Origin: Arthrobacter sp. CAU 1506
GTDB taxonomy: Bacteria; Actinomycetota; Actinomycetes; Actinomycetales; Micrococcaceae
Assembly (NCBI RefSeq): GCF_005047635.1
Contig: NZ_SUKC01000008.1
Span: 62,001 to 126,000 of the forward strand
Reading direction: 5' to 3'
Length of the DNA: 64,000 bases
A program made the translations under genes and the position numbers. Under the pieces are notes generated by a model. That model did no database searches and was not told the DNA's origin. It worked only from the letters and a program-made list of their open reading frames with translations. This document shows positions 1 to 64,000 of this stretch, in pieces (position 1 is the stretch's first letter; the number at the start of each line of letters is the position of its first letter).

Positions 1-543
1 ATACCCGGGCAGGGCCTGCGCGTGGCGACGGTCTCCGAGGACCGCCTTCCCGACTTGTTTGAAGCGCGCATCGCCATTGAAACGCACGCCGCCCGGATCC
101 TTATCCGGAACAACGACGCCGGTGCCCTCACCAAGGTGACGGCGGCCTTCGACCAGCTGGTCGAGGCGGTCAAAGGAACGGATGCCCGGACCATCGGCGA
201 CGCGGACCTGGACTTTCACTTCGCCCTGGTCGAGGCCGCCGGCAACGGCAGGCTGACCCGCTACATGTCCACGCTGGTGGTGGAAACCCGGCTGGCCAGC
301 TTCAGCAGCAAGGACGGCTACGTGGTGCGCCGGGAAATCACGCCCTCGCACCGCGCCATCATGGCGGCGCTGGAAGCCGGCGACGCCGATGCGGCCGCAG
401 CTGCCATCGCCGAGCACCTCACCGAAGCCACCGCCCGCATGACCGGCGAGCTGGCCGAGCAGGGCATCAAGGTGGAAACGGTCGCCGAAGTCCCCGAACC
501 CGGCGCCGTCTACGAACTAGGACCCATCGACCAAAACCCCTAA
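1..543 (+). CDS. GntR-family regulator, FCD ligand-binding domain (5' truncated)
   Basis: The reading frame is open from base 1, so the gene begins outside the window and the first ATG-like codon inside is not its start. What remains is an all-helical FCD domain of the FadR subfamily: the run E-A-R-I-A-I-E near the start, the D-x-D-F-H pattern (residues DLDFHFALVEAAGN) and the later H-R-A-I-M...H-L motif supply the usual metal or ligand-binding Asp/His set. The winged-helix DNA-binding half is missing. FCD proteins usually sense small organic acids and control neighbouring catabolic genes; the target here lies upstream and cannot be seen. It is followed by a block of intergenic repeats. Confidence 0.8.
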   Translation: MPGQGLRVATVSEDRLPDLFEARIAIETHAARILIRNNDAGALTKVTAAFDQLVEAVKGTDARTIGDADLDFHFALVEAAGNGRLTRYMSTLVVETRLASFSSKDGYVVRREITPSHRAIMAALEAGDADAAAAAIAEHLTEATARMTGELAEQGIKVETVAEVPEPGAVYELGPIDQNP

Positions 544-550
544 CCCCCCC

Positions 551-667
551 GGTGGTCGACCAAAGGCGCTCGCTTCCGGTGGTCGACCAAAGGCGCTCGC
601 GCCTGCGCGGAGGCCGAGCGGAGACCAAGCGGACAACGCCCCCCGGTGGTCGACCAAAGGCGCTCGC
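551..667. repeat. Three copies of a TGGTCGACCA-centred intergenic repeat
   Basis: A 23-bp unit beginning GGTGGTCGACCAAAGGCGCT occurs at 551-573, 578-600 and 645-667. The second and third copies are each followed by a related GCCTGCG-x-GGAG tail with GAGCGGAGACC motifs, so the repeated unit is really longer. The core TGGTCGACCA is a perfect palindrome. The same family reappears in opposite orientation at 8727-8877. No coding function is apparent. Confidence 0.8.
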
Positions 668-739
668 GCCTGCGTGGAGACCAAGCAGAGACCGAGCGGA
701 GACCTAACCGTCCCCCGACCGGCTTGCTACATTCACCCC

Positions 740-1540
740 ATGGTGAATCTGCCCGACGAGCTCACACTGCCCGGAGTAGCACTTCGATACGCGGACAGGC
801 CCGGCGATAGCCCCGCGGTGGTTTTCCTTCATGGTGCCGGTGCCGACCACGTCATGTTCGAGGCGCAGGCGGCCGCGCTCGCAGATCGGGGACAGCGGGT
901 GGTGTTGCTTGACCTTCGCGGACAGGGGCAGTCCCAGCCGAATACAACGCCGCTCAGCGCAGAGTTGTTCGTCCAAGACGTGGAAGCGCTCCTTGCCACG
1001 CTGGGGCTGAATCGCCCCGTGCTCGCGGGCCACTCGCTCGGCGGCAACATCGCGCAGGCACTGGTCCGCCGGAATCCAGGAAAGTATGCGGGTCTCATCG
1101 TGATGGACTCCACGTGGAATGCCGGACCGCTCACTTCCGGCGAACGGTTCCTGCTGCGATTGGCCGCTCCCGCGCTGGCGCTCATTCCTGCTCGGCGTCT
1201 GCCGAAGCTCATGGCCAAGGCATCGGCTGTTACAGACGCCGGAAGGGCCGACGCGGAGCGTGCCTTCTCGCAGGTCAGCAAACGCGGGTTCATCGACGTG
1301 TGGCGCGCCACCGTGCAGTTCGTCGCCCCCGACCCCGGGTACCGAACGCCCGTTCCGCTGCTCTTGATCCGCGGCGCGGAGGACAAGACCGGCAACATCG
1401 CCACGGCAATGCCAGCGTGGGCGGCAGCGGAGAACATGCCAGAACACGTCATCGGCGGTGCCGGTCATCTGGTCACTCAGGATGCGCCGACCGCCGTCAC
1501 GGAGGTCATCATCAAGTTCTTGGCTGGTGAGACTGATTGA
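740..1540 (+). CDS. Alpha/beta hydrolase
   Basis: The product is about 266 aa and has the complete catalytic set of an alpha/beta-hydrolase: oxyanion motif HGAG (about residues 31-34), nucleophile elbow GHSLGG with Ser about 99, the acid in LLLIRGAEDK and the base in GAGHLV near the C-terminus. I chose the ATG at 740 because homology-like sequence starts there; an upstream in-frame ATG at 674 would add a repeat-encoded, unlikely leader (its DNA overlaps the intergenic repeat tail). There is no signal peptide, so it is cytosolic. Substrate is unknown; hydrolases of this kind act on esters, lactones or ring-fission products. It stands alone between repeats and recR. Confidence 0.85.
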   Translation: MVNLPDELTLPGVALRYADRPGDSPAVVFLHGAGADHVMFEAQAAALADRGQRVVLLDLRGQGQSQPNTTPLSAELFVQDVEALLATLGLNRPVLAGHSLGGNIAQALVRRNPGKYAGLIVMDSTWNAGPLTSGERFLLRLAAPALALIPARRLPKLMAKASAVTDAGRADAERAFSQVSKRGFIDVWRATVQFVAPDPGYRTPVPLLLIRGAEDKTGNIATAMPAWAAAENMPEHVIGGAGHLVTQDAPTAVTEVIIKFLAGETD

Positions 1541-1642
1541 TCTGCCGCGCCGTACCTGCCAAGGCGCCCCTAACCGGCGGGATCGAGTCAGGATGCGGCG
1601 TCGCGCCGTACGCGCCAGGCTTGGCGCCGCACGGCCGGCGGC

Positions 1643-2239
1643 TTAGGTCAGGATGCGGCGGCCTTCGAAGGCGCGGCCCAGCGTGACTTCGTCGGCGTAC
1701 TCCAGGTCTCCGCCTACCGGCAGGCCCGAGGCCAGCCGGCTGACCGGGATGCCGATCGCCTTGAGCATCCGCGCCAAGTAAGTGGCGGTGGCTTCGCCTT
1801 CCAGATTGGGATCGGTGGCGATAATGATTTCTTCGATCTGCTTGTCTGAGAGCCGGTTCAACAGCTCCTTGATCCGAAGCTGCTCCGGGCCCACACCGCC
1901 GATCGGATTGATCGCCCCGCCGAGCACATGGTAGCGGCCCTTGAAGGAACGGGTCCGCTCAATCGCGACGACGTCCTTGGATTCTTCCACCACGCAGATG
2001 GCCCGGGGGTCCCGCCGCGGATCGCGGCAGATGTTGCAGGTTTCCTGCTCGGAGACGTTGCCGCAGATGGAGCAGAACTTCACCCGTTCCTTGACGTTGG
2101 TCACGGCGTCAACGAGCCGCTTCATGTCGGCCGGATCAGCGTCCAGGATATGGAACGCGATGCGCTGGGCCGACTTCGGGCCGATTCCAGGCAAGCGGCC
2201 GAGCTCGTCGATCAGCTCCTGGACAGCACCTTCGTACAC
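1643..2239 (-). CDS. recR: Recombination mediator protein RecR
   Basis: The product is 198 aa, the normal length of RecR. Features in order are an N-terminal helix-hairpin-helix ([18 protein letters not shown]), a four-cysteine zinc finger (Cys56, 59, 68, 71), a Toprim domain beginning near [10 protein letters not shown], and the Walker-B-like C-terminal segment. RecR works with RecO and RecF to load RecA on gapped single-stranded DNA. It follows dnaX on the same strand with a 23-bp gap, the common dnaX-recR order (many genomes have a small YbaB gene between them; it is absent here). Confidence 0.97.
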
Positions 2240-2262
2240 TGAACCTTCATTCTCCGCGTCGG

Positions 2263-5200
2263 TCAGGAACCGTCGTGGCTACGTTCTTCAATCAGGCGTC
2301 CGCCGAGCAAACGTTCGATGGCTGCGCGGCCGACAAGCCCGGAGTCCTCGATGGACTCGTCGTCGTCGCTGGGGATGTCCTCGACGTATTTCAAGTTTAG
2401 GTTACTGCCCGACGGGGACGGCGTTGGGGCTGCCGCCGCCTGCGTCGCCTTCGCCTGGTCCAGCAGCTGCTGGTAGCGGCTGCGCTTCTGGCCGGGCACC
2501 TGCCGATCGGGCGTGGTTTCCCATTCTTCGGCCGGCGGCTCGTCGTTGGCGTAGGGGATGTCGTCGTAGGGCGACGCCGGAACCGACGGCGCCGGAGCGC
2601 TGGGGCCTGACGCCGGCGCGACCTGCGCGTTGGGCTGGGCAGCTCCGGGCCCGCTGGGGGCAGCAGCTTCCGCTCCCGCGGTCTGATGACCCGGGGCGGA
2701 CTGCTCGGCCACCGCTGCCGGGGCGCCGGCGACAGCGGACGCCGAGGACATCCGCTCCGCCAGCTGCGCGAAGACCGGCTTCTCGCCGGGCAGAGCCGGA
2801 GGCCGTTGCCCGTTGCCGGAGGCGCTGTTCGGTGAATCGGCCGACGGCGCCGAGGCCGCAGTGGTCCCGGACATGCTGCTGGGCGCGGACGCACCCGACG
2901 CCGCCGATGCGGCGGACCAGCCGGAGGCCGCTGAGCTGCCGCTGGGCGCAGACATGGCCGTGGGCGCTGAACCGCCGCTGCCTGCGGACGGCGCAGTTGC
3001 TGCTGACATCCCGCTGGGAGCGGAATAGCCGGCATCAGCCGGAGCAGGGGACGCGGACGATCCAGGCGAAGCGGCAGTTCCCGGCTCGGAAGCTCCGGCA
3101 GAGGACGACGGCGACTGCCACCCGCCAGCGACCGATGCCACTGGTGGAGGGGCAGGGCTGGGGGCAGGCTGCGGGGCCCCCGGTGCCTGGGACGTCGGCA
3201 CGACCGCGGGGGCGGGGTCGGTTTGTTGCGGCGCTGGCGCGCTTACCGTAGCGGTGTTGGCGGACCATCCACCGTCTGCCGGCTGCTGCCGGCTAGTTGG
3301 TACTTTTGGGCTGGACTCACCCGCTGTCACCGATGCATCTTCCACGGTCAGGATCCGCAGATCCATGCCGAGGACCTGCTGGATGGCCTGCCGCAGATTC
3401 TCCGCGTGGTCACCGTTGCCGAAGTTGGTCGCTGAACCCTGGTTCTTGAATCCGAGCGTGAGAGCCGAGCCGTCGAGGCTGAGCGGCGACGCATTGGCGC
3501 TCACGTTCATCCAGGTCACCTTGCGGATGCCGCTGAGGGTGCTCAGGATTTCCGGCCAGGCTCGGCGGATCATCTCGATTTGGCCCGAAGCCTGCGGGGC
3601 AGCCTGGTCCTGCCTCGGTGCGGACGCCTGAGGTGCGGCTTGATCCTGCCGCGACGGCTGCTGCGGTGCTGCGGCTGGTTCCGGACGGGACGGCTGCTGG
3701 GCGGCTGGTGCTGCCTGTGCCGGACGTTGCGGCGCGTCAGGCTGACCCTGGGGCTGCCGCGGTGCCTGCCGCTGCTGGCCCGGCGCTTCGCCCCGCTGAG
3801 TTCCGCCCTGCTGAGTTCCGGCCTGCTGGGCTCCGACCTGCGGTGCCCCGGCCTGCTGAGCCGCGTGCTGCTGGGCCGCGGACGCTGCCGCCGGGTTCGC
3901 CGATGCGGGCGCAGTGGTGACGGGCTTCTCCGGCGCGGGGGCCGGTTCCGGCATGGCACCCCACGTGCCGCCCCAATCGGCCGCGGAAGCAGTCGGCGCG
4001 TTGGCGGCAGTCTCTTGCGGGCTGGCGGCGTCGGCCGCTCGCTTCAGGCCAGCGTCCTCCCGGCCCGCGTCGCGCGGGTTTCCAAAAACTGACGCCGGAA
4101 CGGCGGGACCAGACTCGGCATTCGCCGCGCGGCCGGAGGGCGCGCCGGGTCCGGCAGGGGCGGCAGCAGCCGGGGCCGAAGTAGCCGGGGCCGAAGGCAT
4201 CGAGGCAGCGGACGCAGCGGCCCTGGAGTCCGCGGCGGCTGAATCCGGGGATCCGAAGGTGCCCGAAGCCGCAGGTGCCACGTGGCCGGAAGCGGCGGGA
4301 GCTCCGCCGTCGTGCTGTGCGGCAGGCTGCGCCGCCGGCTGGGTGGTGTTGGCAGAAGGGGCCGAAGCCTGCTGGTCCTCCCGCGGCCAATCGGCGGTGC
4401 TCACCCGCGGGGGAGTGATGCGCTCGGCGTCCGGGCGCGGAGATCCGGCCGTGGCCGACGCGGGGACTGACGCCGGGGCCTGAGCGGGCTCCTGCGCCTG
4501 GGCCTGAGCCTTGTGGGCGTTGGCTCCGCGGAGAGCCGCGCGGGCAGCAGCCGGTCCGGAGAGCGCAGGTTCTGCGGCAGCGTGGGCCACGGGCGCCTGG
4601 CCCTGGTCGATCGGGGCAGACACCGGGGCTCCGCCGTAGCTGAGCCGGCGTTCGATCCGGTCCACCCGGGCCGCGACGCCCTGCTCGCCTTGGTCGGCGG
4701 CGGGCAGCAGGATCCGCGCGCAGAGCAGTTCCAGGTGCAGGCGCGGCGAGGTGGCGCCGGTCATCTCGGTCAGCGCTTGGTTGGTGATGTCCGCGGCGCG
4801 GGACAGCTCGGAGGCACCCATCTGGTTGGCCTGGGTCTGCATCCGGGCGATCTGGTCCTCCGGGACGCCGCGCAGGATGGCGTGGGCGCTTTCCGGCATG
4901 GCCCGGACAATGATCAGGTCGCGGAAGCGCTCCAGCAGGTCCTCGACGAAGCGGCGCGGGTCGTGGCCGGTCTGCACCACGCGGTCCACCGCGCTGAACA
5001 CCGTGGACGCGTCCGCCGCCGCGAAGGCGTCGACGACGTCGTCCAGCAGCGAAGCGTGGGTGTAGCCGAGCAGCGAGACGGCCAGTTCATAGTCCAGCCC
5101 GGCAGGCCCGGCGCCGGCCATCAGCTGATCCAGCACGGACAACGAGTCGCGGACCGACCCGCCGCCGGCTCGGATCACCAGCGAGAGCACGCCGGGCGCA

Positions 5201-5796
5201 ACCGGCACGTTCTCCTGCTGGCAGAGCAGCTCCAGATACTGCATCAGCGGTTCCGGCGGGACCAGCCGGAACGGGTAGTGGTGGGTGCGCGAGCGGATGG
5301 TGCCGATGACCTTGTCCGGCTCGGTGGTGGCGAAGATGAACTTGATGTGTTCCGGCGGCTCTTCGACGATCTTCAGCAGCGCGTTGAAGCCGGCGGACGT
5401 GACCATGTGGGCCTCGTCGATGATGAAGATCTTGTAGCGGTCGCGCACCGGGGCGAAGGTGGCCCGCTCACGCAGGTCGCGGGCGTCGTCCACGCCGCCG
5501 TGCGACGCGGCGTCGATCTCGATGACGTCCAGGCTGCCGGGACCGCCGCGGCCCAGCTCAACACAGGAGTCGCAGGTGCCGCACGGCGTGGGGGTGGGGC
5601 CTTCGGCGCAGTTCAGGCAGCGGGCCAAAATCCGGGCGGAGGTGGTCTTGCCGCAACCGCGCGGGCCGGAGAACAGGTAGGCGTGGTTGACGCGGTTCTT
5701 CTGCAGTGCCGCCATCAGCGGATGGGTGACGTGTTCCTGCCCGATAACGTCCGCGAAAGTGTCCGGGCGGTAGCGACGGTAAAGGGCTGTACTCAC
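2263..5796 (-). CDS. dnaX: DNA polymerase III subunit gamma/tau, very long Ala/Pro-rich form
   Basis: This is the clamp-loader ATPase. At the N-terminus are Walker A GPRGCGKT (44-51), the zinc-module cysteines (60, 63, 72, 75, 78) and the DEAH box (127-130), followed by the sensor region [10 protein letters not shown]. At 1177 aa it is far longer than enterobacterial tau (643 aa). The excess is two low-complexity Ala/Pro/Ser/Gln-rich tracts (roughly 390-730 and 830-1090) around a folded block starting [20 protein letters not shown] that probably corresponds to the tau polymerase/helicase-binding region. No A-rich slippery heptamer for making gamma by frameshifting was noticed. The SRP RNA lies just upstream on the same strand. 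Confidence 0.95.
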
Positions 5797-5879
5797 GATG
5801 AAACCCTATCGGTTGAAACTGGGCCCTCGCACGCCGGAGCGCCGGGGCTGGGGATAGGCAGCAGGCGGGGATAAGTAAA

Positions 5880-5966
5880 GACCCCTCATGCACCTGACAG
5901 AGCCCGCTTACCCTTGCTACCTTCCGGTCCTGGGGGAGTTCACAGGATGACACCGCATGAGGGGCC
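5880..5966 (-). ncRNA. ffs: Signal recognition particle RNA, small bacterial type
   Basis: On the minus strand the universally conserved SRP domain IV is present: CAGGACCGGAAGGTAGCAAG followed by GGTAAGC, containing the GGAAG tetraloop-side and AGCA-bearing internal loops. The ends pair (CCCCTCATGC at 5882-5891 with GCATGAGGGG at 5955-5964), giving one long hairpin of about 85 nt. A T-run follows the 3' end at 5873-5881. Position directly upstream of dnaX on the same strand is conserved in actinobacteria. The RNA binds Ffh for co-translational membrane targeting. Confidence 0.93.
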
Positions 5967-5976
5967 GACGAATAGT

Positions 5977-6981
5977 CTACCCGACTCCGGAGGGCGTCCC
6001 GAAATCAACGGGAGCCGGGCCGGCGGCGTCCCACCAGCGCAGCACCCGGGCGCAGCGGAGCGTGGCCCAGCGGCTGATGTCCTCGGGCGTCCAGCGGAAC
6101 CACATCCGCCCCGGGTACGGCCGGTAGCCGCCCCAGTTGCCCGGTGTCCGCTGGTGGGAGGCGATCGACTGGACGGCCATCGACATCCGGTCATCCTGCG
6201 GGCAGCGTTCGGCGCGGAAATACTCGAGCCCGCGCAGAATGTCGAAGTGCCATTGCGGCGGGAACCGGAACTGGGCCAGCGTCGGATGCGCCACCGAACC
6301 GGTGCGGTGCGAGCGGTAGAGCGAATGCATCAGCAGGAACTCGCGGCCGCGGGCCTCGGCGGCAGCCACCGGGAGCGGGCCGCCGCTGTGCCGGTAGGCG
6401 GCCAGCGCCTCCAGCGTGCTGATGGTGGTGTGGAAGGAGCCGTGCTTGTCCGGTGAGGTGTGCGGCTCGCAGTTCCAGCCGCCGTCGGCCAGTTCCTCGG
6501 CCAGCAGCCAGGACACGGCGTCGTCGATCCGGGAGTCGCCGTCCAGCCGCTGCCCCAACTCGGAGCAGACCAGCACGGCCATCGCGGTGACGCAGTTCTC
6601 GGCCCGCTGTGGATGCCGCCCAAAGTCGATGCCGCCGTCGAAGTATTCCGCACCGTCCAGCAGCCGTAGACACCCGGAAACTGCCTGCGGGTGCCCGGGC
6701 TGCAGGCCCAGCCAATGCAGCAACAGCAAAGTGAACATGGTGGACGTCCACTTGGGGTTGTAGAGGCCGCCGCCCCAGCTGCCGTCCGGATCCTGGGCCT
6801 TGAGCAGCAGCGCACCCCAGCCGGTGCCCGGGATATCGGCCTGCGCCTTGGCCACCTCGGGCTCGGGAGCATCGCAAAGATCACGGAGGGTTTGGAACCG
6901 AATCGACGGGTCTCCGGCCAGCAGCCAGTCCACAATGCGCGTTGGAACGCTGCCGTCAACCCACTCCGGAGCGGTGGCCAC
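5977..6981 (-). CDS. Squalene-cyclase/prenyltransferase-like alpha-alpha toroid protein
   Basis: The product is 334 aa and soluble. It shows repeated helix-pair units with QW-like turns (QDPDGSWGGGLYNPKW near residue 65, LADGGWNCEPH near 170, GNWGGYRPY near 290), the signature of the alpha/alpha toroid fold shared by triterpene cyclases, prenyltransferase beta subunits and related proteins. The DXDD acid motif of squalene-hopene cyclase is not visible, so a cyclase reaction is not supported. Members of this group in actinobacteria are generally unannotated. It sits next to ffs with no operon partner, and starts 252 bp upstream of the tRNA-Ser gene on the other strand. Confidence 0.6.
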   Translation of the reverse strand: MATAPEWVDGSVPTRIVDWLLAGDPSIRFQTLRDLCDAPEPEVAKAQADIPGTGWGALLLKAQDPDGSWGGGLYNPKWTSTMFTLLLLHWLGLQPGHPQAVSGCLRLLDGAEYFDGGIDFGRHPQRAENCVTAMAVLVCSELGQRLDGDSRIDDAVSWLLAEELADGGWNCEPHTSPDKHGSFHTTISTLEALAAYRHSGGPLPVAAAEARGREFLLMHSLYRSHRTGSVAHPTLAQFRFPPQWHFDILRGLEYFRAERCPQDDRMSMAVQSIASHQRTPGNWGGYRPYPGRMWFRWTPEDISRWATLRCARVLRWWDAAGPAPVDFGTPSGVG

Positions 6982-7233
6982 GGTGGTGCCTCATTCCCCT
7001 TTGATGAAGGCGATCCCCCAGCCGTTCACCTTTTCTATGGCGACATTTTGCCACTCCCGGATTCAGGCTTCCAGAGCGGACCGGCGGATACTTCCGGGCG
7101 GCACGGAATTCCTTCCGGCGGCCCCGGCCGCGCCCGGTTTAGCGCCTGCAGTCGACCTGCTCCCCACCTGCCCGATTCGGCAGATCGGACGGGTTTCGGG
7201 TACTCTGGTATCTGCTCTTGTGAGCAAACATCT

Positions 7234-7321
7234 GGAGGATTCGCCTAGCGGCCTATGGCGCACGCCTGGAACGCGTGTTGGGTTCACGCCCTCGGGGGTT
7301 CAAATCCCCCATCCTCCGCCA
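7234..7321 (+). tRNA. tRNA-Ser (anticodon GGA)
   Basis: An 88-nt class II tRNA with encoded CCA. The acceptor stem pairs GGAGGAT (7234-7240) with ATCCTCC (7311-7317), followed by discriminator G and CCA. The anticodon arm is CACGC-CTGGAAC-GCGTG with anticodon GGA, reading TCC and TCT. A long variable arm and the T arm GGGGG-TTCAAAT-CCCCC are present. Confidence 0.96.
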
Positions 7322-7323
7322 AG

Positions 7324-7368
7324 AACAGCGGCCCCGATCTGCAGCGCAGACCGGGGCCGCTGTTTCTC
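7324..7368 (+). terminator. Rho-independent terminator of tRNA-Ser
   Basis: The arms ACAGCGGCCCC and GGGGCCGCTGT form an 11-bp stem three bases after the tRNA CCA end, followed by TTTCTCTTT. Confidence 0.85.
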
Positions 7369-7754
7369 TTTCACGACGACGACGGCGGTGCTCGCCTTAG
7401 GCGGTGGTTGGCGTCTGCCAGCGTGGCCGCACCATCACAACTACGGCGGGGGCGTCGGCGGTGCTCGCTGCCCCGCCCGGTAGCCTTCGATCCCCTATCA
7501 TCTGCCGTAGCTTCCCACGTATAGCAGTAACTGCCCACGTCTTGGCGGAGAAAAAGCCCCTGACCTGCGCGTTTATTTCAGTGAACGTTGAAACATGGGA
7601 GCGGCAGGACTTCCCATCGCGGCGGGCATACTGCCGTCGAGCCTGCCGTCGAGCCCGTCGGCCAAGCCGGGCTGTCAGCCTTGCTGGAGCCCGCAGAGCC
7701 TTGGGGCATGCTGGACCGCCGGGCTGTCAGCCTGCCGTCGGCCCGCAGGAGCCT
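7369..7754. other. Non-coding stretch between tRNA-Ser and the MpaB-type gene
   Basis: No credible gene was found in 386 bp. It starts with an ACGACGGCGGTGCTC element (about 7376) of the family found in several terminators of this window, here without a matching second arm. Further on, 16 bp (GCCGGGCTGTCAGCCT) is directly repeated at 7665-7680 and 7717-7732, and GCCTGCCGTCG recurs, giving a degenerate repeat tract near the end of the next gene. Confidence 0.6.
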
Positions 7755-8660
7755 CTAGGCCTGCTGGCGTAGACGTGCGAGCCGGCGGCGGGCGGCGGCT
7801 TCACTCGGGCCGGTCTTGCTCAGGCCCAGCCGGACGACGCCGAGCACCAGCCAGGTGGCGGGCTTGATCAGGATCCGCAGCGGTAGCGGAGTGCTCGGCC
7901 GCAGCCCTAGCAGTCGGCGGTAATCCCCGGGGAGGGTTTCGACGGCGGCGGCGAACAGAATGCTATAGCCCAGCCGTTGGGAGCGGGGCAGCGGCGGATG
8001 GCGGACGAACTCTACTGTTTCCCGCATGGCAGGCGATGCGGTGAGCTCCGGCCGGTAGCTGTCCAGTTGACGGCGCAGTTCAGTGAAGGTGCGGGGCGGA
8101 TCGGTAACCTGCATCAGTTCGCCGGCCTTGGCCCATTCGGCCACATATTGGTCCGGCCCGCCGGGCAGCCGGCCGCCGTAAGCCTGGTGGGAGGTGACGA
8201 AGGCGTCGGTGAAGGTCAGGTGCACCCAGCGCAGCAGATGCGGGTCATTGGCGTAGTAGGCCTGCTCCCGGCCGGAAGCATCGGTGTAGGTGCCGCGGAC
8301 GCGTTCGTGGAGGTTCAGCACAAGGTCGCAGGCAGATTTCGCCGCGGCAGTGTCGCCGTAGGTGACCGTGAAGATCCACCGGATGGTGTTGGCCAGCCGG
8401 GCCAGCGGAGCCTCGCGGTAGGCGGAGAAGTCATCGACGCCGGCCAGTGCCCCTGGGTGCAGCGTTTGCGTGAGTAGCGAGCGGATGCCCGCCACCAGGG
8501 TGGTCATGGAGCGGTGGACCGCCCAGACCGCGGAATCCGGCGCGAAGTAGCCCGCATCGTCGCCATACTCCAGTTCCAGCTCCCATTGGGGGACCGTTTT
8601 GCTCTGTCCGGCGAACGTGCCGCGAAGTTCATCGCGCCAGCGGATCAGGATGTTGCCCAC
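7755..8660 (-). CDS. Oxygenase MpaB family protein (DUF2236)
   Basis: The product (about 301 aa) matches the MpaB/rubber-oxygenase catalytic family: the segment PDSAVWAVHRSMTTLVAGIRS near the N-terminus, the helix with LANTIRWIFTVTYGD, and the H-L-L-R-W-V-H-L-T-F motif that supplies conserved histidines of the haem-b-binding domain. Family members are haem oxygenases or uncharacterised. I prefer the GTG at 8660: the upstream in-frame extension to 8726 encodes a Pro/Arg-rich leader, and a CATAAT-like -10 lies just before the GTG, consistent with a leaderless transcript. A partner or substrate is not evident. Confidence 0.75.
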   Translation of the reverse strand: MGNILIRWRDELRGTFAGQSKTVPQWELELEYGDDAGYFAPDSAVWAVHRSMTTLVAGIRSLLTQTLHPGALAGVDDFSAYREAPLARLANTIRWIFTVTYGDTAAAKSACDLVLNLHERVRGTYTDASGREQAYYANDPHLLRWVHLTFTDAFVTSHQAYGGRLPGGPDQYVAEWAKAGELMQVTDPPRTFTELRRQLDSYRPELTASPAMRETVEFVRHPPLPRSQRLGYSILFAAAVETLPGDYRRLLGLRPSTPLPLRILIKPATWLVLGVVRLGLSKTGPSEAAARRRLARLRQQA

Positions 8661-8726
8661 ACAGCCATTATGGGTGTGCGGGCGGCGGTTGGGTACGGGA
8701 GGGGTGGGGGTCCGGGCGGGGGTCAC

Positions 8727-8877
8727 TGGGTCTCCGCGCGCTCGCTGGCGCTCGCATGGTCGACCACCGGGCGCGGGTCTCCACGGGTCTCCACGCGCTC
8801 GCTGGCGCTCACTTGGTCGACCACCGAAGCGAGCGCCTTTGGTCGACCACCGGGGAGGTGGTCGACCGCCGGGGTCG
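8727..8877. repeat. TGGTCGACCA repeat cluster, reverse orientation
   Basis: At least three TGGTCGACCA palindromes (around 8758, 8814 and 8839) plus a diverged copy near 8859 lie between two convergent-free gene ends. The motifs GGTCTCCACG and CGCTCGCTGGCGCTC are repeated between them. The arrangement is the reverse complement of the repeats at 551-667, so both belong to one dispersed intergenic family. Confidence 0.75.
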
Positions 8878-9909
8878 CTACTTTTTGGCGAGGAGTTCGG
8901 GGTAGTACTTCTCGGTGACGTCCGGGTGGGCGCGGAGGCGGCCCTTGAGCATGTTGGCGCCGAAGCTGGAGAGCATCGGGTTGGTCGGGTCGTCGGTGCG
9001 TCCGCGGGATTCGGCCTTGAGCTCGTCCGGCAGCGGGACCGGATCGATCACGGCGTCCAGGCGCGGCGACCAGAAGAACGGCACCGAGTAGCGGTCCACG
9101 CCGGGCGGCGGAGCCTGCACGCGGTGAATGGTGGCGGTGATGTAGCCGTCGGTGGCCACTTCAAGCATTTCGCCCAGGTTCACTACCAGGGCGCCCTCGA
9201 TCGGCTCCACCGGCAGCCATTCCTCGGACTCCGGCGGCCGGACCTCCAGGCCACCCACCATGTCCTGCAGCAGCAGGGTGACGAAACCGTAGTCGGCGTG
9301 GATGCCCACGCCCTGGTCGCCGGCTTCCTCCACGACGCCGCCCACGTAGTGCACCAGTTTGCCCATCCAGTGCGGGGTGTCCGCGAACGGCTCGTCGAAG
9401 TAGTCTTCCGGCAGGCCCAGTCCGACGCCGATGGCGGCCAGAAGGTCGTGGCCCACCGAGGACATCAGCTCGGCCCAGGCCATGGCCTTCTCGCGCAGGT
9501 CCGGCTGCACAGCGTCCGGCCACTGGTTCGGGCCGCGCAGCAGCCAGTACTTCTGGTCTTCGGCGTAGTCGGTGACCGGTTCGCTCTCCGGCGAGTAGTC
9601 CAGCTGCTCGCGGGCATCGGCCCGGCCCTGGGTACGCTCGGTGCCCATCCGGGTGTAGCCGCGGAAGTGCGGGGAATTTCGGTTGTCCAGCTTGAGCCGC
9701 TCGTCCAGCGGCAGCTCGAAGAAGCGCTTGATCGCATCGAAGAGCCCCGCCACCTGGCCGTCGGCAGCGCCGTAGCCGACGATCTGGAAGAAACCGACGC
9801 GGTGCGCGGCGTCGCGCAGCTGGTCGATGAAGTCCGGATTGAAGCTGCCGTCTGCCAGCCGGGCGGTGCTCATGTCGAGGACAGGAATGGATCCCTGAAA
9901 AGCGTTCAT
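8878..9909 (-). CDS. 2-oxoglutarate/Fe(II)-dependent oxygenase, isopenicillin N synthase family
   Basis: The 343-aa protein has the full iron and cosubstrate set: N-terminal DIOX_N region (SIPVLDMSTARL), iron ligands His204 and Asp206 in GIHADYGF, distal His262 in TATIHRV, and the 2-oxoglutarate-binding R-x-S pair Arg273/Ser275 in RYSVPFF. It is cytosolic and uses O2 and 2-oxoglutarate to hydroxylate or desaturate a small substrate, which cannot be inferred. It is transcribed alone and ends within the TGGTCGACCA repeat cluster. Confidence 0.9.
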   Translation of the reverse strand: MNAFQGSIPVLDMSTARLADGSFNPDFIDQLRDAAHRVGFFQIVGYGAADGQVAGLFDAIKRFFELPLDERLKLDNRNSPHFRGYTRMGTERTQGRADAREQLDYSPESEPVTDYAEDQKYWLLRGPNQWPDAVQPDLREKAMAWAELMSSVGHDLLAAIGVGLGLPEDYFDEPFADTPHWMGKLVHYVGGVVEEAGDQGVGIHADYGFVTLLLQDMVGGLEVRPPESEEWLPVEPIEGALVVNLGEMLEVATDGYITATIHRVQAPPPGVDRYSVPFFWSPRLDAVIDPVPLPDELKAESRGRTDDPTNPMLSSFGANMLKGRLRAHPDVTEKYYPELLAKK

Positions 9910-10031
9910 GCTGGCAGGTTAGCACCGGGTCCGCTGTCAATTATTACGGACGTTACGATTTACTGCGTCGGCAAAGTTTTGCTTGACGCACGCGGGAATC
10001 AGGCGTCAAATACGCCCCCGGTTACGCCGTG

Positions 10032-10943
10032 TTACAGCGTCTGCGCGATGGCCGCCCAGGTCCGCAGGAACGCCGCGCCGGCCTCCTCGTGCACGGCCTT
10101 CGGGAAGCCCAGATGCGCCGCGGTCAGCACCGGATACGGCTTCTCCGGCACACCCTCCGCCGGCCGCACATCCACATGCAGCACGGCATGGCCGTTGTGG
10201 TGCAGCAGGTCTGACATGGCATAGTCCGTGCGCGAATCGCCCATGGTCCGCCAGGCGTGCGGCACCACGCCGTCGGCGGCCAGCATCTCCAGCGCCCGCT
10301 GTGCCCCCAGGTCCTTGCCCAGCTGCACCGATTCGATGTCCGTGGCGATGATGTTCGGATCCACCCGGTAGTCAATCCGGTCGTCGCTGTCCGGCAGGTG
10401 CTGGTCAAGCCGGGTGGCACCCATGTCGAACCGGCCCATCAGAGCCAGCACCTCGGCGTCGAACTTTTCCTGCACCCGGCGGTACTCCCGGTTCTCCGTG
10501 CCCACCACCTGTTCCACGGACACCATGGCCTTCTTGGTTTCATCGAAAAACATCAGGCTGGAGTAGCCGGAACTGACCAGCTTGCGCACTTCGGCGGCGA
10601 ACTCCTGCGGCGGGGCCAGCGAGTGGTCCACATGGATGGTGCCGGGGCCGTCCGCGGTGAAGCTGAACCAGACGGCTCCCTTCTCACAGACCGCGTAGCA
10701 GCGCACCCCTGCGGGCATTCCGGCGGCCAGCATCGGCTCCATCACCTGCTCGCGGATGAAGTGGTCCGAGCGCCCGGTGTTGAACACGATCGGCCAGCCG
10801 CGCTTGGCCATCACCAGCAGCGAATGGATGATCTCGGGCGGAACCGTGCGGGTTACCGGCGAGGAGACCGGGCCGTCGACGTCCAGCAGCAGCCCGATGG
10901 GTGGCTGCTCGGGGCGGCCGGGGGCACCGGCAGTGAGGGTCAT
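10032..10943 (-). CDS. HAD-superfamily hydrolase
   Basis: The protein (303 aa from ATG at 10943) begins with HAD motif I, LLLDVDGPV, nucleophile Asp about 21 and general acid Asp 23. Motif II is the T in VFNTGRSD. The C-terminal motif IV is GDSRTDYAMSDLL. A large cap lies between them. The frame stays open upstream to 11465, but that extension is antisense to the next gene, is Arg/Pro-rich and carries no family sequence, so it is rejected. Probable small-molecule phosphatase; substrate unknown. Confidence 0.85.
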   Translation of the reverse strand: MTLTAGAPGRPEQPPIGLLLDVDGPVSSPVTRTVPPEIIHSLLVMAKRGWPIVFNTGRSDHFIREQVMEPMLAAGMPAGVRCYAVCEKGAVWFSFTADGPGTIHVDHSLAPPQEFAAEVRKLVSSGYSSLMFFDETKKAMVSVEQVVGTENREYRRVQEKFDAEVLALMGRFDMGATRLDQHLPDSDDRIDYRVDPNIIATDIESVQLGKDLGAQRALEMLAADGVVPHAWRTMGDSRTDYAMSDLLHHNGHAVLHVDVRPAEGVPEKPYPVLTAAHLGFPKAVHEEAGAAFLRTWAAIAQTL

Positions 10944-11000
10944 GATCCCAGTATGGCCGCGTGCCGAGGCGGTGTGAAACCCCTCAAGTTTTTCCCAAGT

Positions 11001-11036
11001 CCAGATGGAAACGATGTGGTTCTTATATCCATTTGG
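11001..11036. promoter_or_regulatory. Inverted repeat upstream of the multicopper oxidase operon
   Basis: CCAGATGGA (11001-11009) and TCCATTTGG (11028-11036) form an 8-of-9 inverted repeat flanking a TATATC-like -10 sequence, 20 bp before the first start codon. It could be an operator; whether it is copper-responsive is unknown. Confidence 0.35.
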
Positions 11037-11056
11037 GGAGTGGAAGCGGTACCGCA

Positions 11057-11800
11057 ATGACAACGCTAATTGGGGATAGCGCGGTCGCATCGGAGCCGGA
11101 GGGCAGCGCGAGCCTGCCGTCCGGTCTCTCGCGCCGTGTCTTCGGAGTTCTAGTCGGAGCCGGCGTGGCCGGCGTGGTGGGCGGCGCCGGTCTGCTCGCG
11201 GCCAGCCATCAACGGGCAGGCGGCCTGGCGCCGGGAGGCGTGGAAACGTCCTTCGGAACGGTGCGGCTGGTGTCCGCGGAGCGCCAGCATCGGTTGGCGT
11301 ACGACGGCGGTGTTCCCGCCACGGGCGCGGAATCCTCCGCTGCGGCGGGGCCGGCAACGGCGGGGCCGGCAGCGGCCGGCTCAGGTGGGGAAGCGGTGTC
11401 GGTCGGGGGAGCGGCAGCCGGCAGCGCCGGGCACGCCGGCCACGGCACCATCGTGGCGACGGCACCGCAGCCAGCGAACATGACCTGGGGCGACCACCTG
11501 CTGCTGGAGCTGGAGGTGCAGAACGCTTCGGACGGTCCCGTGCTGTTTGCCCCCGGACAGCTGCGGCTGAAGGTCGGCGACGCCGGGCCGACGGTGACCA
11601 ACCGGGACTCCGGGGAGGCGGTGTCGCTGGAACCCGGGAGTGCCGAGCGCTTCTGGATCAGCTTCCTGGTGCCGGCGGACGCGCAGAGCTTCTCCGCGGA
11701 GTTCACCGATCCGTGGTTGCATTCCGCTCCGCTGCAGCTCCAAGTGCCCCGGGTGGCGCTGAGACCCGGCTGGCTGGACGAAGGCGGCCATCATGACTGA
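11057..11800 (+). CDS. Exported protein with Tat-type signal, first gene of a multicopper oxidase operon
   Basis: The protein is about 247 aa from the ATG at 11057. The N-terminus holds LSRRVFGVLVGAGVAGVVGG, a twin-arginine motif followed by a hydrophobic segment. After a Gly/Ala-rich linker with His (HAGHGTIVATAPQP) comes a small beta-rich domain (WGDHLLLELEVQNASDGPVLF...FWISFLVPADAQSFSAEFTDPW), resembling a DUF4352-like or cupredoxin-sized accessory fold. No enzyme motif is visible. Its stop overlaps the start of the next gene by 8 bp (ATGACTGA), so translation is coupled. It may be a secreted partner or chaperone of the two oxidases; that role is inferred from context. Confidence 0.7.
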   Translation: MTTLIGDSAVASEPEGSASLPSGLSRRVFGVLVGAGVAGVVGGAGLLAASHQRAGGLAPGGVETSFGTVRLVSAERQHRLAYDGGVPATGAESSAAAGPATAGPAAAGSGGEAVSVGGAAAGSAGHAGHGTIVATAPQPANMTWGDHLLLELEVQNASDGPVLFAPGQLRLKVGDAGPTVTNRDSGEAVSLEPGSAERFWISFLVPADAQSFSAEFTDPWLHSAPLQLQVPRVALRPGWLDEGGHHD

Positions 11801-13451
11801 ACAGATTCCGGAGCCGGACCACGGCACTACTGGAAGCGCTGCCTCGGAGCTGGCCGCCACGGTTTCGGCCGACACGGGTTCGGCCGTCGCGGCGACGGCC
11901 GATGTAGCCGGTGCGGAGGCCGGGCAGCCGGACGGAACCGCGGAGACAGCCAGCGTAGGGCGCTGGCATTTCCTCAAATACGGGGCCGCCGCCGGGCTTG
12001 GCGCGCTGGCCCTGGGCGGACTGGGCGGCGCGGCACCGGCCCAGGCGACGGCGGCTGGGCTGAGGAGCCCCGCCCGGTCCGCCCCTTCCACGGTCCGGGC
12101 GCCGGGCATAGCACCGGCCGGGCGAGCCCCGGCGAACAACACCCAGGCGAACAACACCCAGGCGGGCGGCACCCAGGCCGGCGCCGCCACCGGAACCCGG
12201 CCCTCCGCCGTCGTACCCATCCCGGGCGTGCTGGACCTGTACATCAACGAGGGCTACCTAAAGATGGTGGACGACTCGCTGGTCTACCACCGCGGTTTCG
12301 GCGACCGGCCCACCGGACTGCGCGACGCGTCGCCCAGCCTGGCGGTGGTGCCCAAGGTGTTCACCGCGGACGGACGGCTGGAGGAGTCGCGCACATATCC
12401 GCTCGGCGCCGCCCTGCCGCCCCGCGGCACGCCGCTGCCGTACGGTCCGGACCCGGCCAACCCCGGCCAGTACTTCATCCGGCGCAACCACTGGGCCAGC
12501 TACTTCCCGGCGCGCAACATCATTGCCGAGACCGGCTCGATGCTGCGCTTCCGGGTGCACAACCGGCTGGCCAAGGAACACGAGTTCGTCCTGCACGACG
12601 TCGGCCCCAACCACGCGGACGCCGGCACCGGTCCGATCGCGCCCGGGCAGAGCGCCCTGCTGGAGCTGCCCTGCCCGCCGGCCGGCACGTACATCTACAC
12701 CGATCCGACCAACGCGCCGGTCGAGCGGACGCTCGGCCTGTTCGGTGCGCTGGTGGTGATGGACCCGGTGCATCAGTGGGACATCACGCCCGGCAAGGCC
12801 AGCTTCGAACGGCAGTGGGTGTGGATGTGCCACGCGGTGGAATCGAACTGGGCTTCGATCGAGGCCGCCGGCGGCACCGTTGACCCGCTGCAGACCAAAG
12901 CGGTGCCGCGGTACTTCACGCTCAACGGACGCAGCGGCTACGAGTCGCTGGCGATGACCCGCAACGACGCGCTGAACCTGGCCAGCGAAGAGGAAACCCT
13001 GGTCTCCGGGTATCCGCGGCAGCTCGATGTGCGCCAGTTCGGCGAAGGCAGCACCGCCGGCACCCTGCGCGGCGGCCAGCTGGTCCGGCTGATCAACCCC
13101 GGGATTGTCTATCACCAGATCCACTTCCACGGGAACCACCTGTGGACGGTGCGGCGGAACAATTACCACTGGCCGCGGAGCGACGGGTATGTGGACCAGC
13201 AGGGCCACGTGGTGCTGCAGCAGTGGGAGGACGTGGTGGAGCTGGAGCCGATGGACCGCAAGGACTGCATCATCCCGGTTAAGCGGCCACCGGATTCCCT
13301 TGAACAGGTCTGGAATGCCCGAACCACCGACTGGGAGTACCCGATGCACTGCCACGCCGAGCCCTCGCAGACCGCCGCCGGCGGCATGTATCCGGGCGGC
13401 CTGGTGGCGCACTGGAACCTGAAGGCGCCGATTCCCTGGGAGGGAGCATGA
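11793..13451 (+). CDS. Multicopper oxidase carrying the C-terminal copper motifs
   Basis: This 552-aa protein contains cupredoxin domains. The C-terminal half has a clear HxxHxH-type site (HQIHFHGNH, 441-449) and a type-1-like HCH (519-521) followed by GGM (530-532). The position normally occupied by the next His of HCHxxxH is Ser. The N-terminal cupredoxin (about 230-325) lacks HWHG and HSH; it has HEFVLHDVGPNH and GTYIYTDP instead. The signal region GRWHFLK (56-62) looks like a Tat motif with Trp replacing the second Arg, followed by a hydrophobic stretch. N-N-T-Q-A repeats make a linker near 115-130. It overlaps both neighbours (8 bp upstream, 4 bp downstream). Confidence 0.85.
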   Translation: MTEQIPEPDHGTTGSAASELAATVSADTGSAVAATADVAGAEAGQPDGTAETASVGRWHFLKYGAAAGLGALALGGLGGAAPAQATAAGLRSPARSAPSTVRAPGIAPAGRAPANNTQANNTQAGGTQAGAATGTRPSAVVPIPGVLDLYINEGYLKMVDDSLVYHRGFGDRPTGLRDASPSLAVVPKVFTADGRLEESRTYPLGAALPPRGTPLPYGPDPANPGQYFIRRNHWASYFPARNIIAETGSMLRFRVHNRLAKEHEFVLHDVGPNHADAGTGPIAPGQSALLELPCPPAGTYIYTDPTNAPVERTLGLFGALVVMDPVHQWDITPGKASFERQWVWMCHAVESNWASIEAAGGTVDPLQTKAVPRYFTLNGRSGYESLAMTRNDALNLASEEETLVSGYPRQLDVRQFGEGSTAGTLRGGQLVRLINPGIVYHQIHFHGNHLWTVRRNNYHWPRSDGYVDQQGHVVLQQWEDVVELEPMDRKDCIIPVKRPPDSLEQVWNARTTDWEYPMHCHAEPSQTAAGGMYPGGLVAHWNLKAPIPWEGA

Positions 13452-15043
13452 GCAACGTGACCGTGCCGCTGCGGCGGGACCCGGACGATCGGAAGTCCAC
13501 GAAGCAGGCCGAGCGCGAGGCGGAGCAGGCCCGCAAGCGCGCGGCCGAGGAGCGCAAGCGCCAGGAAGCCGAACGGAAGCGCGACGAGGCTGCCCGCAAG
13601 CGCGAGGAGGACCGGAAGAAGCGTGAAGCGGAGGCCCGCAAGAAAAAGGACGACGACGATCGGAAGCGCCGCGGCAAGCCGACCACGGCACCGACGCCAA
13701 AACCGACAAGTGCTCCGACGCCGCGGCCTACCGCTCAGCCGACGCCGCAGCCGACGGCCTCGGCCACTGCTGGCCCCACGCAGCAGCCCACGCCGCAGCC
13801 CACGGAGGCACCGACGTCGTCACCCACCGGGGAACCAAGCGCGGGACCAACGGACGGACCGAGCGAGCAGCCGACGCCCGAACCGAGCCAGCAGCCGACC
13901 CAGCAGCCGACGCGGGGCCCGCGGCCGGACGACGACGAGATGCCGCGCCACAGGTTCCGCAGCCAGGTGGACTTCAGCTCCGACCAGCTGGATCTGGACC
14001 GCCCGGTGACCGAGTTCCGGCAGACGCCGCATTCGTCCGTGTACCTGGAGGTCTTCAACCGGGACCTGCGCTTCGACGACGGCGCGACGTTCGAAATGTG
14101 GAGCTTCGATTCGCCGCAGTCGGGCCGCGGTTTTCCGGGGCCGCTGATCCGCCCGCTGGAAGGGGAGATCTTCCACGCCACGGTGCATCCGTCGATGGGG
14201 CCGCACACCATCCACTGGCACGGGCTGGAGCCGGACCCGCGCAACGACGGCGTGGGACACACCTCGTTCGAGATCGGCGGCACCTACACGTACCAGTGGG
14301 CGCCGGAACCGGGCCGGCCGGGAGATCCCAACTATGGCGCGGCCGGGACCTACTTCTACCACTGCCATGTCAACACCGTGCTGCACGCGCAGATGGGCAT
14401 GTTCGGCCCGGTGATCGTGGACCCGGTGGTCCACCCGGACTATCCGGTGACGCCGGGTGCGCGCCGGGCCTTCGTCGACGGGCCGGAGTACGACATCGAC
14501 ACCGAGTCCATCGTGATCCCGTACTCGCTGGACCCGCGCTGGCATGAAATGCACCATGCGGCCGGGCTCTCCGGCGAAGACGTGGGGCTGAACCGGTTCG
14601 AACCCAAGCACTTCTACCTGATCGGTGGCGAGCTGACCCGGCGGCGTTCCGGCGACAACCGCGTGTGGAGCCTGTCGGCGCTGCGGGCCAACGTGGCCGG
14701 GGGCGCGAAGAAGCCCACGCTGCTGCGCATCCTGAACGCCAACTACCTTCCCAACCACATGCACTTCACGACGGCGGACGGGGAACCAGTGCGGATGGCG
14801 GAGCTGATCGCCCATGACGGCCGGCCGTTCCGCGACACTTCAGTGCCGGGGGCGCCGGCGCCTACCTGCCGGGAGGCCGGGTACCCGTTGCTGACCAGTG
14901 TGCTGGCCTTCGGCGCCGCCGAGCGGTACGACGTGATACTGCATCCGCCGGAGCCAGGGGAGTACCGGCTGCGGGTGGAATGGGAGGACTGGATCACCGG
15001 CGAGATCCTGGGGGTCCGCGAGGTGCCGATCACCGCGGCCTGA
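13448..15043 (+). CDS. Multicopper oxidase carrying the N-terminal copper motifs, with charged coiled-coil and Pro/Thr linker
   Basis: The 531-aa product starts with a highly charged Lys/Glu/Arg helix (about 15-75), then a P-T-x-x repeat linker (about 79-158), then two cupredoxin domains. The first has HTIHWHG (253-259) and YHCHVNTVLH (304-313) ending with Met318, so it carries the motifs that its upstream partner lacks. The second cupredoxin (PNHMHFTTADGEPV) ends the protein, and a third domain with HxxHxH is absent. No signal peptide is visible although the enzyme type is normally extracytoplasmic. ATGA overlap with the preceding gene indicates coupled synthesis. The function is probably metal or phenol oxidation; unproven. 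Confidence 0.82.
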   Translation: MSNVTVPLRRDPDDRKSTKQAEREAEQARKRAAEERKRQEAERKRDEAARKREEDRKKREAEARKKKDDDDRKRRGKPTTAPTPKPTSAPTPRPTAQPTPQPTASATAGPTQQPTPQPTEAPTSSPTGEPSAGPTDGPSEQPTPEPSQQPTQQPTRGPRPDDDEMPRHRFRSQVDFSSDQLDLDRPVTEFRQTPHSSVYLEVFNRDLRFDDGATFEMWSFDSPQSGRGFPGPLIRPLEGEIFHATVHPSMGPHTIHWHGLEPDPRNDGVGHTSFEIGGTYTYQWAPEPGRPGDPNYGAAGTYFYHCHVNTVLHAQMGMFGPVIVDPVVHPDYPVTPGARRAFVDGPEYDIDTESIVIPYSLDPRWHEMHHAAGLSGEDVGLNRFEPKHFYLIGGELTRRRSGDNRVWSLSALRANVAGGAKKPTLLRILNANYLPNHMHFTTADGEPVRMAELIAHDGRPFRDTSVPGAPAPTCREAGYPLLTSVLAFGAAERYDVILHPPEPGEYRLRVEWEDWITGEILGVREVPITAA

Positions 15044-15155
15044 TAAGTGCAGGCGGGGCGCCGGCCTGCGTGCCGGTCCGTAACCATTTGGCCACGGTCG
15101 GCGGCTCCCAGCGGTTTGCGTTTCATTCAGCGCCGGAGTTCCTTAGGCTGGGTCC

Positions 15156-15455
15156 GTGATCTTCAAAGCCGTCGGCGACCATCGTCCCTATCCCGAACAT
15201 GGCCACGTCAGCCCCAAGGATTGGGCCGGGGTGCCGCCGCGCCAGGTGCGCCTCGACGAGCTGATCACCACCAAGTCCACCCTGGACCTGGACGCCCTGC
15301 TGGCCGAGGATTCCACATTCTTCGGCGACCTGTTCCCGCACGTGGTGCAGTGGAAGGGCAACCTGTATCTGGAAGACGGGCTGCACCGCGCGGTCCGCAC
15401 GGCGCTCCATCAGAGGGCCGTTTTGCACGCCCGGGTCCTGGTGGTCGATGACTGA
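15156..15455 (+). CDS. Small conserved actinobacterial protein, VapB-antitoxin-like annotation family
   Basis: This 99-aa protein starts MIFKAVGDHRPYPEHG and contains PPRQVRLDELITTKSTLDL and VVQWKGNLYLEDGLHRAVRTAL. I recognise the family as one that automated pipelines name VapB-type antitoxin, but no toxin (PIN-domain) gene is adjacent, so a toxin-antitoxin role is not supported here. The start is GTG, with a TAGGCT-like -10 about six bases before it, suggesting a leaderless message. The stop overlaps the start of the LytR_C gene (ATGACTGA), a coupling that suggests a shared cell-envelope role. Confidence 0.65.
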   Translation: MIFKAVGDHRPYPEHGHVSPKDWAGVPPRQVRLDELITTKSTLDLDALLAEDSTFFGDLFPHVVQWKGNLYLEDGLHRAVRTALHQRAVLHARVLVVDD

Positions 15456-16119
15456 TACCAGCGTCCCGCCGCAACCCAAACGCCAGCCTCAGCAGCCCTT
15501 GGACTGGCAGGGCCGTCGTGTGATTACCGAAGACGACCTGGATGTCGCGTTCGAAGACGACGGCAACGTGGAGAAGCCGCACATTTACCACCGCCGGATT
15601 TTGCACGGTGTGGTGCTGGTGCTGCTGGTGGGGCTGGTTATCGCCGCGGTGCTGACCGCCATGGCCGTGGCCCGCGGAGATCTGAAGATTCCCGGCTGGG
15701 GCCCGCCGCCACCGCCGGTGCCCATCACCTGCCCGGCCGGCACCTACGACTACCCGGACAACGGTTCCTTCCGGCTCAACGTCTACAACGGCACGCAGTT
15801 GGAGGGTCTGGGAAGCAAGGTGGCATCCCAACTGGCCGACCGCGGCTACGACATCGGTTCCGTGGGCAACAAGACCTTGAGCTTCTACGGCATGAGCGCC
15901 GTGGTGGTTTCCGGCAAGGCAGGCGAGGCCAACGCCTTCAACCTGCAGCGGAACATCCCGGACACCGAGTACGTGGCCGACGACCGCGCCGACGACAGTG
16001 TGGACGTGGTAGTGGGCGCCGGCTACAAAGAACTGGTCGCCGTCAACAAGGTTGATCAAACGCCCGGCCTGCTGAGCTGCCCGCGGCTCTCGCCCGCACC
16101 CACCGAACCGGCTGGGTAA
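15448..16119 (+). CDS. LytR C-terminal domain membrane protein
   Basis: The 223-aa protein has a cytosolic N-terminus of about 50 residues, one membrane helix (LHGVVLVLLVGLVIAAVLTA), a short Pro-rich hinge (GPPPPPVP) and an extracellular LytR_C domain (FRLNVYNGTQLEGLGSKVASQL ... VVVGAGYKELV). LytR_C domains are found alone or appended to LCP ligases that attach polymers to peptidoglycan. No LCP catalytic domain is present. Overlap with the preceding gene by 8 bp implies co-expression. Confidence 0.85.
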   Translation: MTDTSVPPQPKRQPQQPLDWQGRRVITEDDLDVAFEDDGNVEKPHIYHRRILHGVVLVLLVGLVIAAVLTAMAVARGDLKIPGWGPPPPPVPITCPAGTYDYPDNGSFRLNVYNGTQLEGLGSKVASQLADRGYDIGSVGNKTLSFYGMSAVVVSGKAGEANAFNLQRNIPDTEYVADDRADDSVDVVVGAGYKELVAVNKVDQTPGLLSCPRLSPAPTEPAG

Positions 16120-16197
16120 CGTACGGGTCCAACCGAGTGCCCGGCCCGACCGTGTGCCGGGCCCGACCGAACCCGACCGGGTACGTGCCCAATCTGC

Positions 16198-17382
16198 TCA
16201 GGCGTGGACGGCCCGGCCGCCGTGCCGGCCATGCGCAAAGAAGTACAACAGCGTGGTCAGCACCATGACCACGGCCAGCATCAGGTACATTCCCGGGTAA
16301 TCGAGCACCGGGATAAGTGCGCCCAGGATGATGGGTCCGAGCCCGCCGCCCACGTCCAGCATCAGGAAGAACGTGGACGTGGCGGTGCCGATGCGCAGCG
16401 ACGGCGACTCCTTGACCGCGATCGCCTGTGCGCCGGACAGGACCGTGCCGAAGCCGATGCCGCTGAAGATCGCCGATCCCACAATGGTCAGCACGGTGGG
16501 CTCCGGAACGAGCAGCAGCAGGCCCAGCACAAACGAGATCAGCGTGGGATACATGACGCTGTTGTCGCCGCGTCGGTCCTGGATCCGGCCGGCAAACAAG
16601 CGGGAGACCAGCACCGCCCCCGCGTAGACCATGAAGAACACACTGGCCGCCGCGGCGGAGCCTCGCGTCTCCGCATACGAGGTGAGGAAGGTCAGGATCC
16701 CGGAGTAGGCGACTCCCGCCAGCAGGATGACACAGGAGATCGGCAGGGCGGCCGTCTCGACGATATCGCTCAAGGTCATCCGGAACCGGCTGGGGCGCTT
16801 CGCTGCCGGCAGTTCCGGAACCCGCAGGAACAGGGCCACCAGCAGGGCGGCCACGGAGGCCGCGGCGCAGAAGTAGAACATGGCGTGGTAGTTGCCCAGT
16901 CCGGCCAGCAGCACGCCCACAAACGGGCCCACCGCCGTCGAAAGCGTAGTGGATAAGCCGAAGTATCCGGTTCCCTCGCCGCGCCGGGTGTGCGGGATCA
17001 GGGTCTGTGCGGAGGCGGCCACGGCGGTGGTGCCGGCACCAAAGGCCATGCCGTGGACGATGCGGAGCACCAGCAGCCCGGCCAGCGACCCGGTGGGGAT
17101 GTAGAGCAGCGAGGCGACCACGAAGACGGCCATGGTCACCAGGATCAGCTTGCGGCGGCCGACGAGGTCCAGCAGGCGGCCGGCGAAAATCCTGGCGATG
17201 ACCGAGCCAAGCACGAACGCACTGGAGGCGAAACCGGCGGCGGTGTCGGACGCTTGGAACCGGTCCACCGCGTACAGCGCCATGGTGGTCATCAGCAGGT
17301 AGAAAACCATGGAGATGAACAGGTTGACGACGATCGCCAGAATGAAGTTTTTCGTCCAGAGTTTCGCCGGTTGCTGATCCAT
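16198..17382 (-). CDS. MFS transporter, drug-efflux/arabinose-exporter type
   Basis: The protein (394 aa) has twelve predicted membrane segments, the MFS loop 2-3 motif GRLLDLVGRRK, and a second-half copy near AGRIQDRRGD. The start at 17382 is preceded by AAAGGA at good spacing; the upstream extension (RW/RR-rich) is not plausible. Transporters of this subgroup export drugs, sugars or metabolites; substrate is unknown. It is transcribed alone, converging on the LytR_C gene and divergent from the reductase gene at 17940. Confidence 0.85.
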   Translation of the reverse strand: MDQQPAKLWTKNFILAIVVNLFISMVFYLLMTTMALYAVDRFQASDTAAGFASSAFVLGSVIARIFAGRLLDLVGRRKLILVTMAVFVVASLLYIPTGSLAGLLVLRIVHGMAFGAGTTAVAASAQTLIPHTRRGEGTGYFGLSTTLSTAVGPFVGVLLAGLGNYHAMFYFCAAASVAALLVALFLRVPELPAAKRPSRFRMTLSDIVETAALPISCVILLAGVAYSGILTFLTSYAETRGSAAAASVFFMVYAGAVLVSRLFAGRIQDRRGDNSVMYPTLISFVLGLLLLVPEPTVLTIVGSAIFSGIGFGTVLSGAQAIAVKESPSLRIGTATSTFFLMLDVGGGLGPIILGALIPVLDYPGMYLMLAVVMVLTTLLYFFAHGRHGGRAVHA

Positions 17383-17939
17383 CCCGCTATCAGTCCTTTC
17401 CACAGTCGGGCCGGGCCGGCCGTTGCCAATACGTGCACGCGCGCACCAGCGGAACCGATTGCGAACCAGTCCGCAGGGGCGCAATCAGGTGCTCCGCCGC
17501 CGTCGCTCGGGGCACGGCGGACGCCACAATCAAGGGGAAGCGGACCACCGCGGGACGGCAGGAAGGCCGTCAGCCGATTCAAGAAGGGTCCGTGGCATCT
17601 ATGCTCATCCGTGAGGTGCCAAGCCTTTTTACTCTACTGCCGGTCCTCGTTCTGCACGGCAGGAAGCGTTATGAGCTTGGCCACCGGGCGCGGACCACGT
17701 TGCTGGCCAGCGGGCGCTGGGCACGTTGCTGACCAGCGGGCGCCGGGCACGGTGCTGGCCACCGGGCGCCGGGCGCGTTGCTGGCCACCGGGCGACGGCA
17801 TCCGACGGGACCCCGGAACAGCAACAAGGGGCCTCAGTAAGGCTGCACGCCCTTCAACAACCCCTTGCCTCGGCGGTAGCATGGCCGCCAAGCGCCGCCG
17901 CGGGAGCCGGCGGCCGGCGGTCGGAGCGAGGAGAACGCA
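17383..17939. other. Long intergenic region between divergent genes
   Basis: This 557-bp stretch separates the MFS gene from the reductase gene. I see no protein-like frame. The notable content is the 26-bp tandem array at 17679-17794, listed separately. Promoters for both neighbours should lie at its ends, but no clear -35/-10 pair stood out. Confidence 0.5.
17679..17794. repeat. 26-bp tandem repeat, about 4.5 units
   Basis: Units begin at 17679, 17705, 17731 and 17757, and a partial fifth at 17783. Each reads GRCCASCGGGCGC, then a variable GGACCAC/TGGGCAC/CGGGCRC block, then GTTGCT or GGTGCT. Units differ at a few positions, so the array is not recent. The copy number may vary between strains. 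Confidence 0.85.
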
Positions 17940-18575
17940 ATGGGCGAGGCAACCGCGGAAGCACTGTCAGCAGACCTGCTGGTGGACCTGATCATTTCCC
18001 TGGACGGGTACGCCTCGGCCGAGGGTTGGCCCGGCTGGTGGGGATTGGAAGGGCCGGAATACCTGGCCTGGCTCGACGAGGAGGCGCAGAAGGATTACAC
18101 CCTCCTGATGGGCGCGAATACCTATCGGCTGATGTCCGGGATGTCGGCGGAAGCCGCGGCCCTGGACTCCGGCTTCTCCGAGGAGGAAGAAGCCAGCCTG
18201 AGCGGGCTGGCCGCGGTGCCCAAGGTGGTGTTCTCCTCCACCGTGCAGGAGCCGCTGGCCTGGCCGAACACGGAGCTGGTCAGCGGGGACGCGGTGGAGG
18301 CCGTCCGGGAGATGAAGCGGACCCGGACCGGGACCCTGAGCACGCTCGGCAGCCTCAGCCTCACCCGGTCGCTGCTGACCGCGGGCTTGGTGGACCGGTT
18401 CCGGCTGGTCGTCTTCCCGGTCATCACGGGCAAAACGGGGTCCGAGCGGATCTACGACGGCTACCCCGACGTCGCGCTGGAGATGGTGGACAGCAAGACC
18501 TTCGACGGCCGGCTCCAGCTGCTCGAATACGTCCCCACCCTGCTCGACGGACCGCCGGTCCGCGGCCCGCAGTGA
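17940..18575 (+). CDS. Dihydrofolate reductase family protein (RibD C-terminal domain)
   Basis: This 211-aa protein has the RibD_C fold: N-terminal strand DLIISLDGYAS, the LLMGANTYRLMSGM nucleotide-binding helix, KVVFSSTVQEPLAWPNTEL, and the C-terminal LVDRFRLVVFPVITGKTGSERIY. The family are NAD(P)H-dependent reductases related to RibD and DHFR, many with unknown substrate. The ATG is preceded by GAGGAGAACGCA, a strong ribosome site. No riboflavin genes are nearby, so a housekeeping role in flavin synthesis is unlikely. Confidence 0.85.
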   Translation: MGEATAEALSADLLVDLIISLDGYASAEGWPGWWGLEGPEYLAWLDEEAQKDYTLLMGANTYRLMSGMSAEAAALDSGFSEEEEASLSGLAAVPKVVFSSTVQEPLAWPNTELVSGDAVEAVREMKRTRTGTLSTLGSLSLTRSLLTAGLVDRFRLVVFPVITGKTGSERIYDGYPDVALEMVDSKTFDGRLQLLEYVPTLLDGPPVRGPQ

Positions 18576-18659
18576 TCCAGCGGCCCGAGGCGGGTCAGGC
18601 GGGTTAACAGCAAACCGGCGGACCGCCCGAAAGCGTCCCGCCGGTGCTGGTGAGTCAGG

Positions 18660-19364
18660 TCAGTTGCAGCCGTCCGGGCCGCACACCGCGCCGTCGGCCG
18701 ACGTCGACTGCGGCAGCACGGTCAGCGGGCTGCGCTCGTTCCAGGCCTGGCGGATCGCCTGCGCGAACGCCTCGGCCGGCTGCGCGCCGGAGATCCCGTA
18801 CTTGCGGTCCAGCACGAAGAACGGCACCCCGTTGACGCCCAGCGCGCGGGCCTCGGCAATGTCGGCGCGGACCTCCGCGGCATAGCGGTCGCACGCCAGC
18901 GTCTCGCGGATCTCCGCCTCATCAAGGCCCAGTGCGACGCCGGTGCTCACCAGATACTCCGGGTCGCCAATGTCTTGGCCCTGCTCGAAATGGCCGGACA
19001 GCAGCGCGTCCTTGGCCTGGTCCATCAGCCCGTGTTCCTTGGCCAGGTGCAGGAAGCGGTGTGCGGTGAAGCTGTTCGCCACCACCACCTTGTCGAAGTC
19101 GTAGTTCAGCCCCTCGCCGGCGGCCTGCGCGGTCACATGGCCGAACATCTGCTTGACCTGCTCCTGCGGCATGCCCTTGATCCGGGACAGGTACTCGGTT
19201 TCGGTGCCGTCGTAGTGCTCCGGCAGCGTGGGGTCGAGCTGGTAGCTGCGCCACTCGACGTCAATCTGGTCCTTGTGCTCAAAGCCCGCCAGGGCCGTCT
19301 CGAAGCGGCGCTTGCCAATGAAGCACCAGGGGCACGCAATGTCTGACCAGATCTCAATCTTCAT
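18660..19364 (-). CDS. DsbA-family oxidoreductase (FrnE-like)
   Basis: The 234-aa protein starts MKIEIWSDIACPWCFIG with the thioredoxin-fold redox pair Cys11-x-x-Cys14, continues with the helical insertion typical of FrnE/HCCA-isomerase-like proteins, and has the cis-Pro loop GVNGVPFFVLD. There is no signal peptide, so it acts in the cytosol. The C-terminus ends with a Cys-containing tail (AVCGPDGCN) that could form a second disulfide. The longer open frame to 19592 is an extension into the permease gene and is rejected. It begins 16 bp after the permease stop, so it may be read with it. Confidence 0.85.
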   Translation of the reverse strand: MKIEIWSDIACPWCFIGKRRFETALAGFEHKDQIDVEWRSYQLDPTLPEHYDGTETEYLSRIKGMPQEQVKQMFGHVTAQAAGEGLNYDFDKVVVANSFTAHRFLHLAKEHGLMDQAKDALLSGHFEQGQDIGDPEYLVSTGVALGLDEAEIRETLACDRYAAEVRADIAEARALGVNGVPFFVLDRKYGISGAQPAEAFAQAIRQAWNERSPLTVLPQSTSADGAVCGPDGCN

Positions 19365-19380
19365 GGACACGTCAACATGT

Positions 19381-20805
19381 TTAGCGGTCGCTGTATTCCG
19401 CCGCGGGCTCCGTGCCGGTCTCGTCCGCCAGTTCCGCACGACGGCGGCCGGCACCCTTGACACCGAAGCGGTAGGCGAGGAACAGCAGCCCGATCCAGAC
19501 GCAGCCCACCGCCAGCGCCACCCGGGTGTCCGGCATGATGCCCAGCAGCACCACGATGAATGCCATGAACGCCAGCGCCAGGTAGGACGCAACAGGCCAG
19601 AACGGCACCGGGAAATCCGACGCCGGCAGGCCCTTCCGCGCGATCTCCCGCTTCATCGCGATGTGCGAGAGCAGGATCATCAGCCAGACCCAGACGGTGG
19701 CGAAGGTCGCGATCGACGCGACGATCAGGAACAGCGACTCGGGCAGCAGCGCATTGAGCACGACGCCGGCCAGCAGCACCGCGGCCATCGTCGCCACCGT
19801 CATCCACGGCACCCCGTGCCGGGAGATCTTCGCAAACGCCTTCGGCGCGTGGCCCTGCTCGGCCAGCCCGTACATCATCCGCCCGGCCCCAAAGGTATCC
19901 GAGTTGATCGCGGAAATGGCGGCGGTGATCACCACGGCGTTGAGGATGTGCGCGGCGGCGGGAATGCCCAGCATGTCGAAAATCTGCACGAACGGGCTGG
20001 TGGACCCGTCGATCCGGTCCCACGGCGAGATCATCATCAGCACGGCCAAGGTGCAGACGTAGAACAACAGGATCCGCAGCGGCACGGTGTTGACCGCGCC
20101 CGGAATCGCCTTCTTGGGGTTCTCCGCCTCGCCGGCCGTGATGCCGATGGTCTCGATCCCGCCGAACGCGAACATCACGATCGCGAAGGAGGCCAGCAGC
20201 CCCCAGAACCCGTTGGCAAAGAATCCGCCCGAGCCCAGCATGGTTTCCAGCCCCGGGTTGGCCCCGGCCGGCAGGCCGAAGCCAAAGATGATGATCGCCG
20301 CGCCGCCCAGGATCATGGCAATGATCGCCACCACCTTGACCAGCGAAAGCCAGAACTCGGTCTCGCCGAAGACCTTGACCTTGACCAGGTTGATCGCCGC
20401 AATGAAGAAGACGACGGCGAGGATCCAGATCCAGCGCGGCACATCGGGGAACCAGAAGCCCATGTAGATGCCGAACGCGGTCACGTCCGCGATCGCCACG
20501 ATGGCCATCTCGAACGCGAACGTCCAGCCGGTGATGAAGCCGGCGAACGGCCCCAGATAGCGGCTGGCGTACTGGCCGAACGACCCGGAGACCGGGTGCC
20601 GCACCGCCATCTCGCCCAGCGCGCGCATCACCAGGAACACGGCGGCCCCGCCGATCGCATAGGCCAGCAGCACGGCCGGCCCGGCAGCCTGGATGGCCGC
20701 CGCCGAACCGTAGAACAGGCCGGTGCCGATGGCGGAACCAAGGGCCATGAAGCGGATGTGGCGGACCGTCAGGCCCCGCGCGAGCGCAGAAGCGAATTGC
20801 GGCAT
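19381..20805 (-). CDS. Amino acid permease (APC superfamily, AAT group)
   Basis: This 474-aa protein has twelve membrane segments and the APC consensus [20 protein letters not shown] at the first helix. The permease group that includes AroP, ProY, GabP and AnsP shares this helix and the conserved [18 protein letters not shown] loop, which is present here. It imports an amino acid by proton symport. The ATG at 20805 places the N-terminus about 12 residues before helix 1; an open extension to 20949 would add a charged leader without support. The DsbA-like gene follows on the same strand. Confidence 0.88.
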
Positions 20806-21034
20806 GGAAAAAATAACCTTGCTGGAGGGGAAGTGGCGGCGCTGAAAATGCGGCCAATCAATTCTACGCCCCGGCCGCAAGCCGGCCGACCGCGCGGTAT
20901 CACCGGAACCATCGCCGGACGCGGTCCTCTCTTTGCAGCGGGCAGGCACGGGATGGCAGAATTAACCCTGTCCACGGCGATCATGCCGCGGGCTTTTTCT
21001 GTCTTTTGATCTTGAGAGGATCTGATGTCCACTC
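20806..21034. other. Intergenic region between the permease and the CNNM gene pair
   Basis: Divergent promoters are expected here. I see an inverted GGCCG/CGGCC-rich segment (about 20860-20890) but no clear gene. Together with the structured leader at 21035-21116 it makes a 311-bp gap. Confidence 0.4.
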
Positions 21035-21116
21035 CCGGTGACAGTCCGGGGCATAGTCCATGCCCCCTGCTGATGCTCGAACACGCTCCGAGAAACGCAG
21101 CAGGGGGTGCCCCTAA
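21035..21116 (+). promoter_or_regulatory. Structured 5' leader of the CNNM/CorC gene pair
   Basis: Directly before the GTG start the transcript can form GGGGCAT-AGTCC-ATGCCCC and then a strong stem CCCCCTGCTG ... CAGCAGGGGG enclosing about 26 nt. The stem ends about 7 bp before the start codon, so it could hide the ribosome site. Genes of this family are often under Mg2+ or Mn2+ riboswitches, but I could not match it to the M-box or yybP-ykoY consensus. A cation-responsive leader is therefore only a hypothesis. Confidence 0.4.
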
Positions 21117-22463
21117 GTGGAAGTGATCTCGATCCTCGGCGGCCTGTTGCTGGTCGCCGGCTGCGGCCTGTTTGTCGCGGCCGAATTCTCCCTCATCACG
21201 GTCAACCGCAACGCGGTCCGGGATGCAGCCGACACCGGCGACAAAAAGGCCGTCGGCGTCCTGAACGCGATGAACTCGCTGTCCACCCAGCTGTCCGGCG
21301 CCCAATTGGGCATCACCCTGACCAACCTGGGCATCGGCTTCCTCGCCGAACCGGCGATCGCAGCCCTGGTGCTGGGCCCGCTGATGGACGCAGGGCTGGC
21401 CGAACCGGCCGCCCGTTCCGTCTCCATCACCATCGCCCTGGTCCTGGCCACCGTGGTGACCATGGTCTTCGGCGAACTGGTGCCGAAAAACCTGGCGATC
21501 GCCAAACCGCTCGGCACCGCCCGTGCCGTGTCGGGCTTCCAGCGCGGCTTCAGCGCCCTCACCAAACCGCTTCTCGTGTTCTTCAACGGCACGGCGAACA
21601 AACTGGTCCGGTCCATGGGCATTGAGCCGCAGGAAGAACTCGCCTCCGCCCGGTCGGCCGAGGAACTGACCGTCCTGGTGCGGCATTCGGCCCGGCAGGG
21701 CGTGCTGCCGGAGGAAACCGCGGAATTGGTGCGCCGGTCGTTCGCGTTCGGTGCCCGCCGCGGCCATGACGCGATGACCGCCCGCACCCGCATGGTTTCT
21801 GTCGCCCCGGACCAAAGCGTCCAGGAGATGCTGGATACAGCTGCCGTCAGCGGCCACTCACGCTTTCCCGTGATGGAACCCGGAGCCCACCAGGTGCTGG
21901 GCATCGTGCACATCCGGCGCGGCCTGGCCGTTCCCTTTCCCGAGCGCGGCCTGCGCAGCGTCACCGAAATCATGGATGCACCGACGCTCATCCCGGACAC
22001 CGTGGAACTCGACGACCTGATGGATACGCTGCGGGCCGGCGGCCTCCAGATGGCCGTGCTGATCGACGAGACCGGCGACGTCGCTGGGTTGATCACCTTA
22101 GAGGATCTGGTGGAGGAACTCGTGGGTGAAGTCCTGGACGAACACGACCCGGATGACGGCAGCAGTGAACGTCTGCCGTTCGGGGTCTGGCGTCTCGACG
22201 GGGCGCTGCGCCCGGACGAGGCGACGGAGATCCTGGGACACACCATCCCGGAAGGCGCCGAGTATGACACCCTCGCCGGCCTGGTCACCCTCCATCTGGG
22301 CCGTATTGCCCAGGCCGGAGACGCCGTCGAACTGGTGACGGAGCATTCCCACGGACACCCGGCTGCCAACGTGGAGCTGTGCGTCGAGGAGATGGACGGG
22401 GCGCGGATCGCGAAGATCCTGGCCACCGCAACGCCCCTCGTGACCGAAGAAGAGGGCCGCTAA
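21117..22463 (+). CDS. CNNM/CorC-type membrane protein with CBS pair (hemolysin family)
   Basis: The 448-aa product has an N-terminal CNNM transmembrane domain (helices starting MEVISILGGLLLVAGCGLFV), the conserved STQLSGAQLGITLTNLGIGF and FGELVPKNLAI motifs, then two CBS motifs (about 215-330), and a C-terminal CorC_HlyC domain (RLPFGVWRLDGALRPDEATEIL). Such proteins are linked to Mg2+/Co2+ efflux. The start is GTG behind a structured leader. The downstream homologue begins at the very next base after the stop, so the two form an operon and possibly a heteromer. Confidence 0.92.
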   Translation: MEVISILGGLLLVAGCGLFVAAEFSLITVNRNAVRDAADTGDKKAVGVLNAMNSLSTQLSGAQLGITLTNLGIGFLAEPAIAALVLGPLMDAGLAEPAARSVSITIALVLATVVTMVFGELVPKNLAIAKPLGTARAVSGFQRGFSALTKPLLVFFNGTANKLVRSMGIEPQEELASARSAEELTVLVRHSARQGVLPEETAELVRRSFAFGARRGHDAMTARTRMVSVAPDQSVQEMLDTAAVSGHSRFPVMEPGAHQVLGIVHIRRGLAVPFPERGLRSVTEIMDAPTLIPDTVELDDLMDTLRAGGLQMAVLIDETGDVAGLITLEDLVEELVGEVLDEHDPDDGSSERLPFGVWRLDGALRPDEATEILGHTIPEGAEYDTLAGLVTLHLGRIAQAGDAVELVTEHSHGHPAANVELCVEEMDGARIAKILATATPLVTEEEGR

Positions 22464-23507
22464 ATGGACGCCACAGGAATCATTCTGACCATTGTCCTGC
22501 TCGCGGCGAACTTCTTCTTCGTCGGCGCGGAGTTTTCGCTCATCGCCGCCCGGCGAAGCATTGTCGAGCCCAAGGCAGAGCAAGGCGGGCGGGCCGCCAA
22601 GATGACCCTGTGGGCCATCGAGAACGTCTCGCTCATGATGGCCGGCGCGCAGCTGGGCATCACCGTCTGCTCGCTGGCACTGGGCTACGTCACCAAACCC
22701 ATGGTGGTCTACGCGCTGGAAGGACCCTTCAGCGCGTGGGGAGTCCCCGCAGCGCTGATCGACCCGATCGCCTACGCCATTGCCTTGAGCGTGGTGACGT
22801 TCCTGCACGTGGTGCTCGGCGAGATGGTGCCGAAGAACATCGCCCTGGCCGGACCGGAGCGGATGGCCTTCGTCCTGGGACCGGTCCTGGTGGTCGTGGT
22901 CCGCATTCTGCAGCCGCTGCTCTGGTGCATGAACGCCCTTGGAAATGGCATCCTGCGCCTGTTCAAGGTCGAGCCCAAAAACGAGGTTGCCAGCACCTTC
23001 AACCGGAACGAGGTGGCAGGCCTGGTCGAGGAATCACGCGAAGGCGGGCTGCTCGACCAGCAGGATGAGCGGCTCCTGCTCGGCGCGCTGACCTTCGAAG
23101 AACGGTCGGTCGAAAGCATCGTGATCCCGCTCAGCAGGGTCACCACGCTGCCGTCCGGATGCACTCCGGAGCAGGTCGAACAGGTCGCCGCCAACGGGTT
23201 CTCCCGCTTTCCCGTGCAGTCGCCCAGCGGCGAGCTGGACGGCTACGTCCACGTCAAGGACCTGCTGGGACTCGACGCCGCGGCCAGGGACCAGCCGTTG
23301 CCGGCCAGCCTGGTCCGCGACCTGCCGCGGGTGAACCTCACCGCCGCCCTGCAGTCCTCCTTGCACCGTATGCAACGCGAAGGCGCGCACCTGGCGCTCG
23401 CCGTCGACGGCGCCGGCCATCCGTATGGCATCGTGACGCTCGAGGACATGCTGGAAGAGCTCGTCGGGCAGATCCGCGACGACAGCCGCAGCGCCAGCTG
23501 GGCCTGA
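22464..23507 (+). CDS. CNNM/CorC-type membrane protein, second copy, lacking the CorC_HlyC domain
   Basis: The 347-aa protein shares the CNNM domain of its neighbour (EFSLIAARRSIVEPKAEQG, SLMMAGAQLGITVCSLALGY, HVVLGEMVPKNIALAGPERM) and a CBS pair ending GIVTLEDMLEELVGQI. It ends about 15 residues after the second CBS motif, so the C-terminal transporter-associated domain is absent. The pairing of one long and one short paralogue is common in actinobacteria and suggests a heterodimer. It is directly downstream with zero spacing. Confidence 0.92.
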   Translation: MDATGIILTIVLLAANFFFVGAEFSLIAARRSIVEPKAEQGGRAAKMTLWAIENVSLMMAGAQLGITVCSLALGYVTKPMVVYALEGPFSAWGVPAALIDPIAYAIALSVVTFLHVVLGEMVPKNIALAGPERMAFVLGPVLVVVVRILQPLLWCMNALGNGILRLFKVEPKNEVASTFNRNEVAGLVEESREGGLLDQQDERLLLGALTFEERSVESIVIPLSRVTTLPSGCTPEQVEQVAANGFSRFPVQSPSGELDGYVHVKDLLGLDAAARDQPLPASLVRDLPRVNLTAALQSSLHRMQREGAHLALAVDGAGHPYGIVTLEDMLEELVGQIRDDSRSASWA

Positions 23508-23520
23508 GGCCTCGCGGCAT

Positions 23521-23552
23521 GACCGGGGGCCCGCCTGCGGCGCCCCCGGTTG
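23521..23552. terminator. Hairpin between convergent genes
   Basis: ACCGGGGGC (23522-23530) pairs with GCCCCCGGT (23542-23550). It lies between the stop of the CNNM operon and the stop of the convergent XRE gene, so it may end transcription from both sides. No T-run is evident. Confidence 0.55.
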
Positions 23553-23565
23553 GCCGGGCCCTGCC

Positions 23566-24462
23566 CTAAGGAGCGGGACGCTCTTCCTGGGTCAGGGCGG
23601 CGTGCGGGGTATGGTCGGCGCCCCAGCTGGCGAGCAACCGAAGGCGTTCGGCAGAGGGGCTGCCGGGTTCTGCCGTGTACACCATCAGGACCAGGCCCGG
23701 CTCCGCGGTGATGGCCAGTTCTTCATACGCGAGGGTCAGCTCGCCGACCACCGGGTGGTTGAACCGTTTGGTACCGGTGCCGTGGGTGCGCACATCGTGG
23801 GCAGCCCACAAGCGGCGGAAGGTCTCGCTCTGGGTGGAGAGTTCACCGACCAGATCCTGCAGCGCCCGATCGTGCGGGTCGCGGCCGGCTTCGGTGCGCA
23901 TGATGCCCACGCACATTCCGGCGAACAGTTCCCAGTCCGGATAGAAGGACCTGGCCGCCGGATCGAGGAACTGGAACCGCGCGAGGTTGGGGGTGCGTCC
24001 GCCGTCGCCAATTAAAGGGGAGTAGAACGCGCGACCCAGCGCATTGGTCGCGAGCAGGTTCTGGTACGGGTCGCGGACAAAGGCAACGCCGTCGGTGATC
24101 GCCTCCAGCGCCCACTGCAGGCTCGGCCGCGCCGCCTGTTGCGCCGTGGCCCGCCGGCGAGGGCGTCCGGAAGCGGGGATGCCGTCGGCTGTCCGGGCGA
24201 GGTCGAAGAGGTGGGCGCGTTCGGTGTCGTCGAGCTGGAGTGCCCTGGCCAGTGCTTCCAGGACGGACGCTGAGGCCCCGGCGATCGCGCCGCGCTCCAG
24301 TTTGGAGTAGTACTCCACGCTGACGCCGGCGAGGATGGCCACCTCGGTGCGGCGGAGGCCGGGCACGCGCCGATTCATCCCGCCGGGCAGTCCGGCCTCT
24401 TCCGGCGTGATCTTTGCTCGGCGGGACATCAGGAATTCCCGCACTTCCGCCCGATTGTCCAT
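23566..24462 (-). CDS. XRE-family regulator with MmyB-like ligand-binding domain
   Basis: The 298-aa protein has an N-terminal helix-turn-helix (residues about 20-85, GLRRTEVAILAGVSVEYYSKLERG) and a C-terminal MmyB-like PAS domain starting around residue 110 (WALEAITDGVAFVRDPYQNLLATNALGRAFYSPL). This group usually regulates a divergently transcribed oxidoreductase gene; here the divergent partners are the alcohol dehydrogenase and cupin genes. An imperfect inverted repeat in the divergent promoter region is a candidate operator. Confidence 0.9.
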   Translation of the reverse strand: MDNRAEVREFLMSRRAKITPEEAGLPGGMNRRVPGLRRTEVAILAGVSVEYYSKLERGAIAGASASVLEALARALQLDDTERAHLFDLARTADGIPASGRPRRRATAQQAARPSLQWALEAITDGVAFVRDPYQNLLATNALGRAFYSPLIGDGGRTPNLARFQFLDPAARSFYPDWELFAGMCVGIMRTEAGRDPHDRALQDLVGELSTQSETFRRLWAAHDVRTHGTGTKRFNHPVVGELTLAYEELAITAEPGLVLMVYTAEPGSPSAERLRLLASWGADHTPHAALTQEERPAP

Positions 24463-24494
24463 GTTTTCAGGGTAGGCGACGCCACGGTCCCGAA

Positions 24495-24531
24495 GGGTTC
24501 CCTGTCAGTACACCTTTCGATAGGGACTCCC
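24495..24531. promoter_or_regulatory. Candidate operator between the XRE regulator and alcohol dehydrogenase genes
   Basis: GGGTTCCCTGTC (24495-24506) and GATAGGGACTCCC (24519-24531) form an imperfect inverted repeat with matching AGGGA/TCCCT cores. It lies in the 124-bp divergent promoter region. Binding by the XRE protein is inferred. Confidence 0.35.
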
Positions 24532-24586
24532 GCCGATGTGGTGGGCGCGGTTGACTGGAGGCGTACCAACGAAAGGAGCACTCCTC

Positions 24587-25609
24587 ATGCGTGGAGTTGT
24601 TATGTACGCCCCCGGCGATGTTCGCGTTGAAGACCGTGAGAAGCCCACCATCCTCGAGCCCACCGACGCCATCATCCGGGCAGCGGCGGTCTGCGTCTGT
24701 GGTTCGGATCTATGGCCGTACCGCGGCATCGAGAAGCTCCAGGGCCCCACGCCGATGGGTCACGAATACGTCGGCGTGGTTGACGAAGTGGGTGCCGATG
24801 TCCGCAACGTGGAGGTCGGTGACTTCGTCGTAGGTTCGTTCGTCGCCTCCGACAACACCTGCGAGATTTGCCAGGCCGGCTATCAGTCCCGCTGCGTGCA
24901 CAACGTGATGATGGGCTCCGTCGGCACCCAGGCCGAGCTCATCCGGGTGCAGCTGGCCGATGGCACCCTGGTCCGCACCCCCGGCACCCCGGATGCCGAC
25001 CTCATCCCCTCGCTGCTCGCGGCATCCGACGTGCTGGGCACCGGATGGTTCGCCGCGGTGGCCGCCGAGGCCGGCCCCGGCAAGACCGTGGCCGTCGTCG
25101 GGGATGGCGCTGTGGGACTGTCGGCGGTCCTGGCTGCGAAGCAGCTTGGCGCCGAGCGCATCATCGCCATGTCCCGCCATGCCGACCGGCAGGCCCTGGC
25201 CCGCGAGTTCGGCGCCACCGACATTGTCGAAGAGCGCGGCGAGGCGGGCATTGCCAAGATCAAGGAACTCACCAACGGGCTCGGCGCACATTCCGTAGTC
25301 GAGGCGGTTGGCACGCAGGAGTCGATGGAGCAGGCGATCGGCGCCACGCGGCCCGGCGGACACATCGGCTATGTGGGAGTCACCCACGATGTGAAGCTCG
25401 ACGGCCTCGGCCTGTTCTTCTCCGGCGTCCACCTGCACGGAGGACCGGCCCCGGTGCGCCGGTTCCTACCCGAACTCATCCAGCTCATCTGGGACCGCAA
25501 GATCGACCCCGGTAAGGTTTTCGACCTGACCCTCCCGCTGGAAGACGCCGCAGAGGCCTACCGCGCGATGGACGAACGGAACGCCACCAAGGTGCTGCTC
25601 ACTGTCTGA
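24587..25609 (+). CDS. Zinc-dependent alcohol dehydrogenase family protein
   Basis: The 340-aa protein is a medium-chain dehydrogenase/reductase. It shows catalytic-zinc Cys in VCVCGSDLWPY, the GHEYVGVVDEVG motif, cysteines of a possible structural site in TCEICQAGYQSRC (fewer than the usual four), and the Rossmann motif VAVVGDGAVGLSAV. The ATG at 24587 is preceded by GAAAGGAG. The divergent XRE-MmyB regulator and the downstream cupin gene make a recurrent three-gene arrangement in bacteria. The substrate is an alcohol or aldehyde of unknown nature. Confidence 0.9.
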   Translation: MRGVVMYAPGDVRVEDREKPTILEPTDAIIRAAAVCVCGSDLWPYRGIEKLQGPTPMGHEYVGVVDEVGADVRNVEVGDFVVGSFVASDNTCEICQAGYQSRCVHNVMMGSVGTQAELIRVQLADGTLVRTPGTPDADLIPSLLAASDVLGTGWFAAVAAEAGPGKTVAVVGDGAVGLSAVLAAKQLGAERIIAMSRHADRQALAREFGATDIVEERGEAGIAKIKELTNGLGAHSVVEAVGTQESMEQAIGATRPGGHIGYVGVTHDVKLDGLGLFFSGVHLHGGPAPVRRFLPELIQLIWDRKIDPGKVFDLTLPLEDAAEAYRAMDERNATKVLLTV

Positions 25610-25654
25610 GTGCGGCGCAGCCCCTTCGGTCCGGAGCAAGCGAAAGGAACTTCC

Positions 25655-26065
25655 ATGAGCACGCACATGCAACCCAAGAAGCCCACCGTCAAAGGCCCGG
25701 CCGATTGGTTCACCGGAGACGTGTACTTCAATTCGTACTATGCCGGTGAAGCGCCCTCCCGGACCCGGCTCAATCTGGTCCGGTTCACTCCCGGTGCGCA
25801 CACCGCGTGGCACAAGCACGCCGTCGGGCAGACCCTGCACGTGACCGAAGGCGTTGGCTACGTGCAGTCCCGCGGCGAAGGCGTCATCGAAATTCGGCCC
25901 GGCGACACCGTCTACACCCCGGCAGGGGAGTGGCATTGGCACGGCGCAACCGCCGACAACTTCATGTGCCACCTCGCCCTCTGGGAAGCTCCGGTTCCCG
26001 GCAGCGACGAACCGGAAACCACCTGGGGCGACAAGCTCACCGAGGACGAGTACCCCGGAGAGTAG
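25655..26065 (+). CDS. Cupin-domain protein, (R)-mandelonitrile-lyase/TM1459-like
   Basis: This 136-aa single-domain cupin has motif 1 PGAHTAWHKHAVGQTLHVTEG (His-x-His and later Glu-like position) and motif 2 PGDTVYTPAGEWHWHGA, giving a likely divalent-metal centre with three or four His. The ATG at 25655 follows GAAAGGAAC. It is 45 bp after the dehydrogenase gene and probably co-transcribed. Cupins of this type act as hydroxynitrile lyases or dioxygenases in vitro; physiological role is unknown. Confidence 0.85.
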   Translation: MSTHMQPKKPTVKGPADWFTGDVYFNSYYAGEAPSRTRLNLVRFTPGAHTAWHKHAVGQTLHVTEGVGYVQSRGEGVIEIRPGDTVYTPAGEWHWHGATADNFMCHLALWEAPVPGSDEPETTWGDKLTEDEYPGE

Positions 26066-26109
26066 GCAGAACGACGGGCAAAGAGCCCATCAGCAGTCAG
26101 CGGAGCGTG

Positions 26110-26153
26110 CCTGGCCTCCGGCGGAGATCCCGGTGTCTCCGCCGGGCGCCAGG
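26110..26153. terminator. Bidirectional terminator between convergent operons
   Basis: CCTGGCCTCCGGCGGAGA (26110-26127) pairs with TCTCCGCCGGGCGCCAGG (26136-26153), an 18-bp stem with a couple of mismatches. It lies between the cupin gene and the last gene of the minus-strand catabolic operon. CCTTTACT follows on the plus side. Confidence 0.75.
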
Positions 26154-26163
26154 GACGTCTCCT

Positions 26164-26469
26164 TTACTCTCCGTAGTCGATGTGCGCGCGAACGCTGCCG
26201 CCATCGTGGCTGAGCCAGCCGCGGCTCTTCGCGAAGGAGATCATGCCGTCGAATCCGTCGGTCCACTGCGGCGGTTGGGCGGCTCCGCTGGCGCGTAACT
26301 GTTCCACGTCCAGCCAGGCATGGCCGGCGTCGACGGTACCCAACCCGGCGGCCGCCAGTGCGTGGGCAACGTCCTGTTCGACCAGTCCGCCGGCGCGCAC
26401 AGCGAGTTCGCGCAGGTTCTCCTGGTCTTTGACGGCGGCACCGTCCGGCGGGCTCACTTCCACATACAT
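26164..26469 (-). CDS. Small protein of unknown function, last gene of the LLM operon
   Basis: I do not recognise this 101-aa protein. It has an N-terminal acidic strand (MYVEVSPPDGAAV), a Glu/Ala-rich helix and a C-terminal W-T-D-G-F-D-G-M-I-S-F-A-K-S-R-G-W-L segment. There is no signal peptide or membrane helix. Its start codon overlaps the tautomerase stop (ATGA), so it is translated with that gene and probably belongs to the same pathway. Confidence 0.6.
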   Translation of the reverse strand: MYVEVSPPDGAAVKDQENLRELAVRAGGLVEQDVAHALAAAGLGTVDAGHAWLDVEQLRASGAAQPPQWTDGFDGMISFAKSRGWLSHDGGSVRAHIDYGE

Positions 26470-26696
26470 CAGGCGGGGTTTCCTTCCGTAACAGGAGCCG
26501 GGGCGCCCTGTTGGCGCTCGGCGATGGTCTGGTCGGCCTTCGACCAGTGGGTGGTCGGGACCTCCCGGATGATCACCGTTGTATTCTCAGGCACCGCGCC
26601 GACGGACTCTTCCGCAGCGCGGTGCAGGGCGCTGACCAGATTCCGCAACTGCTGCGGCGAGCGGCCCTCGGCGATGGATACGTCGATCAGTGGCAT
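26469..26696 (-). CDS. Tautomerase, 4-oxalocrotonate tautomerase family
   Basis: The 75-aa protein starts Met-Pro-Leu-Ile, so removal of Met exposes the catalytic N-terminal Pro. The following pattern (I-D-V-S-I-A-E-G-R-S-P-Q-Q-L-R) and the later V-I-I-R-E-V fit the 4-OT subfamily. These enzymes tautomerise 2-hydroxymuconate-type enols or dehalogenate; the presence of an aldehyde dehydrogenase and hydrolase nearby fits a ring-cleavage pathway. It is 9 bp downstream of the dehydrogenase gene. Confidence 0.88.
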   Translation of the reverse strand: MPLIDVSIAEGRSPQQLRNLVSALHRAAEESVGAVPENTTVIIREVPTTHWSKADQTIAERQQGAPAPVTEGNPA

Positions 26697-26705
26697 GTCT
26701 TCCTC

Positions 26706-28187
26706 CTAGCTGCGCATCACGAACGGGTCCGCGACCGGACCCTCGTCGGTGTTGATCCAGACGCTCTTCAGCCGGGTGTACTCGTGCATGGACTCCATGC
26801 CGTGCTCGATGCCCACGCCGCTGTTCTTGAAGCCTTGCCGCGGCGACATCGGCGACATTGCCCGGTAGGTATTGACCCAGACCGTGCCGGCCTCCAGCCG
26901 CCGGCTCATCCGGTGGGCGCGCGCCAGGTTTTGCGTCCATACCCCGGCGGCCAGCCCGTACTGGGTATCGTTGGCCAGCTGCATCACTTCTTCCTCGGTA
27001 TCGAACGGCATGATGGCGGCCACCGGGCCGAAGATCTCCTCGCGGACCACGCGCATTGAATTGTCGACGCCGGTGAGCACCGTCGGTGCATAGAAGTATC
27101 CCGGGAGCGCGATGTCCGGCCGGCCGCCGCCGGTGAGCACGGTGGCGCCCTCGGAGACGCCCAGCTCCACGTAGGAACCGACCTTTTCCTGCTGCGCGGC
27201 AAATGCCAGCGGACCCAGCTCGGTGTTGTCCTGCAGCGGGTCGCCGATCACGATGCTGCCGGCCCGCTCGGCGACCCGTTCCAGCAGTTCGTCGTAGACG
27301 GACCGGTGCGCAAAGACCCGGCTGCCGGCGATGCAGGTCTGGCCGGCGGCGGCGAAGATGCCCGCCACCACGCCCATTGCCGCATTGGCAACGTTGGCGT
27401 CCTCGAACACGATGTTCGGGCTCTTGCCGCCGAGCTCCAGGGTGGTGCCGATGAACCGGGATGCGGCGGACGCGGCGATCGCCGAACCGGTGGCGGTGGA
27501 ACCGGTGAAGGAGATCTTTGCGATCCCGGGATGGTCCACCAGTGCGGCACCTGCCTCGGCGCCCATTCCGGTGACCACGTTGACCACGCCGTCGGGGAAA
27601 CCGGCTTCGGCCGCCAGTTCGGCGAGCCGCAGGACGGTCCGTGAGGTGTACTCGGAGGGCTTGATGACGATCGTGTTGCCGGCGGCCAGCGCCGGGGCGA
27701 GCTTCGAGGTGGTCAGGGTCAGCGGCGAATTCCATGGCGTGATGGCCCCGACGACGCCCAGCGGTTCGCGCTGCGTGTAGTTGAGGATCGCCGGGTTGGT
27801 GGTGGGGATCTGGCTGCCCTGCACCTTGTCCGCCAGGCCGGCGTAGTAGTAGAAGTACTCCGGCAGCGTAGCCAACTGGCCGCGCATCTCGCGCAGCAGC
27901 TTGCCGTTGTCCTCGGTTTCCATCCGGGCCAGTTCTTCGGCGTTGTCGCCCACCAAGTCGCCGAGCCGGCGCAACAGGTGCCCGCGTTTGGTTTGGCTCA
28001 GGTCGCGCCAGAGGGGGTTTTCGAATGCGGCGCGCGCGGCCGTGACGGCGCGGTCGACGTCGGCCTTGCTGCCACGGGCAGCCGAGTAGAGGACCTCGAG
28101 CGTGGCGGGGTTGGTGCTCTCGAAGTAGGCGCCCTCGGAGGGCGCACTCCAGCCGCCGTCGATGAAGTGGTCGTAATTCCTAGTCAT
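26706..28187 (-). CDS. Aldehyde dehydrogenase
   Basis: The 493-aa protein has all class-I ALDH motifs: TPWNSP with oxyanion Asn153, KPSEYTS, the general base Glu251 in LELGGKSPN, and nucleophile Cys285 in GQTCIAGSR. It most resembles the group acting on semialdehydes from aromatic or heterocyclic ring opening (HpaE, hydroxymuconic-semialdehyde type), but specificity cannot be read from sequence by eye. The start overlaps the upstream alpha/beta hydrolase stop by 8 bp. It converts a pathway aldehyde to acid with NAD(P)+. Confidence 0.93.
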   Translation of the reverse strand: MTRNYDHFIDGGWSAPSEGAYFESTNPATLEVLYSAARGSKADVDRAVTAARAAFENPLWRDLSQTKRGHLLRRLGDLVGDNAEELARMETEDNGKLLREMRGQLATLPEYFYYYAGLADKVQGSQIPTTNPAILNYTQREPLGVVGAITPWNSPLTLTTSKLAPALAAGNTIVIKPSEYTSRTVLRLAELAAEAGFPDGVVNVVTGMGAEAGAALVDHPGIAKISFTGSTATGSAIAASAASRFIGTTLELGGKSPNIVFEDANVANAAMGVVAGIFAAAGQTCIAGSRVFAHRSVYDELLERVAERAGSIVIGDPLQDNTELGPLAFAAQQEKVGSYVELGVSEGATVLTGGGRPDIALPGYFYAPTVLTGVDNSMRVVREEIFGPVAAIMPFDTEEEVMQLANDTQYGLAAGVWTQNLARAHRMSRRLEAGTVWVNTYRAMSPMSPRQGFKNSGVGIEHGMESMHEYTRLKSVWINTDEGPVADPFVMRS

Positions 28188-28932
28188 GCGGATCGTGACT
28201 CGATTCGTTGAGGAAGTCGGTGATGAGGCGCGCCAGTTCGTCCGGGCGCTGCACCGGCAGCATGTGCCGTGTTCCGGCGACGACGGCGGTGCGTGTCCCC
28301 GGGATGGCCTCGCCCAGGCGGCGGGTCATCTCCGGGGTCGAGCCCGGGTCCTGGTCCCCGGTGACCGCCAGCGATGGCACGGCGATGGCGCCCAGTTCGG
28401 CGCCGATCTCGGCGTCTGCGGTGGCGAAGACCCGGTAAGCGTGCAGGTAGGACTGCGGGTCATTGGCCAGTAGCGTGCTGCGGATGCCGTCCACCGTCGC
28501 GGTGTCGGTGGCGGAACCTGCCGGGAACCAGCGCTCAATCGAGGCGGCCACACTGCCGGGAAAGTCGGTCGCGGCGTTCTCCAGCCGGGAGGCGACCGAG
28601 GCCGCCTCCTGCGGGGTCCGCCGGCAGACCGAGCTGACGCTGGTCAGGCTGGCCACCAGCCCGGGCCGGTACCGTGCCAGGTGCTGTGCCACCAGCGCGC
28701 CGAGGGAGAAACCCACCAGGTGCGCCCGCCCCGGCAGCCGGGACGCGACGTCGTCGGCCAGTTCGGCGAGCGTGACCGGCTGTACCAGCCGTGGCTGGCC
28801 GCCGTGGCCGGGCAGGTCGAGTGCCAGCACGGTGCGTTCGCTGGACTCGGCCAGCCGGGGGCTTAGTTGGTCCCACATGGAACGGTCCAGCCCCACGCCG
28901 TGGAGCAGGACGATGGGTAGGTTCGTCTCCAC
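28180..28932 (-). CDS. Alpha/beta hydrolase of the catabolic operon
   Basis: The 250-aa protein carries the alpha/beta-hydrolase oxyanion motif LLHGVGLDRSMW, the nucleophile elbow VGFSLGALVAQ, the acidic residue in TGDQDPGSTPE, and the base in GTRHMLPVQRP. It is of the size of MhpC, PcaD and related hydrolases. In this context it would hydrolyse an ester, enol-lactone or ring-fission intermediate. It sits 2 bp from the PF06684 gene upstream and overlaps the aldehyde dehydrogenase gene downstream. Confidence 0.88.
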   Translation of the reverse strand: METNLPIVLLHGVGLDRSMWDQLSPRLAESSERTVLALDLPGHGGQPRLVQPVTLAELADDVASRLPGRAHLVGFSLGALVAQHLARYRPGLVASLTSVSSVCRRTPQEAASVASRLENAATDFPGSVAASIERWFPAGSATDTATVDGIRSTLLANDPQSYLHAYRVFATADAEIGAELGAIAVPSLAVTGDQDPGSTPEMTRRLGEAIPGTRTAVVAGTRHMLPVQRPDELARLITDFLNESSHDPHD

Positions 28933-28934
28933 GG

Positions 28935-29486
28935 TTACTGTTCGGTGGCCAAAGGTGCCAGCCGCTGCTGCGGGCGGCCCTGCGAGGCGGCGGCCAGCGC
29001 GATCACGATCTCGCCAGGATGCGGCGCGTCGGCGAGCCGGACCTCGATGCTCTGGTGGTGCGAGCGGATGGTCGCGTCGGTGACGTGCTTGAGCGGTATG
29101 TCGAAGGTGACTCCGGCCGGACCGCGCTTTTCCACGGCTGGCAGCAGCGTGGTGGCGTTCGCGGCATTGCGGAAGTGGTCGCCGAACTTGAGGGTGTGGA
29201 TGAGCGCCGAGCCGTGCTCAATCTCGCCCTCCAGCCCTACAATTGCGGCCTTGCCGTAGGCTTCCACCGTGCCGCCGAGCGCCTTGACCACGCGCGGGGC
29301 CAACAGCTCGCCCACCTTGGAGGCTGCCTCGTCGATGCCGGCGGTCAGGTCTTCGACGAATCCCTGGCCGTGCCAGGGATTGTCGATGACCGCCGCGACG
29401 ACGGCGACCCGGGCGTTGGGTTCGACCGGGCGGCCGCCCTCGGTGAGGGTTTCTTCGGTCAGCGTGACGATCTTGCGGACGTTCAT
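28935..29486 (-). CDS. 'Amino acid synthesis' family protein (PF06684), paralogue 1
   Basis: The 183-aa protein belongs to the family once named 'amino acid synthesis' (DUF1185): MNVRKIVTLTEETLTEGGRP, the AVVAAVIDNPW motif, the central YGKAAIVGLEGEIEHGSALIHT segment, and the acidic-hydrophobic C-terminus GEIVIALAAASQGRP. The biochemical function of the family is not established to my knowledge. The start codon overlaps the stop of a second, diverged member (ATGA). Two copies in one operon suggest a heteromer. The start at 29486 is used because the upstream extension is antisense-like. Confidence 0.82.
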   Translation of the reverse strand: MNVRKIVTLTEETLTEGGRPVEPNARVAVVAAVIDNPWHGQGFVEDLTAGIDEAASKVGELLAPRVVKALGGTVEAYGKAAIVGLEGEIEHGSALIHTLKFGDHFRNAANATTLLPAVEKRGPAGVTFDIPLKHVTDATIRSHHQSIEVRLADAPHPGEIVIALAAASQGRPQQRLAPLATEQ

Positions 29487-30115
29487 GCGGTGGCTCCTTC
29501 GAGGATGCGGGATGTGACGGCGGGGTCGGTGCTGCGGTCGCCGATTCGGGCGTGCGGGCGCGGGCCGGTGGACGCCGCGGCAACCACCACGATCTCGTCC
29601 GGCCGGGGCCCGTCGGAGATCCGTGCGGTGATGGTCTGGTAGTGGCTGCGGGTGGACGCCTGGTTCTTGTGCCACATCGGCACCACCAGCGCCTCGCCGG
29701 CCCCGGCCCGGTCGTCGGCGAAGCAGATGATGGACGTTCCTTCCAGGAACTCGCGCACGAGGTTGCCGAAGTACGGCGTATGGATCATGGCTCCGGCATG
29801 TTCGATTTCGCCTGACGTGCCGACGATGGCGGCCTTGCCGAACGCCTCGATCCGTTCTGCGCCGCCGAGCCCGGCAATCAGCCGGTCGGTCAGCAGCCGG
29901 GCCACCACCGGGGCGATCATTTTCGACGCCGGCGCCAGATCAGTCTCCGGCGGCGTCCCGATCCACGGGTTGGCAATCACCGCCGCGGCGGTCGCCCGGA
30001 ACACCGGAGCCGAAGCCACGGCACCGTTTTCCTGCAGCACTTCTTCTTGGTAGTAGACGATCTTTCGGAGGCCGGCCTGTCCGCCGGAGGCAGCCGGATC
30101 GGTGCTGCTAGTCAA
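29483..30115 (-). CDS. 'Amino acid synthesis' family protein (PF06684), paralogue 2
   Basis: The 210-aa protein aligns by eye with its neighbour throughout (LRKIVYYQEEVLQENG, AAAVIANPWIG, FGKAAIVGTSGEIEHAGAMIHT, DEIVVVAAASTGPRPHAR). It has an N-terminal extension of about 15 residues and a C-terminal tail beyond the family core. The first codon is TTG if the start is at 30115, which overlaps the LLM gene stop by 8 bp; an internal start near LRKIV cannot be excluded. Strong conservation of the GEIEHxxAMIHT block implies an active or binding site. Confidence 0.8.
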   Translation of the reverse strand: MTSSTDPAASGGQAGLRKIVYYQEEVLQENGAVASAPVFRATAAAVIANPWIGTPPETDLAPASKMIAPVVARLLTDRLIAGLGGAERIEAFGKAAIVGTSGEIEHAGAMIHTPYFGNLVREFLEGTSIICFADDRAGAGEALVVPMWHKNQASTRSHYQTITARISDGPRPDEIVVVAAASTGPRPHARIGDRSTDPAVTSRILEGATA

Positions 30116-31226
30116 AATGGGGCTTCACTTTCTCGGAGAACAGCTCCAGGCTGCGCATGGCCTTCTGGTGCTTCAGGCCGGGGTGGGTGGTCCAGAGCAT
30201 CATGTGCTCCAGGCCGACCTCGCGCTGCAGCTCCTGGATCTTCTCGGTGACGTATTCCGGTGTGCCTACCAGCATGTTGCGGTCCATCAGCATGTCGAAG
30301 TCCAGCGTGTGCGCGTCGGTGAGTTCTTCGCCCTCTTCCATCAGGTTGGACAAGCCGCGCCAGTGGGTGATCCAGCGGTAGGTGTTCATCACGGCTTCTT
30401 CGAATTCTTCGCGCGCCTGTTCCATGGTGTCGGCCACGTACACGTCGCGGACCAGCGCGATGCCCTCGCCCAGTGGAACCTCGCGGCCCTGGGCCTGCGC
30501 GGCGTGCTCGCGGTACAGCTCGAAGCGGCCCTTGAGCGCGGAGACCGGCGGCAGCCAGAAGATGCCCTGCACGCCGTTCTGGGCGGCACCGATGATGGAC
30601 CGCGGGGTGTCGATGACCTGCCACAGCGGCAGCTTCGGCTGCAGCGGCCGGGGAGTCACCGCCATCTTGGTGATCACACCGTCTTCGGTGTACTCAGGGG
30701 TGGCAGGAGACAGCGGGTGATTCCACTTCACGCCTGGGGCAGGGAACTCGTAGAACTCGCCCTTGTGGCTGAAGAAGTCGTTGTACCAGGCCTTGTCCAG
30801 GATCTCCATGGTCTCGGCGAACAACGCCCGGTTCTTCTCCTGGTCGCGCGGATCGGCCGCCGGGTTGAGGTTCAGTGCCTCGCGACCGTACAGGCCGCGG
30901 CCGACGCCGACCTCGAGCCGGCCGTCGGAGAGCTGGTCGAGCAGTGCCAGGTCCTCGGCCAGCCGCAGCGGATGCCAGAACGTGACGATCGAAGCGGCCT
31001 GGCCAATGCGGATCTTCGAGGTGCGGGCCGCAATGTCCACGCCCATCAGGATGGGATTCGGAGTCAGTTCCTGGCCCTCGTGGCCGAAGTGGTGTTCGGT
31101 GTACCAAGTGGACCAGAAGCCGTACTTCTCGGCGGCCACCGCGTACTCGCGGGCGTCCTTCATATGCTGGTTGTAGTTGCCCAAGTCGCCGGGGGCGCCG
31201 AGGCCATGGAAGATGGAAAAGCGCAT
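30108..31226 (-). CDS. LLM-class flavin-dependent monooxygenase (RutA-like role)
   Basis: This 372-aa protein is of the bacterial luciferase-like superfamily: MRFSIFHGLGAPGDLGNYNQH, the WYTEHHFGHEG motif (flavin and substrate region), the IGQAASIVTFWHPLRLAEDLALLDQLSDGRLEVGVGRG barrel motif, and the GTPEYVTEKI helix. The start at 31226 is preceded by AAAGGACC. LLM monooxygenases need reduced flavin from a partner reductase; a flavin reductase fusion is encoded on the divergent arm. In the Rut pathway and in pyridine degradation by Arthrobacter such enzymes open an N-heterocycle. Function here is inferred. Confidence 0.88.
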   Translation of the reverse strand: MRFSIFHGLGAPGDLGNYNQHMKDAREYAVAAEKYGFWSTWYTEHHFGHEGQELTPNPILMGVDIAARTSKIRIGQAASIVTFWHPLRLAEDLALLDQLSDGRLEVGVGRGLYGREALNLNPAADPRDQEKNRALFAETMEILDKAWYNDFFSHKGEFYEFPAPGVKWNHPLSPATPEYTEDGVITKMAVTPRPLQPKLPLWQVIDTPRSIIGAAQNGVQGIFWLPPVSALKGRFELYREHAAQAQGREVPLGEGIALVRDVYVADTMEQAREEFEEAVMNTYRWITHWRGLSNLMEEGEELTDAHTLDFDMLMDRNMLVGTPEYVTEKIQELQREVGLEHMMLWTTHPGLKHQKAMRSLELFSEKVKPHFD

Positions 31227-31274
31227 GGTTGGTCCTTTCACAGGGCTGAGAAGCCCGGATGATGATGTAGAAGG

Positions 31275-31961
31275 TCAGTCGTTTCGGGTCCGCGAGTCGG
31301 TCAGGACTTCACGCGAGGATGCGTAGACGTGGTTGCGCATGGCCGCTTCGGCGCCGAAGTGGTCCTTGTCCTTGATCATCTCCAGCACCGTCCGGTGTTC
31401 GGCGGTCGATGCGATGATCCGGCCGGGGTGCCCGGCGGTGCGCAGGACCAGCCGGTGGTAGGCCAACTGGTTCATCAGGCGGCCGTAATGTTCGGTCAGC
31501 TTGTTGTTGTCGGCGCCTAGGATGATGGTCTGGTGGAACTCATGCACCAGCGCCGCATAGCGCTCGGCGTCGCCTGAGGCGGCCGCTTCGTCGGACTCCT
31601 CCAAGTTGCGTTCCAGGACCGCAAGCTCGCGTACAGGTCCGCGGCGGGCCAGCAGGCCGGCGGCGAGCCCTTCGAAGCTCTCCTTGAGCTGGAACAGTTC
31701 GACGATCTCGCGTCGAGTGGGTTCGCGGACGAAGGTCCCGACTTTCGGCCGGATCTCCACCAGCCCTTCGTGCTGCAGCTGCTTCAGCGCTTCGCGTATC
31801 GGCGTGCGGCTCACGTCGAATTCCTGGGCGAGGAACACCTCGGACACGGGAGCGCCGGGAGGGAAGTCACCGCCCAGGATGAGCGTCCGGACTCGGTCGA
31901 GGAGCGGCAGGTCGTGGACGGGAACGGTCAGGCCCTGCTCGGTGGTGAAGGTCTCTTGCAT
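31275..31961 (-). CDS. GntR-family regulator (FCD subfamily)
   Basis: This 228-aa protein has the winged-helix DNA-binding domain at residues about 18-82 (LGGDFPPGAPVSEVFLAQEFDVSRTPIREALKQL) and a helical FCD ligand domain with the DAERYAALVHEFHQTI and H-R-T-V-L motif. It is the first gene of the eight-gene minus-strand operon, so it likely autoregulates and controls both divergent arms. Two direct repeats that overlap its start are candidate operator sites. The inducer is probably the pathway substrate or an intermediate. Confidence 0.93.
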   Translation of the reverse strand: MQETFTTEQGLTVPVHDLPLLDRVRTLILGGDFPPGAPVSEVFLAQEFDVSRTPIREALKQLQHEGLVEIRPKVGTFVREPTRREIVELFQLKESFEGLAAGLLARRGPVRELAVLERNLEESDEAAASGDAERYAALVHEFHQTIILGADNNKLTEHYGRLMNQLAYHRLVLRTAGHPGRIIASTAEHRTVLEMIKDKDHFGAEAAMRNHVYASSREVLTDSRTRND

Positions 31962-31988
31962 ACATCAGAGATTATGTTGCATGCATGA
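31956..31988. promoter_or_regulatory. Candidate GntR operator, direct repeat TTGCATRCATSA
   Basis: TTGCATACATCA (31956-31967) and TTGCATGCATGA (31977-31988) match at 10 of 12 positions, with a 21-bp period (two helix turns). Each contains a TGCATRCA palindromic core. The first overlaps the gntR start codon. The period is consistent with two GntR dimers on one DNA face. Confidence 0.45.
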
Positions 31989-32061
31989 AGTCGTCAAGGG
32001 TTAGCAGCAAAATCGCGACAATTCCGGTGTTTGCGTGGTCTCTACGGGAAATTTGAGATTG

Positions 32062-32089
32062 TTGTTGACCTTCTCTGGTGATCTACATT
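32062..32089 (+). promoter_or_regulatory. Putative promoter of the flavin reductase arm
   Basis: TTGTTG (32062-32067), a 16-bp spacer and TACATT (32084-32089) resemble a sigma-A promoter. The expected start of transcription at about 32096 is only a few bases before the ATG at 32102, where no Shine-Dalgarno sequence is seen, which suggests a leaderless message. Confidence 0.45.
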
Positions 32090-32101
32090 ACGCTCACTGC
32101 C

Positions 32102-33049
32102 ATGCAACAGACTTTCGATAGTGCAGTGGCAAGTGTCTGGGCGGCGGCGTGGGACCGCGGTGAAGTCGAAGCGCTCGAGGCGTTGGCGACACCGGACTAC
32201 ATCAGGATCAGCAAGGGCAGCGGCAAGAGCATGAGCCTCGAGCAACTGCAGCAGGACATCCGGGAGGTCCGACAGGCCTTCCCGGACCTGGCCACCACCG
32301 TGGATGCCGTGGTTGTCGACGGCGACACCGCGGCCATCTTCTGGACCTCAACCGGAACCCACCGGGCCTCTTTCATGGGGGTGCCGCCAACCGGCCGTCG
32401 GGTGCAGACCCGCGGTTCCAATTTCGTGACCATGGAAAGCGGCCGGATCAAGCAGGAGACGGTGACCTGGGATAGCAGTGAGCTGCTGGGATCGCTCGGT
32501 ATTCGACACCTGGGTGACGCACTCGCAGAGGCGGGCACCGGCGTCGTTGTTGATTCACTCTCCGGGGAGCCGGACCCGGAGATCATGAAGACGTTCAACC
32601 GGCAGTTTGTTACCGGCGTGACCGTGGTGACGACCACTGAGGGGGAAACTCCGAAGGGTCTGGCCGTGAACGCCTACGCCTCCGTGTCGCTGGAACCGCC
32701 GCTGGTGATGGTCTGCATCCAAAAGACCTCGTCCACCTACCCGGCCCTGTTCGCCTCCACCCACTTGGGCATCAACATCCTCAGCAACCGGCAGCAGGGC
32801 ACCGTTTCCACCTTCGCGTCCAAGGCCGCGGACAAATTCGCCGAGACCGACTGGCACGCCGGCCCCAACGGTTCCCCGCTGCTGGATGGTTCCTCGGCCG
32901 CGCTGGAAGCCGAGATCCGGGAACGTTTCCAAGCCAAGACCCACACCATCTTCATCTGCCGCGTGCGGCACGCCGAGGTCACCGACGCCGCGCCCATGGT
33001 CTACCAGGCCGGCCGGTTTTACGACAGCGAAGGCCTGTCCCCGCTGTAA
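32102..33049 (+). CDS. Fusion of SnoaL-like domain with flavin reductase (NAD(P)H:flavin, RutF-like)
   Basis: The 315-aa product has two parts. Residues 1 to about 145 form a SnoaL/NTF2-like fold (VWAAAWDRGEVEALEALATPDYI and the later TGTHRASFMGVPPTGRRVQTRG, typical of ester cyclase-type SnoaL proteins). Residues about 160-310 form a flavin reductase domain (MKTFNRQFVTGVTVVTT, GLAVNAYASVSLEPPLVMVCIQ, LGINILSNRQQ, GRFYD). The reductase would supply reduced flavin to the LLM monooxygenase encoded divergently. The NTF2-like domain is unusual for a flavin reductase; it may bind a substrate or the monooxygenase. The ATG at 32102 is preferred over an upstream GTG at 32078. Confidence 0.88.
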   Translation: MQQTFDSAVASVWAAAWDRGEVEALEALATPDYIRISKGSGKSMSLEQLQQDIREVRQAFPDLATTVDAVVVDGDTAAIFWTSTGTHRASFMGVPPTGRRVQTRGSNFVTMESGRIKQETVTWDSSELLGSLGIRHLGDALAEAGTGVVVDSLSGEPDPEIMKTFNRQFVTGVTVVTTTEGETPKGLAVNAYASVSLEPPLVMVCIQKTSSTYPALFASTHLGINILSNRQQGTVSTFASKAADKFAETDWHAGPNGSPLLDGSSAALEAEIRERFQAKTHTIFICRVRHAEVTDAAPMVYQAGRFYDSEGLSPL

Positions 33050-33182
33050 CCACCGACCATCGGACGCGGACTTCACCGCGAACAAGCGCACCGCCCCCGG
33101 GCAGGCAATGATGCCGACCGGGCCGTTCCATCCGACTGCCCACAGGGGCCGCCGGTACCGATCGAGAATCTAAGGGACCACA

Positions 33183-34610
33183 GTGAACACTCAAGCCAAC
33201 AGCGTGCCCGTCGGGGAGGACAGCATCGCTGAAGACCGGGGCTACCGCGACAGCCTCACAAAGATCGAGCCGTACGGCATCGAGCATATTCCGGACGTGG
33301 AACGCCACGGCAAGCCTCGCTCGCAGTTCTTCCTCTGGTTCGCCGCAGGGATGAACTTCCCGCTGGTGGTGCTGGGCTTCAGCGCCGCCTACTTCGGCCT
33401 GCCGTTCTGGTCGGCAGTTCTGGCCATCCTGGGGGCCGGCCTGATCGCCGCCGCGGTTATGGGCTACCTCTCCGGCATGGGCGTCCGGCTCGGTATCCCG
33501 CAGCAGATGCAGGCCCGCGGCCCCCTGGGCTTCATCGGCAACCTGCTGCCGGTGGCCTACGTCAATGTATTCGCCGGCGTGGGCTGGGCCTCCGTCACGG
33601 TGATTCTTGGCGGGCAGGCTATCGGGCTGCTCACCGGAATGCCGTTCTGGCTCTCGGCCCTGGCCCTGATGCTGCTGCAGCTCGGCGTGGCCGTGATGGG
33701 CTACAACCTGATCCACTTCCTGCAGCGGGTGCTCTCCTTCGTGCTGCTGGCCGGCTTCATCTTCGTCACAGTCGTGACGGTGGCCTCCGGCAAGATCGTC
33801 AACACCCCCAACCCCGACGCCGAAGGCTTCCTGGGCGTGGGCGGCTGGATCATTTTCTTCGGCTACTTCTTCTCCTACATCGTCGCGTGGATGCCGTTCG
33901 CCTCCGACTACTCCCGCTACCTGCCCAACAGCGCCACCAACCGCCGCGGCGCCGGTTGGTTCACCATGCTGGGCAACTTCATCACGCTGTCCTGGATGGG
34001 CATCCTGGGCGCGCTGCTCGGCTCCACCGCCACCTCTTCCGACACCATTGCGGCGCTGGACGAACTGATGGGCCCGTGGGCCATCATCGGATTGGGCATC
34101 GTGGCGCTGTCCTCCTTTACGCAGAACTTCCTGAACGTCTACGGCGGAGCCATCTCCATCCAGACCATGGGCGTGCCGGTCAGCCGCCATGTCGCCGTCG
34201 TCTTCATCTGCATCGCCTCGTACTTGGTGGCGCTCTGGGGTCAGCACGGGTTCTATGACGGCTTCACCGCATTCCTGAACCTGACCGCCTACTGCATTGC
34301 GCCGTACGTGGCGGTGCTGATCTGCGATTACCTGTTGGGCGGACGCCGAAGCCAGCAGGGCATCCAGGAGCTCTACGACAAGTCGCGGAAGTTCGAATGG
34401 GGCTTCATCGCTTGGGCGGCCGGTGTGCTGGGCTCCTCGCCGTTCTGGATTTCCGCCATCTACACTGGCCCTGTTGCAGCAGCTTTCCCGCAGATCGGCG
34501 ACCTGTCGTTCTACGTTGGCGCCGCGATCGCGACCGTGGTTTACCTGGTGACCTACCGGTTGCCGCGGCTGTCCGGGCGTCCGCTGCTCATCGCCGACAA
34601 GGAGGGCTAG
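33183..34610 (+). CDS. NCS1-family nucleobase/hydantoin permease
   Basis: The 475-aa protein has twelve membrane segments. NCS1 signatures are visible: GIEHIPDVERHGKPRSQFFLWF before helix 1, the QAIGLLTGMPFW region, the PFASDYSRYLP motif in helix 6 and following loop, and TAYCIAPYVAVLICDYLLGGR. Family members import uracil, cytosine, allantoin, hydantoins or other N-heterocycles. The GTG start follows TAAGGGACCACA. It is 133 bp from the flavin reductase gene and 3 bp from the cysteine hydrolase gene, so the three genes are probably co-transcribed. Confidence 0.9.
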   Translation: MNTQANSVPVGEDSIAEDRGYRDSLTKIEPYGIEHIPDVERHGKPRSQFFLWFAAGMNFPLVVLGFSAAYFGLPFWSAVLAILGAGLIAAAVMGYLSGMGVRLGIPQQMQARGPLGFIGNLLPVAYVNVFAGVGWASVTVILGGQAIGLLTGMPFWLSALALMLLQLGVAVMGYNLIHFLQRVLSFVLLAGFIFVTVVTVASGKIVNTPNPDAEGFLGVGGWIIFFGYFFSYIVAWMPFASDYSRYLPNSATNRRGAGWFTMLGNFITLSWMGILGALLGSTATSSDTIAALDELMGPWAIIGLGIVALSSFTQNFLNVYGGAISIQTMGVPVSRHVAVVFICIASYLVALWGQHGFYDGFTAFLNLTAYCIAPYVAVLICDYLLGGRRSQQGIQELYDKSRKFEWGFIAWAAGVLGSSPFWISAIYTGPVAAAFPQIGDLSFYVGAAIATVVYLVTYRLPRLSGRPLLIADKEG

Positions 34611-34613
34611 GAC

Positions 34614-35195
34614 ATGCCGGACCGGAACCGGACCGACCGCGCCGTGGGGCAGCAGCATCTGGTGGTGATCGACATGCAGCGGGCATTCCGCCAGCAGGGC
34701 GACTGGCACGTTCCGCGCTACGACGAGGCGGCCGGGGTCATCGCCAGGCTGGTGCGCGGTGGCTTCGATCCGATCATCACGCGGTTTGTGCCGGATCCGA
34801 CCGAGTCCGGTTCCTGGTCCGCTTACTACGACCGCTGGCAGAGCATGCGGCTGGACCCGACGAACCCGGTCTGGGACGTGGAGCTGCCCGGGGTCGACGT
34901 CGGCGCGACGCTGGACCTGCCGACGTTCACCAAGTGGGGCGCCGAACTGGCTGGCCGGATCCCGGCGGGCGACGAGATCATCCTCACCGGCGTCGCCACC
35001 GACTGCTGCATCCTGGCCACCGCACTGGGGGCAGCGGATGCCGGACGCTACGTCACGGTGGTCGCGGACGCCTGTGCCGGCCAGAGCGACCAGGCGCACG
35101 AGTCAACCCTGGCCTTAATGGAACTGCTCTCGCCGATGGTCATTGTGACCGACAGTGCTGAACTGGCATCCCGGCCTCAAGCCGCGACGGTCTGA
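34614..35195 (+). CDS. Cysteine hydrolase, isochorismatase family (RutB-like role)
   Basis: The 193-aa protein has the catalytic triad of the family: Asp20 in VVIDMQRAF, Lys107 in TFTKWG and the Cys in GVATDCCILAT (131/132). Family enzymes cleave amides, carbamates or ureido groups, as RutB does in pyrimidine breakdown. It starts 3 bp after the permease stop. In this locus it would hydrolyse an N-acyl or carbamoyl product released by the flavin-dependent ring opening. No membrane helix or signal. Confidence 0.9.
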   Translation: MPDRNRTDRAVGQQHLVVIDMQRAFRQQGDWHVPRYDEAAGVIARLVRGGFDPIITRFVPDPTESGSWSAYYDRWQSMRLDPTNPVWDVELPGVDVGATLDLPTFTKWGAELAGRIPAGDEIILTGVATDCCILATALGAADAGRYVTVVADACAGQSDQAHESTLALMELLSPMVIVTDSAELASRPQAATV

Positions 35196-35213
35196 CGGCC
35201 AAAACGCTCCTCG

Positions 35214-35254
35214 CGCCCGACGGCGGCACCCGCGTGCCGCCGTCGGGCGTTTTC
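35214..35254 (+). terminator. Rho-independent terminator of the flavin reductase arm
   Basis: CGCCCGACGGCGGCAC (35214-35229) pairs perfectly with GTGCCGCCGTCGGGCG (35234-35249), followed by TTTTC. Its stem core CGACGGCGG matches the ACGACGGCGGTG terminator family in this window. Confidence 0.92.
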
Positions 35255-35265
35255 TGCAAAAAACC

Positions 35266-35313
35266 TTGACCGCCTTCGCCGCGCGGGACTAACCTACAAC
35301 CAAATGGTTGTAG
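35266..35313 (+). promoter_or_regulatory. Promoter and overlapping palindrome at the ArsR-SRPBCC operon
   Basis: TTGACC (35266-35271), an 18-bp spacer and TAACCT (35290-35295) form a sigma-A-type promoter. A perfect palindrome CTACAACC-AAAT-GGTTGTAG (35294-35313) covers the -10 region, transcription start and the ATG at 35304. That makes the arsR mRNA leaderless and the palindrome an ideal autorepression operator. Confidence 0.7.
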
Positions 35314-35633
35314 ATCAAGTCAGTGACACCGAGTTGGACCGCCTGTTCCAGGCGCTCGCCGATGCCACCCGCCGCGACATCGTGGCCAAGGTGCTCACCG
35401 GAGAGTTCTCGGTGTCGGGGCTGGCAGCGGGCTACGCCATGAGTTTTGCCGCCGTGCAGAAACATGTGGCGGTGTTGGAGCGGGCTTCCCTGGTGGTTAA
35501 GGAGAAGCGCGGTAGGGAGCAGATGGTGCGGCCTCATCTTGAGGGAGTGCGGAGAGCGCGTCGGCTGCTCGATCAATACGAGATGCTCTGGCAGCACCGG
35601 GTTGAACGGATCCAGGACATTCTCGACGAATAG
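35304..35633 (+). CDS. ArsR-family transcriptional regulator
   Basis: The 109-aa protein is a small winged-helix repressor: LFQALADATRRDIVAKVLTGEFSVSGLAAGYAMSFAAVQKHVAVLERASLVVKEKRGREQ is the HTH and wing (broken only by a short linker). There are no Cys metal-binding residues, so it belongs to the non-metal ArsR group that typically pairs with an SRPBCC (AHSA1) gene. The start codon lies inside a perfect palindrome, indicating self-repression. It is followed after 16 bp by the SRPBCC gene. Confidence 0.92.
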   Translation: MVVDQVSDTELDRLFQALADATRRDIVAKVLTGEFSVSGLAAGYAMSFAAVQKHVAVLERASLVVKEKRGREQMVRPHLEGVRRARRLLDQYEMLWQHRVERIQDILDE

Positions 35634-35649
35634 GAAAGGGCACACCATC

Positions 35650-36147
35650 ATGCCGGTTATTGATGTCATCAAGGACGAAGACGCGTTGAAGTTCACCATC
35701 GTCGCCGAGTTCGACGCCCCCGTGGAACGGGTGTGGCAGATCTGGGAAGACCCGCGCCAACTGGAACGCTGGTGGGGGCCGCCAACCTGGCCCGCCACCT
35801 TCGACAAGCACGAGTTCACGCCGGGCGGCAAGGCCAGCTACTACATGACCGGTCCGGACGGCGAGAAGGCGGGCGGCTGGTGGAAGTTCACCGCCATCGA
35901 AGCGCCCAACAAACTCTCCTTCGAGGACGGATTTGCCGACGACGACGGCGAGCCCGTGGCGGACATGGGCACCACGTATGCCACGGTGACGCTGGAATCC
36001 ATCGAAGGACGCACCCGAATGACCACCGAGTCGCGATTTGAATCCGCCGATCAGTTGCAGAAGATGCTGGAGATGGGCATGGTCGAAGGCATGCAGGGAG
36101 CCATGGGCCAGATCGACGCCATCCTCGCGGAACGCGCAACGGTCTGA
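35650..36147 (+). CDS. SRPBCC (AHSA1-like) domain protein
   Basis: The 165-aa protein has the START/AHSA1 fold: VAEFDAPVERVWQIWEDPRQLERWWGPPTWPATF, KASYYMTGPDGEKAGGWWKF and the C-terminal long helix ADQLQKMLEMGMVEGMQGAMGQID. Such proteins bind hydrophobic small molecules. The ATG at 35650 follows AGGAAAGGGCACACC; the open extension upstream overlaps the arsR gene in another frame. ArsR-AHSA1 pairs are common, and the ArsR protein is thought to control its partner. Confidence 0.88.
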   Translation: MPVIDVIKDEDALKFTIVAEFDAPVERVWQIWEDPRQLERWWGPPTWPATFDKHEFTPGGKASYYMTGPDGEKAGGWWKFTAIEAPNKLSFEDGFADDDGEPVADMGTTYATVTLESIEGRTRMTTESRFESADQLQKMLEMGMVEGMQGAMGQIDAILAERATV

Positions 36148-36186
36148 GCCACGTAACGGAACACCCCACCGGAAGGAACTGCGCCC

Positions 36187-36594
36187 GTGCCCACATTCAC
36201 TGACGGCCAGCCCGTGATCGTCGCCTTGCCCACCGAGGACCGCCGCAAGTCCCACGACTTCTACACCGCCCTGGGCCTCAAGGCCACCGGCGAACCCGGC
36301 GGCGACGGCCTGCCCGAGCCGCTCCAGTTCGAGGTGAACGCGGGCCTGCGGCTCATGTTCGTCCCGCCCGGAGGATTCGGCTGGGTCACCAACAACCGGC
36401 CCACCGCCAGCGGCGAGCAGACCGAATGCCTGCTGGGCTTGCCGGTCGGCTCGCCGCGGGACGTGGACACCGTGGTCGGAACGGCCAGGCAAGCCGGCGG
36501 CACAATCGTCATGGAGCCCGCCCAGCAACCGTGGGGCTACTCGGCGGTCTTCGCCGACCCGGACGACCACCTCTGGCAGGTCACCGCGGGGTAG
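36187..36594 (+). CDS. VOC family protein (glyoxalase fold)
   Basis: The 135-aa protein shows the paired beta-alpha-beta-beta-beta modules of the VOC family: PVIVALPTEDRRKSHDFYTALGL and the mirrored GTARQAGGTIVMEPAQQPWGYSAVFADPDDHLWQV. Metal ligands are not complete by eye, so a lactoylglutathione lyase role is not claimed. It may be a resistance, ring-cleavage or binding protein. The start is GTG behind GGAAGGAACTG. It is 39 bp downstream of the SRPBCC gene and probably in the same operon. Confidence 0.85.
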   Translation: MPTFTDGQPVIVALPTEDRRKSHDFYTALGLKATGEPGGDGLPEPLQFEVNAGLRLMFVPPGGFGWVTNNRPTASGEQTECLLGLPVGSPRDVDTVVGTARQAGGTIVMEPAQQPWGYSAVFADPDDHLWQVTAG

Positions 36595-36643
36595 TCCGCA
36601 CCGCGGGCCGCGTTGGTCGCACAACCTGGGTCCGCAACACTGA

Positions 36644-36686
36644 GGGGGAATGACGACGGCGGTGCTCACCGCCGTCGTCATCCCCC
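36644..36686. terminator. Perfect hairpin terminator after the VOC gene
   Basis: TGACGACGGCGGTG (36651-36664) pairs with CACCGCCGTCGTCA (36667-36680) around a CT centre, and outer GGGGGA and TCCCCC extend the stem with one bulge. CGTTT follows. It is the cleanest member of the ACGACGGCGGTG terminator family. Confidence 0.85.
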
Positions 36687-36728
36687 GTTTGAGGTGGGCA
36701 CCGGCGCGCGGGGGACTACCATTCAGAC

Positions 36729-37712
36729 ATGGACGACCGGATCACGCTGCGTTTCCTCGCCTCGCCGACCGATGTCTCGGAGGACGGGACCACGGTGCAG
36801 GCCGGCCGGGTGCTGGAGTGGATCGACAAGGCCGGATACGCCTGCGCCACCGGGTACAGCGGGAGCTACTGCGTCACCGCCTACGTGGGCAACGTGCACT
36901 TCACCCGCCCGATCCGCAACGGCGACCTGATCGAAATCGACGCCCGGATTGTGCACACCGGACGCTCCAGCATGCAGGTGGTGGTCACGGTCGACGCGGC
37001 GAACGTCCGCGAACGCGAATTTCGGCCGGCCATGGACTGCATCCTGGTGTTCGTGGCGCTGGGCGAGGACCGGCGCCCCAAGCCGATTCCGCAGTGGCAG
37101 CCTTCGGACGATGAGTCGGCGCGGCTGGCCGAGGGCGCCGCCGGCCGGATCGCCGCGCGGGCGGAGATCCGGGACGCCATGCGCGCGCAGGCCTATACGG
37201 ATGCGGGCACCACGCCGAAGGAGAACTTCCGGTTCCTGGCCGCGCCGTCGGACGTGAACTGGGGCGGGAACGCCCACGGCGGCATCGTGATGCGCTGGAT
37301 CGACGAAGTGGCCCGGGCCTGCGCCATGTCCTGGTGCGGCCGCGACGCGGTGGCCGTCTACTCCGGCGGCATCCACTTCCTGAACCCCGTGCACATCGGC
37401 GATCTGGTGGAGGCTGAGGCGCGGCTGATCCACACCGGCCCGCGCAGCATGCACACCGCCGTGCATGTGCGCGCCCGCGATCCGCGCGGCGGCGAGTGGC
37501 GGCCCACCACCCAGTGCATGACCATCTTCGTCACCCGTAACGACGCCGGCCATGCCGCCGAGGTTCCCCAGCTGATGCTGCGCACCGACGAGGACCGGCG
37601 GCTGGATGCCCACGCCCTCGACCTGATGCGGCGCCGGGCCGAGCTGCCGCCGCTGCAGTTCGCCGCCGAGCGCAAATACCATTTCCGGCAGCGCAGCCAG
37701 AGGAACAGCTGA
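36729..37712 (+). CDS. Acyl-CoA thioesterase with two hotdog domains
   Basis: The 327-aa protein consists of two similar hotdog domains: residues about 1-120 (TLRFLASPTDVSEDGTTVQAGRVLEWIDKAGYACA, VHFTRPIRNGDLIEI) and about 160-290 (NFRFLAAPSDVNWGGNAHGGIVMRWIDEVARACA, IHFLNPVHIGDLVEA). The second carries the N-x-x-G-x-x-H-G-G-x-x-M-x-W-I-D catalytic motif; in the first the corresponding region is altered. This duplicated architecture is of the YciA/ACOT7 type. A piece of its 3' end is duplicated at 38390-38428. Confidence 0.9.
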   Translation: MDDRITLRFLASPTDVSEDGTTVQAGRVLEWIDKAGYACATGYSGSYCVTAYVGNVHFTRPIRNGDLIEIDARIVHTGRSSMQVVVTVDAANVREREFRPAMDCILVFVALGEDRRPKPIPQWQPSDDESARLAEGAAGRIAARAEIRDAMRAQAYTDAGTTPKENFRFLAAPSDVNWGGNAHGGIVMRWIDEVARACAMSWCGRDAVAVYSGGIHFLNPVHIGDLVEAEARLIHTGPRSMHTAVHVRARDPRGGEWRPTTQCMTIFVTRNDAGHAAEVPQLMLRTDEDRRLDAHALDLMRRRAELPPLQFAAERKYHFRQRSQRNS

Positions 37713-37731
37713 GCCCCCTGCCCTCAGCCGG

Positions 37732-38220
37732 CTAGGGACTCCAGCGCACCGGGCCGTCCTCGCAGAACACCGTTTCCACGGCTTCGCCGCCCAGGCAGGC
37801 TGCGTCCACCAGATCGCGGTTACCCACGGGTTCGGAGAGCTCCACGTTGACTGGCACGGCGTTGTTGCCTTGGCACTCGTAGGCGCCGCCAGTCAACGGC
37901 TCGACGTCAGTCCGGATGACGATCCGGTCCCGCTCGAATTGAACGTCTGGCTCAAGCACGGTCCCTGTTTCCCCGCTGGCGCATTCAAGCCGGGTCACGG
38001 CCAGCCGCAGCTCCGTTGATTCCGGTCGAACCTCCGCCGCGTCGAGCAGCTCCCACACTCCGGTGGACCCTTCCGAAGCGGCCGGGGACCTCTCCGAACC
38101 AGGCGGCGCGCCGCAACCGCTGACTACGACGACGGCGGTGCAGCCGAGCGCCGCAGCCACCAAGCGCGCTGCCGTGAACGCCGTCGTGAATGACGAGGCA
38201 ACCTCGCGTGATGTCTGCAC
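37732..38220 (-). CDS. Secreted lipoprotein of unknown function
   Basis: The preferred start is a GTG at 38220, preceded by GGAGG at 7 bp spacing. The protein (162 aa) has a hydrophobic signal (FTAARLVAAALGCTAVVVV) and lipobox V-S-G-C with the lipidated Cys at about residue 36. The mature part is acidic and contains four further cysteines (CASGETG, YECQGN, DAACLG, VFCEDG), probably two disulfides. No known domain is recognised. The open frame continues upstream to 38637 but that part reads as Arg-rich shadow sequence. Confidence 0.7.
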   Translation of the reverse strand: MQTSREVASSFTTAFTAARLVAAALGCTAVVVVSGCGAPPGSERSPAASEGSTGVWELLDAAEVRPESTELRLAVTRLECASGETGTVLEPDVQFERDRIVIRTDVEPLTGGAYECQGNNAVPVNVELSEPVGNRDLVDAACLGGEAVETVFCEDGPVRWSP

Positions 38221-38471
38221 CTCGGGCCCTCCGCTCTGCTGACTGCGCTCCGGCGCCTGACTGAATTCCGACGCCGCTCGCAACCGCCATCCCGGTTTTC
38301 CGGAGGTGACGCCAGCATCCTTCTCCGCACAGTATCCCTCAGCGGGGATCATCAGAAGGCGCACATGAGCCGCTTCCTGGGATTGGCGCCCGGACCGAGC
38401 TGCCGCCGCTGCAGTTCGCCGTCGAGCGGACCTGCTGACCAGCCGAGCGGCCCCACTGGCTGGACGAAGCC
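38221..38471. other. Intergenic region with a copied thioesterase fragment
   Basis: No intact gene. Positions 38390-38428 repeat 39 bp of the thioesterase gene 3' end (37634-37672) with two mismatches, keeping the reading E-L-P-P-L-Q-F-A-x-E-R before a stop. It looks like a decayed duplicate. Confidence 0.7.
38390..38428 (+). repeat. 39-bp duplicate of the thioesterase 3' end
   Basis: Two mismatches separate this segment from 37634-37672. Both read GAGCTGCCGCCGCTGCAGTT at their core. The surrounding 80 bp do not align, so the duplication is short or eroded. Confidence 0.75.
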
Positions 38472-38849
38472 TCAGCCGGCCTGGTGCAGCCGGTCGGTGG
38501 GCAGCGGGAGCTCGATCGTCTTGGTCAGGTCGATGGACTTGGCGATCGGACCGGTCAGCGCGGGGGAGACCGACACGGTGGCACGCCGCACTTCCCTGAT
38601 GAGTACCTTCACGCGCTCGCCGTCCAGATCCAGCCACCAGTCCTCGGCCAACAGCCGCAGGCCCAGCTCGTCCAGCAATGCCTCGGCCTCGTCCAACTCG
38701 GACGCTTCCCCGCGCTGGCGGTGCAGGAGATCGAACGGCACGAAGCCGCCGTCGTCGGTCATATGGATGTAGCCAACATGTTCGCCGTCCAGGGCGCGGA
38801 CATGGTCGAAGGTGTTCTCGGACGGAAGCGGATGGGCCATGGCGCCCAT
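38472..38849 (-). CDS. Conserved hypothetical protein
   Basis: This 125-aa (or 122-aa, if the second ATG at 38840 is used) protein is rich in Glu and Asp: DHVRALDGEHVGYIHMTDDGGFVPFDLLHRQRGEASELDEAEALLDELG is followed by a helix-strand pair and VKVLIREVRRATVSVSPALTG. It is predicted cytosolic. I do not recognise a characterised domain; small proteins of this sort are common in Arthrobacter. It is divergent from mgtE, with a 183-bp intergenic region that has no obvious structure. Confidence 0.7.
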   Translation of the reverse strand: MGAMAHPLPSENTFDHVRALDGEHVGYIHMTDDGGFVPFDLLHRQRGEASELDEAEALLDELGLRLLAEDWWLDLDGERVKVLIREVRRATVSVSPALTGPIAKSIDLTKTIELPLPTDRLHQAG

Positions 38850-39032
38850 CCTAACCAGACTAAGCCGCCGTCGACGCGTGATGTCGGCCCGCCCGGAACA
38901 TCACCCCGCAGCCAGCCCGCAGTCCGCCCCGGAACCCCACCGCGCAGCTGGCCCGAAGCCCGCCCGCACCGCCCGGGCGGGCGTCACGGTTCCAAGGTAG
39001 TGTGGCGGAGCGGAGTAGCAGGGAGAACGACC

Positions 39033-40442
39033 ATGGCCGGCAAAGACAACGGGAGTCCGCGGGAGGCACTGCCCGCGGAAGCGCAACCAAGCACCTTCCC
39101 GGAGCCGGCTCCGACGGAAAGGTCCCTTGGCGAGTTGTCAGGGTCCCGGATCCTCGACGCGCTCGATTTTCCGGTCGGCGCAGCGGCCGGGGACGAAGAG
39201 CAGGTCAGCCGGCTGCGGCGGCTCAACCGCCGACGTCGCGCGGTGGCTTTCCGGCTGCTGCCCAAGGACCAAGCAGCGCGGGTATTCGAGCAGCTCGGTC
39301 CCGCGCTGCAAGCCGAACTGTTGGACGGCCTGCAGGATGAGCAGGTGGCCGCGTTTTTCGACGGTCTGGCACCGGATGACCGGGTCACCCTGATCGACGA
39401 AGTGCCGGCCACCGTGGCGCGGAAGCTGATGCGCGGTCTCACGGAGGAGCAGCGGGCTCTGACTTCCGTGGTGCTGGGGTATCCACGCGGTTCGATCGGG
39501 CGAAGGATGAGCCCCGAATTCATCACCACCACGCCGGAGCTGACCGTCCGGCAGACACTGGAACGGCTGCACAGCCGGCTAGAGGATGCGGAAACGGTGT
39601 ACGTTCTGCCGGTCACCGACGCGGGCAAGCGGCTGGTGGGATTGGTCAGCCTGCGCCGGCTCCTCTCCGCGGAACCTGACACCCGGGTGGACGCCATCAT
39701 GGGCGACGCTTACTGCCAATCGGCCACCACGCCGGAGGAAGACGCGGCGCGCCTGTGCACGGGCCGCAAACTATTGGCCCTCCCAATAGTGGACAGCGAG
39801 CGGCGGGTGGTCGGGATCCTCACGGTAGACGACGCGCTGCGCATCCTGGAAGAAGCCGAGACCGAAGATCAGTCGCGCATCAGCGGCAGCGAGCCGCTGC
39901 GCCGGCCGTATCTGGCCACCCCGATTTCCAGGATCGTCAAATCCCGCCTGGTGTGGCTGCTGGTCCTGGCGGTGGGCGCAACGCTGACGGTGAGCGTGCT
40001 GGAAGTCTTCGAGGCCACGATCGCGCAGATGGTGGTGCTGTCGCTCTTCGTGCCGCTGCTCATCGGCACTGGCGGGAACACGGGCAATCAGGCGGCCACC
40101 ACCGTGACCCGGGCGCTGGCACTCAAAGAGGTCACGCCCCGCGACCTGCTGAAGGTGCTTGGCAAGGAGGTGCGCGTCGGCGCGACGCTGGGCTTGCTGA
40201 TCGGAGGGCTGGGCTTCGTCGTGGCCGCCGTCTTCTACGGGCCCGCCATCGGGTTGGTCATGGGAGCGTCCCTGCTGGCCATCTGCACTATGGCGGCAGC
40301 GGTCGGCGGCCTGATGCCCATGCTGGCCCGCTTTCTCAAGGTGGACCCCGCGGTCTTCTCCAATCCGTTCATCTCCACCTTCATCGACGCCGCGGGCCTG
40401 CTGGTGTATTTCATGATTGCCCGCACGGTCCTGGGAATCTGA
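39033..40442 (+). CDS. mgtE: Magnesium transporter MgtE
   Basis: The 469-aa protein has the MgtE domain order: an N-terminal superhelical domain (residues about 50-155, with RAVAFRLLPKDQAARVFEQLGPALQAELLDGL), two CBS motifs (about 165-285), and five transmembrane helices beginning LVWLLVLAVGATLTVSVLEVFE. The pore signature LLIGTGGNTGNQAATTVTRAL is intact. It imports Mg2+ under control of cytosolic Mg2+ bound to the N domain. The ATG at 39033 follows GGGAGAACGACC; the frame is open far upstream (38484) but that part is shadow sequence. Confidence 0.95.
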   Translation: MAGKDNGSPREALPAEAQPSTFPEPAPTERSLGELSGSRILDALDFPVGAAAGDEEQVSRLRRLNRRRRAVAFRLLPKDQAARVFEQLGPALQAELLDGLQDEQVAAFFDGLAPDDRVTLIDEVPATVARKLMRGLTEEQRALTSVVLGYPRGSIGRRMSPEFITTTPELTVRQTLERLHSRLEDAETVYVLPVTDAGKRLVGLVSLRRLLSAEPDTRVDAIMGDAYCQSATTPEEDAARLCTGRKLLALPIVDSERRVVGILTVDDALRILEEAETEDQSRISGSEPLRRPYLATPISRIVKSRLVWLLVLAVGATLTVSVLEVFEATIAQMVVLSLFVPLLIGTGGNTGNQAATTVTRALALKEVTPRDLLKVLGKEVRVGATLGLLIGGLGFVVAAVFYGPAIGLVMGASLLAICTMAAAVGGLMPMLARFLKVDPAVFSNPFISTFIDAAGLLVYFMIARTVLGI

Positions 40443-40476
40443 GGCGGCGTCGGCGGGAAGCCCGTAGGCTACGGGC

Positions 40477-41103
40477 ATGGCCATCATTTACGACGCAGTC
40501 CTGAATCCCTCCAAGCAGGATCTCCTCAAATCCTGGCTGCCCGAGCAGCCGTGGTTCCAGGAACTCGGGGCCGATGCCGCCGAGCTGGAGCACCTCGGCG
40601 CCTTCCGCTTCGATGATCCGTCCGGCGAGGTCGGGATGGAAACGCACCTGCTCTCCGCCGGCGGGCAGGTGTTGCACGTCCCGCTGACGTACCGCGGCGC
40701 ACCGCTGCCCGGCGCCGAAGAATTCCTGGCCGGGACCATGGAGCACTCGGTGCTGGGGGATCGCTGGATCTACGACGCCTGCGCCGACCCCGTCTACGCC
40801 ACCGCGCTCGCCACGGCCATGGTGCAAGGCGGCGCTGGCGCCGAACAGTTCCTGGACGTGGACGGGAAGCTCGAACCGTTGACCGGCGCCATCCCGGTCC
40901 GCGGCAGCGGCGGCACCGGCGGCATCGTCCCCGAAATCACGACGGCGGTGCCCGCCACCTCCGGCACCGTCACCACCATCGACGCCAGCCCGCTGACACT
41001 CACCGTCCACCGCATCCCGGACCCCAGCGAGCAGCCCGGCACGGCCCTGAATCTCACCTGCACCTTGCCCGGCCAGCCCCCGCTGATCCTCGCGTCCGCC
41101 TGA
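40477..41103 (+). CDS. Maltokinase N-terminal cap-like domain protein
   Basis: The 208-aa protein matches the actinobacterial Mak_N_cap family: it starts MAIIYDAVLNPSKQDLLKSWLPEQPWF and contains VLHVPLTYRGAPLPGAEEFLAGTMEHSVLGDRWIYDACADPVY. No kinase lobe follows, so it is the cap fold alone. Such proteins are often mis-annotated as glucan branching proteins. Its function is not established. It is 34 bp after mgtE and may be read with it. Confidence 0.82.
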   Translation: MAIIYDAVLNPSKQDLLKSWLPEQPWFQELGADAAELEHLGAFRFDDPSGEVGMETHLLSAGGQVLHVPLTYRGAPLPGAEEFLAGTMEHSVLGDRWIYDACADPVYATALATAMVQGGAGAEQFLDVDGKLEPLTGAIPVRGSGGTGGIVPEITTAVPATSGTVTTIDASPLTLTVHRIPDPSEQPGTALNLTCTLPGQPPLILASA

Positions 41104-41165
41104 TGATCGCCAAAGGCCGCCGGGCCGGATGATCGCCGGCAGTCTTCTCCAACTACGGCTTCCTT

Positions 41166-41203
41166 GGGCACCGTCCCTCCCTGAGCAGGAAGGGACGGTG
41201 CCC
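41166..41203 (+). terminator. Hairpin after the maltokinase-cap gene
   Basis: GGGCACCGTCCCT (41166-41178) pairs perfectly with AGGGACGGTGCCC (41191-41203). It would terminate the mgtE transcription unit. No T-run follows. Confidence 0.7.
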
Positions 41204-41509
41204 ACTCCTGTGGCGAGTACCACTGTCGAGCCCTAGGCCCTCGGCGAGGAGCGATACAGGGCCAATCCGTCGCCGTCGTACGCCATTGCCGCTATGGTTC
41301 CAACACCTGCCGGCCACCCCAAGCAGGCTTCTCGATTTGACCCGCGGGAGGAGCGGAAGATAAGTTTTCGTGGCGTAGGTCACCGCCCGCCCCTTTCTGG
41401 GGCCCGCGGGAAAGACCTGACGTCGCTGTGGCCGGACGCCGAAGATGCCTGTTCCGGCCGGTTCGACGGGAAAATCCCGCAGCGACGCAGTCCCACCCCT
41501 AAGGAACAC
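41204..41509 (+). promoter_or_regulatory. Long leader of the CycA-like permease, possible glycine-riboswitch relative
   Basis: A 306-bp gene-free region precedes the permease. Within it GCGGGAAAGACC (about 41408), GACGCCGAAGATGCC (about 41438) and a later GACGGGAAAATCCCG hairpin (about 41467) recall the order of the glycine aptamer (G-G-A-G-A-G then G-C-C-G-A-A-G-G), but key positions differ. CycA-type permeases carry glycine, D-alanine and D-serine, so such control would make sense. I could not fold it reliably by eye. Confidence 0.3.
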
Positions 41510-42967
41510 ATGAGCACCACCAGTACAGCACCTCATCTGCGGCGGGCTCTGTCCAGCCGCCATATCCAGCTGATTGCCATCGGCGGGGCCATCGGCACCG
41601 GCCTCTTCATGGGCTCGGGCAAGACCATCTCGGTGGCCGGCCCGTCGGTCATCTTCGTCTACATGATCATCGGCTCCATGCTGTTCTTCGTCATGCGGGC
41701 CATGGGCGAGCTGCTGCTGAGCAACACCGACTACAAAAACTTCAGCGACTTCGCCGGCGACATCCTCGGCCCGTGGGCGGCATTCTTCACCGGCTGGACC
41801 TACTGGTTCTGCTGGGTGGTCACCGGCATCGCGGACGTGGTGGCCATCGCGCACTACGTGGCCTTCTGGTGGCCTGACCTGCCGCTGTGGGTCCCCGCAC
41901 TGGCTTGCATCCTGCTGCTGCTGGCGCTGAACCTGCCCACCGTGCGGGCCTTCGGCGAGACCGAATTCTGGTTCGCGCTGATCAAGATCGTGGCCATCGT
42001 GGCGCTGATCGTGGTGGGCCTGGTCATGATCATCACCGGCTTCGAGCACGAGGGCTCACGCGCCTCCTTCGCCAACCTGTGGGAGCACGGTGGCATGTTC
42101 CCCACCGGCTTCATGGGCTTCGTGGCCGGCTTCCAGATTGCCGTCTTCGCTTTCGTGGGCATCGAACTGGTGGGCACCACCGCCGCCGAGACCAAGGACC
42201 CGGAGAAGAACCTGCCCCGCGCGGTGAACTCCATCCCCATCCGCATCCTGATCTTCTACGTGGGCGCGCTGATCGTGCTGATGGCCGTGGAGCCGTGGAC
42301 GGCGTTCAGCGCCGACGCCTCCCCGTTCGTGGGCATGTTCGCGCTGGCCGGCCTGGTGGGCGCGGCCGGCGTGGTGAACTTCGTGGTGCTGACCTCGGCG
42401 ACCTCGTCGGCGAACTCCGGGATATATTCCACTTCGCGCATGATCTACGGTCTGTCCCAGGAGGGCGACGCCCCGAAGCGGTTCGGCAAGCTGTCCGGCC
42501 GCGGCGTGCCGCGCAATGCCCTGCTGTTCTCCTGCATGTTCCTGCTGGCCGGTGTGGTGCTGCTCTACGCCGAGGGCAGCGTGTCCGAGGCGTTCACCCT
42601 GGTCACCACCATCTCGGCGCTGTGCTTTATGTTCGTCTGGTCCATCATCCTGCTCAGCTACGTGGTCTACCGCCGTCGTCGGCCGCAACTGCATGCGGAC
42701 AGCAAGTTCAAGATGCCCGGCGGGGCCTTCATGCCCTACGTGGTCATGGCTTTCTTCGCCTTCATCCTCTGGGCACTGACCACCCAGACGGACACGCTGA
42801 CCGCGCTGCTGTTCACCCCGCTCTGGTTCATCGGGCTCGGCATCGGCTATATGGTGCTGCGCCGCAACCCGGAGCACGCCCGGATCCGCGCCGCCCACGA
42901 CGCCAAGGTCGCCGAGGAGAAGGCCAACCGCGACGGCCGCGAACGGGAAACCATCTCCGCACCGTAG
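41510..42967 (+). CDS. Amino acid permease, CycA-like (D-serine/D-alanine/glycine group)
   Basis: The 485-aa protein has the APC signature RHIQLIAIGGAIGTGLFMGSGKTI at helix 1, twelve membrane segments and the loops GELLLSNTDYKNFSDF, GIELVGTTAAETKDPEKNLPRAVNSIP and TSRMIYGLSQEGDAPKRFGKLSGRGVP. The TDYKNFSDF and VGTTAAETKDP features favour the CycA group. The ATG at 41510 follows AAGGAACAC, and a 72-codon upstream extension encodes the leader and is rejected. Proton-coupled uptake of small neutral amino acids is likely. Confidence 0.9.
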   Translation: MSTTSTAPHLRRALSSRHIQLIAIGGAIGTGLFMGSGKTISVAGPSVIFVYMIIGSMLFFVMRAMGELLLSNTDYKNFSDFAGDILGPWAAFFTGWTYWFCWVVTGIADVVAIAHYVAFWWPDLPLWVPALACILLLLALNLPTVRAFGETEFWFALIKIVAIVALIVVGLVMIITGFEHEGSRASFANLWEHGGMFPTGFMGFVAGFQIAVFAFVGIELVGTTAAETKDPEKNLPRAVNSIPIRILIFYVGALIVLMAVEPWTAFSADASPFVGMFALAGLVGAAGVVNFVVLTSATSSANSGIYSTSRMIYGLSQEGDAPKRFGKLSGRGVPRNALLFSCMFLLAGVVLLYAEGSVSEAFTLVTTISALCFMFVWSIILLSYVVYRRRRPQLHADSKFKMPGGAFMPYVVMAFFAFILWALTTQTDTLTALLFTPLWFIGLGIGYMVLRRNPEHARIRAAHDAKVAEEKANRDGRERETISAP

Positions 42968-42985
42968 CGTCCGGCCTCCTTCGGC

Positions 42986-43080
42986 ACCCGCCGTCGTCGA
43001 TCCAATAAAAAACAACGACGGCGGTGCGCGCCGACCGTACCGCAGCCGCCTTGCCCGCCACTTGGGCAAGGCGGCTGTGG
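42986..43080 (+). terminator. Double hairpin after the permease gene
   Basis: First, CCGCCGTCGT (42989-42998) pairs with ACGACGGCGG (43015-43024), a split member of the ACGACGGCGGTG family with AATAAAAAAC in the loop. Second, CCGCAGCCGCCTTGCCC (43040-43056) pairs with GGGCAAGGCGGCTGTGG (43064-43080), a 17-bp stem with one G-T/A-C mismatch. Confidence 0.7.
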
Positions 43081-43250
43081 TGTTCACCGGCCCATTTAGT
43101 TCCTCCAGCCATGCTGCCCACGATCACCTCCGGGAGCGGCCACAGCGGCACGTCCCGGACCGCCCGCGGCCGCAGCCCTTCCCAGCAGTGAAAAGACCGG
43201 CAAGAATGTTGGCGGCAAGCACCGCAGACCTTCTGTCCGAAAGGCACACC

Positions 43251-43688
43251 ATGGCACTGGGAATGAACCCCTACCTGCAGTTCAGCGGCAACGCCGCCGA
43301 AGCCGTCGAGTTCTACCATTCCGTGTTCGGCGGCGAACTGAGCAAGATGACCTATGCGGAGGGCATGGGGGACCAGAACCCACAGACCAGCTCCAACATC
43401 ATGCACTCGTCGCTCTACGTAGACCGCGGGTTCCAGCTGATGGCCTCGGACGCGCCGGCCGAAATGCCCACCTCCGGCAACGGCACCATCTCGCTGAGCT
43501 CCAACGGCGACGATCCGGCCGACGATGACAAGCTCCGCAGCTACTGGGAGGGGCTGAGCAACGGCGCCACCGTCAACCTGCCGCTGGAACGGGCCCCGTG
43601 GGGCGACTACTTCGGCCAGCTCACGGACCGCTTCGGCGTCAGCTGGATGGTCAACATCACCGCACCGCAGGACGGCGAGACGCAGTAG
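43251..43688 (+). CDS. VOC family protein, PhnB-like
   Basis: The 145-aa protein has the PhnB/3-demethylubiquinone-type glyoxalase fold: MALGMNPYLQFSGNAAEAVEFYHSVFGG, ASDAPAEMPTSGNGTISLSSNGDD and APWGDYFGQLTDRFGVSWMVNI. This group is of unknown or antibiotic-resistance function. The start at 43251 follows CCGAAAGGCACACC. It precedes the DUF368 gene by 54 bp. Confidence 0.85.
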   Translation: MALGMNPYLQFSGNAAEAVEFYHSVFGGELSKMTYAEGMGDQNPQTSSNIMHSSLYVDRGFQLMASDAPAEMPTSGNGTISLSSNGDDPADDDKLRSYWEGLSNGATVNLPLERAPWGDYFGQLTDRFGVSWMVNITAPQDGETQ

Positions 43689-43742
43689 CCGGGGCACAGA
43701 CGGAATTGGGCGGGGCTCGGGGGCATACTAGGTTGGTTCTCG

Positions 43743-44696
43743 ATGGTTTCCTCCCAGCCTCCCCGTTCCCTGTCCACGCCGCCAAACGTCTTTGCCGGGC
43801 TCAGCAACGCCTTCCGGGGCATGCTCATCGGGCTGGTCGAACTGGTGCCGGGCGTCTCCGGGGGAACGGTGGCGCTTGTCCTGGGCGTCTTTGAGCGCCT
43901 GGTGCTGTCCGCGAACCACCTCGTAGGCGCTGTCACCCATGCCGTCTCCAAGCGCGATGGCCGTGGGGCGGCCAACCAGCTGGGCAAGGTCGAGTGGGGC
44001 CTGCTTCTCCCGTTGGCGGCAGGCATGTTCCTGGCGCTCTTCGCGCTGTCAGGGCCGCTGCATCATTTCGTCGAGAACCATCCCGTCGTCGCCAGCGCCT
44101 TGTTCCTGGGGATGGTGTCAGCCAGCCTGCTGGTACCCATCACCATGGCCCGGGAAGCCGATCCGGCCGCGCCCACTCCCAAGGTGGCGGAGATAGGAAT
44201 CGTCCTGGCGGTTGGCCTGGCCGCATTCCTGCTGCTGGGGCTTCCGGCAGGTCAGGTTGAAAGCCCCGCGGCGTGGGTCATTGTTCTTAGCGGTGCGGTG
44301 GCAGTCTGTGCCCTGGCGATGCCCGGACTTTCGGGGTCCTTTATCCTCCTGGCCTTCGGCATGTACCAACCCACCCTTGCGGCGGTCAGCCAGCGGGACT
44401 TCGGCTACTTGGGGATGTTCGTCGCCGGTGCTGTCGTTGGGTTGGCCTCCATCGTCCGAGTCCTGGCGTATCTGCTGCGGGTTCATCGACGGCTAACCCT
44501 CTTGGTCGCCACGGGACTGATTCTCGGTTCGCTCCGGGCCCTGTGGCCTTGGCAGCAGGGTCCAACATTGCTCTGGCCCGGCGAAGAGCCATGGGGCTGG
44601 CCCCTGGTCGCGGGCCTGGCCGGCGCGGCGCTGGTTCTCCTGTTGTGGTGGCGGGAACGGCGTGCCGACAAAGACCTGCGACCCGCCGAGTTTTAG
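43743..44696 (+). CDS. DUF368 undecaprenyl-phosphate translocase (PopT family)
   Basis: The 317-aa integral membrane protein has the DUF368 core (GMLIGLVELVPGVSGGTVALVLGVFERLV and the second half repeat CALAMPGLSGSFILLAFGMYQPTL). The paired PGVSGGT / PGLSGSF re-entrant motifs are the family hallmark. DUF368 proteins have been shown to recycle undecaprenyl phosphate across the membrane (PopT), together with DedA-family UptA. This is probably a housekeeping or stress-backup cell-wall lipid carrier recycler. It stands alone before the ACC deaminase gene. Confidence 0.9.
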   Translation: MVSSQPPRSLSTPPNVFAGLSNAFRGMLIGLVELVPGVSGGTVALVLGVFERLVLSANHLVGAVTHAVSKRDGRGAANQLGKVEWGLLLPLAAGMFLALFALSGPLHHFVENHPVVASALFLGMVSASLLVPITMAREADPAAPTPKVAEIGIVLAVGLAAFLLLGLPAGQVESPAAWVIVLSGAVAVCALAMPGLSGSFILLAFGMYQPTLAAVSQRDFGYLGMFVAGAVVGLASIVRVLAYLLRVHRRLTLLVATGLILGSLRALWPWQQGPTLLWPGEEPWGWPLVAGLAGAALVLLLWWRERRADKDLRPAEF

Positions 44697-44911
44697 GGTC
44701 GGCGAGCCCGCAGAGCCCTCGGGTCCGCCAGCCTGGCAAGCCCGCAGGCCAGCTGCCAAGCCCTCGGACCGCCCCACCCGTCAGCCAACCCTTCGGGCCG
44801 GCCGGTCCGCCGGACCCTGAATGATGAAAACGTGTCGGCTTTCCTCTTTCTGTCATCCCTCGGACGGGCAAGAATGGACCGGAGCACGCCCATCGACAGA
44901 ACGAGGACCAC

Positions 44912-45934
44912 ATGGCCATCACTGACTTCGAACGCTACCCACTCACCTTCGGGCCCAGCCCCATCCACCACCTGCCGCGGCTCAGCCAGCACCTCGGCGG
45001 GGCACAGCTCTGGGCCAAGCGGGAGGACGTGAACTCGGGCCTGGCCTTCGGCGGCAATAAGACCCGCAAGCTGGAGTACATCGTCCCGGACATCCTTGCG
45101 CAGGGCGCGGACACCATCGTCTCCATCGGCGGCTTCCAGTCGAACCACACCCGGCAGGTCGCGGCGGTGGCGGCGAAGCTCGGCTTGAAGGCCGTGCTGG
45201 TCCAGGAGAGCTGGGTGGACTGGCCAGACCCGCTGAATGACCGGGTAGGCAACATCCTGCTGTCCCGGCTGATGGGAGCGGACGTACGGCTGGACCCGGC
45301 CGGCTTCGACATCGGTATCCGCGACTCCTGGCAGAACGCCATCGCCGAAGTGGAGGCAGCCGGCGGCAAGCCCTATCCCATTCCCGCAGGCGCCTCGGAG
45401 CACAAGTTCGGCGGGCTGGGCTTCGCCAACTGGGCCTACGAGGTGCAGCAGCAGGAGGAGGAACTCGGCGTCTTCTTCGACACCATCGTGGTCTGTACCG
45501 TCACCGGCTCCACCCACGCGGGCATGATCGCCGGCTTCGCCGCGCTGGAGGACGCCGGCGGCCGCCCGCGCCGCGTAATCGGCATCGACGCCTCCGCCAC
45601 CCTGGCCAAGACCCGGGAACAGGTCGGCCGCATCGCCCGAAACACCGCGAAGCTGATCGGCTTGGAGCGGGACCTGCGCGACGACGAGATCACCGTGCTG
45701 GAGGGCTGGGCCGGCGACCTTTACGGCATCCCGGTCGACTCCACCCTGGAAGCCATGCGGCTCAGCGCCTCGCTCGAAGCGATGATCACCGACCCGGTCT
45801 ACGAGGGCAAGTCCATGGCCGGGATGATCGACCTGGTCAGCAGCAAGCAGATCCCCGCCGACAGCAACGTGCTCTACGCCCACCTCGGCGGCCAACCGGC
45901 GCTCAACGCCTACAGCGCCCTGTTCCGGAGCTAG
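44912..45934 (+). CDS. acdS: 1-aminocyclopropane-1-carboxylate deaminase
   Basis: The 340-aa PLP enzyme matches AcdS closely: PLP Lys50 in [11 protein letters not shown], the nucleophile segment [21 protein letters not shown], the [14 protein letters not shown] phosphate loop, the [14 protein letters not shown] motif containing the conserved Glu, and [14 protein letters not shown]. These are the residues that separate ACC deaminase from D-cysteine desulfhydrase. It converts the ethylene precursor ACC to ammonia and 2-oxobutyrate, a trait of plant-associated bacteria. Upstream 215 bp is gene-free. An AGGACCAC ribosome site precedes the ATG. Confidence 0.9.
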
Positions 45935-45940
45935 AAAACA

Positions 45941-45974
45941 ACGACGGCGGCGCTCAGATGGGCGCCGCCGGTCC
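45941..45974 (+). terminator. Terminator of acdS
   Basis: CGGCGGCGC (45945-45953) pairs with GCGCCGCCG (45962-45970); it is another variant of the ACGACGGCGGTG family (ACGACGGCGGCGCTC). Confidence 0.75.
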
Positions 45975-46092
45975 GGCATCGCCGTGGACCCTTCCCGCCC
46001 CGGGTTTCCGGGTGGGTGCTGGCGGCCCAGCTGCCGGGTGCGTGCGATCCGTAGGGGCTGACAACCGGCGGCCGGCAGCTACCTCCCGCCGG

Positions 46093-46662
46093 TTACGGCA
46101 GCCGCCCCGGCCTAGGCCGGACGGCTGTACCCGCCTCTCCCGGCAGCAGTTCCACCGGGCTGAGCAGTAGCGCCGGTCCGCGGTGCAGGATTCCGCTGGA
46201 CAGGGGCTGGCAGCGCAGGCCGCCGCGACCGCGCATCGCGGCGTGGGCGCCCGGTGCCAGCATCCGGTCCATCCAGGCGCACGGGTGGGCGTGCCGACCG
46301 CCGCGGAACCGCACCTCTTTACCCCGGGATTCCACCGCGAATTCCTCGCCAATCAGCGGCGCCAGCTGGGCTCCCCGCAGCACCACGTTGCGCCGCGTCC
46401 GCAGCGGATCAAACGGCTCCGCGCCCAATTCGGCGGCGATGGCCTCGAGCGATTCCACCGCCATGAACGTGACCGCCGCATCCATGTGGGCCGCCTTGCC
46501 AAAGAACCGGTCGCCCACAATGCCCTTGCCCGCCACCACCTCGGCCCGGTCACGGTCTTCCGTAGGTACCTCGGCAGCGCCGTCCTTCGCCCGGCCAAAG
46601 TAGGCATGAGCCGGCGACACCAATAGGTGCATGATCTCGACGGGGTACCGGTACGTCGTCAT
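46093..46662 (-). CDS. MOSC domain protein
   Basis: The 189-aa protein has the MOSC beta-barrel: VEIMHLLVSPAHAYFGR, GIVGDRFFGK, RRNVVLRGAQLAPLIGEEFAV, and the conserved Cys in HPCAWMD. MOSC proteins handle molybdenum cofactor sulfur transfer or reduce N-hydroxylated compounds (YiiM-like). The HAHPCAWMD motif is family-typical. It is transcribed alone, away from the upstream acdS terminator. The C-terminal RGRGGLRCQPL segment also contains a Cys. Confidence 0.85.
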   Translation of the reverse strand: MTTYRYPVEIMHLLVSPAHAYFGRAKDGAAEVPTEDRDRAEVVAGKGIVGDRFFGKAAHMDAAVTFMAVESLEAIAAELGAEPFDPLRTRRNVVLRGAQLAPLIGEEFAVESRGKEVRFRGGRHAHPCAWMDRMLAPGAHAAMRGRGGLRCQPLSSGILHRGPALLLSPVELLPGEAGTAVRPRPGRLP

Positions 46663-46702
46663 GTTTCCAGCTTGCCGTACATGGGTAGGCCGTGGGGCTG
46701 GT

Positions 46703-47215
46703 TCAGTGCGGCACCCGGGTCAGCTCCACAACCCACTCGGGCGTCTGCTGCCCGATCTTCCGGTCCGTCACTACCCGGAGCCTGGCGGCCTCAACCATGA
46801 CACGTTCGTACTCCGGGAGACCGGAGACCCGGGTCGTGGGCTGCTTGGCCTCGACGTCCCCAAGTGCGGTGACCTTCTGGGCCAGACTGTCGTTGGAAGC
46901 GACCTGCAGGATCCGCGCCTCTTCCTCGCCGGCCAGGTTGCTTTCGGCCAAGAGCGTCAGTACCCCCAAGCCGACCACCCGTCGGTCCAAGCTGGAGGAC
47001 ATCGAAGCATCCAGCGCCCATTCGGCCCGCTCCCACCACTGCGCCCGGCGGCTGGCTTCGGCCTGGGTCTGAGTGCTGCGCCAGCCGATGAAAGCAGCGA
47101 TAACGGCAGCTAGCAGGATCGCCAGCGGACCCAGCGAGGCGAGCACGTCCCACCCGTCCGGGGCGCCGTTTTGGACCACAACCTCTACTGGATCAGGAGC
47201 CTGCAGCGCGATCAT
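46703..47215 (-). CDS. Hypothetical protein with one membrane helix
   Basis: The 170-aa protein has a short extracytoplasmic or periplasmic-like N-terminus, one transmembrane helix (ASLGPLAILLAAVIAAFIGW, residues about 26-45), then a charged cytosolic domain with the ARRAQWWERAEWALDAS-like helix and a DRRVVGLGVLTLLAESNLAGEEEAR segment. No named domain is recognised. It is divergent from the small HTH protein gene at 47353. Weak similarity in layout to mobile-element-associated small membrane proteins is possible but unproven. Confidence 0.6.
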   Translation of the reverse strand: MIALQAPDPVEVVVQNGAPDGWDVLASLGPLAILLAAVIAAFIGWRSTQTQAEASRRAQWWERAEWALDASMSSSLDRRVVGLGVLTLLAESNLAGEEEARILQVASNDSLAQKVTALGDVEAKQPTTRVSGLPEYERVMVEAARLRVVTDRKIGQQTPEWVVELTRVPH

Positions 47216-47352
47216 GGCTCCAATCTAGGGCACCCACCCCTCAATAAGGCCGACCGCCGTCCGGTCCACAGCGTTACACCGACGATTTACTACCCCCGCG
47301 AGGCCAAAAGCTGCGGATTAGACTCCTGCCCGAAAGCTGGGATGATCGGGCC

Positions 47353-47670
47353 ATGAGCAAGAACCCACTGATGATCACCTCGGATCTGGCACGTGCGGCT
47401 CGTGCCCTCACGCAGGTTTCCGCCAAGGTCATTGCGAGAAACGCCGGCCTGGACAAGCAGCAGGTGCGAGACTTTGAGAAGGGCAACGCACCGTTGACGC
47501 CGGAGCAGAACCAGCAGCTCCGCCGGGCCCTGGGGCAGTTCGGCGTCGCCTTCATCGAGGACGACGACCACGGCGGCTACGGCGTCCGCCGCAAATTCAA
47601 CGCCACCAAGATCAAGCGGATCGAAACTTGGGAAGGCGAAGGCGGGCCCGCCTACGAGGACGACATCTAG
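47353..47670 (+). CDS. Small helix-turn-helix protein
   Basis: The 105-aa protein contains an N-terminal XRE-like HTH (ARAALTQVSAKVIARNAGLDKQQVRDFEKGNAPL region, residues about 12-48) and a C-terminal DDDHGGYGVRRKFNATKIKRIETWEGEGGP tail resembling the C-termini of small DNA-binding regulators. The start at 47353 lacks a strong ribosome site. It may regulate its divergent neighbour. Confidence 0.65.
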   Translation: MSKNPLMITSDLARAARALTQVSAKVIARNAGLDKQQVRDFEKGNAPLTPEQNQQLRRALGQFGVAFIEDDDHGGYGVRRKFNATKIKRIETWEGEGGPAYEDDI

Positions 47671-47767
47671 GCAGGGGCCATCGCCGTAGGCAGGGCAGTG
47701 ACGGCAGCGAGAGCCGCAGTGTGCACCGCGGCTCCCGCTGACCTAGACGGCTGGAGGAGTCGCGCCG

Positions 47768-48793
47768 TCAGAACCGGTCTCGGACGTGCCGTTCTCGGCC
47801 ATAGAGCGCCACGACCATCAGAATGATGGCGCCGTAAATGATGCGGCTCTGGGCCTCTGCCAGGCCGTTACTGACGATGATGGTAGACAGGCCCGTGAGG
47901 ATGAGGGCGCCCAACAGGGTCCTGGTGAAGCTGCCGCGGATGCTGCCAAAGGTGGTCCCGCCGACGAGGACCGCGGCCAACCCGGAGAACAGGTATGGTT
48001 CGCCGATCGATTGTGCCCAACCGGAACTGAAACTCGCTATGAACATCCCTGCGATGCCGGCGAGTGCACCCGAGGCGGCGAACACAATTGTCCACACTGC
48101 GGTGGTGTTGATGCGGGTGAGCTTCGCTGCGCGGACGTTGATTCCGGTTGCGTAGAGGCTGCGGCCGGCGGGTGTGCGGGTGAGCCCCAGCCACAACAAC
48201 ACTGCAGCGGCCGCCACAATCAGGATGATGGGCGGAATCGGCAGACTGAACGTCTTGCTGGTGACTCCTGCCAAGGCGCGCAGGGAGTCTGGTGGCGCGG
48301 CAGCGTAGTTGCCATGGGTCAGGAACAGTGTGCCTCCCGTGATGACGGCGCCCATGCCCAGCGTCATCATCAGCGGCTCAACCCTCAAACGATGACAGAG
48401 ATAGCCGATGGCCGCGCCGAGACCGCCGCACACAGCGATAGTTACGAGGAATGCCACCGGGACGGGCCAGCCTTGTCCGCCGGCCAGATTGGCTGCAACG
48501 AAGGCGCCGAAAATCACGTAACCGGGAATCGCCAGATCGAGTCCGCCAAGGATCACCACCAAGGTCTGGCCCATCGCGGCGAGCGCGAGCAGCGACGCAA
48601 TGATGAGCAGCGCCGTGGCAGATCGAAGGTTGGCGATGCCCGGGACGGTCGCGACTAGCCATGCGACGATGACGGCGAGCACCAGCATTTGCAGGATCGG
48701 CTGTTGCAGCACCAACGTTCGGGTGCGGGACCAGAGCCCGTCTCGGGAGCGGGCCGGAGCGAGGGCGGCGTCGACTGAAGGCTGGGCGGTCAT
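47768..48793 (-). CDS. ABC transporter permease, RbsC/RhaP-type, second permease
   Basis: The 341-aa protein is a BPD_transp_2 permease with about ten membrane segments, SATALLIIASLLALAAMGQTLVVILGGLDLAIPGYVIFGAFVAANL being typical of the carbohydrate/autoinducer importers. Its N-terminus is cytosolic. The start overlaps the first permease stop by 4 bp (ATGA). Together they make a heterodimeric membrane channel for a ribose-type importer; the nature of the solute is unknown and need not be a sugar. Confidence 0.9.
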   Translation of the reverse strand: MTAQPSVDAALAPARSRDGLWSRTRTLVLQQPILQMLVLAVIVAWLVATVPGIANLRSATALLIIASLLALAAMGQTLVVILGGLDLAIPGYVIFGAFVAANLAGGQGWPVPVAFLVTIAVCGGLGAAIGYLCHRLRVEPLMMTLGMGAVITGGTLFLTHGNYAAAPPDSLRALAGVTSKTFSLPIPPIILIVAAAAVLLWLGLTRTPAGRSLYATGINVRAAKLTRINTTAVWTIVFAASGALAGIAGMFIASFSSGWAQSIGEPYLFSGLAAVLVGGTTFGSIRGSFTRTLLGALILTGLSTIIVSNGLAEAQSRIIYGAIILMVVALYGRERHVRDRF

Positions 48794-49749
48794 GCGGTTC
48801 TCCGTGAAATTCGAGGGCTAAGCAGCGTTGCGCCGAGCACAACACCGACGATCAGCAGCAATCCGTAGGTGAATTCGATGAGGTTCGGTTGGACCCCGGC
48901 GGAAGTCAGCAGTTGCTGGAGGAGGTAGATGGCAAGCGCCCCAAAGAACGTCCCGAGCAGGCCGCCCCGTCCGCCGCCGAGACTGGTGCCGCCGAGAACT
49001 GCGGCTGCCAGGCCAAGGAGCGCATACGTGGTGGCAAGCGAGGATCCGGAGGCCTGTAACAGGGCCGACAGGGCAATCCCGGCGATGCCGGCGAACAAGC
49101 CGCCCAGCGTGTAGCCGAGCACCCGGATCGCGGTCACGTTCACGCCGGATCCGTAGGCTGAGGAGTCGCTCTCGCCGGTGGCGCGCAGGTTGCTGACAAA
49201 GACAGTCCTCTTCAACAAGAACCACACGAGTGCCGCGGCGCCCAGCGTGATGACCGCACCGGGTACGAGGCCGATGGAGCCTGCCAGCGGCCGAGTCCAG
49301 TTGTCCGGCGCGATGACGGGGTTCTTTGCGATGGTCAACGAGGCACCGATGAGCAGGAACAGTACGCCGGTGGTCGCCACCACTGGGTGCAGGCGGACGA
49401 CCGCCACAAGAATGCCGTTGATGGCGCCGACCGCCATCGCGATGGCAAGCAAGAGAGGGATTGCCAGCGGCCAATTACCCAGTCCGGCGGGGATCAGGAC
49501 GGCGACGAAAACGCAGTTGATCAGTGTGGCCAAGGGGCCCACGGAGATATCTATGCCTCCGGCCAGGATGGCCGGTGTGGATGCGAAGCCGACCAACACG
49601 AACGGTGCGAGGGTGGCCAGCGTGGTACCGATCCGGCCAGGGGAGACGAAGCTGGGAGAAACCATCAGGTTTATCAGCAACAGGACGGCGCAGAGCAGCA
49701 TCGCAAACGCGAATGGCCATCGTTGAAACATGCTCAGCACCCGGTTCAT
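48790..49749 (-). CDS. ABC transporter permease, RbsC-type, first permease
   Basis: The 319-aa protein shares the RbsC fold: FVLVGFASTPAILAGGIDISVGPLATLINCVFVAVLI and the IGASLTIAKNPVIAPDNW segment, and it ends in an LLSPRISRR tail. It overlaps the ATPase gene stop by 4 bp and the second permease gene start. Its hydrophobic helices match those of its neighbour in order. It belongs to the same import complex. Confidence 0.9.
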   Translation of the reverse strand: MNRVLSMFQRWPFAFAMLLCAVLLLINLMVSPSFVSPGRIGTTLATLAPFVLVGFASTPAILAGGIDISVGPLATLINCVFVAVLIPAGLGNWPLAIPLLLAIAMAVGAINGILVAVVRLHPVVATTGVLFLLIGASLTIAKNPVIAPDNWTRPLAGSIGLVPGAVITLGAAALVWFLLKRTVFVSNLRATGESDSSAYGSGVNVTAIRVLGYTLGGLFAGIAGIALSALLQASGSSLATTYALLGLAAAVLGGTSLGGGRGGLLGTFFGALAIYLLQQLLTSAGVQPNLIEFTYGLLLIVGVVLGATLLSPRISRRTA

Positions 49750-51251
49750 GCGACACCTGCGACTTTCTGCCCGAAATAGGCTGCGACGATAGCTTCATGG
49801 CCGATCTCGGCCCGCGCAATTTCCGCGAACAGGCTCTGGTTTCGGAAAACGAGGACGCGGTCCACAAGCTCCACGTGTTCTTCGACCTCGCTGGAGAGCA
49901 TGACCACACTCATTCCCTCCGCGCAGAGCTGTTGGAGGGCAGCGTAGATCTCACGTTTGGTGGTGATATCCACGCCCCGGGTCGGATCGTTCAACAAGAG
50001 CACCGCCGGGTCAGTTGCCAGCCACCGGGCCAGCAGTACCTTCTGTTGGTTCCCGCCGGACAGTGTTGAGATGGCGTCGGTGGCATTGCCGAATTTAATG
50101 CTCAGGCTCTTTGCGGCAGCGGCAAACCGTTCGGACATACGGTTGGAACTCAGCAGCGGTCCCCGGCCGTCTTTCTGCATGGTGGGAAGCGCGAAGTTTT
50201 CCCGGATGGACATCGGTTCAAACAGAGATTCTCCCCGACGCTCCCTGGGCAAGTAGGCGATGCCAGTTCTACCGGAGTCGGGGTGCCTCGTGCTTTCTCC
50301 GCCGGCCGGGACCTGAGCGACGACTCCGTCGCCGTCGATGAGTCCCGCCAGTCGCCTCAGGAACTGGTCTTGGCCATGTCCTTCAAGGCCCGCGAGGCCG
50401 ACGAGCTCGCCGCGGCGCAATGCGAAATCGATGGGTTCTGCTGCCGGGGCAAGCCGGATACCTTCCGCCGCAAGAACGGTGGGGCCGAGTTCGCGGTCCA
50501 GCGTTCCGTGTTCGACGACGTTGGAAGTCCCGGTCATATCAGAGATCAGCTGGCCAATAGACATGCTGGCGCGGTCCACGGTGGAGATGGTCCGCCCGGA
50601 GCGGAGCACAGTGACACGGTCAGAGATCTCCTCGACCTCGTCCATACGATGCGAGATGAAGAGGATAGCGCAACCCTCAGACTTAAGCCGCCGCATTTCC
50701 GCGAACAGGCGGTCACGCGTTTGCACATCCAGCGCCGCTGTCGACTCATCCAGAACGAGGACGCGAGGGTTGCGGACCAGCGCGCGGGCAATGCAAATGG
50801 CCTGCCGGTCTGAAAGGGAAAGGGCTCCGGCAGGAGAATCCAAATGAATGCCGTCGACCAGGCGGCCCAGCACTTCTGCGGCCGTCGCGCGTTGTTCCGC
50901 GCTGCTGCGGCGGCGCCGGAACATGCCGTCCGTTCCGAGCCAGATGTTCTCGAGAACTGATTGGCTGGCCGCGGTGAGCACTTCCTGGAAGACCGTTGCG
51001 ATCCCCGCGGCATTAGCCTGCCGGGGGGATCGGAAGACGAGGGCATCGCCGTCGAGCGTCAGGTCACCGTCATCCGGCCGGTGCACGCCGCCAATGATCT
51101 TGACCAGCGTGCTCTTACCCGAGCCGTTCTCTCCGAGGAGGGTGTGAACCTCGCCCGGTTTGACGTGCAGGTGGCCGTCGGCGAGAGCGATGGTTGCCCC
51201 AAAGCGTTTACGCAGCGCTGACAGGTGCAGACCTGTCGACCCTTCTTCCAT
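49746..51251 (-). CDS. Sugar-type ABC transporter ATP-binding protein (RbsA-like, two ATPase domains)
   Basis: The 501-aa protein has two ABC domains. The first has Walker A GENGSGKST, the signature LSLSDRQAICIARAL and Walker B LVLDESTAALD. The second has a degenerate loop GLEGHGQDQF, as is normal in this family, and signature LSGGNQQKVLLARWL with DPTRGVDI. The start at 51251 follows GAGGAGGAGTGAT. It drives the two permeases. The operon start lies in the divergent region with the binding protein gene, containing an operator of the TetR-type motif. Confidence 0.92.
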   Translation of the reverse strand: MEEGSTGLHLSALRKRFGATIALADGHLHVKPGEVHTLLGENGSGKSTLVKIIGGVHRPDDGDLTLDGDALVFRSPRQANAAGIATVFQEVLTAASQSVLENIWLGTDGMFRRRRSSAEQRATAAEVLGRLVDGIHLDSPAGALSLSDRQAICIARALVRNPRVLVLDESTAALDVQTRDRLFAEMRRLKSEGCAILFISHRMDEVEEISDRVTVLRSGRTISTVDRASMSIGQLISDMTGTSNVVEHGTLDRELGPTVLAAEGIRLAPAAEPIDFALRRGELVGLAGLEGHGQDQFLRRLAGLIDGDGVVAQVPAGGESTRHPDSGRTGIAYLPRERRGESLFEPMSIRENFALPTMQKDGRGPLLSSNRMSERFAAAAKSLSIKFGNATDAISTLSGGNQQKVLLARWLATDPAVLLLNDPTRGVDITTKREIYAALQQLCAEGMSVVMLSSEVEEHVELVDRVLVFRNQSLFAEIARAEIGHEAIVAAYFGQKVAGVA

Positions 51252-51297
51252 ATCACTCCTCCTCGAGTACGCCATGTGACGCATGCCACGAATAATA

Positions 51298-51314
51298 CTA
51301 GACGAAACGTATCG
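51298..51314. promoter_or_regulatory. TetR-type operator site 1 (divergent ABC/binding-protein promoter)
   Basis: The minus strand reads CGATACGTTTCGTCTAG, matching the consensus CGATACGTTTCGTATAG at 16 of 17 positions. It is placed between the ATPase gene (minus) and the binding-protein gene (plus), next to TAGTATT -10-like sequence for the minus-strand promoter. Confidence 0.6.
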
Positions 51315-51373
51315 CATCGGTCTACTGTTCTGTCAAAGGCGCATACGGCGCTGACTTAAGGAGGAGTGCAAAG

Positions 51374-52621
51374 ATGAAGAAGCGCACGAATGTAGGGCGC
51401 CCTGCCCTGATCGGGACGGCAGTTGTCACGCTGGCGGCTCTCGGACTCGCGGGGTGCTCCGCGGCTGGGTCACCAGATGCCGATCAGGTCGCTCAGCCGG
51501 CCGCTTCGGCGGCCGCGGGCCAGTGTGGCTCTGTACCGGACCTCGGAGCGAACGATCCGGACGGGCTGCTCAAGGAGTTCAGCCCCGAGACTGCGGCGGC
51601 CTACAACGCCTACCCGCTGCCGATCAAGAAGTCGGTCTGGGCCGACTGGAAGTCGGAGAAGGACGGGAAATACACGGCAGCCATCGTCGGCATGCCTCCG
51701 GCCAGTGCGTTCGTCAACGTCATGCTGGATACGGTCCGAAAAGAGCTGGCAGCCGCCGACGTCGAGATCGTCGCCGACCTTGCACCCGACGACCCCACCA
51801 ATGTGCCGTTGCAGTTGCAGCAGTTCAGCCAGGCTGTCGCTCTCAAACCGGACATCATCTTCTTCATTCCCTTGGCCGGCGAACCATCCGTCGACGCGGT
51901 GAAGGCCGCCGGTGAGGCAGGCATCCCCGTGGTCTCCATGCAGTCCATTGTCGACTCGGAGTATGCCGTATCCGTAACGGGCAACAGCGTGCTGCAGGCG
52001 ATGAATGTCGGCGCGGGCACCCTGAGCGCCATCGGTGGCAAGGGCAACGTACTTCGTGTTACCGGAATCCCGGGAATCTCGAATGAACTGTACGCAGAGG
52101 AGGGCTTCCAGAACGTGCTTGAGCTGTGCCCCGACGTGTCGGTAGCTGGTGAGGTGACCGGATTCTTCGAAGCGACCACCGCGCAGACTGCCACCTTGCA
52201 GTACCTCGCTACGAATCCAGCTGGTGTCGACGGCGTCCTGCAATCGGGCACTATGGGCCTCGGTGTTCTCAACGCGTTCCACGAGTCGGGACTTGAGGCA
52301 CCCCCTATTGCGGACATCGGCGCCACCCAGGGCTTCGCAAGCTGGGCTGCCCAGAATGCCGACTACCCCTACGTAGGGTCCACGACGCCAACGGTCAGGC
52401 AGTCGCAGGTAGCCGTGGATATCGGACTGCGCATCCTTAAGGGCGAGGGGCCGAAGATCAACCAGTTCGTCAACAACCCATTCGTTGTAGACCGGTCGAA
52501 CCTCAAGGATTTGGTAGATCCTGCGTGGAAGACGACGGATTCAATGGATCTGGCGGGCGACCCGGAGATGTTCTTCCCGGACGAAGTTCTCAAGGAGTAC
52601 TTCAACAACCCGAGCAGCTGA
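51374..52621 (+). CDS. ABC transporter substrate-binding lipoprotein (type 1 periplasmic-binding fold)
   Basis: The 415-aa protein has a lipoprotein signal (ALIGTAVVTLAALGLAGC, lipobox A-L-A-G-C at about residue 28) and a two-domain periplasmic binding protein 4/ribose-binding fold. Marks are YTAAIVGMPPASAFVNVMLDTV, DIIFFIPLAGEPSVDAVKAAGEAGIPVVSM, and VDGVLQSGTMGLGVLNAFHESGL. A perfect ribosome site AAGGAGG precedes the ATG. It captures the solute for the divergently encoded permeases; separation from the permease operon by a shared control region is notable. Confidence 0.93.
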   Translation: MKKRTNVGRPALIGTAVVTLAALGLAGCSAAGSPDADQVAQPAASAAAGQCGSVPDLGANDPDGLLKEFSPETAAAYNAYPLPIKKSVWADWKSEKDGKYTAAIVGMPPASAFVNVMLDTVRKELAAADVEIVADLAPDDPTNVPLQLQQFSQAVALKPDIIFFIPLAGEPSVDAVKAAGEAGIPVVSMQSIVDSEYAVSVTGNSVLQAMNVGAGTLSAIGGKGNVLRVTGIPGISNELYAEEGFQNVLELCPDVSVAGEVTGFFEATTAQTATLQYLATNPAGVDGVLQSGTMGLGVLNAFHESGLEAPPIADIGATQGFASWAAQNADYPYVGSTTPTVRQSQVAVDIGLRILKGEGPKINQFVNNPFVVDRSNLKDLVDPAWKTTDSMDLAGDPEMFFPDEVLKEYFNNPSS

Positions 52622-52724
52622 CGCGTTCCGGGTACGGCATAGCTAAGATGGCACCCAAGCTTGCAAGTCCGACGTCGAACTAGTTCCACGGCAAGGACGA
52701 CGAGACCTGCAGGCGGTCGCTCAT

Positions 52725-52759
52725 CTGATCGGCGTGCACCATTGGTGCACGCCGATCAG
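52725..52759 (+). terminator. Terminator of the binding-protein gene
   Basis: CTGATCGGCGTGCACC (52725-52740) pairs perfectly with GGTGCACGCCGATCAG (52744-52759), a 16-bp stem with loop ATT. Confidence 0.85.
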
Positions 52760-52840
52760 TAGTCATAGGAGACAGATGAAAATGGGCTGGTTGCGCAGCG
52801 ATGGGAAAGCTCAGCTCGTGATGTCGGCTGGGCTGGAGTG

Positions 52841-53794
52841 ATGGCGCCCGTGCTGGACACCCGATCGGTATCACCCTCGGACCGTCAGGATTACTGGTCG
52901 GAGGGGATCGCGCAGCATTTTTTCCCGATGCGCGTTGAGGCAGTGGGGGCCACCTCGTTTGAGGCCCGCTTGGCAGGCGGCGACATGGGGCCGGTGGCGG
53001 TCCGGTCTATCCAGGGCCTCCCGCACCGGGTGGCACGTACACAGCAAATGATCGCGGCCGCCGATCCGGAATGCATTCTGCTTTACCTGCTGACTAAAGG
53101 GTCGATTTTTATTGAGCAGGACGACCGGAGCTGCGTTCTTCGGCCGGGAGCGATCGCCTGGCAGGACACGTCGCGGCCCTCGACGTTCGAGGGCCGCGAC
53201 GGCTTCGAAGTGCTGGTGTTCAGCGTTCCGAAGTGGTTCATCGGGGCACGGGCTGATGGCATCGCCCGTCGCACCGCAACGGCGATCGGCGCAGGGGAGG
53301 GGCGGCTCACGCCCCTCGCAACGCCGTTTCTCGCGAGTCTCGCCCGGACCGTAGTCGACGGTGAGGGGTTGCCGAGCAGCGATGCCGAAGGGGCCGCCGA
53401 GATGTTGTTACCACTGCTGCGAAGTGGTGATGATCAGGAAGGAAAGCCCGAGGCAACACCGCGCTCCGAGATGCTCCTGATCCGAATGCAGCGGTATGCC
53501 ATGGAACATCTTCAGGACCCTGAACTGGGTCCGGAGCAAATTGCACGGGCCCACTACGTATCGACGCGATATGTGCACAAGCTCTTTGCCACATCGGGCG
53601 CAGGCGTCTCGGCTTGGATCCGGGAGCACCGGCTTGAAGGCGCCGCGGCCGAGCTGCGAAAGTCACCGGAAACACCGATTGCAGCTGTTTCGACGAGATG
53701 GGGCTACCAAAATCCTGCAAGCTTCAGCAGAGCGTTCCGAGAGAAGCACGGTTGCGCCCCACGGGATCTCAGGCTTCTTCCGCAACTGGGATGA
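52841..53794 (+). CDS. AraC-family transcriptional regulator
   Basis: The protein (317 aa from ATG 52841; GTG three bases earlier also possible) has an N-terminal AraC-binding-like domain (PF14525 type, QDYWSEGIAQHFFPMRVEAVGATSFEARLAGGDMG) and a C-terminal double HTH (residues about 220-315, RMQRYAMEHLQDPELGPEQIARAHYVSTRYVHKLFATSGAGVSAWIREHRLEGAAAELRKS, then RWGYQNPASFSRAFREKHG). It lies inside the catabolic cluster and may control the nearby oxidoreductase genes. Its effector is unknown. Confidence 0.9.
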   Translation: MAPVLDTRSVSPSDRQDYWSEGIAQHFFPMRVEAVGATSFEARLAGGDMGPVAVRSIQGLPHRVARTQQMIAAADPECILLYLLTKGSIFIEQDDRSCVLRPGAIAWQDTSRPSTFEGRDGFEVLVFSVPKWFIGARADGIARRTATAIGAGEGRLTPLATPFLASLARTVVDGEGLPSSDAEGAAEMLLPLLRSGDDQEGKPEATPRSEMLLIRMQRYAMEHLQDPELGPEQIARAHYVSTRYVHKLFATSGAGVSAWIREHRLEGAAAELRKSPETPIAAVSTRWGYQNPASFSRAFREKHGCAPRDLRLLPQLG

Positions 53795-53817
53795 CCCCGG
53801 CGTTAAGCCCTCCGTCC

Positions 53818-55005
53818 TCACCTGGCGACGTCTATAACGTCCAGATCCCGGCCAACGACCATACGTCCATCGAATCCCTTGGCGCATTCTGCCCAGACTG
53901 ATTCGGGCTGGACGACAGGAACGAGGTGGGAGAGCACAAGTGTGCCGACATTCGCCTCGGCCGCGATGGCTCCCACTTCTGTCTTCAAGGTGTGCGCCTG
54001 GATCAGATGACGGTACAGGCCCTCTTCTGCCTCGCTTCTAGGGGCGGGGAACAGTGCTGCCGCCCAGTCTTCGTCGATGACCTCGTGCACCAGCACGTCG
54101 GCGTCCTGGGCCAGCCGCACCATATTCGCGCATTTTGCCGTGTCGCCGGAGAACACGACGGACCCGTCGTCCGTATCAAACCGGTAGGCCAGAGCAGGGA
54201 ATACCGGAGCATGGTTCACCAAGGTAGCCGATACCTTGACACGATCATCTTCGAAGAAGGTAAATGGCTCCATATCCGGCGCTGGTGTGCCATTTGGATC
54301 CTTCAGGTACCTTTCGGGGACGGGAACATCCAGGGCTTCCCACAATTGGGATGGCGTTGGCTTTCGGTTGTCGAAGATGCGGTCGTTGAGGTCGGTCGCG
54401 AACATCTGCATCATGAGATCGGTCATCTCTTTGGTGCCAGGCGTCGGGTTACTCGGGTTGACGGGCTCAGGAGCCGGACCCTTGCCGAACAGCGGGGGAA
54501 GCGCCCCGCGGTTGCCGGGGCCCCAGACCGGGATCCGGCTGACACTTTGCAGGCCGTTATAGATCCCGTTGACCAGCACGTTGTTCAGGTCAACGACGTG
54601 GTCCGAATGCAGGTGGGTCAGGAAGACGCCGGCAAGGACGTCGAGTGGACCTTCCTGGGGCGATTTGTTCTCAGGTCCCAGATCGGCCTTGCGCAGTTGG
54701 GTAAGCACGCCGTGTCCCGCGTCGATCAGGTAGTAGCGGTCGCCGACAACCAAGGCGGAGGCGATGCCCGCGCTGTTATTGCCTGGAAAGTGGGTGGGCC
54801 CTCCGGCCGTGCCGAGCAGCACCAGCTTGGTCTTCGAACCGGAGGATGGCGGCGGCCCGAACTTGCGCTGGGGGGTCTCGGCCGTGCTGGCCTCACTCGG
54901 CGTGCAGGCTGTCAACGCGAGGCCGGCGGCACCGAGTCCGAGTCCCGCGATCAAACGGCGGCGTCCAAGGCCGGTCCGCATTTCGGCCGGTAGGTCAACA
55001 CACAT
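53818..55005 (-). CDS. Exported MBL-fold metallo-hydrolase (Tat lipoprotein signal)
   Basis: The protein (395 aa from ATG 55005, preceded by GAGGAATACTT) begins with GLGRRRLIAGLGLGAAGLALTAC: twin arginines, hydrophobic core and lipobox L-T-A-C (Cys about 34), so it is probably Tat-exported and lipid-anchored. The metallo-beta-lactamase motifs are TAGGPTHFPGN, DAGHGVLTQL, the zinc motif HLHSDHVVD, SGDTAKCANM and LSHLVP. It could be an arylsulfatase, lactonase or phosphodiesterase of the tRNase Z-like group. Extracellular or surface processing of the imported compound is a reasonable inference. Confidence 0.88.
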   Translation of the reverse strand: MCVDLPAEMRTGLGRRRLIAGLGLGAAGLALTACTPSEASTAETPQRKFGPPPSSGSKTKLVLLGTAGGPTHFPGNNSAGIASALVVGDRYYLIDAGHGVLTQLRKADLGPENKSPQEGPLDVLAGVFLTHLHSDHVVDLNNVLVNGIYNGLQSVSRIPVWGPGNRGALPPLFGKGPAPEPVNPSNPTPGTKEMTDLMMQMFATDLNDRIFDNRKPTPSQLWEALDVPVPERYLKDPNGTPAPDMEPFTFFEDDRVKVSATLVNHAPVFPALAYRFDTDDGSVVFSGDTAKCANMVRLAQDADVLVHEVIDEDWAAALFPAPRSEAEEGLYRHLIQAHTLKTEVGAIAAEANVGTLVLSHLVPVVQPESVWAECAKGFDGRMVVGRDLDVIDVAR

Positions 55006-55099
55006 AAGTATTCCTCGTGTTCTAGGAGTGAAGGCCGATCGCCAACCGCAGCCAAGCGCATCGCGTGGTTTCGCAGTGGAGGGAAGATGAGTCTGAGTC

Positions 55100-55141
55100 G
55101 TCAGGGAAGCCCGCGCCATTAAGAGGGCGGGCTTCCCTGAC
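55100..55141. terminator. Terminator of the FAD oxidoreductase gene
   Basis: GTCAGGGAAGCCCGC (55100-55114) pairs perfectly with GCGGGCTTCCCTGAC (55127-55141), 8 bp after the minus-strand stop codon. It may also insulate the downstream MBL gene. Confidence 0.85.
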
Positions 55142-55148
55142 TGCGCGA

Positions 55149-56759
55149 TCAGGCTTGCGGGTAGCCGGCCTGCCGGAGGCGGCTGCCCCAGATCCCGGAC
55201 TTGCCGGGAGCGATGATCCCGTTCGGGTCGAGCGTGTCCTTGATCGTCTCGTTGAAGCGACGCTGGGCGTGATCGTTGAAGCCGAACTGATCGGCCGCGA
55301 GGTCCATGAACGACAGGTGCGCGCGGTATTCGCCGTAACCGCGTTTGCCGGCCTCGGCGACCATGCGCTTCGCGATGGTGTAGGCCTTATCGACCTGCTC
55401 CGGGTTCTTCGTGTCGAACGGAATCACGTTGATGAACGTGGTTGCCCGCGCGTTGATCGGCAGCATGCCGCCGAGGAAGTCCAGCCCGGCCTCGGCGCAC
55501 ATTTCAGACATCAGCTTCTGCGCGGCCTGCGCGTGCTGGGACGTCAGCGGGATCACCGGCGAGAAGTCGACGTGGCCGCCTTCCTCGCCCCCGGACCAGC
55601 CGGCCATCTTGTACAGATCCTGGCTCGGCACGCCGATCTGCACCCGCTCGTGCGGATTCGGCAGCGTCTCCCACGCATCGGCGCCGTGCTTCTCACCTGA
55701 GATATCGACGCCCGGAATCTGCAGGAAACGCGCCTTGAGCTTCGCGAAGTTGTGGTCCACGACCGCCTCGTCGCCATAGAGCGCGAAGCGCATCATCCAA
55801 CGGCCAATGCCGAGCTCCTTGGCGATCTTCTCGATGACCTCCTCGGGCATCGGCCCGTCGCCGTCGTACCATTCGGCGCGGGTCGAGAGCATCGAGGCGA
55901 TGCACAGCGTATTCGACAGCTGCGGTCGCATGTCGATGGTGCCGGCAAGCATGAGCTCGCGCAGCGCATCGACGACGGCGGGCAGCTGCGAGTCGTCCCA
56001 CAGGCGCAGCCAGAGCGGCATGTAGATTTCCGGCTTCGGCATGAGCCAGTAGCCCATCTTCGTGACGATGCCGTAGTTCGACTGCATGAACATTTCGGTA
56101 GAGGTGGGGCCGAGGCCACGCTTATACAGCGGCCAGGTCGGGTTATTGTCCATTGCGCCCGACCCGGTGCGCAGCAGGTCACCGTCGGGGAGCACGACCT
56201 CGAACCCGCAGTGCGAGGCCTGGTCGATCGAGTAGGGCATGTAGGTGAGCCCATGCTCAAGGGTGTTGGAGACGACGCCTCCCCAGCCGATGTCGACGAT
56301 GGAGGCGACGAGGTCGTGTCCGCCGGCCTTGATCGCGTCATGCAGGTCGTACCAGCTCACGCCGGGCTCGACCATCGCGTAGCCGAGTTCCTCGTTAATC
56401 TCCACGCCGGTCATCTCCCGGAACGAGACCATCACGGAGCCTCGCACCTGGGGTGCGGCACCGCCGTAGCCGTTGTTCTTGCCCCGGCCGATGGGCCACA
56501 ACGGAACCTTGTACTCATTGGCGATCCGCACCACTGCCTGGACGTCCTCGACGCTCGTCGGGCTGACGACGGCGGAGGGAACGTTGGTGGCGGTGCCCGG
56601 AACCTGGAAGGGATCCTGGAAGTCCTCCAGCGACGCGGCGTCGGTGGCGACCTTGTCCGCGCCGATCGCCGTGGCGAACGCGGTGAGCGCCTTTTCGAGT
56701 TCGGCCTCAGAGACTCCGGGTGGGGTCGGTAGCGTCGACGTTTCGGTGGTGCTGCTCAT
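55149..56759 (-). CDS. FAD-binding oxidoreductase, 4-cresol dehydrogenase/vanillyl-alcohol oxidase family
   Basis: The 536-aa protein has the PCMH/VAO FAD-binding domain (VPLWPIGRGKNNGYGGAAPQVRGSVMVSF, the P-loop-like G-x-N-N-G-Y-G motif, and ELGYAMVEPGVSWYDLHDAI) and a C-terminal FAD-oxidase cap. The family oxidises para-substituted phenols such as p-cresol, vanillyl alcohol or eugenol. The start was set at the third of three clustered ATG codons (56759) because AAAGGAG lies 9 bp upstream; the first two have no spacing. Covalent flavin residues cannot be assigned by eye. It is divergent from the SDR gene. Confidence 0.9.
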   Translation of the reverse strand: MSSTTETSTLPTPPGVSEAELEKALTAFATAIGADKVATDAASLEDFQDPFQVPGTATNVPSAVVSPTSVEDVQAVVRIANEYKVPLWPIGRGKNNGYGGAAPQVRGSVMVSFREMTGVEINEELGYAMVEPGVSWYDLHDAIKAGGHDLVASIVDIGWGGVVSNTLEHGLTYMPYSIDQASHCGFEVVLPDGDLLRTGSGAMDNNPTWPLYKRGLGPTSTEMFMQSNYGIVTKMGYWLMPKPEIYMPLWLRLWDDSQLPAVVDALRELMLAGTIDMRPQLSNTLCIASMLSTRAEWYDGDGPMPEEVIEKIAKELGIGRWMMRFALYGDEAVVDHNFAKLKARFLQIPGVDISGEKHGADAWETLPNPHERVQIGVPSQDLYKMAGWSGGEEGGHVDFSPVIPLTSQHAQAAQKLMSEMCAEAGLDFLGGMLPINARATTFINVIPFDTKNPEQVDKAYTIAKRMVAEAGKRGYGEYRAHLSFMDLAADQFGFNDHAQRRFNETIKDTLDPNGIIAPGKSGIWGSRLRQAGYPQA

Positions 56760-56848
56760 CGTCATCATCTCCTTTGATGCAGTGAATGTGGGTGGTGCGT
56801 GCTGTCCATGGTGCGCCACCTCACATCTGCGTAGGGGTCCACGGGCGC

Positions 56849-56892
56849 CATGGTGCAGTCCGTGCACAGAAGTGTGCGCGGACTGCACCATG
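56849..56892. promoter_or_regulatory. 44-bp inverted repeat in the divergent VAO/SDR promoter region
   Basis: CATGGTGCAGTCCG (56849-56862) and CGGACTGCACCATG (56879-56892) are perfectly complementary 14-bp arms, and the 16 bp between them contains GCACAGAAGTGTGC, an inner palindrome. It has the size of an operator for a dimer or tetramer, or could form a cruciform. It is not related to the CGATACGTTTCGTATAG motif. Confidence 0.55.
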
Positions 56893-56971
56893 CAACCGAT
56901 CGGGTACCGGCCCGTATCGGTGCGTGGTTGCGTGGGGTGAGGTACTACGACGAGATGAACGGAGAAGATCC

Positions 56972-57748
56972 ATGGCTGCTGGCCGCTTGGAAGGAAAAGT
57001 TGTCCTGCTGACGGGCATCGGAGGTGGGATGGGCCGTGTGACAGCGCGGCTGTTCGCGGCCGAGGGCGCGGTGGTGGTCGGAAGCGACCTCAATCCTGAC
57101 AGTGCAGCTGAGACGGCCCGTCTGGTAGCGGCCGACGGCGGATCGATCGAGTCAAGCGCGCCGGTGGACCTGAGCGACCGGGCCGAGATCGATCGCTGGG
57201 TTGCCGACACTGCGGCACGCCACGGCCGCATCGACGTCCTCTACAACAACGCCAGCCTGCCGCGATTCGCGCCGTTTGCCCAGATGAGCGCTGATGACTA
57301 CCAGTTCACCATCCAGAACGAACTGGACCTGGTGTGGCACGCCTGCCAGGCAGCATGGCCGCATCTGGAAGCAGCCCGCGGCGCGATCGTTAACATCGGC
57401 TCGGGAGCCGGAACCCAGGGCGCACGAGCTCTGCCGCAGGCCGCCCATGCCGCCGCCAAGGGGGCGGTCATCGCCCTCACCCGACAACTGGCGGCAGAAG
57501 GAGTCGCGGCCGGCATCCGCGTCAACTGCTTGAGCCCGGGAGTCATGGCGACGCCGCCTGTGCTCGCCATGTTCGACGAGTTCGGCGAGGATGCACCTGT
57601 CGCTCCGATCATTGAGCGCACTATCGATGGCAAGCCGGGAGACCCGCTTGCGGTCGCCTATGCGGGCCTGTATCTCGCCTCCGACGAGGCGAAGTGGGTC
57701 ACTGGGATCAATCTTGTCGTCGATGGCGGAGCCAGCGCGATCATGTAG
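56972..57748 (+). CDS. Short-chain dehydrogenase/reductase with His in place of catalytic Tyr
   Basis: The 258-aa SDR has the cofactor motif TGIGGGMG (14-21), acidic Asp39 after strand 2, the YNNAS motif (91-95), the catalytic Ser144 and Lys163. The catalytic tetrad Tyr, normally four residues before Lys, is His159 (codon CAT; Tyr would be TAT). Members without Tyr are often inactive or use another acid. The ATG at 56972 follows GGAGAAGATCC. The SDR is divergent from the FAD oxidoreductase gene and shares its promoter region. Confidence 0.88.
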   Translation: MAAGRLEGKVVLLTGIGGGMGRVTARLFAAEGAVVVGSDLNPDSAAETARLVAADGGSIESSAPVDLSDRAEIDRWVADTAARHGRIDVLYNNASLPRFAPFAQMSADDYQFTIQNELDLVWHACQAAWPHLEAARGAIVNIGSGAGTQGARALPQAAHAAAKGAVIALTRQLAAEGVAAGIRVNCLSPGVMATPPVLAMFDEFGEDAPVAPIIERTIDGKPGDPLAVAYAGLYLASDEAKWVTGINLVVDGGASAIM

Positions 57749-57773
57749 GCCGGCGAAAACTCCCACAGAACCA

Positions 57774-57816
57774 CGACGACGGCGGTGCTCGCATAGGCGA
57801 GCCCGCCGTCGACGTC
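57774..57816 (+). terminator. Terminator of the SDR gene
   Basis: CGACGGCGGTGCTCGC (57777-57792) pairs with GCGAGCCCGCCGTCG (57797-57811) around ATAG, with one mismatch or bulge. A member of the ACGACGGCGGTG family. Confidence 0.8.
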
Positions 57817-57829
57817 TTAACCGTTAGGG

Positions 57830-57877
57830 GATGGGTGCATTCAGGTTTCCCAGCAAGGGAGCCTGAATGCACCCATC
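57830..57877 (-). terminator. Terminator of the OYE gene
   Basis: GATGGGTGCATTCAGG (57830-57845) and CCTGAATGCACCCATC (57862-57877) are perfectly complementary, with a CCC/GGG inner pair, 8 bp from the minus-strand stop. Two back-to-back terminators separate the convergent genes. Confidence 0.85.
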
Positions 57878-57884
57878 TCAATCG

Positions 57885-59204
57885 TCAGTTCTTGGATGCC
57901 TTCGATTTTGAGCTCGCCAGCTTATCTGCGATGCCCATGAGGGTCGGTGATCCTGTGGCGGCGATCAGGGCGGCCTCCACCGGGCGCTTGAGCTTGACCG
58001 AGACGGGTTCCTTCGCCCCTCCGAGAACCGCTTCGCGTCCCATGGCCGGGTTCTTGTGGCAGCGGACGGGCACGTTGAAGATCAAACGGCGCAGGCACGA
58101 GTTGTCATGGTCGCACCAGACGATCTCCTCGAGCTTGCCCTGGAGCACCTTGTTGGGGAATTCGGGATCGGCCAGCAGTTGCCGGGCGAGCATGATGCCG
58201 TCCGCGTGGCCATTGGCGATCGCGTCGGCGCTCTGCTGCGGATCGTAGGTGCTGCTCAGGAGCAGCGAAATGTTCGGCATCGCGGCACGGAACGCCTGCG
58301 GCTCGCCGTGCTCCAGCATCGCCCCCGATGACGAAGAGACATTGGCATCCATCGACTCATAGTTCCCGTCGGTGAGCGCGATATACCCCAACCCCGCCTT
58401 CGCGACGATGGTAGCGATCTCCGCGAACTCCTCCGGACCCTGCCCGTCGGGCAGGTGGTCGTTCACACTCATCCGAAGACCTACCGGGTAGTCGGGGCCG
58501 ACCTCGGCCCGGATTGCGCGCACCGTGTCGGTGAGGATGCGGGCACGGTTCTCGGCGCTCCCGCCGTATTCGTCGGTTCGCCAGTTGGTCCGCGGCGAGA
58601 GGAAGGAGGAGTAGAGGTAGCGCATGTGGGCACCGAGTTCGATGCCGTCGAAGCCGGCGGCCTTCGCGCGCCGGACAGCGGCGACCGTCTGTTCCTGGAC
58701 CTTCAGGATGTCTTCCTTGGTGATCTCGGCGGGAGTCGGGTTCGTGCGCCCGCCGGGGATGTAGAACCCGTGCGGGAGGCGGGGCGCGCCCATGTGGACG
58801 GGTTTCGGGCTCGCCGCCAGCGTGGGCCGTCCTTCACCCGGCACGCCCATGGCCCCGAAGCTCGGAAAGATCTGGGCAAAGATCGGCACGTCGTGCGCGT
58901 GCACGGCATCAACCATGCGCTTGAGCCCCGGGATGAAATCGTCCCGGTCGAACCGCATCAGCGGCTGGAACGGTGCCTCTTGGTTCCCTCGTTCGGTGGC
59001 GACGCCGCCGCCGATGATCAGCAGCCCCGCGCCGCCGCGGGCACGAGTGGTGAGGAAGGCGATGGTTTGGTCGCTCGGATGCCCGTCCTTCGTGGGCTGC
59101 AGCACGGCCATCGGGCTGAGCACGAAGCGGTTCTTGATCGTGAGGCCGTCGATCTTCCAGGGGCTCGAGAGCACCTCGGCAACGGTGGTGGCTTCTGGGG
59201 ACAT
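57885..59204 (-). CDS. NADH:flavin oxidoreductase, old yellow enzyme family
   Basis: The 439-aa protein has an OYE-type FMN barrel: IKNRFVLSPMAVLQPTKDGHP, GAGLLIIGGGVAT, the FDGIELGAHMRYLYSSFLSPRTN substrate loop with GG-S-AENRARI, and GLGYIALTDGNYESM. Towards the C-terminus is Cys364-x5-Cys370-x11-Cys382, resembling a reduced 2,4-dienoyl-CoA reductase iron-sulfur motif, but the expected second Cys of CxxC is missing. No C-terminal FAD/NAD domain is present. It likely reduces an enone or enoyl intermediate; it forms an operon with the upstream MFS gene. Confidence 0.85.
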   Translation of the reverse strand: MSPEATTVAEVLSSPWKIDGLTIKNRFVLSPMAVLQPTKDGHPSDQTIAFLTTRARGGAGLLIIGGGVATERGNQEAPFQPLMRFDRDDFIPGLKRMVDAVHAHDVPIFAQIFPSFGAMGVPGEGRPTLAASPKPVHMGAPRLPHGFYIPGGRTNPTPAEITKEDILKVQEQTVAAVRRAKAAGFDGIELGAHMRYLYSSFLSPRTNWRTDEYGGSAENRARILTDTVRAIRAEVGPDYPVGLRMSVNDHLPDGQGPEEFAEIATIVAKAGLGYIALTDGNYESMDANVSSSSGAMLEHGEPQAFRAAMPNISLLLSSTYDPQQSADAIANGHADGIMLARQLLADPEFPNKVLQGKLEEIVWCDHDNSCLRRLIFNVPVRCHKNPAMGREAVLGGAKEPVSVKLKRPVEAALIAATGSPTLMGIADKLASSKSKASKN

Positions 59205-59273
59205 TCTTTTTCTCCTTGGTCATCGTCAACAGTAGAGGGAGGGGGATCCGCGGGTTCACGGATCCCGGGGAAA

Positions 59274-60716
59274 TTACGAAGGCGTGTGGTGTCCGTTGGA
59301 GTTCGCTAGTTGCTGATCGAGCGGGATCGCCGGCGGTTGCGGGACCCCGTCACGCAGGCCCTCGATGGAGTCAGTGCCTTGCTTGCCGGCTTCGAGGCGA
59401 AGACCGCCCAAGGTCAATATCAAGGCGCCGACCGGAAGCAGGAGAGCGAGGAACAGGCCGGATAAGCCCAGTCCTGCTCCGATGAGCGCGCCGCCGGCGA
59501 CGCCGCCCGCTGCGGTGCCTACACGGGCTGCCAGGTTGGCCGTCCCAAGACCGGTGCCACGTGCATGGGCAGGATACGCGACTGCGGACAAGACGTCTCG
59601 GCTGGGGCCAAACCCTGTTGGCAGGATGAACCCGAGGACGGTGAAGATCACCAGGAGCGTGGCAAATTCCCGCAGGGGGAACAACCCAACGATGAGAAGT
59701 CCGACCAAGGAGGACAAGAGCACCAGAGAGATGACCGCGTACCTGGAAAACTTCTTCAGGAGAGCGCCGAGGATGAAGGTACCGACGACGCTCGCTGCGC
59801 CATAGCTGCCGACGATGGCGCTGCTTTGCACCGTGCTGAGGCCTGGGACCGGAGCCTGGAGCAACGTGGGCAGGTACTGCGCAATCAACAACTGCGTACC
59901 TAGCGCAATGAATGAGAAGACCCATAGCAGCACCGTGGTGACAGCGAAAGGGCGCGAGAGGATGAGTCGGAAGGCCCCGGAGTCAGCCTTCGACTGGCCC
60001 AACGGTGCAATGTCCACCATTGACAAGTCACGCCCTGGCGCGAGCCGGGCCAGCGCCCTTCTGGCCTTGTCGATCTCATTGCGGGATGCCAGGAGTATCG
60101 GCGATTCCGGCGTGATGACGGCAAAGGCAAAGGCGATCATGAGCGGGATGACGCCAGCGGCCACCATCAGTGGCCGCCAGCCACCCGAGGGAATGATGAT
60201 ACCGGCTAGCAGGGCGCCCGCTGTGGTTCCGAGGCCGACTCCCGCGTAGGCGAAGGCAAGCATCTGTGCGCGTCGTGCTGCTGGTACTAGATCGGCCAAG
60301 AGCGTGAGGGCGAGCGGCATGACTGCTCCAAGACCGAGGCAAGCCACGAATCGCCAGAGAACGAACATCTCGAAGTCCGACGCTGTGCCGCCGAGAATGG
60401 TGGCCACGCCCACGAGTAAGAGGGCAGCGGTCGTGACGCTCTTGCGTCCCCAGCGGTCGGCTAGTCTGCCGGCCACAATGGCGCCCAGGCCCATCGCAAC
60501 GAATCCGCCGGTCACCACGAAAGCAATCCCGCCGATCGGGGTCCCCCATTCCTTGACCAGCGAGGGGAAGATATGGCTCACGATGGTGATGTCCATGCCA
60601 TCAGCGAGCAGGGTCAGAAACAGCACCGTGAAGATCAGCCATTGACGCCAGCCGACGCCAACACTATCGATGAATCCCTGCACGTTTTGTCGTGCGGCTC
60701 CGCCTGGAGTCTTCAT
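59274..60716 (-). CDS. MFS transporter, aromatic acid:H+ symporter (AAHS) type
   Basis: The 480-aa protein has twelve membrane segments with the AAHS markers: LLADGMDITIVSHIFPSL (helix 1, the DGxD motif) and GAIVAGRLADRWGRKSV between helices 2 and 3. PcaK and BenK are archetypes that import benzoate, 4-hydroxybenzoate or related acids. The C-terminal 40 residues are hydrophilic. Two TetR-type sites lie 200-380 bp upstream. The OYE gene follows after 69 bp and is likely in the same unit. Confidence 0.87.
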   Translation of the reverse strand: MKTPGGAARQNVQGFIDSVGVGWRQWLIFTVLFLTLLADGMDITIVSHIFPSLVKEWGTPIGGIAFVVTGGFVAMGLGAIVAGRLADRWGRKSVTTAALLLVGVATILGGTASDFEMFVLWRFVACLGLGAVMPLALTLLADLVPAARRAQMLAFAYAGVGLGTTAGALLAGIIIPSGGWRPLMVAAGVIPLMIAFAFAVITPESPILLASRNEIDKARRALARLAPGRDLSMVDIAPLGQSKADSGAFRLILSRPFAVTTVLLWVFSFIALGTQLLIAQYLPTLLQAPVPGLSTVQSSAIVGSYGAASVVGTFILGALLKKFSRYAVISLVLLSSLVGLLIVGLFPLREFATLLVIFTVLGFILPTGFGPSRDVLSAVAYPAHARGTGLGTANLAARVGTAAGGVAGGALIGAGLGLSGLFLALLLPVGALILTLGGLRLEAGKQGTDSIEGLRDGVPQPPAIPLDQQLANSNGHHTPS

Positions 60717-60924
60717 GCCTAGGACCGAACCTCTCTGTTCCGTTTGGTTGCAAGGAGCACTGCGCCTTCACCTCTAGAGCCAGGACCAAGGTGCCCCCAG
60801 TGCGTGGGCGATTTCCTGTGTGCTTGCCTCCAGCGGAGCAGTAAAGTGACGCCGGGTGGTGTCCTCGCTGCCCCCCGATCAACCGCTTGTCATGGGCAAG
60901 GAAAGGCCATGATGCCGTTCGGTG

Positions 60925-60941
60925 CAGGACGTATCGTATTG
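60925..60941. promoter_or_regulatory. TetR-type operator site 2 (MFS promoter side)
   Basis: CAGGACGTATCGTATTG matches the consensus CGATACGTTTCGTATAG at 12 of 17 positions, including the ACGxxTCGTAT core. Confidence 0.45.
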
Positions 60942-61074
60942 GTTAGAGTACTAGGGCAGCTGCTTGTGATCAAGGGCACGTCGTTGCGTGACGGATCTGC
61001 GGTCGCGGAGTCTGGTGTCGGGCAGCGGCATGGACGGCGGCACCCATTTGCCCACTTAATCGCCAGAGACGATG

Positions 61075-61091
61075 GTGAACGTTTCGTATAG
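61075..61091. promoter_or_regulatory. TetR-type operator site 3 (tetR promoter)
   Basis: GTGAACGTTTCGTATAG matches the consensus at 13 of 17 positions and lies 28 bp before the tetR ATG, where it would block transcription. Another GACGTTTC half-site follows directly. Confidence 0.55.
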
Positions 61092-61118
61092 GACGTTTCA
61101 GCCCGTAAAGTGAGCCTT

Positions 61119-61694
61119 ATGGCGGTACGAAGCGAACAAAGTCACAAGGCAATTCTCGAGGCGACCATGGGGTTGCTGGACGAGTCGGGGCCTGCTGCGC
61201 TCACTGTTCAGAAGCTCTCCATCGAGCGCATCGCGCGCGAAGCCGGCGTGAGCAAGACGACGATCTACCGCTGGTGGCCGAGCAAAGCCGCCGTTGTCAT
61301 CGACACTTTTCTGGAGAACCATGTCGCGCGCACTCCGGTTCGTGAAGATGTGCCTGCAATCGACGCCCTGCGGGAGCATCTCTCCTCGCTTGCAGTGATT
61401 TATGCAGGTCCGGAGGGGCGGCTCATTTCCCAACTTGTCGCGGAAGCGCAGTATGACTCGGCGACAATGGAAGAATTCAAGAACCGTTTCTGGCTTCCCC
61501 GTACACGCGCCGTGACGGCGATAGTGCGAAGGGCAATGGAAGAAGGGGCGATCCGTTCCGACCTGGAGCCAATGCTTGTGACGGAGCTGCTCTACTCCCC
61601 GGTGTACTTCCGCCTCCTCTTCCAGTCCGGTCCTCTAGACGCGGATGCGGCAAATGCCATCATGCAGGCGGCTCTCGAGGGGCTCGCGGTTTAG
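61119..61694 (+). CDS. TetR-family transcriptional regulator
   Basis: The protein (191 aa from ATG 61119; an in-frame GTG at 61110 is an alternative) has the TetR HTH at the N-terminus (residues about 10-60: SHKAILEATMGLLDESGPAALTVQKLSIERIAREAGVSKTTIYRWWPSKAAVV) and a TetR_C ligand domain (PEGRLISQLVAEAQYDSATMEEFKNRFW, the YcdC/TetR_C_11 type). It probably represses its own gene, the MFS-OYE pair, the thiolase operon and the ABC importer through the four motif copies. The inducer could be a CoA ester or an aromatic acid. Confidence 0.92.
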   Translation: MAVRSEQSHKAILEATMGLLDESGPAALTVQKLSIERIAREAGVSKTTIYRWWPSKAAVVIDTFLENHVARTPVREDVPAIDALREHLSSLAVIYAGPEGRLISQLVAEAQYDSATMEEFKNRFWLPRTRAVTAIVRRAMEEGAIRSDLEPMLVTELLYSPVYFRLLFQSGPLDADAANAIMQAALEGLAV

Positions 61695-61775
61695 CGGTAG
61701 GCCGTCCACGTGGGCTCTGGGCTTTAGGAGCGGGTCCTAAATCGCGTTACGCAGCCCCATTCATCGTTGTACATC

Positions 61776-61792
61776 CGATACGGTTCGTATAG
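61776..61792 (+). promoter_or_regulatory. TetR-type operator site 4 (thiolase promoter)
   Basis: CGATACGGTTCGTATAG matches the consensus at 16 of 17 positions; its centre TACG-GTT-CGTA is a perfect palindrome. It overlaps a TATAGT -10-like hexamer (61788-61793), so binding would exclude RNA polymerase. The gap to the thiolase GTG is about 168 bp, without other structure seen. Confidence 0.65.
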
Positions 61793-61960
61793 TATTGCGT
61801 CTCAGATGCTCGTCAGCTTCCTCTGCGTTGCGAGGACTCGCCGTACCAAGGTGGCGCCGTTGCTCGCCATGTTCCTAGAGCCTCCTGCCTGAGCTGGTTC
61901 TATCCCTCAGACTTGGACGGATCGACGAAGCATACGCTTCTCCCGAAAGGATGCTTCCTC

Positions 61961-63181
61961 GTGAACCCTGTCATCGGCCCTCACGACGCCGTCGTCGTCG
62001 CCTACCGCAGAACGCCCATCGGACGTGCCCGCAAGGGATCGTTCGCGGGGGAGCGGCCCGAGGATCTCGCACTGGCTGCCGTTACAGGAGTCCTTGATGC
62101 GACACCGCAACTCGACCCCACGGAATTGGCCGACGCGTATGTGGGCTGCGCGGTTCCCGAAGGGGCGCAGGGGGACAACATCGGCCGGCGGGTCATGGTC
62201 ATGGCTGGGATGGACCATCTTCCCGCCGTCACGGTCAACCGCTTCTGCGCCTCGTCCCTGCAGGCGACGGCGATGGCGGCACAGGCTGTGCGCGCCGGGG
62301 ACGGCGAGGCCTTCCTGGTCGCCGGTGTTGAGCACACGTCCTCGACGCCGCCGGTGACGACTTCTCCCTATCCGGGTTTTGCGGCTGCGGGGAACCGCGC
62401 CGGTGAACTCTTCGAATCCGGGGCGGAATGGTCAGACCCACGCAACCGCGGCGAGCTGCCGGACATCTACATCGACATGGGCAAAACCGCCGAGTTCGTT
62501 GCGCGATCCACGGGCACCACCCGCCGGGACCAGGATGAATGGGCGCTTGAGTCACAGCTCCGGGCCGCGCGAGCCATCGAGGCCGGCTACTTTGCCCGGG
62601 AAATCGTGCCGGTCACCACTGCCGACGGCAGGGTGGTGACGGCCGACGACGGCCCGCGCCCCGCAACAACCATGGACGGACTGTCCGGGCTTCAGCCGGT
62701 CTTCCACGCCTCGGGTACCGTCACCGCAGGCAACGCCAGCCCGCTAAATGACGGTGCCTCCGCCCTCATCGTCATGAGCGCCCGCCGGGCCAAGGAATTG
62801 GGGATCACCCCGCTGGCCCGCATTCTGGGGAGCACGGCCAGCGGGCTATCCCCGGAGATCATGGGGCTGGGCCCGGTGGGGGCCTCGCAACGGCTCTTGG
62901 CACGACTCGGTTTGTCGATTGACGACATCGACGTCGTGGAATTGAATGAGGCATTCGCCGCCCAGGTCGTGCCTGTTGTCCGCCAGCTCAAGGCGGACCC
63001 GGCGAAGGTGAACCCGTTCGGCGGGGCGATCGCGCTCGGCCATCCCTTCGGCGCTACAGGGGCCCGGCTTGTTGGCACGCTCATCAATGGCTTGCAGAGC
63101 AAGGACGCCACGCTGGGACTGGCCACGCTCTGCGTCGGCGGGGGCCAAGGCATGGCCATGGCCATCGAGCGCCTGTCATGA
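61961..63181 (+). CDS. Thiolase (acetyl-CoA acyltransferase)
   Basis: The 406-aa protein has the thiolase active site: nucleophile Cys96 in NRFCASSLQA, GMGKTAEF-like MGKTAEFVAR, the His of ALGHPFGATGARLV, and the second Cys in LCVGGGQGMAM. The degradative class is indicated by the N-terminal PHDAVVVAYRRTPIGRARKGSF. The GTG at 61961 is preceded by CGAAAGGATGC. It cleaves 3-oxoacyl-CoA in side-chain beta-oxidation. The PaaI gene overlaps its stop (ATGA). No acyl-CoA dehydrogenase or ligase gene is in the window. Confidence 0.92.
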   Translation: MNPVIGPHDAVVVAYRRTPIGRARKGSFAGERPEDLALAAVTGVLDATPQLDPTELADAYVGCAVPEGAQGDNIGRRVMVMAGMDHLPAVTVNRFCASSLQATAMAAQAVRAGDGEAFLVAGVEHTSSTPPVTTSPYPGFAAAGNRAGELFESGAEWSDPRNRGELPDIYIDMGKTAEFVARSTGTTRRDQDEWALESQLRAARAIEAGYFAREIVPVTTADGRVVTADDGPRPATTMDGLSGLQPVFHASGTVTAGNASPLNDGASALIVMSARRAKELGITPLARILGSTASGLSPEIMGLGPVGASQRLLARLGLSIDDIDVVELNEAFAAQVVPVVRQLKADPAKVNPFGGAIALGHPFGATGARLVGTLINGLQSKDATLGLATLCVGGGQGMAMAIERLS

Positions 63182-63594
63182 GCACGGTGATGACTATTGA
63201 CGATCCGGCGCGCTCCATGCTGAAAGCAGACCGGAGCCTGGACCGGCTGGGCGTGATTGTGGAAGGCGCCAGCGGCGGCCGCTCGGTCGCAGTTCTCGAA
63301 GTCGAACCGTTGATGGCCAATGGGCATGGCATTGCCCATGGTGGCTTCGTTTTCAGTGTTGCCGATACTGCCTTCGCGATGGCAGCGAACACGCTGGGCC
63401 CCAGCATTGCGACGGCGGACGCATCCATCACCTACCTGTCTCCTGCGCACGTCGGCGAGCGATTGGTTGCCGAGGCCGAGGTTACTTTCAATGAATCGCG
63501 GCGGGTCATCGTGGACGTCATCGTACGCGCCGGAGACCGCACGGTGGCCATCTACCGCGGAACCGGCCGCGCACTCCGGGCACCTGCCGGCTAG
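63178..63594 (+). CDS. PaaI-family thioesterase (hotdog)
   Basis: The 138-aa protein has the PaaI hotdog: ANGHGIAHGGFVFSVADTAFAMAAN, with catalytic Asp in VADTAFA and the G-x-x-H-G-G-x-x-x-x-x-A-D motif. PaaI acts on hydroxyphenylacetyl-CoA in the phenylacetate pathway, releasing free acid when CoA is trapped. The start codon overlaps the thiolase stop by 4 bp (ATGA). It is plausibly a rescue enzyme for stalled CoA intermediates of the same route. Confidence 0.92.
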   Translation: MSTVMTIDDPARSMLKADRSLDRLGVIVEGASGGRSVAVLEVEPLMANGHGIAHGGFVFSVADTAFAMAANTLGPSIATADASITYLSPAHVGERLVAEAEVTFNESRRVIVDVIVRAGDRTVAIYRGTGRALRAPAG

Positions 63595-63616
63595 GCCGCG
63601 CACCACCCTGCAGACG

Positions 63617-63652
63617 GGGACCCATCGCTCACCGAATCGAGCGATGGGTTCC
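63617..63652 (+). terminator. Terminator of the thiolase-thioesterase operon
   Basis: GGGACCCATCGCTC (63617-63630) pairs with GAGCGATGGGTTCC (63639-63652) with one mismatch, 23 bp after the stop. Confidence 0.75.
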
Positions 63653-63683
63653 GTCGCCTCTGGACAGCAGCACCCCCACGCAA

Positions 63684-63733
63684 ACCGCTCCCCTGGAAGG
63701 ACCGATTTCTAAGGTCACATCCAGGGGAGCGGT
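63684..63733 (-). terminator. Terminator of the downstream minus-strand gene
   Basis: ACCGCTCCCCTGGA (63684-63697) pairs perfectly with TCCAGGGGAGCGGT (63720-63733) around a 22-nt loop, 28 bp beyond the minus-strand stop. Confidence 0.75.
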
Positions 63734-63761
63734 CTACCAGCGCTTCCTAGCCCAGGGAGCG

Positions 63762-64000
63762 TTAGGCCGAGACGCGGCCCCGCACGAACTCTTCATCCGG
63801 GGAGTCCGTGACCGGCAGGCCCGAGGCTACCAGCGAGGCCCGGAGCTGCTTCATGAAGCGGTCGGGCAGCTTCGGGGCGGGCGCGCGGAGGGCTCCACCG
63901 TTGAAGCCGGCGAGCCACTCCTGGTATTTCCACTGGGTGCGGTTGATCATGTTTGTCCCCGGCGTAGAGGTTGAGGACACGGCACCGTTGGCCTGGCGGG
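63762..64000 (-). CDS. Dihydrodipicolinate synthase (DapA)-family protein, C-terminal fragment
   Basis: The reading frame continues off the right end of the window, so only about 79 residues are seen; the GTG at 63980 is not treated as a real start. The part RTQWKYQEWLAGFNGGALRAPAPKLPDR followed by FMKQLRASLVASGLPVTDSPDEEF is characteristic of the C-terminal helices of DapA-superfamily lyases and aldolases (Trp-Lys-Tyr-Gln-Glu-Trp-Leu-Ala-Gly). In catabolic clusters such members are aldolases (hydratase-aldolases or 2-keto-acid lyases). Catalytic Lys and Tyr lie upstream, out of view. Confidence 0.7.
   Translation of the reverse strand, partial: RQANGAVSSTSTPGTNMINRTQWKYQEWLAGFNGGALRAPAPKLPDRFMKQLRASLVASGLPVTDSPDEEFVRGRVSA

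Follow-up and report, generated by a model that had tools for sequence, protein, structure and literature searches.

TetR-family repressors that bind DNA as a dimer of dimers include QacR, CgmR, SlmA, Ms6564 and CprB (available part of PMC4150764). A relative of the FAD oxidase considered below is the bisphenol F oxidase BpfA, and the terms 'gene cluster' and 'TetR' are absent from the accessible text of PMC12507022, which deals with it. No description of the present cluster or of its TetR regulon was found in the literature searched, including the accessible parts of PMC12507022, PMC12909556 and PMC11148156, and the operator code reported here is undescribed among the matches listed for searches with the motif letters or TetR_C_11. 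In this study, a 64-kb stretch of DNA (the window) was analysed, in which a 191-aa TetR regulator is encoded among four near-palindromic sites. Comparative sequence evidence makes it highly likely that these sites constitute the operators of this TetR protein and that the repressor switches the island as a unit, so that uptake and breakdown would very probably be under one repressor. As a system this is of an ordinary kind, and the support for it is strong.

Results

All four 17-mers of the original prediction are present in the window, at the positions and on the strands it had named, and each lies outside the gene calls used, as had been claimed. The predicted operators are S1 (51298..51317, plus strand; matrix score 28.4), located between the divergent ABC ATPase operon and the gene for the substrate-binding protein (SBP); S2 (60925..60944, plus strand; score 20.8), between the MFS-OYE pair and tetR; S3 (61075..61094, plus strand; score 17.9), with its centre approximately 36 bp before the tetR start; and S4 (61773..61792, minus strand; score 31.5, the best in the window), preceding the thiolase-thioesterase pair. 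The intergenic position of S1 hinges on the choice of the ATPase start, as the longest ABC ATPase ORF starts at 51317 and would swallow the site. A start at the ATG at 51251, which follows GAGGAGGAG, yields a 501-aa protein that family profiles fit from near their start, and S1 was for this reason taken as intergenic. No sigma-70-like pair (at least 9/12) was found at the sites, and an overlap of operator and promoter is thus not established.

The genes that these sites precede belong to what is probably a phenol-degradation island. The ABC importer comprises an ATPase (49746..51251, minus strand), nearest to sugar CUT2 types (AraG/YtfR/RbsA) at scores below their curated cut-offs, two BPD_transp_2 permeases (48790..49749 and 47768..48793, both minus strand) and the CUT2-like SBP with a Peripla_BP_4 domain (51374..52621, plus strand). 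The MFS transporter (59274..60716, minus strand), nearest to aromatic acid:H+ symporters at a score below their curated cut-off, is paired with a 439-aa OYE-family flavin oxidoreductase (57885..59204, minus strand), while the thiolase (61913..63181, plus strand) is followed by a 4HBT-superfamily thioesterase (63178..63594, plus strand).

A matrix built from 60 sites in 18 other loci, with the window sites and those of locus L005 excluded from training, ranked S4, S1, S2 and S3 as the four best places in the window, the next elsewhere scoring 10.4. Among 100 shuffled windows there was a mean of 0.03 matches at or above 17.5 and a best score of 19.4; S1, S2 and S4 beat every shuffled window, whereas S3 does not, although S3 is still supported because its place before tetR is conserved. 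Candidates within genes (30-bp margin), those lacking a target gene within 450 bp and overlapping registers within 6 bp were left out of the site list, and L007 and L022, which nearly duplicate L006 and L021, were dropped from the site list and from training while being kept in the gene-family counts.

The core TACG-NNN-CGTA originally proposed holds exactly for the site at 61776 only; the other three are one mismatch off, and the part common to all four window sites is ACG-N3-CGT. Allowing one mismatch, this loose core was uninformative as evidence in the window (14 matches versus 8.2 expected, a number that 8 of 100 shuffles reach). The fuller conserved element, CTATACG-NNN-CGTAT-CG-N-AT, spans approximately 20 bp and includes a third half-site. 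Because the window-derived palindrome was used to choose the training sites, part of the agreement in their two main halves stems from that choice; it does not affect the third half-site or either of the de novo dyad searches, in close and distant relatives. In 201 intergenic pieces from 18 relatives, the de novo search returned ATACG-N3-CGTAT in 8 pieces (0.10 expected), GATAC-N10-GTATC in 8 (0.00 expected) and ATACG-N8-CGTAT in 7 (0.00 expected), while the maximum dyad counts in 20 shuffles of those pieces were 3-5.

The arrangement of half-sites bears on how the protein would sit on the DNA. The reading we prefer, in which two overlapping TetR dimers would occupy and repress each element, may be set against one in which TetR binds as a single dimer on 17 bp or acts as an activator. 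A repressor role is not universal among TetR-family proteins, and the third half-site starts with TG or AG, not CG, in S2, S3 and several tetR-proximal sites, both of which count for this alternative. Nevertheless, in 59 of 70 sites the third half-site, read in the 5-bp register, gives at least two of three matches on one side or both, whereas 12 other offsets gave 7 to 40 such sites of the 70, the value of 40 belonging to the next 5-bp register. Furthermore, among the PDB matches whose titles indicate a DNA complex, Ms6564-DNA ranks highest, and Ms6564 is a dimer-of-dimers binder according to the available part of PMC4150764. A single dimer or an activator is thus considered rather unlikely, though still a serious competitor of the two overlapping repressing dimers.

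In close relatives, the sites are conserved ahead of the same genes. A site lies upstream of SBP in 10/10 cases where this is the first gene of its operon, and likewise upstream of the ATPase in 8/10, the thiolase in 9/11, FAH1 in 10/12 and OYE in 7/9; for tetR the count is 10/13, and for operon-internal genes except tetR it is 0/61, the compared loci being related such that these counts are not independent events. Where the clusters are rearranged, ATPase/SBP, OYE, tetR and thiolase are still preceded by a site in most loci. The counterpart of S1 is found 67-72 bp before SBP in seven other loci and 113 bp before it in L016, that of S2 in L005 sits between OYE and tetR with no MFS gene called there, and S3 is kept in most close relatives, with counterparts at about equal distance in L005, L006, L008-L010, L012, L014, L021 and L024. 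No good site was found upstream of tetR in the close relatives L011 (4.0) and L023 (5.8). At the level of the genus, three of 10 genomes, including the one that the window comes from, have the TetR, and these three are also the ones with the sites. Among 197 family genomes, sites occur in 4 of the 7 with TetR and in none of the 190 without it, the independent site matches being G000 and G009 only, since the G157 coordinates are those of the training locus L010 and the G058 coordinates those of L007, the near-duplicate of training locus L006; the other 3 of the 7 show no site at the threshold of that scan.

The regulator itself (61119..61694, plus strand; TetR_N and TetR_C_11) is 191 aa long from its ATG; a start at the GTG at 61110 would lengthen it to 194 aa. 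Its N-terminal HTH domain (PF00440, 42.5 bits, cut-off 24) and C-terminal ligand/dimer domain (PF16859, 80.1 bits, cut-off 32) are both present, and the AlphaFold2 model (mean pLDDT 91.7) has the all-helical TetR fold, with 2fq4 as best PDB match (TM 0.82, 36% identity; sequence E 3e-34). Of 59 distant TetR loci, mostly without island genes nearby, 57 were scored by the matrix: 43 of these upstream regions beat all 40 shuffles and 14 fail to beat their own, five of the relatives (L043, L053, L059, L061 and L063) having scores below zero, and a score of at least 14 was reached in 22/57 versus 0/57 with the reversed matrix. The dyad search took in 50 of these loci, or 49 once near-identical upstream regions had been dropped, and its top dyad was TACG-N3-CGTA (20/49 regions versus 0.03 expected). 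The operator code thus appears transferable to distant TetR relatives.

The island also encodes an AraC-family regulator (52838..53794, plus strand), 216 bp after SBP and without a TetR operator of its own here, and of 22 sequences in the comparison, window included, 10 carry an araC gene of one family, so that AraC might be thought to read the sites. This is very improbable: L011, L013, L018, L020 and L025 have the sites and no araC relative in the stretch examined, and the 59 distant loci yielded no AraC relative at the threshold used. It is most likely TetR, rather than the local AraC protein, that reads the site, because in many distant TetR relatives, whose gene neighbours differ, the site is still present upstream of tetR.

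A different element would suit AraC better. The vanillyl-alcohol/eugenol-oxidase-type FAD oxidase (55149..56768, minus strand) and the divergent SDR dehydrogenase (56972..57748, plus strand) are without a TetR operator, and between them lies a second conserved element (56853..56888) of two inverted GTGCAGTNCGNGCAC copies 21 bp apart. Whether it is strictly intergenic depends on the start codons chosen, the longest ORFs starting at 56891 (oxidase) and 56786 (SDR). The pair is thus outside the predicted direct TetR regulon, and AraC probably controls it through the second element, with araC itself probably under TetR.

The sites are also specific at the genome level. A matrix scan of the whole genome (150 of 396 candidates scored) gave six matches at five places, all within a 21-kb stretch (C43:113298-133960), with S4 as the best match and S2 and S3 below the cut. 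The S2/S3 pattern at up to one mismatch matches S2 and S3 alone in the 4.24-Mb genome, and a 17-mer resembling S1, allowed one mismatch at most, matches S1 and S4 alone; at up to three mismatches this 17-mer was useless as a probe, with 176 matches, fewer than the reversed control (545). The original prediction had proposed a whole-genome motif scan and named many equally good matches in unrelated coding regions as evidence against a regulon; neither genome scan found such matches in unrelated places. Three further sites are located 1.9-7.9 kb beyond the end of the window, at the promoters of OCD-DHDPS/ALDH, FAD monooxygenase-extradiol dioxygenase-FAH and FAH-cupin-acetoacetate:CoA ligase, and the regulon is predicted to run past the window end and to include at least seven promoter regions. 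That the four matches are chance near-palindromes is extremely improbable, since the non-significant loose-core count and the failure of S3 alone to exceed the best of the shuffled windows are outweighed by a matrix trained off-window, by the scans of the whole genome and by a conservation that extends over different genera and phyla.

Discussion

The proposal of a single TetR-read operator shared by the ABC importer, located 10 kb away, and the promoters of MFS-OYE, tetR and thiolase-thioesterase is supported by the rearranged clusters and the distant TetR relatives. In the mechanism we propose, the repressor without inducer would sit on the approximately 20-bp element, i.e. ATACG-N3-CGTAT followed directly by the third half-site CGNAT, and would repress the promoters of the ABC importer/SBP, MFS-OYE, tetR itself and thiolase-thioesterase, together with the three beyond the window end. 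A pathway compound would then release the repressor, and the whole island would be switched on together. The catabolic island thereby gains a predicted operator, a predicted regulon and a candidate repressor, so that a simple reporter could serve to look for the inducer and, by way of the inducer, for the substrate.

A broader reading, which we regard as evenly balanced between holding and failing, is that a TetR subfamily with a common recognition octamer, KTTIYRWW, has retained a single operator code in actinobacteria, cyanobacteria and alphaproteobacteria regardless of its target genes, namely TACG-N3-CGTA with additional half-sites at 5-bp intervals. Here it would be wired to an undescribed para-substituted-phenol pathway ending in acetoacetate, the first oxidation of which would be gated by a TetR-to-AraC cascade.

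Riboflavin-to-acetoacetate catabolism, as given in the available part of PMC12746152, was rejected as an analogue, because the profiled genes included none for a P450, a Rieske protein or a xanthine oxidase. The island FAD oxidase carries a FAD_binding_4 domain and displays full-length similarity to characterised 4-phenol oxidases of the VAO/PCMH type (vanillyl-alcohol, eugenol and 4-ethylphenol oxidases and p-cresol methylhydroxylase), with matches to 8s7q (E 8e-133) and eugenol oxidase 5fxd (E 3e-120). For the regulator, the best sequence and fold matches are the Bacillus cereus TetR-family protein 2fq4 and S. coelicolor SCO0332 (2zb9), whose entry names mention no operator, ligand or regulon that could be compared. 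With the dimer-of-dimers TetR repressors the system shares the TetR fold and overlapping half-sites in the operator, and by both sequence and fold Ms6564 is one of the nearest solved structures. It differs from them in that its half-sites recur every 5 bp, its predicted regulon is a catabolic island and its conserved element measures approximately 20 bp, compared with 22-32 bp for the published operators in the available part of PMC4150764.

Probable operator sites in the window and the genome

All four 17-mers put forward in the original prediction as operators of the 191-aa TetR-family regulator (tetR, 61119..61694, plus strand) are present at the positions given there: S1 (51298) lies where the ABC-importer operon and the gene for the substrate-binding protein (SBP) diverge, S2 (60925) and S3 (61075) lie between MFS-OYE and tetR, and S4 (61773-61792) between tetR and thiolase-thioesterase. 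The core TACG-N3-CGTA, supposedly common to the four, is exact in S4 only and, as a loose pattern, is without significance within the window. When a matrix trained on sites from relatives' loci was applied, the best places in the window were S4 (31.5), S1 (28.4), S2 (20.8) and S3 (17.9), the best non-overlapping place reaching 10.4; 100 shuffled windows gave a mean of 0.03 matches scoring at least 17.5, with a best score of 19.4.

A whole-genome scan with a sequence-only model (E ≤10; 150 of 396 first-look candidates scored) returned six matches at five places, two of them S1 and S4 and the other three beyond the window end, all on the window's own contig within 113298-133960, S2 and S3 falling below its cut. 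A pattern derived from S2 and S3, allowing one mismatch, matched only these two sites in 4.24 Mb. The matrix places the three further sites at contig positions 127882, 129386 and 133939 (1.9, 3.4 and 7.9 kb past the window end), where they precede, respectively, the divergent OCD-DHDPS and ALDH, FAD monooxygenase-extradiol dioxygenase-FAH-NMT1, and FAH-cupin-acetoacetate:CoA ligase. In L088, the stretch continuing past the window end, they span 3882-9960 (window-equivalent 65882-71960); the last gene of the monooxygenase operon (8968-9813) encodes an NMT1-like substrate-binding-type protein of 281 aa. The ligase (705 vs 521, TIGR01217) and the FAD monooxygenase (430 vs 390, NF004829) score above curated cut-offs; the extradiol dioxygenase and FAH are named from below-cut-off similarities.

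Structure of the element and putative target genes

Among the best 80 of 353 TetR relatives, taken from named genomes, the closest 21 loci (L005-L025, 59-92% identity; L005 being Arthrobacter hankyongi, by its coordinates one of the same-genus genomes, which makes the window's source Arthrobacter-like) largely share the gene set in varying order, some lacking certain genes, and L011 and L025 have few gene families in common with the others. Sixty sites from 18 loci (the window, L005 and two near-duplicates left out) yielded the consensus CTATACG-NNN-CGTAT-CG-N-AT, whose end forms a third half-site immediately after the second one. The final three bases of this half-site fall beyond the 17-mer by which sites were chosen, and at least two of them were matched on at least one side in 59 of 70 sites, against 7-40 at 12 other offsets, the 40 belonging to the next 5-bp register. 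When exact dyads were counted without the motif across 201 intergenic pieces from the 18 loci, ATACG-N3-CGTAT (8 pieces vs 0.10 expected) and GATAC-N10-GTATC (8 vs 0.00) came first, followed by ATACG-N8-CGTAT (7 vs 0.00); the highest count for any dyad in 20 shuffles was 5. The N8 and N10 dyads agree with the layout that includes the third half-site.

Target genes were counted in the window and L005-L025 (score at least 16, within 350 bp upstream), training loci and near-duplicates included and shared intergenic regions credited to both genes; sites preceded first-in-operon SBP (10/10), ATPase (8/10), thiolase (9/11), FAH1 (10/12), OYE (7/9), tetR (10/13), FAD monooxygenase (3/3), MFS (4/8), araC (4/8), MBL (2/4), OCD (1/2) and ALDH (1/2). 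The oxidase had one in 1 of 12 cases (L012, where it shares the intergenic region with FAH1), and none was found for first-in-operon SDR (0/8), perm1 (0/3), FAH2 (0/2) or cupin (0/1). Among operon-internal genes, tetR had a site in five of six cases, the other families together in 0 of 61. These counts link the import, reduction and thiolysis promoters, as was predicted of a single regulon, but leave the oxidase/SDR promoter outside it.

The island encodes a FAD oxidase of the 4-phenol-oxidase type, a monooxygenase of the ring-hydroxylating type, a dioxygenase of the extradiol type, two hydrolases of the FAH family, an acetoacetate:CoA ligase and a thiolase; its MFS protein most resembles aromatic-acid symporters, at a score below cut-off. 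The presence of these proteins together suggests, in outline, that a para-substituted phenol is broken down by meta-cleavage with acetoacetate as end product. Elsewhere in the window, 26706-28187 holds a gene whose family (F15, about 490 aa) also occurs near the TetR of L010, L011 and L015.

Co-occurrence of TetR and the sites

Within the genus, TetR is found in three of ten genomes, the window's own included, and sites (E ≤1) occur in the same three, all within the cluster. Across 197 genomes of the family TetR is found in seven, and sites (E ≤0.1, stricter filters) in four, all TetR-bearing, two of these (G157 and G058) being by coordinates the genomes of L010, a training locus, and L007, a near-duplicate of one; the remaining three TetR genomes have no site at this threshold. 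In two close relatives, L011 and L023, the region before tetR holds no good site.

The distant relatives L026-L084, from cyanobacteria, alphaproteobacteria and others, tell more about the reader protein; their identity is 32-48%, except for the truncated L042 (54%). When 22 island proteins besides TetR and three flanking ones were sought there, matches over half length (29-51% identity) occurred in only 4 of 59 loci. Sampled tetR neighbours vary (SDR, zinc ADH, HlyD-type, RimK-type and others). A score of at least 14 was nevertheless reached upstream of tetR in 22 of 57 regions, against none with the reversed matrix and three for the best of 40 shuffles per region, although many loci are mutually related cyanobacteria and the counts are not independent events. 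Forty-three regions outscored all their own shuffles and 14 failed to; L043, L053, L059, L061 and L063 score below zero. Without the matrix, TACG-N3-CGTA was the top dyad upstream of distant tetR genes (20/49 vs 0.03 expected). The operator thus appears common to many, though not all, proteins with the same recognition helix, KTTIYRWW; this motif is invariant in a 40-protein alignment, in the distant loci probably by construction, as it was one search pattern for the relatives.

A second element and the proposed mechanism

Between the oxidase and SDR genes, GTGCAGTNCGNGCAC occurs twice in inverted orientation with a spacing of 21 bp (56853-56888). Inverted pairs with this spacing recur in L005, L006, L007, L009, L010 and L091, direct pairs in L016 and L023, and a single copy in L012 and L015. 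The genome has four exact matches, the window's being the only pair, and one-mismatch single copies are common (21 more). The element is probably read by the neighbouring AraC. A TetR-type site of its own precedes araC in four of the eight loci where it heads its operon, and here the gene lies downstream of SBP; a cascade is therefore proposed in which TetR would control AraC and AraC the oxidase.

In the best reading, TetR would be an autoregulated repressor released by a pathway compound. No promoter consensus of 9/12 was found at the sites. The half-site register, together with the match to Ms6564-DNA, the best-ranked structure whose title names a DNA complex, suggests binding as two overlapping dimers; Ms6564 is named among the dimer-of-dimers proteins in PMC4150764.
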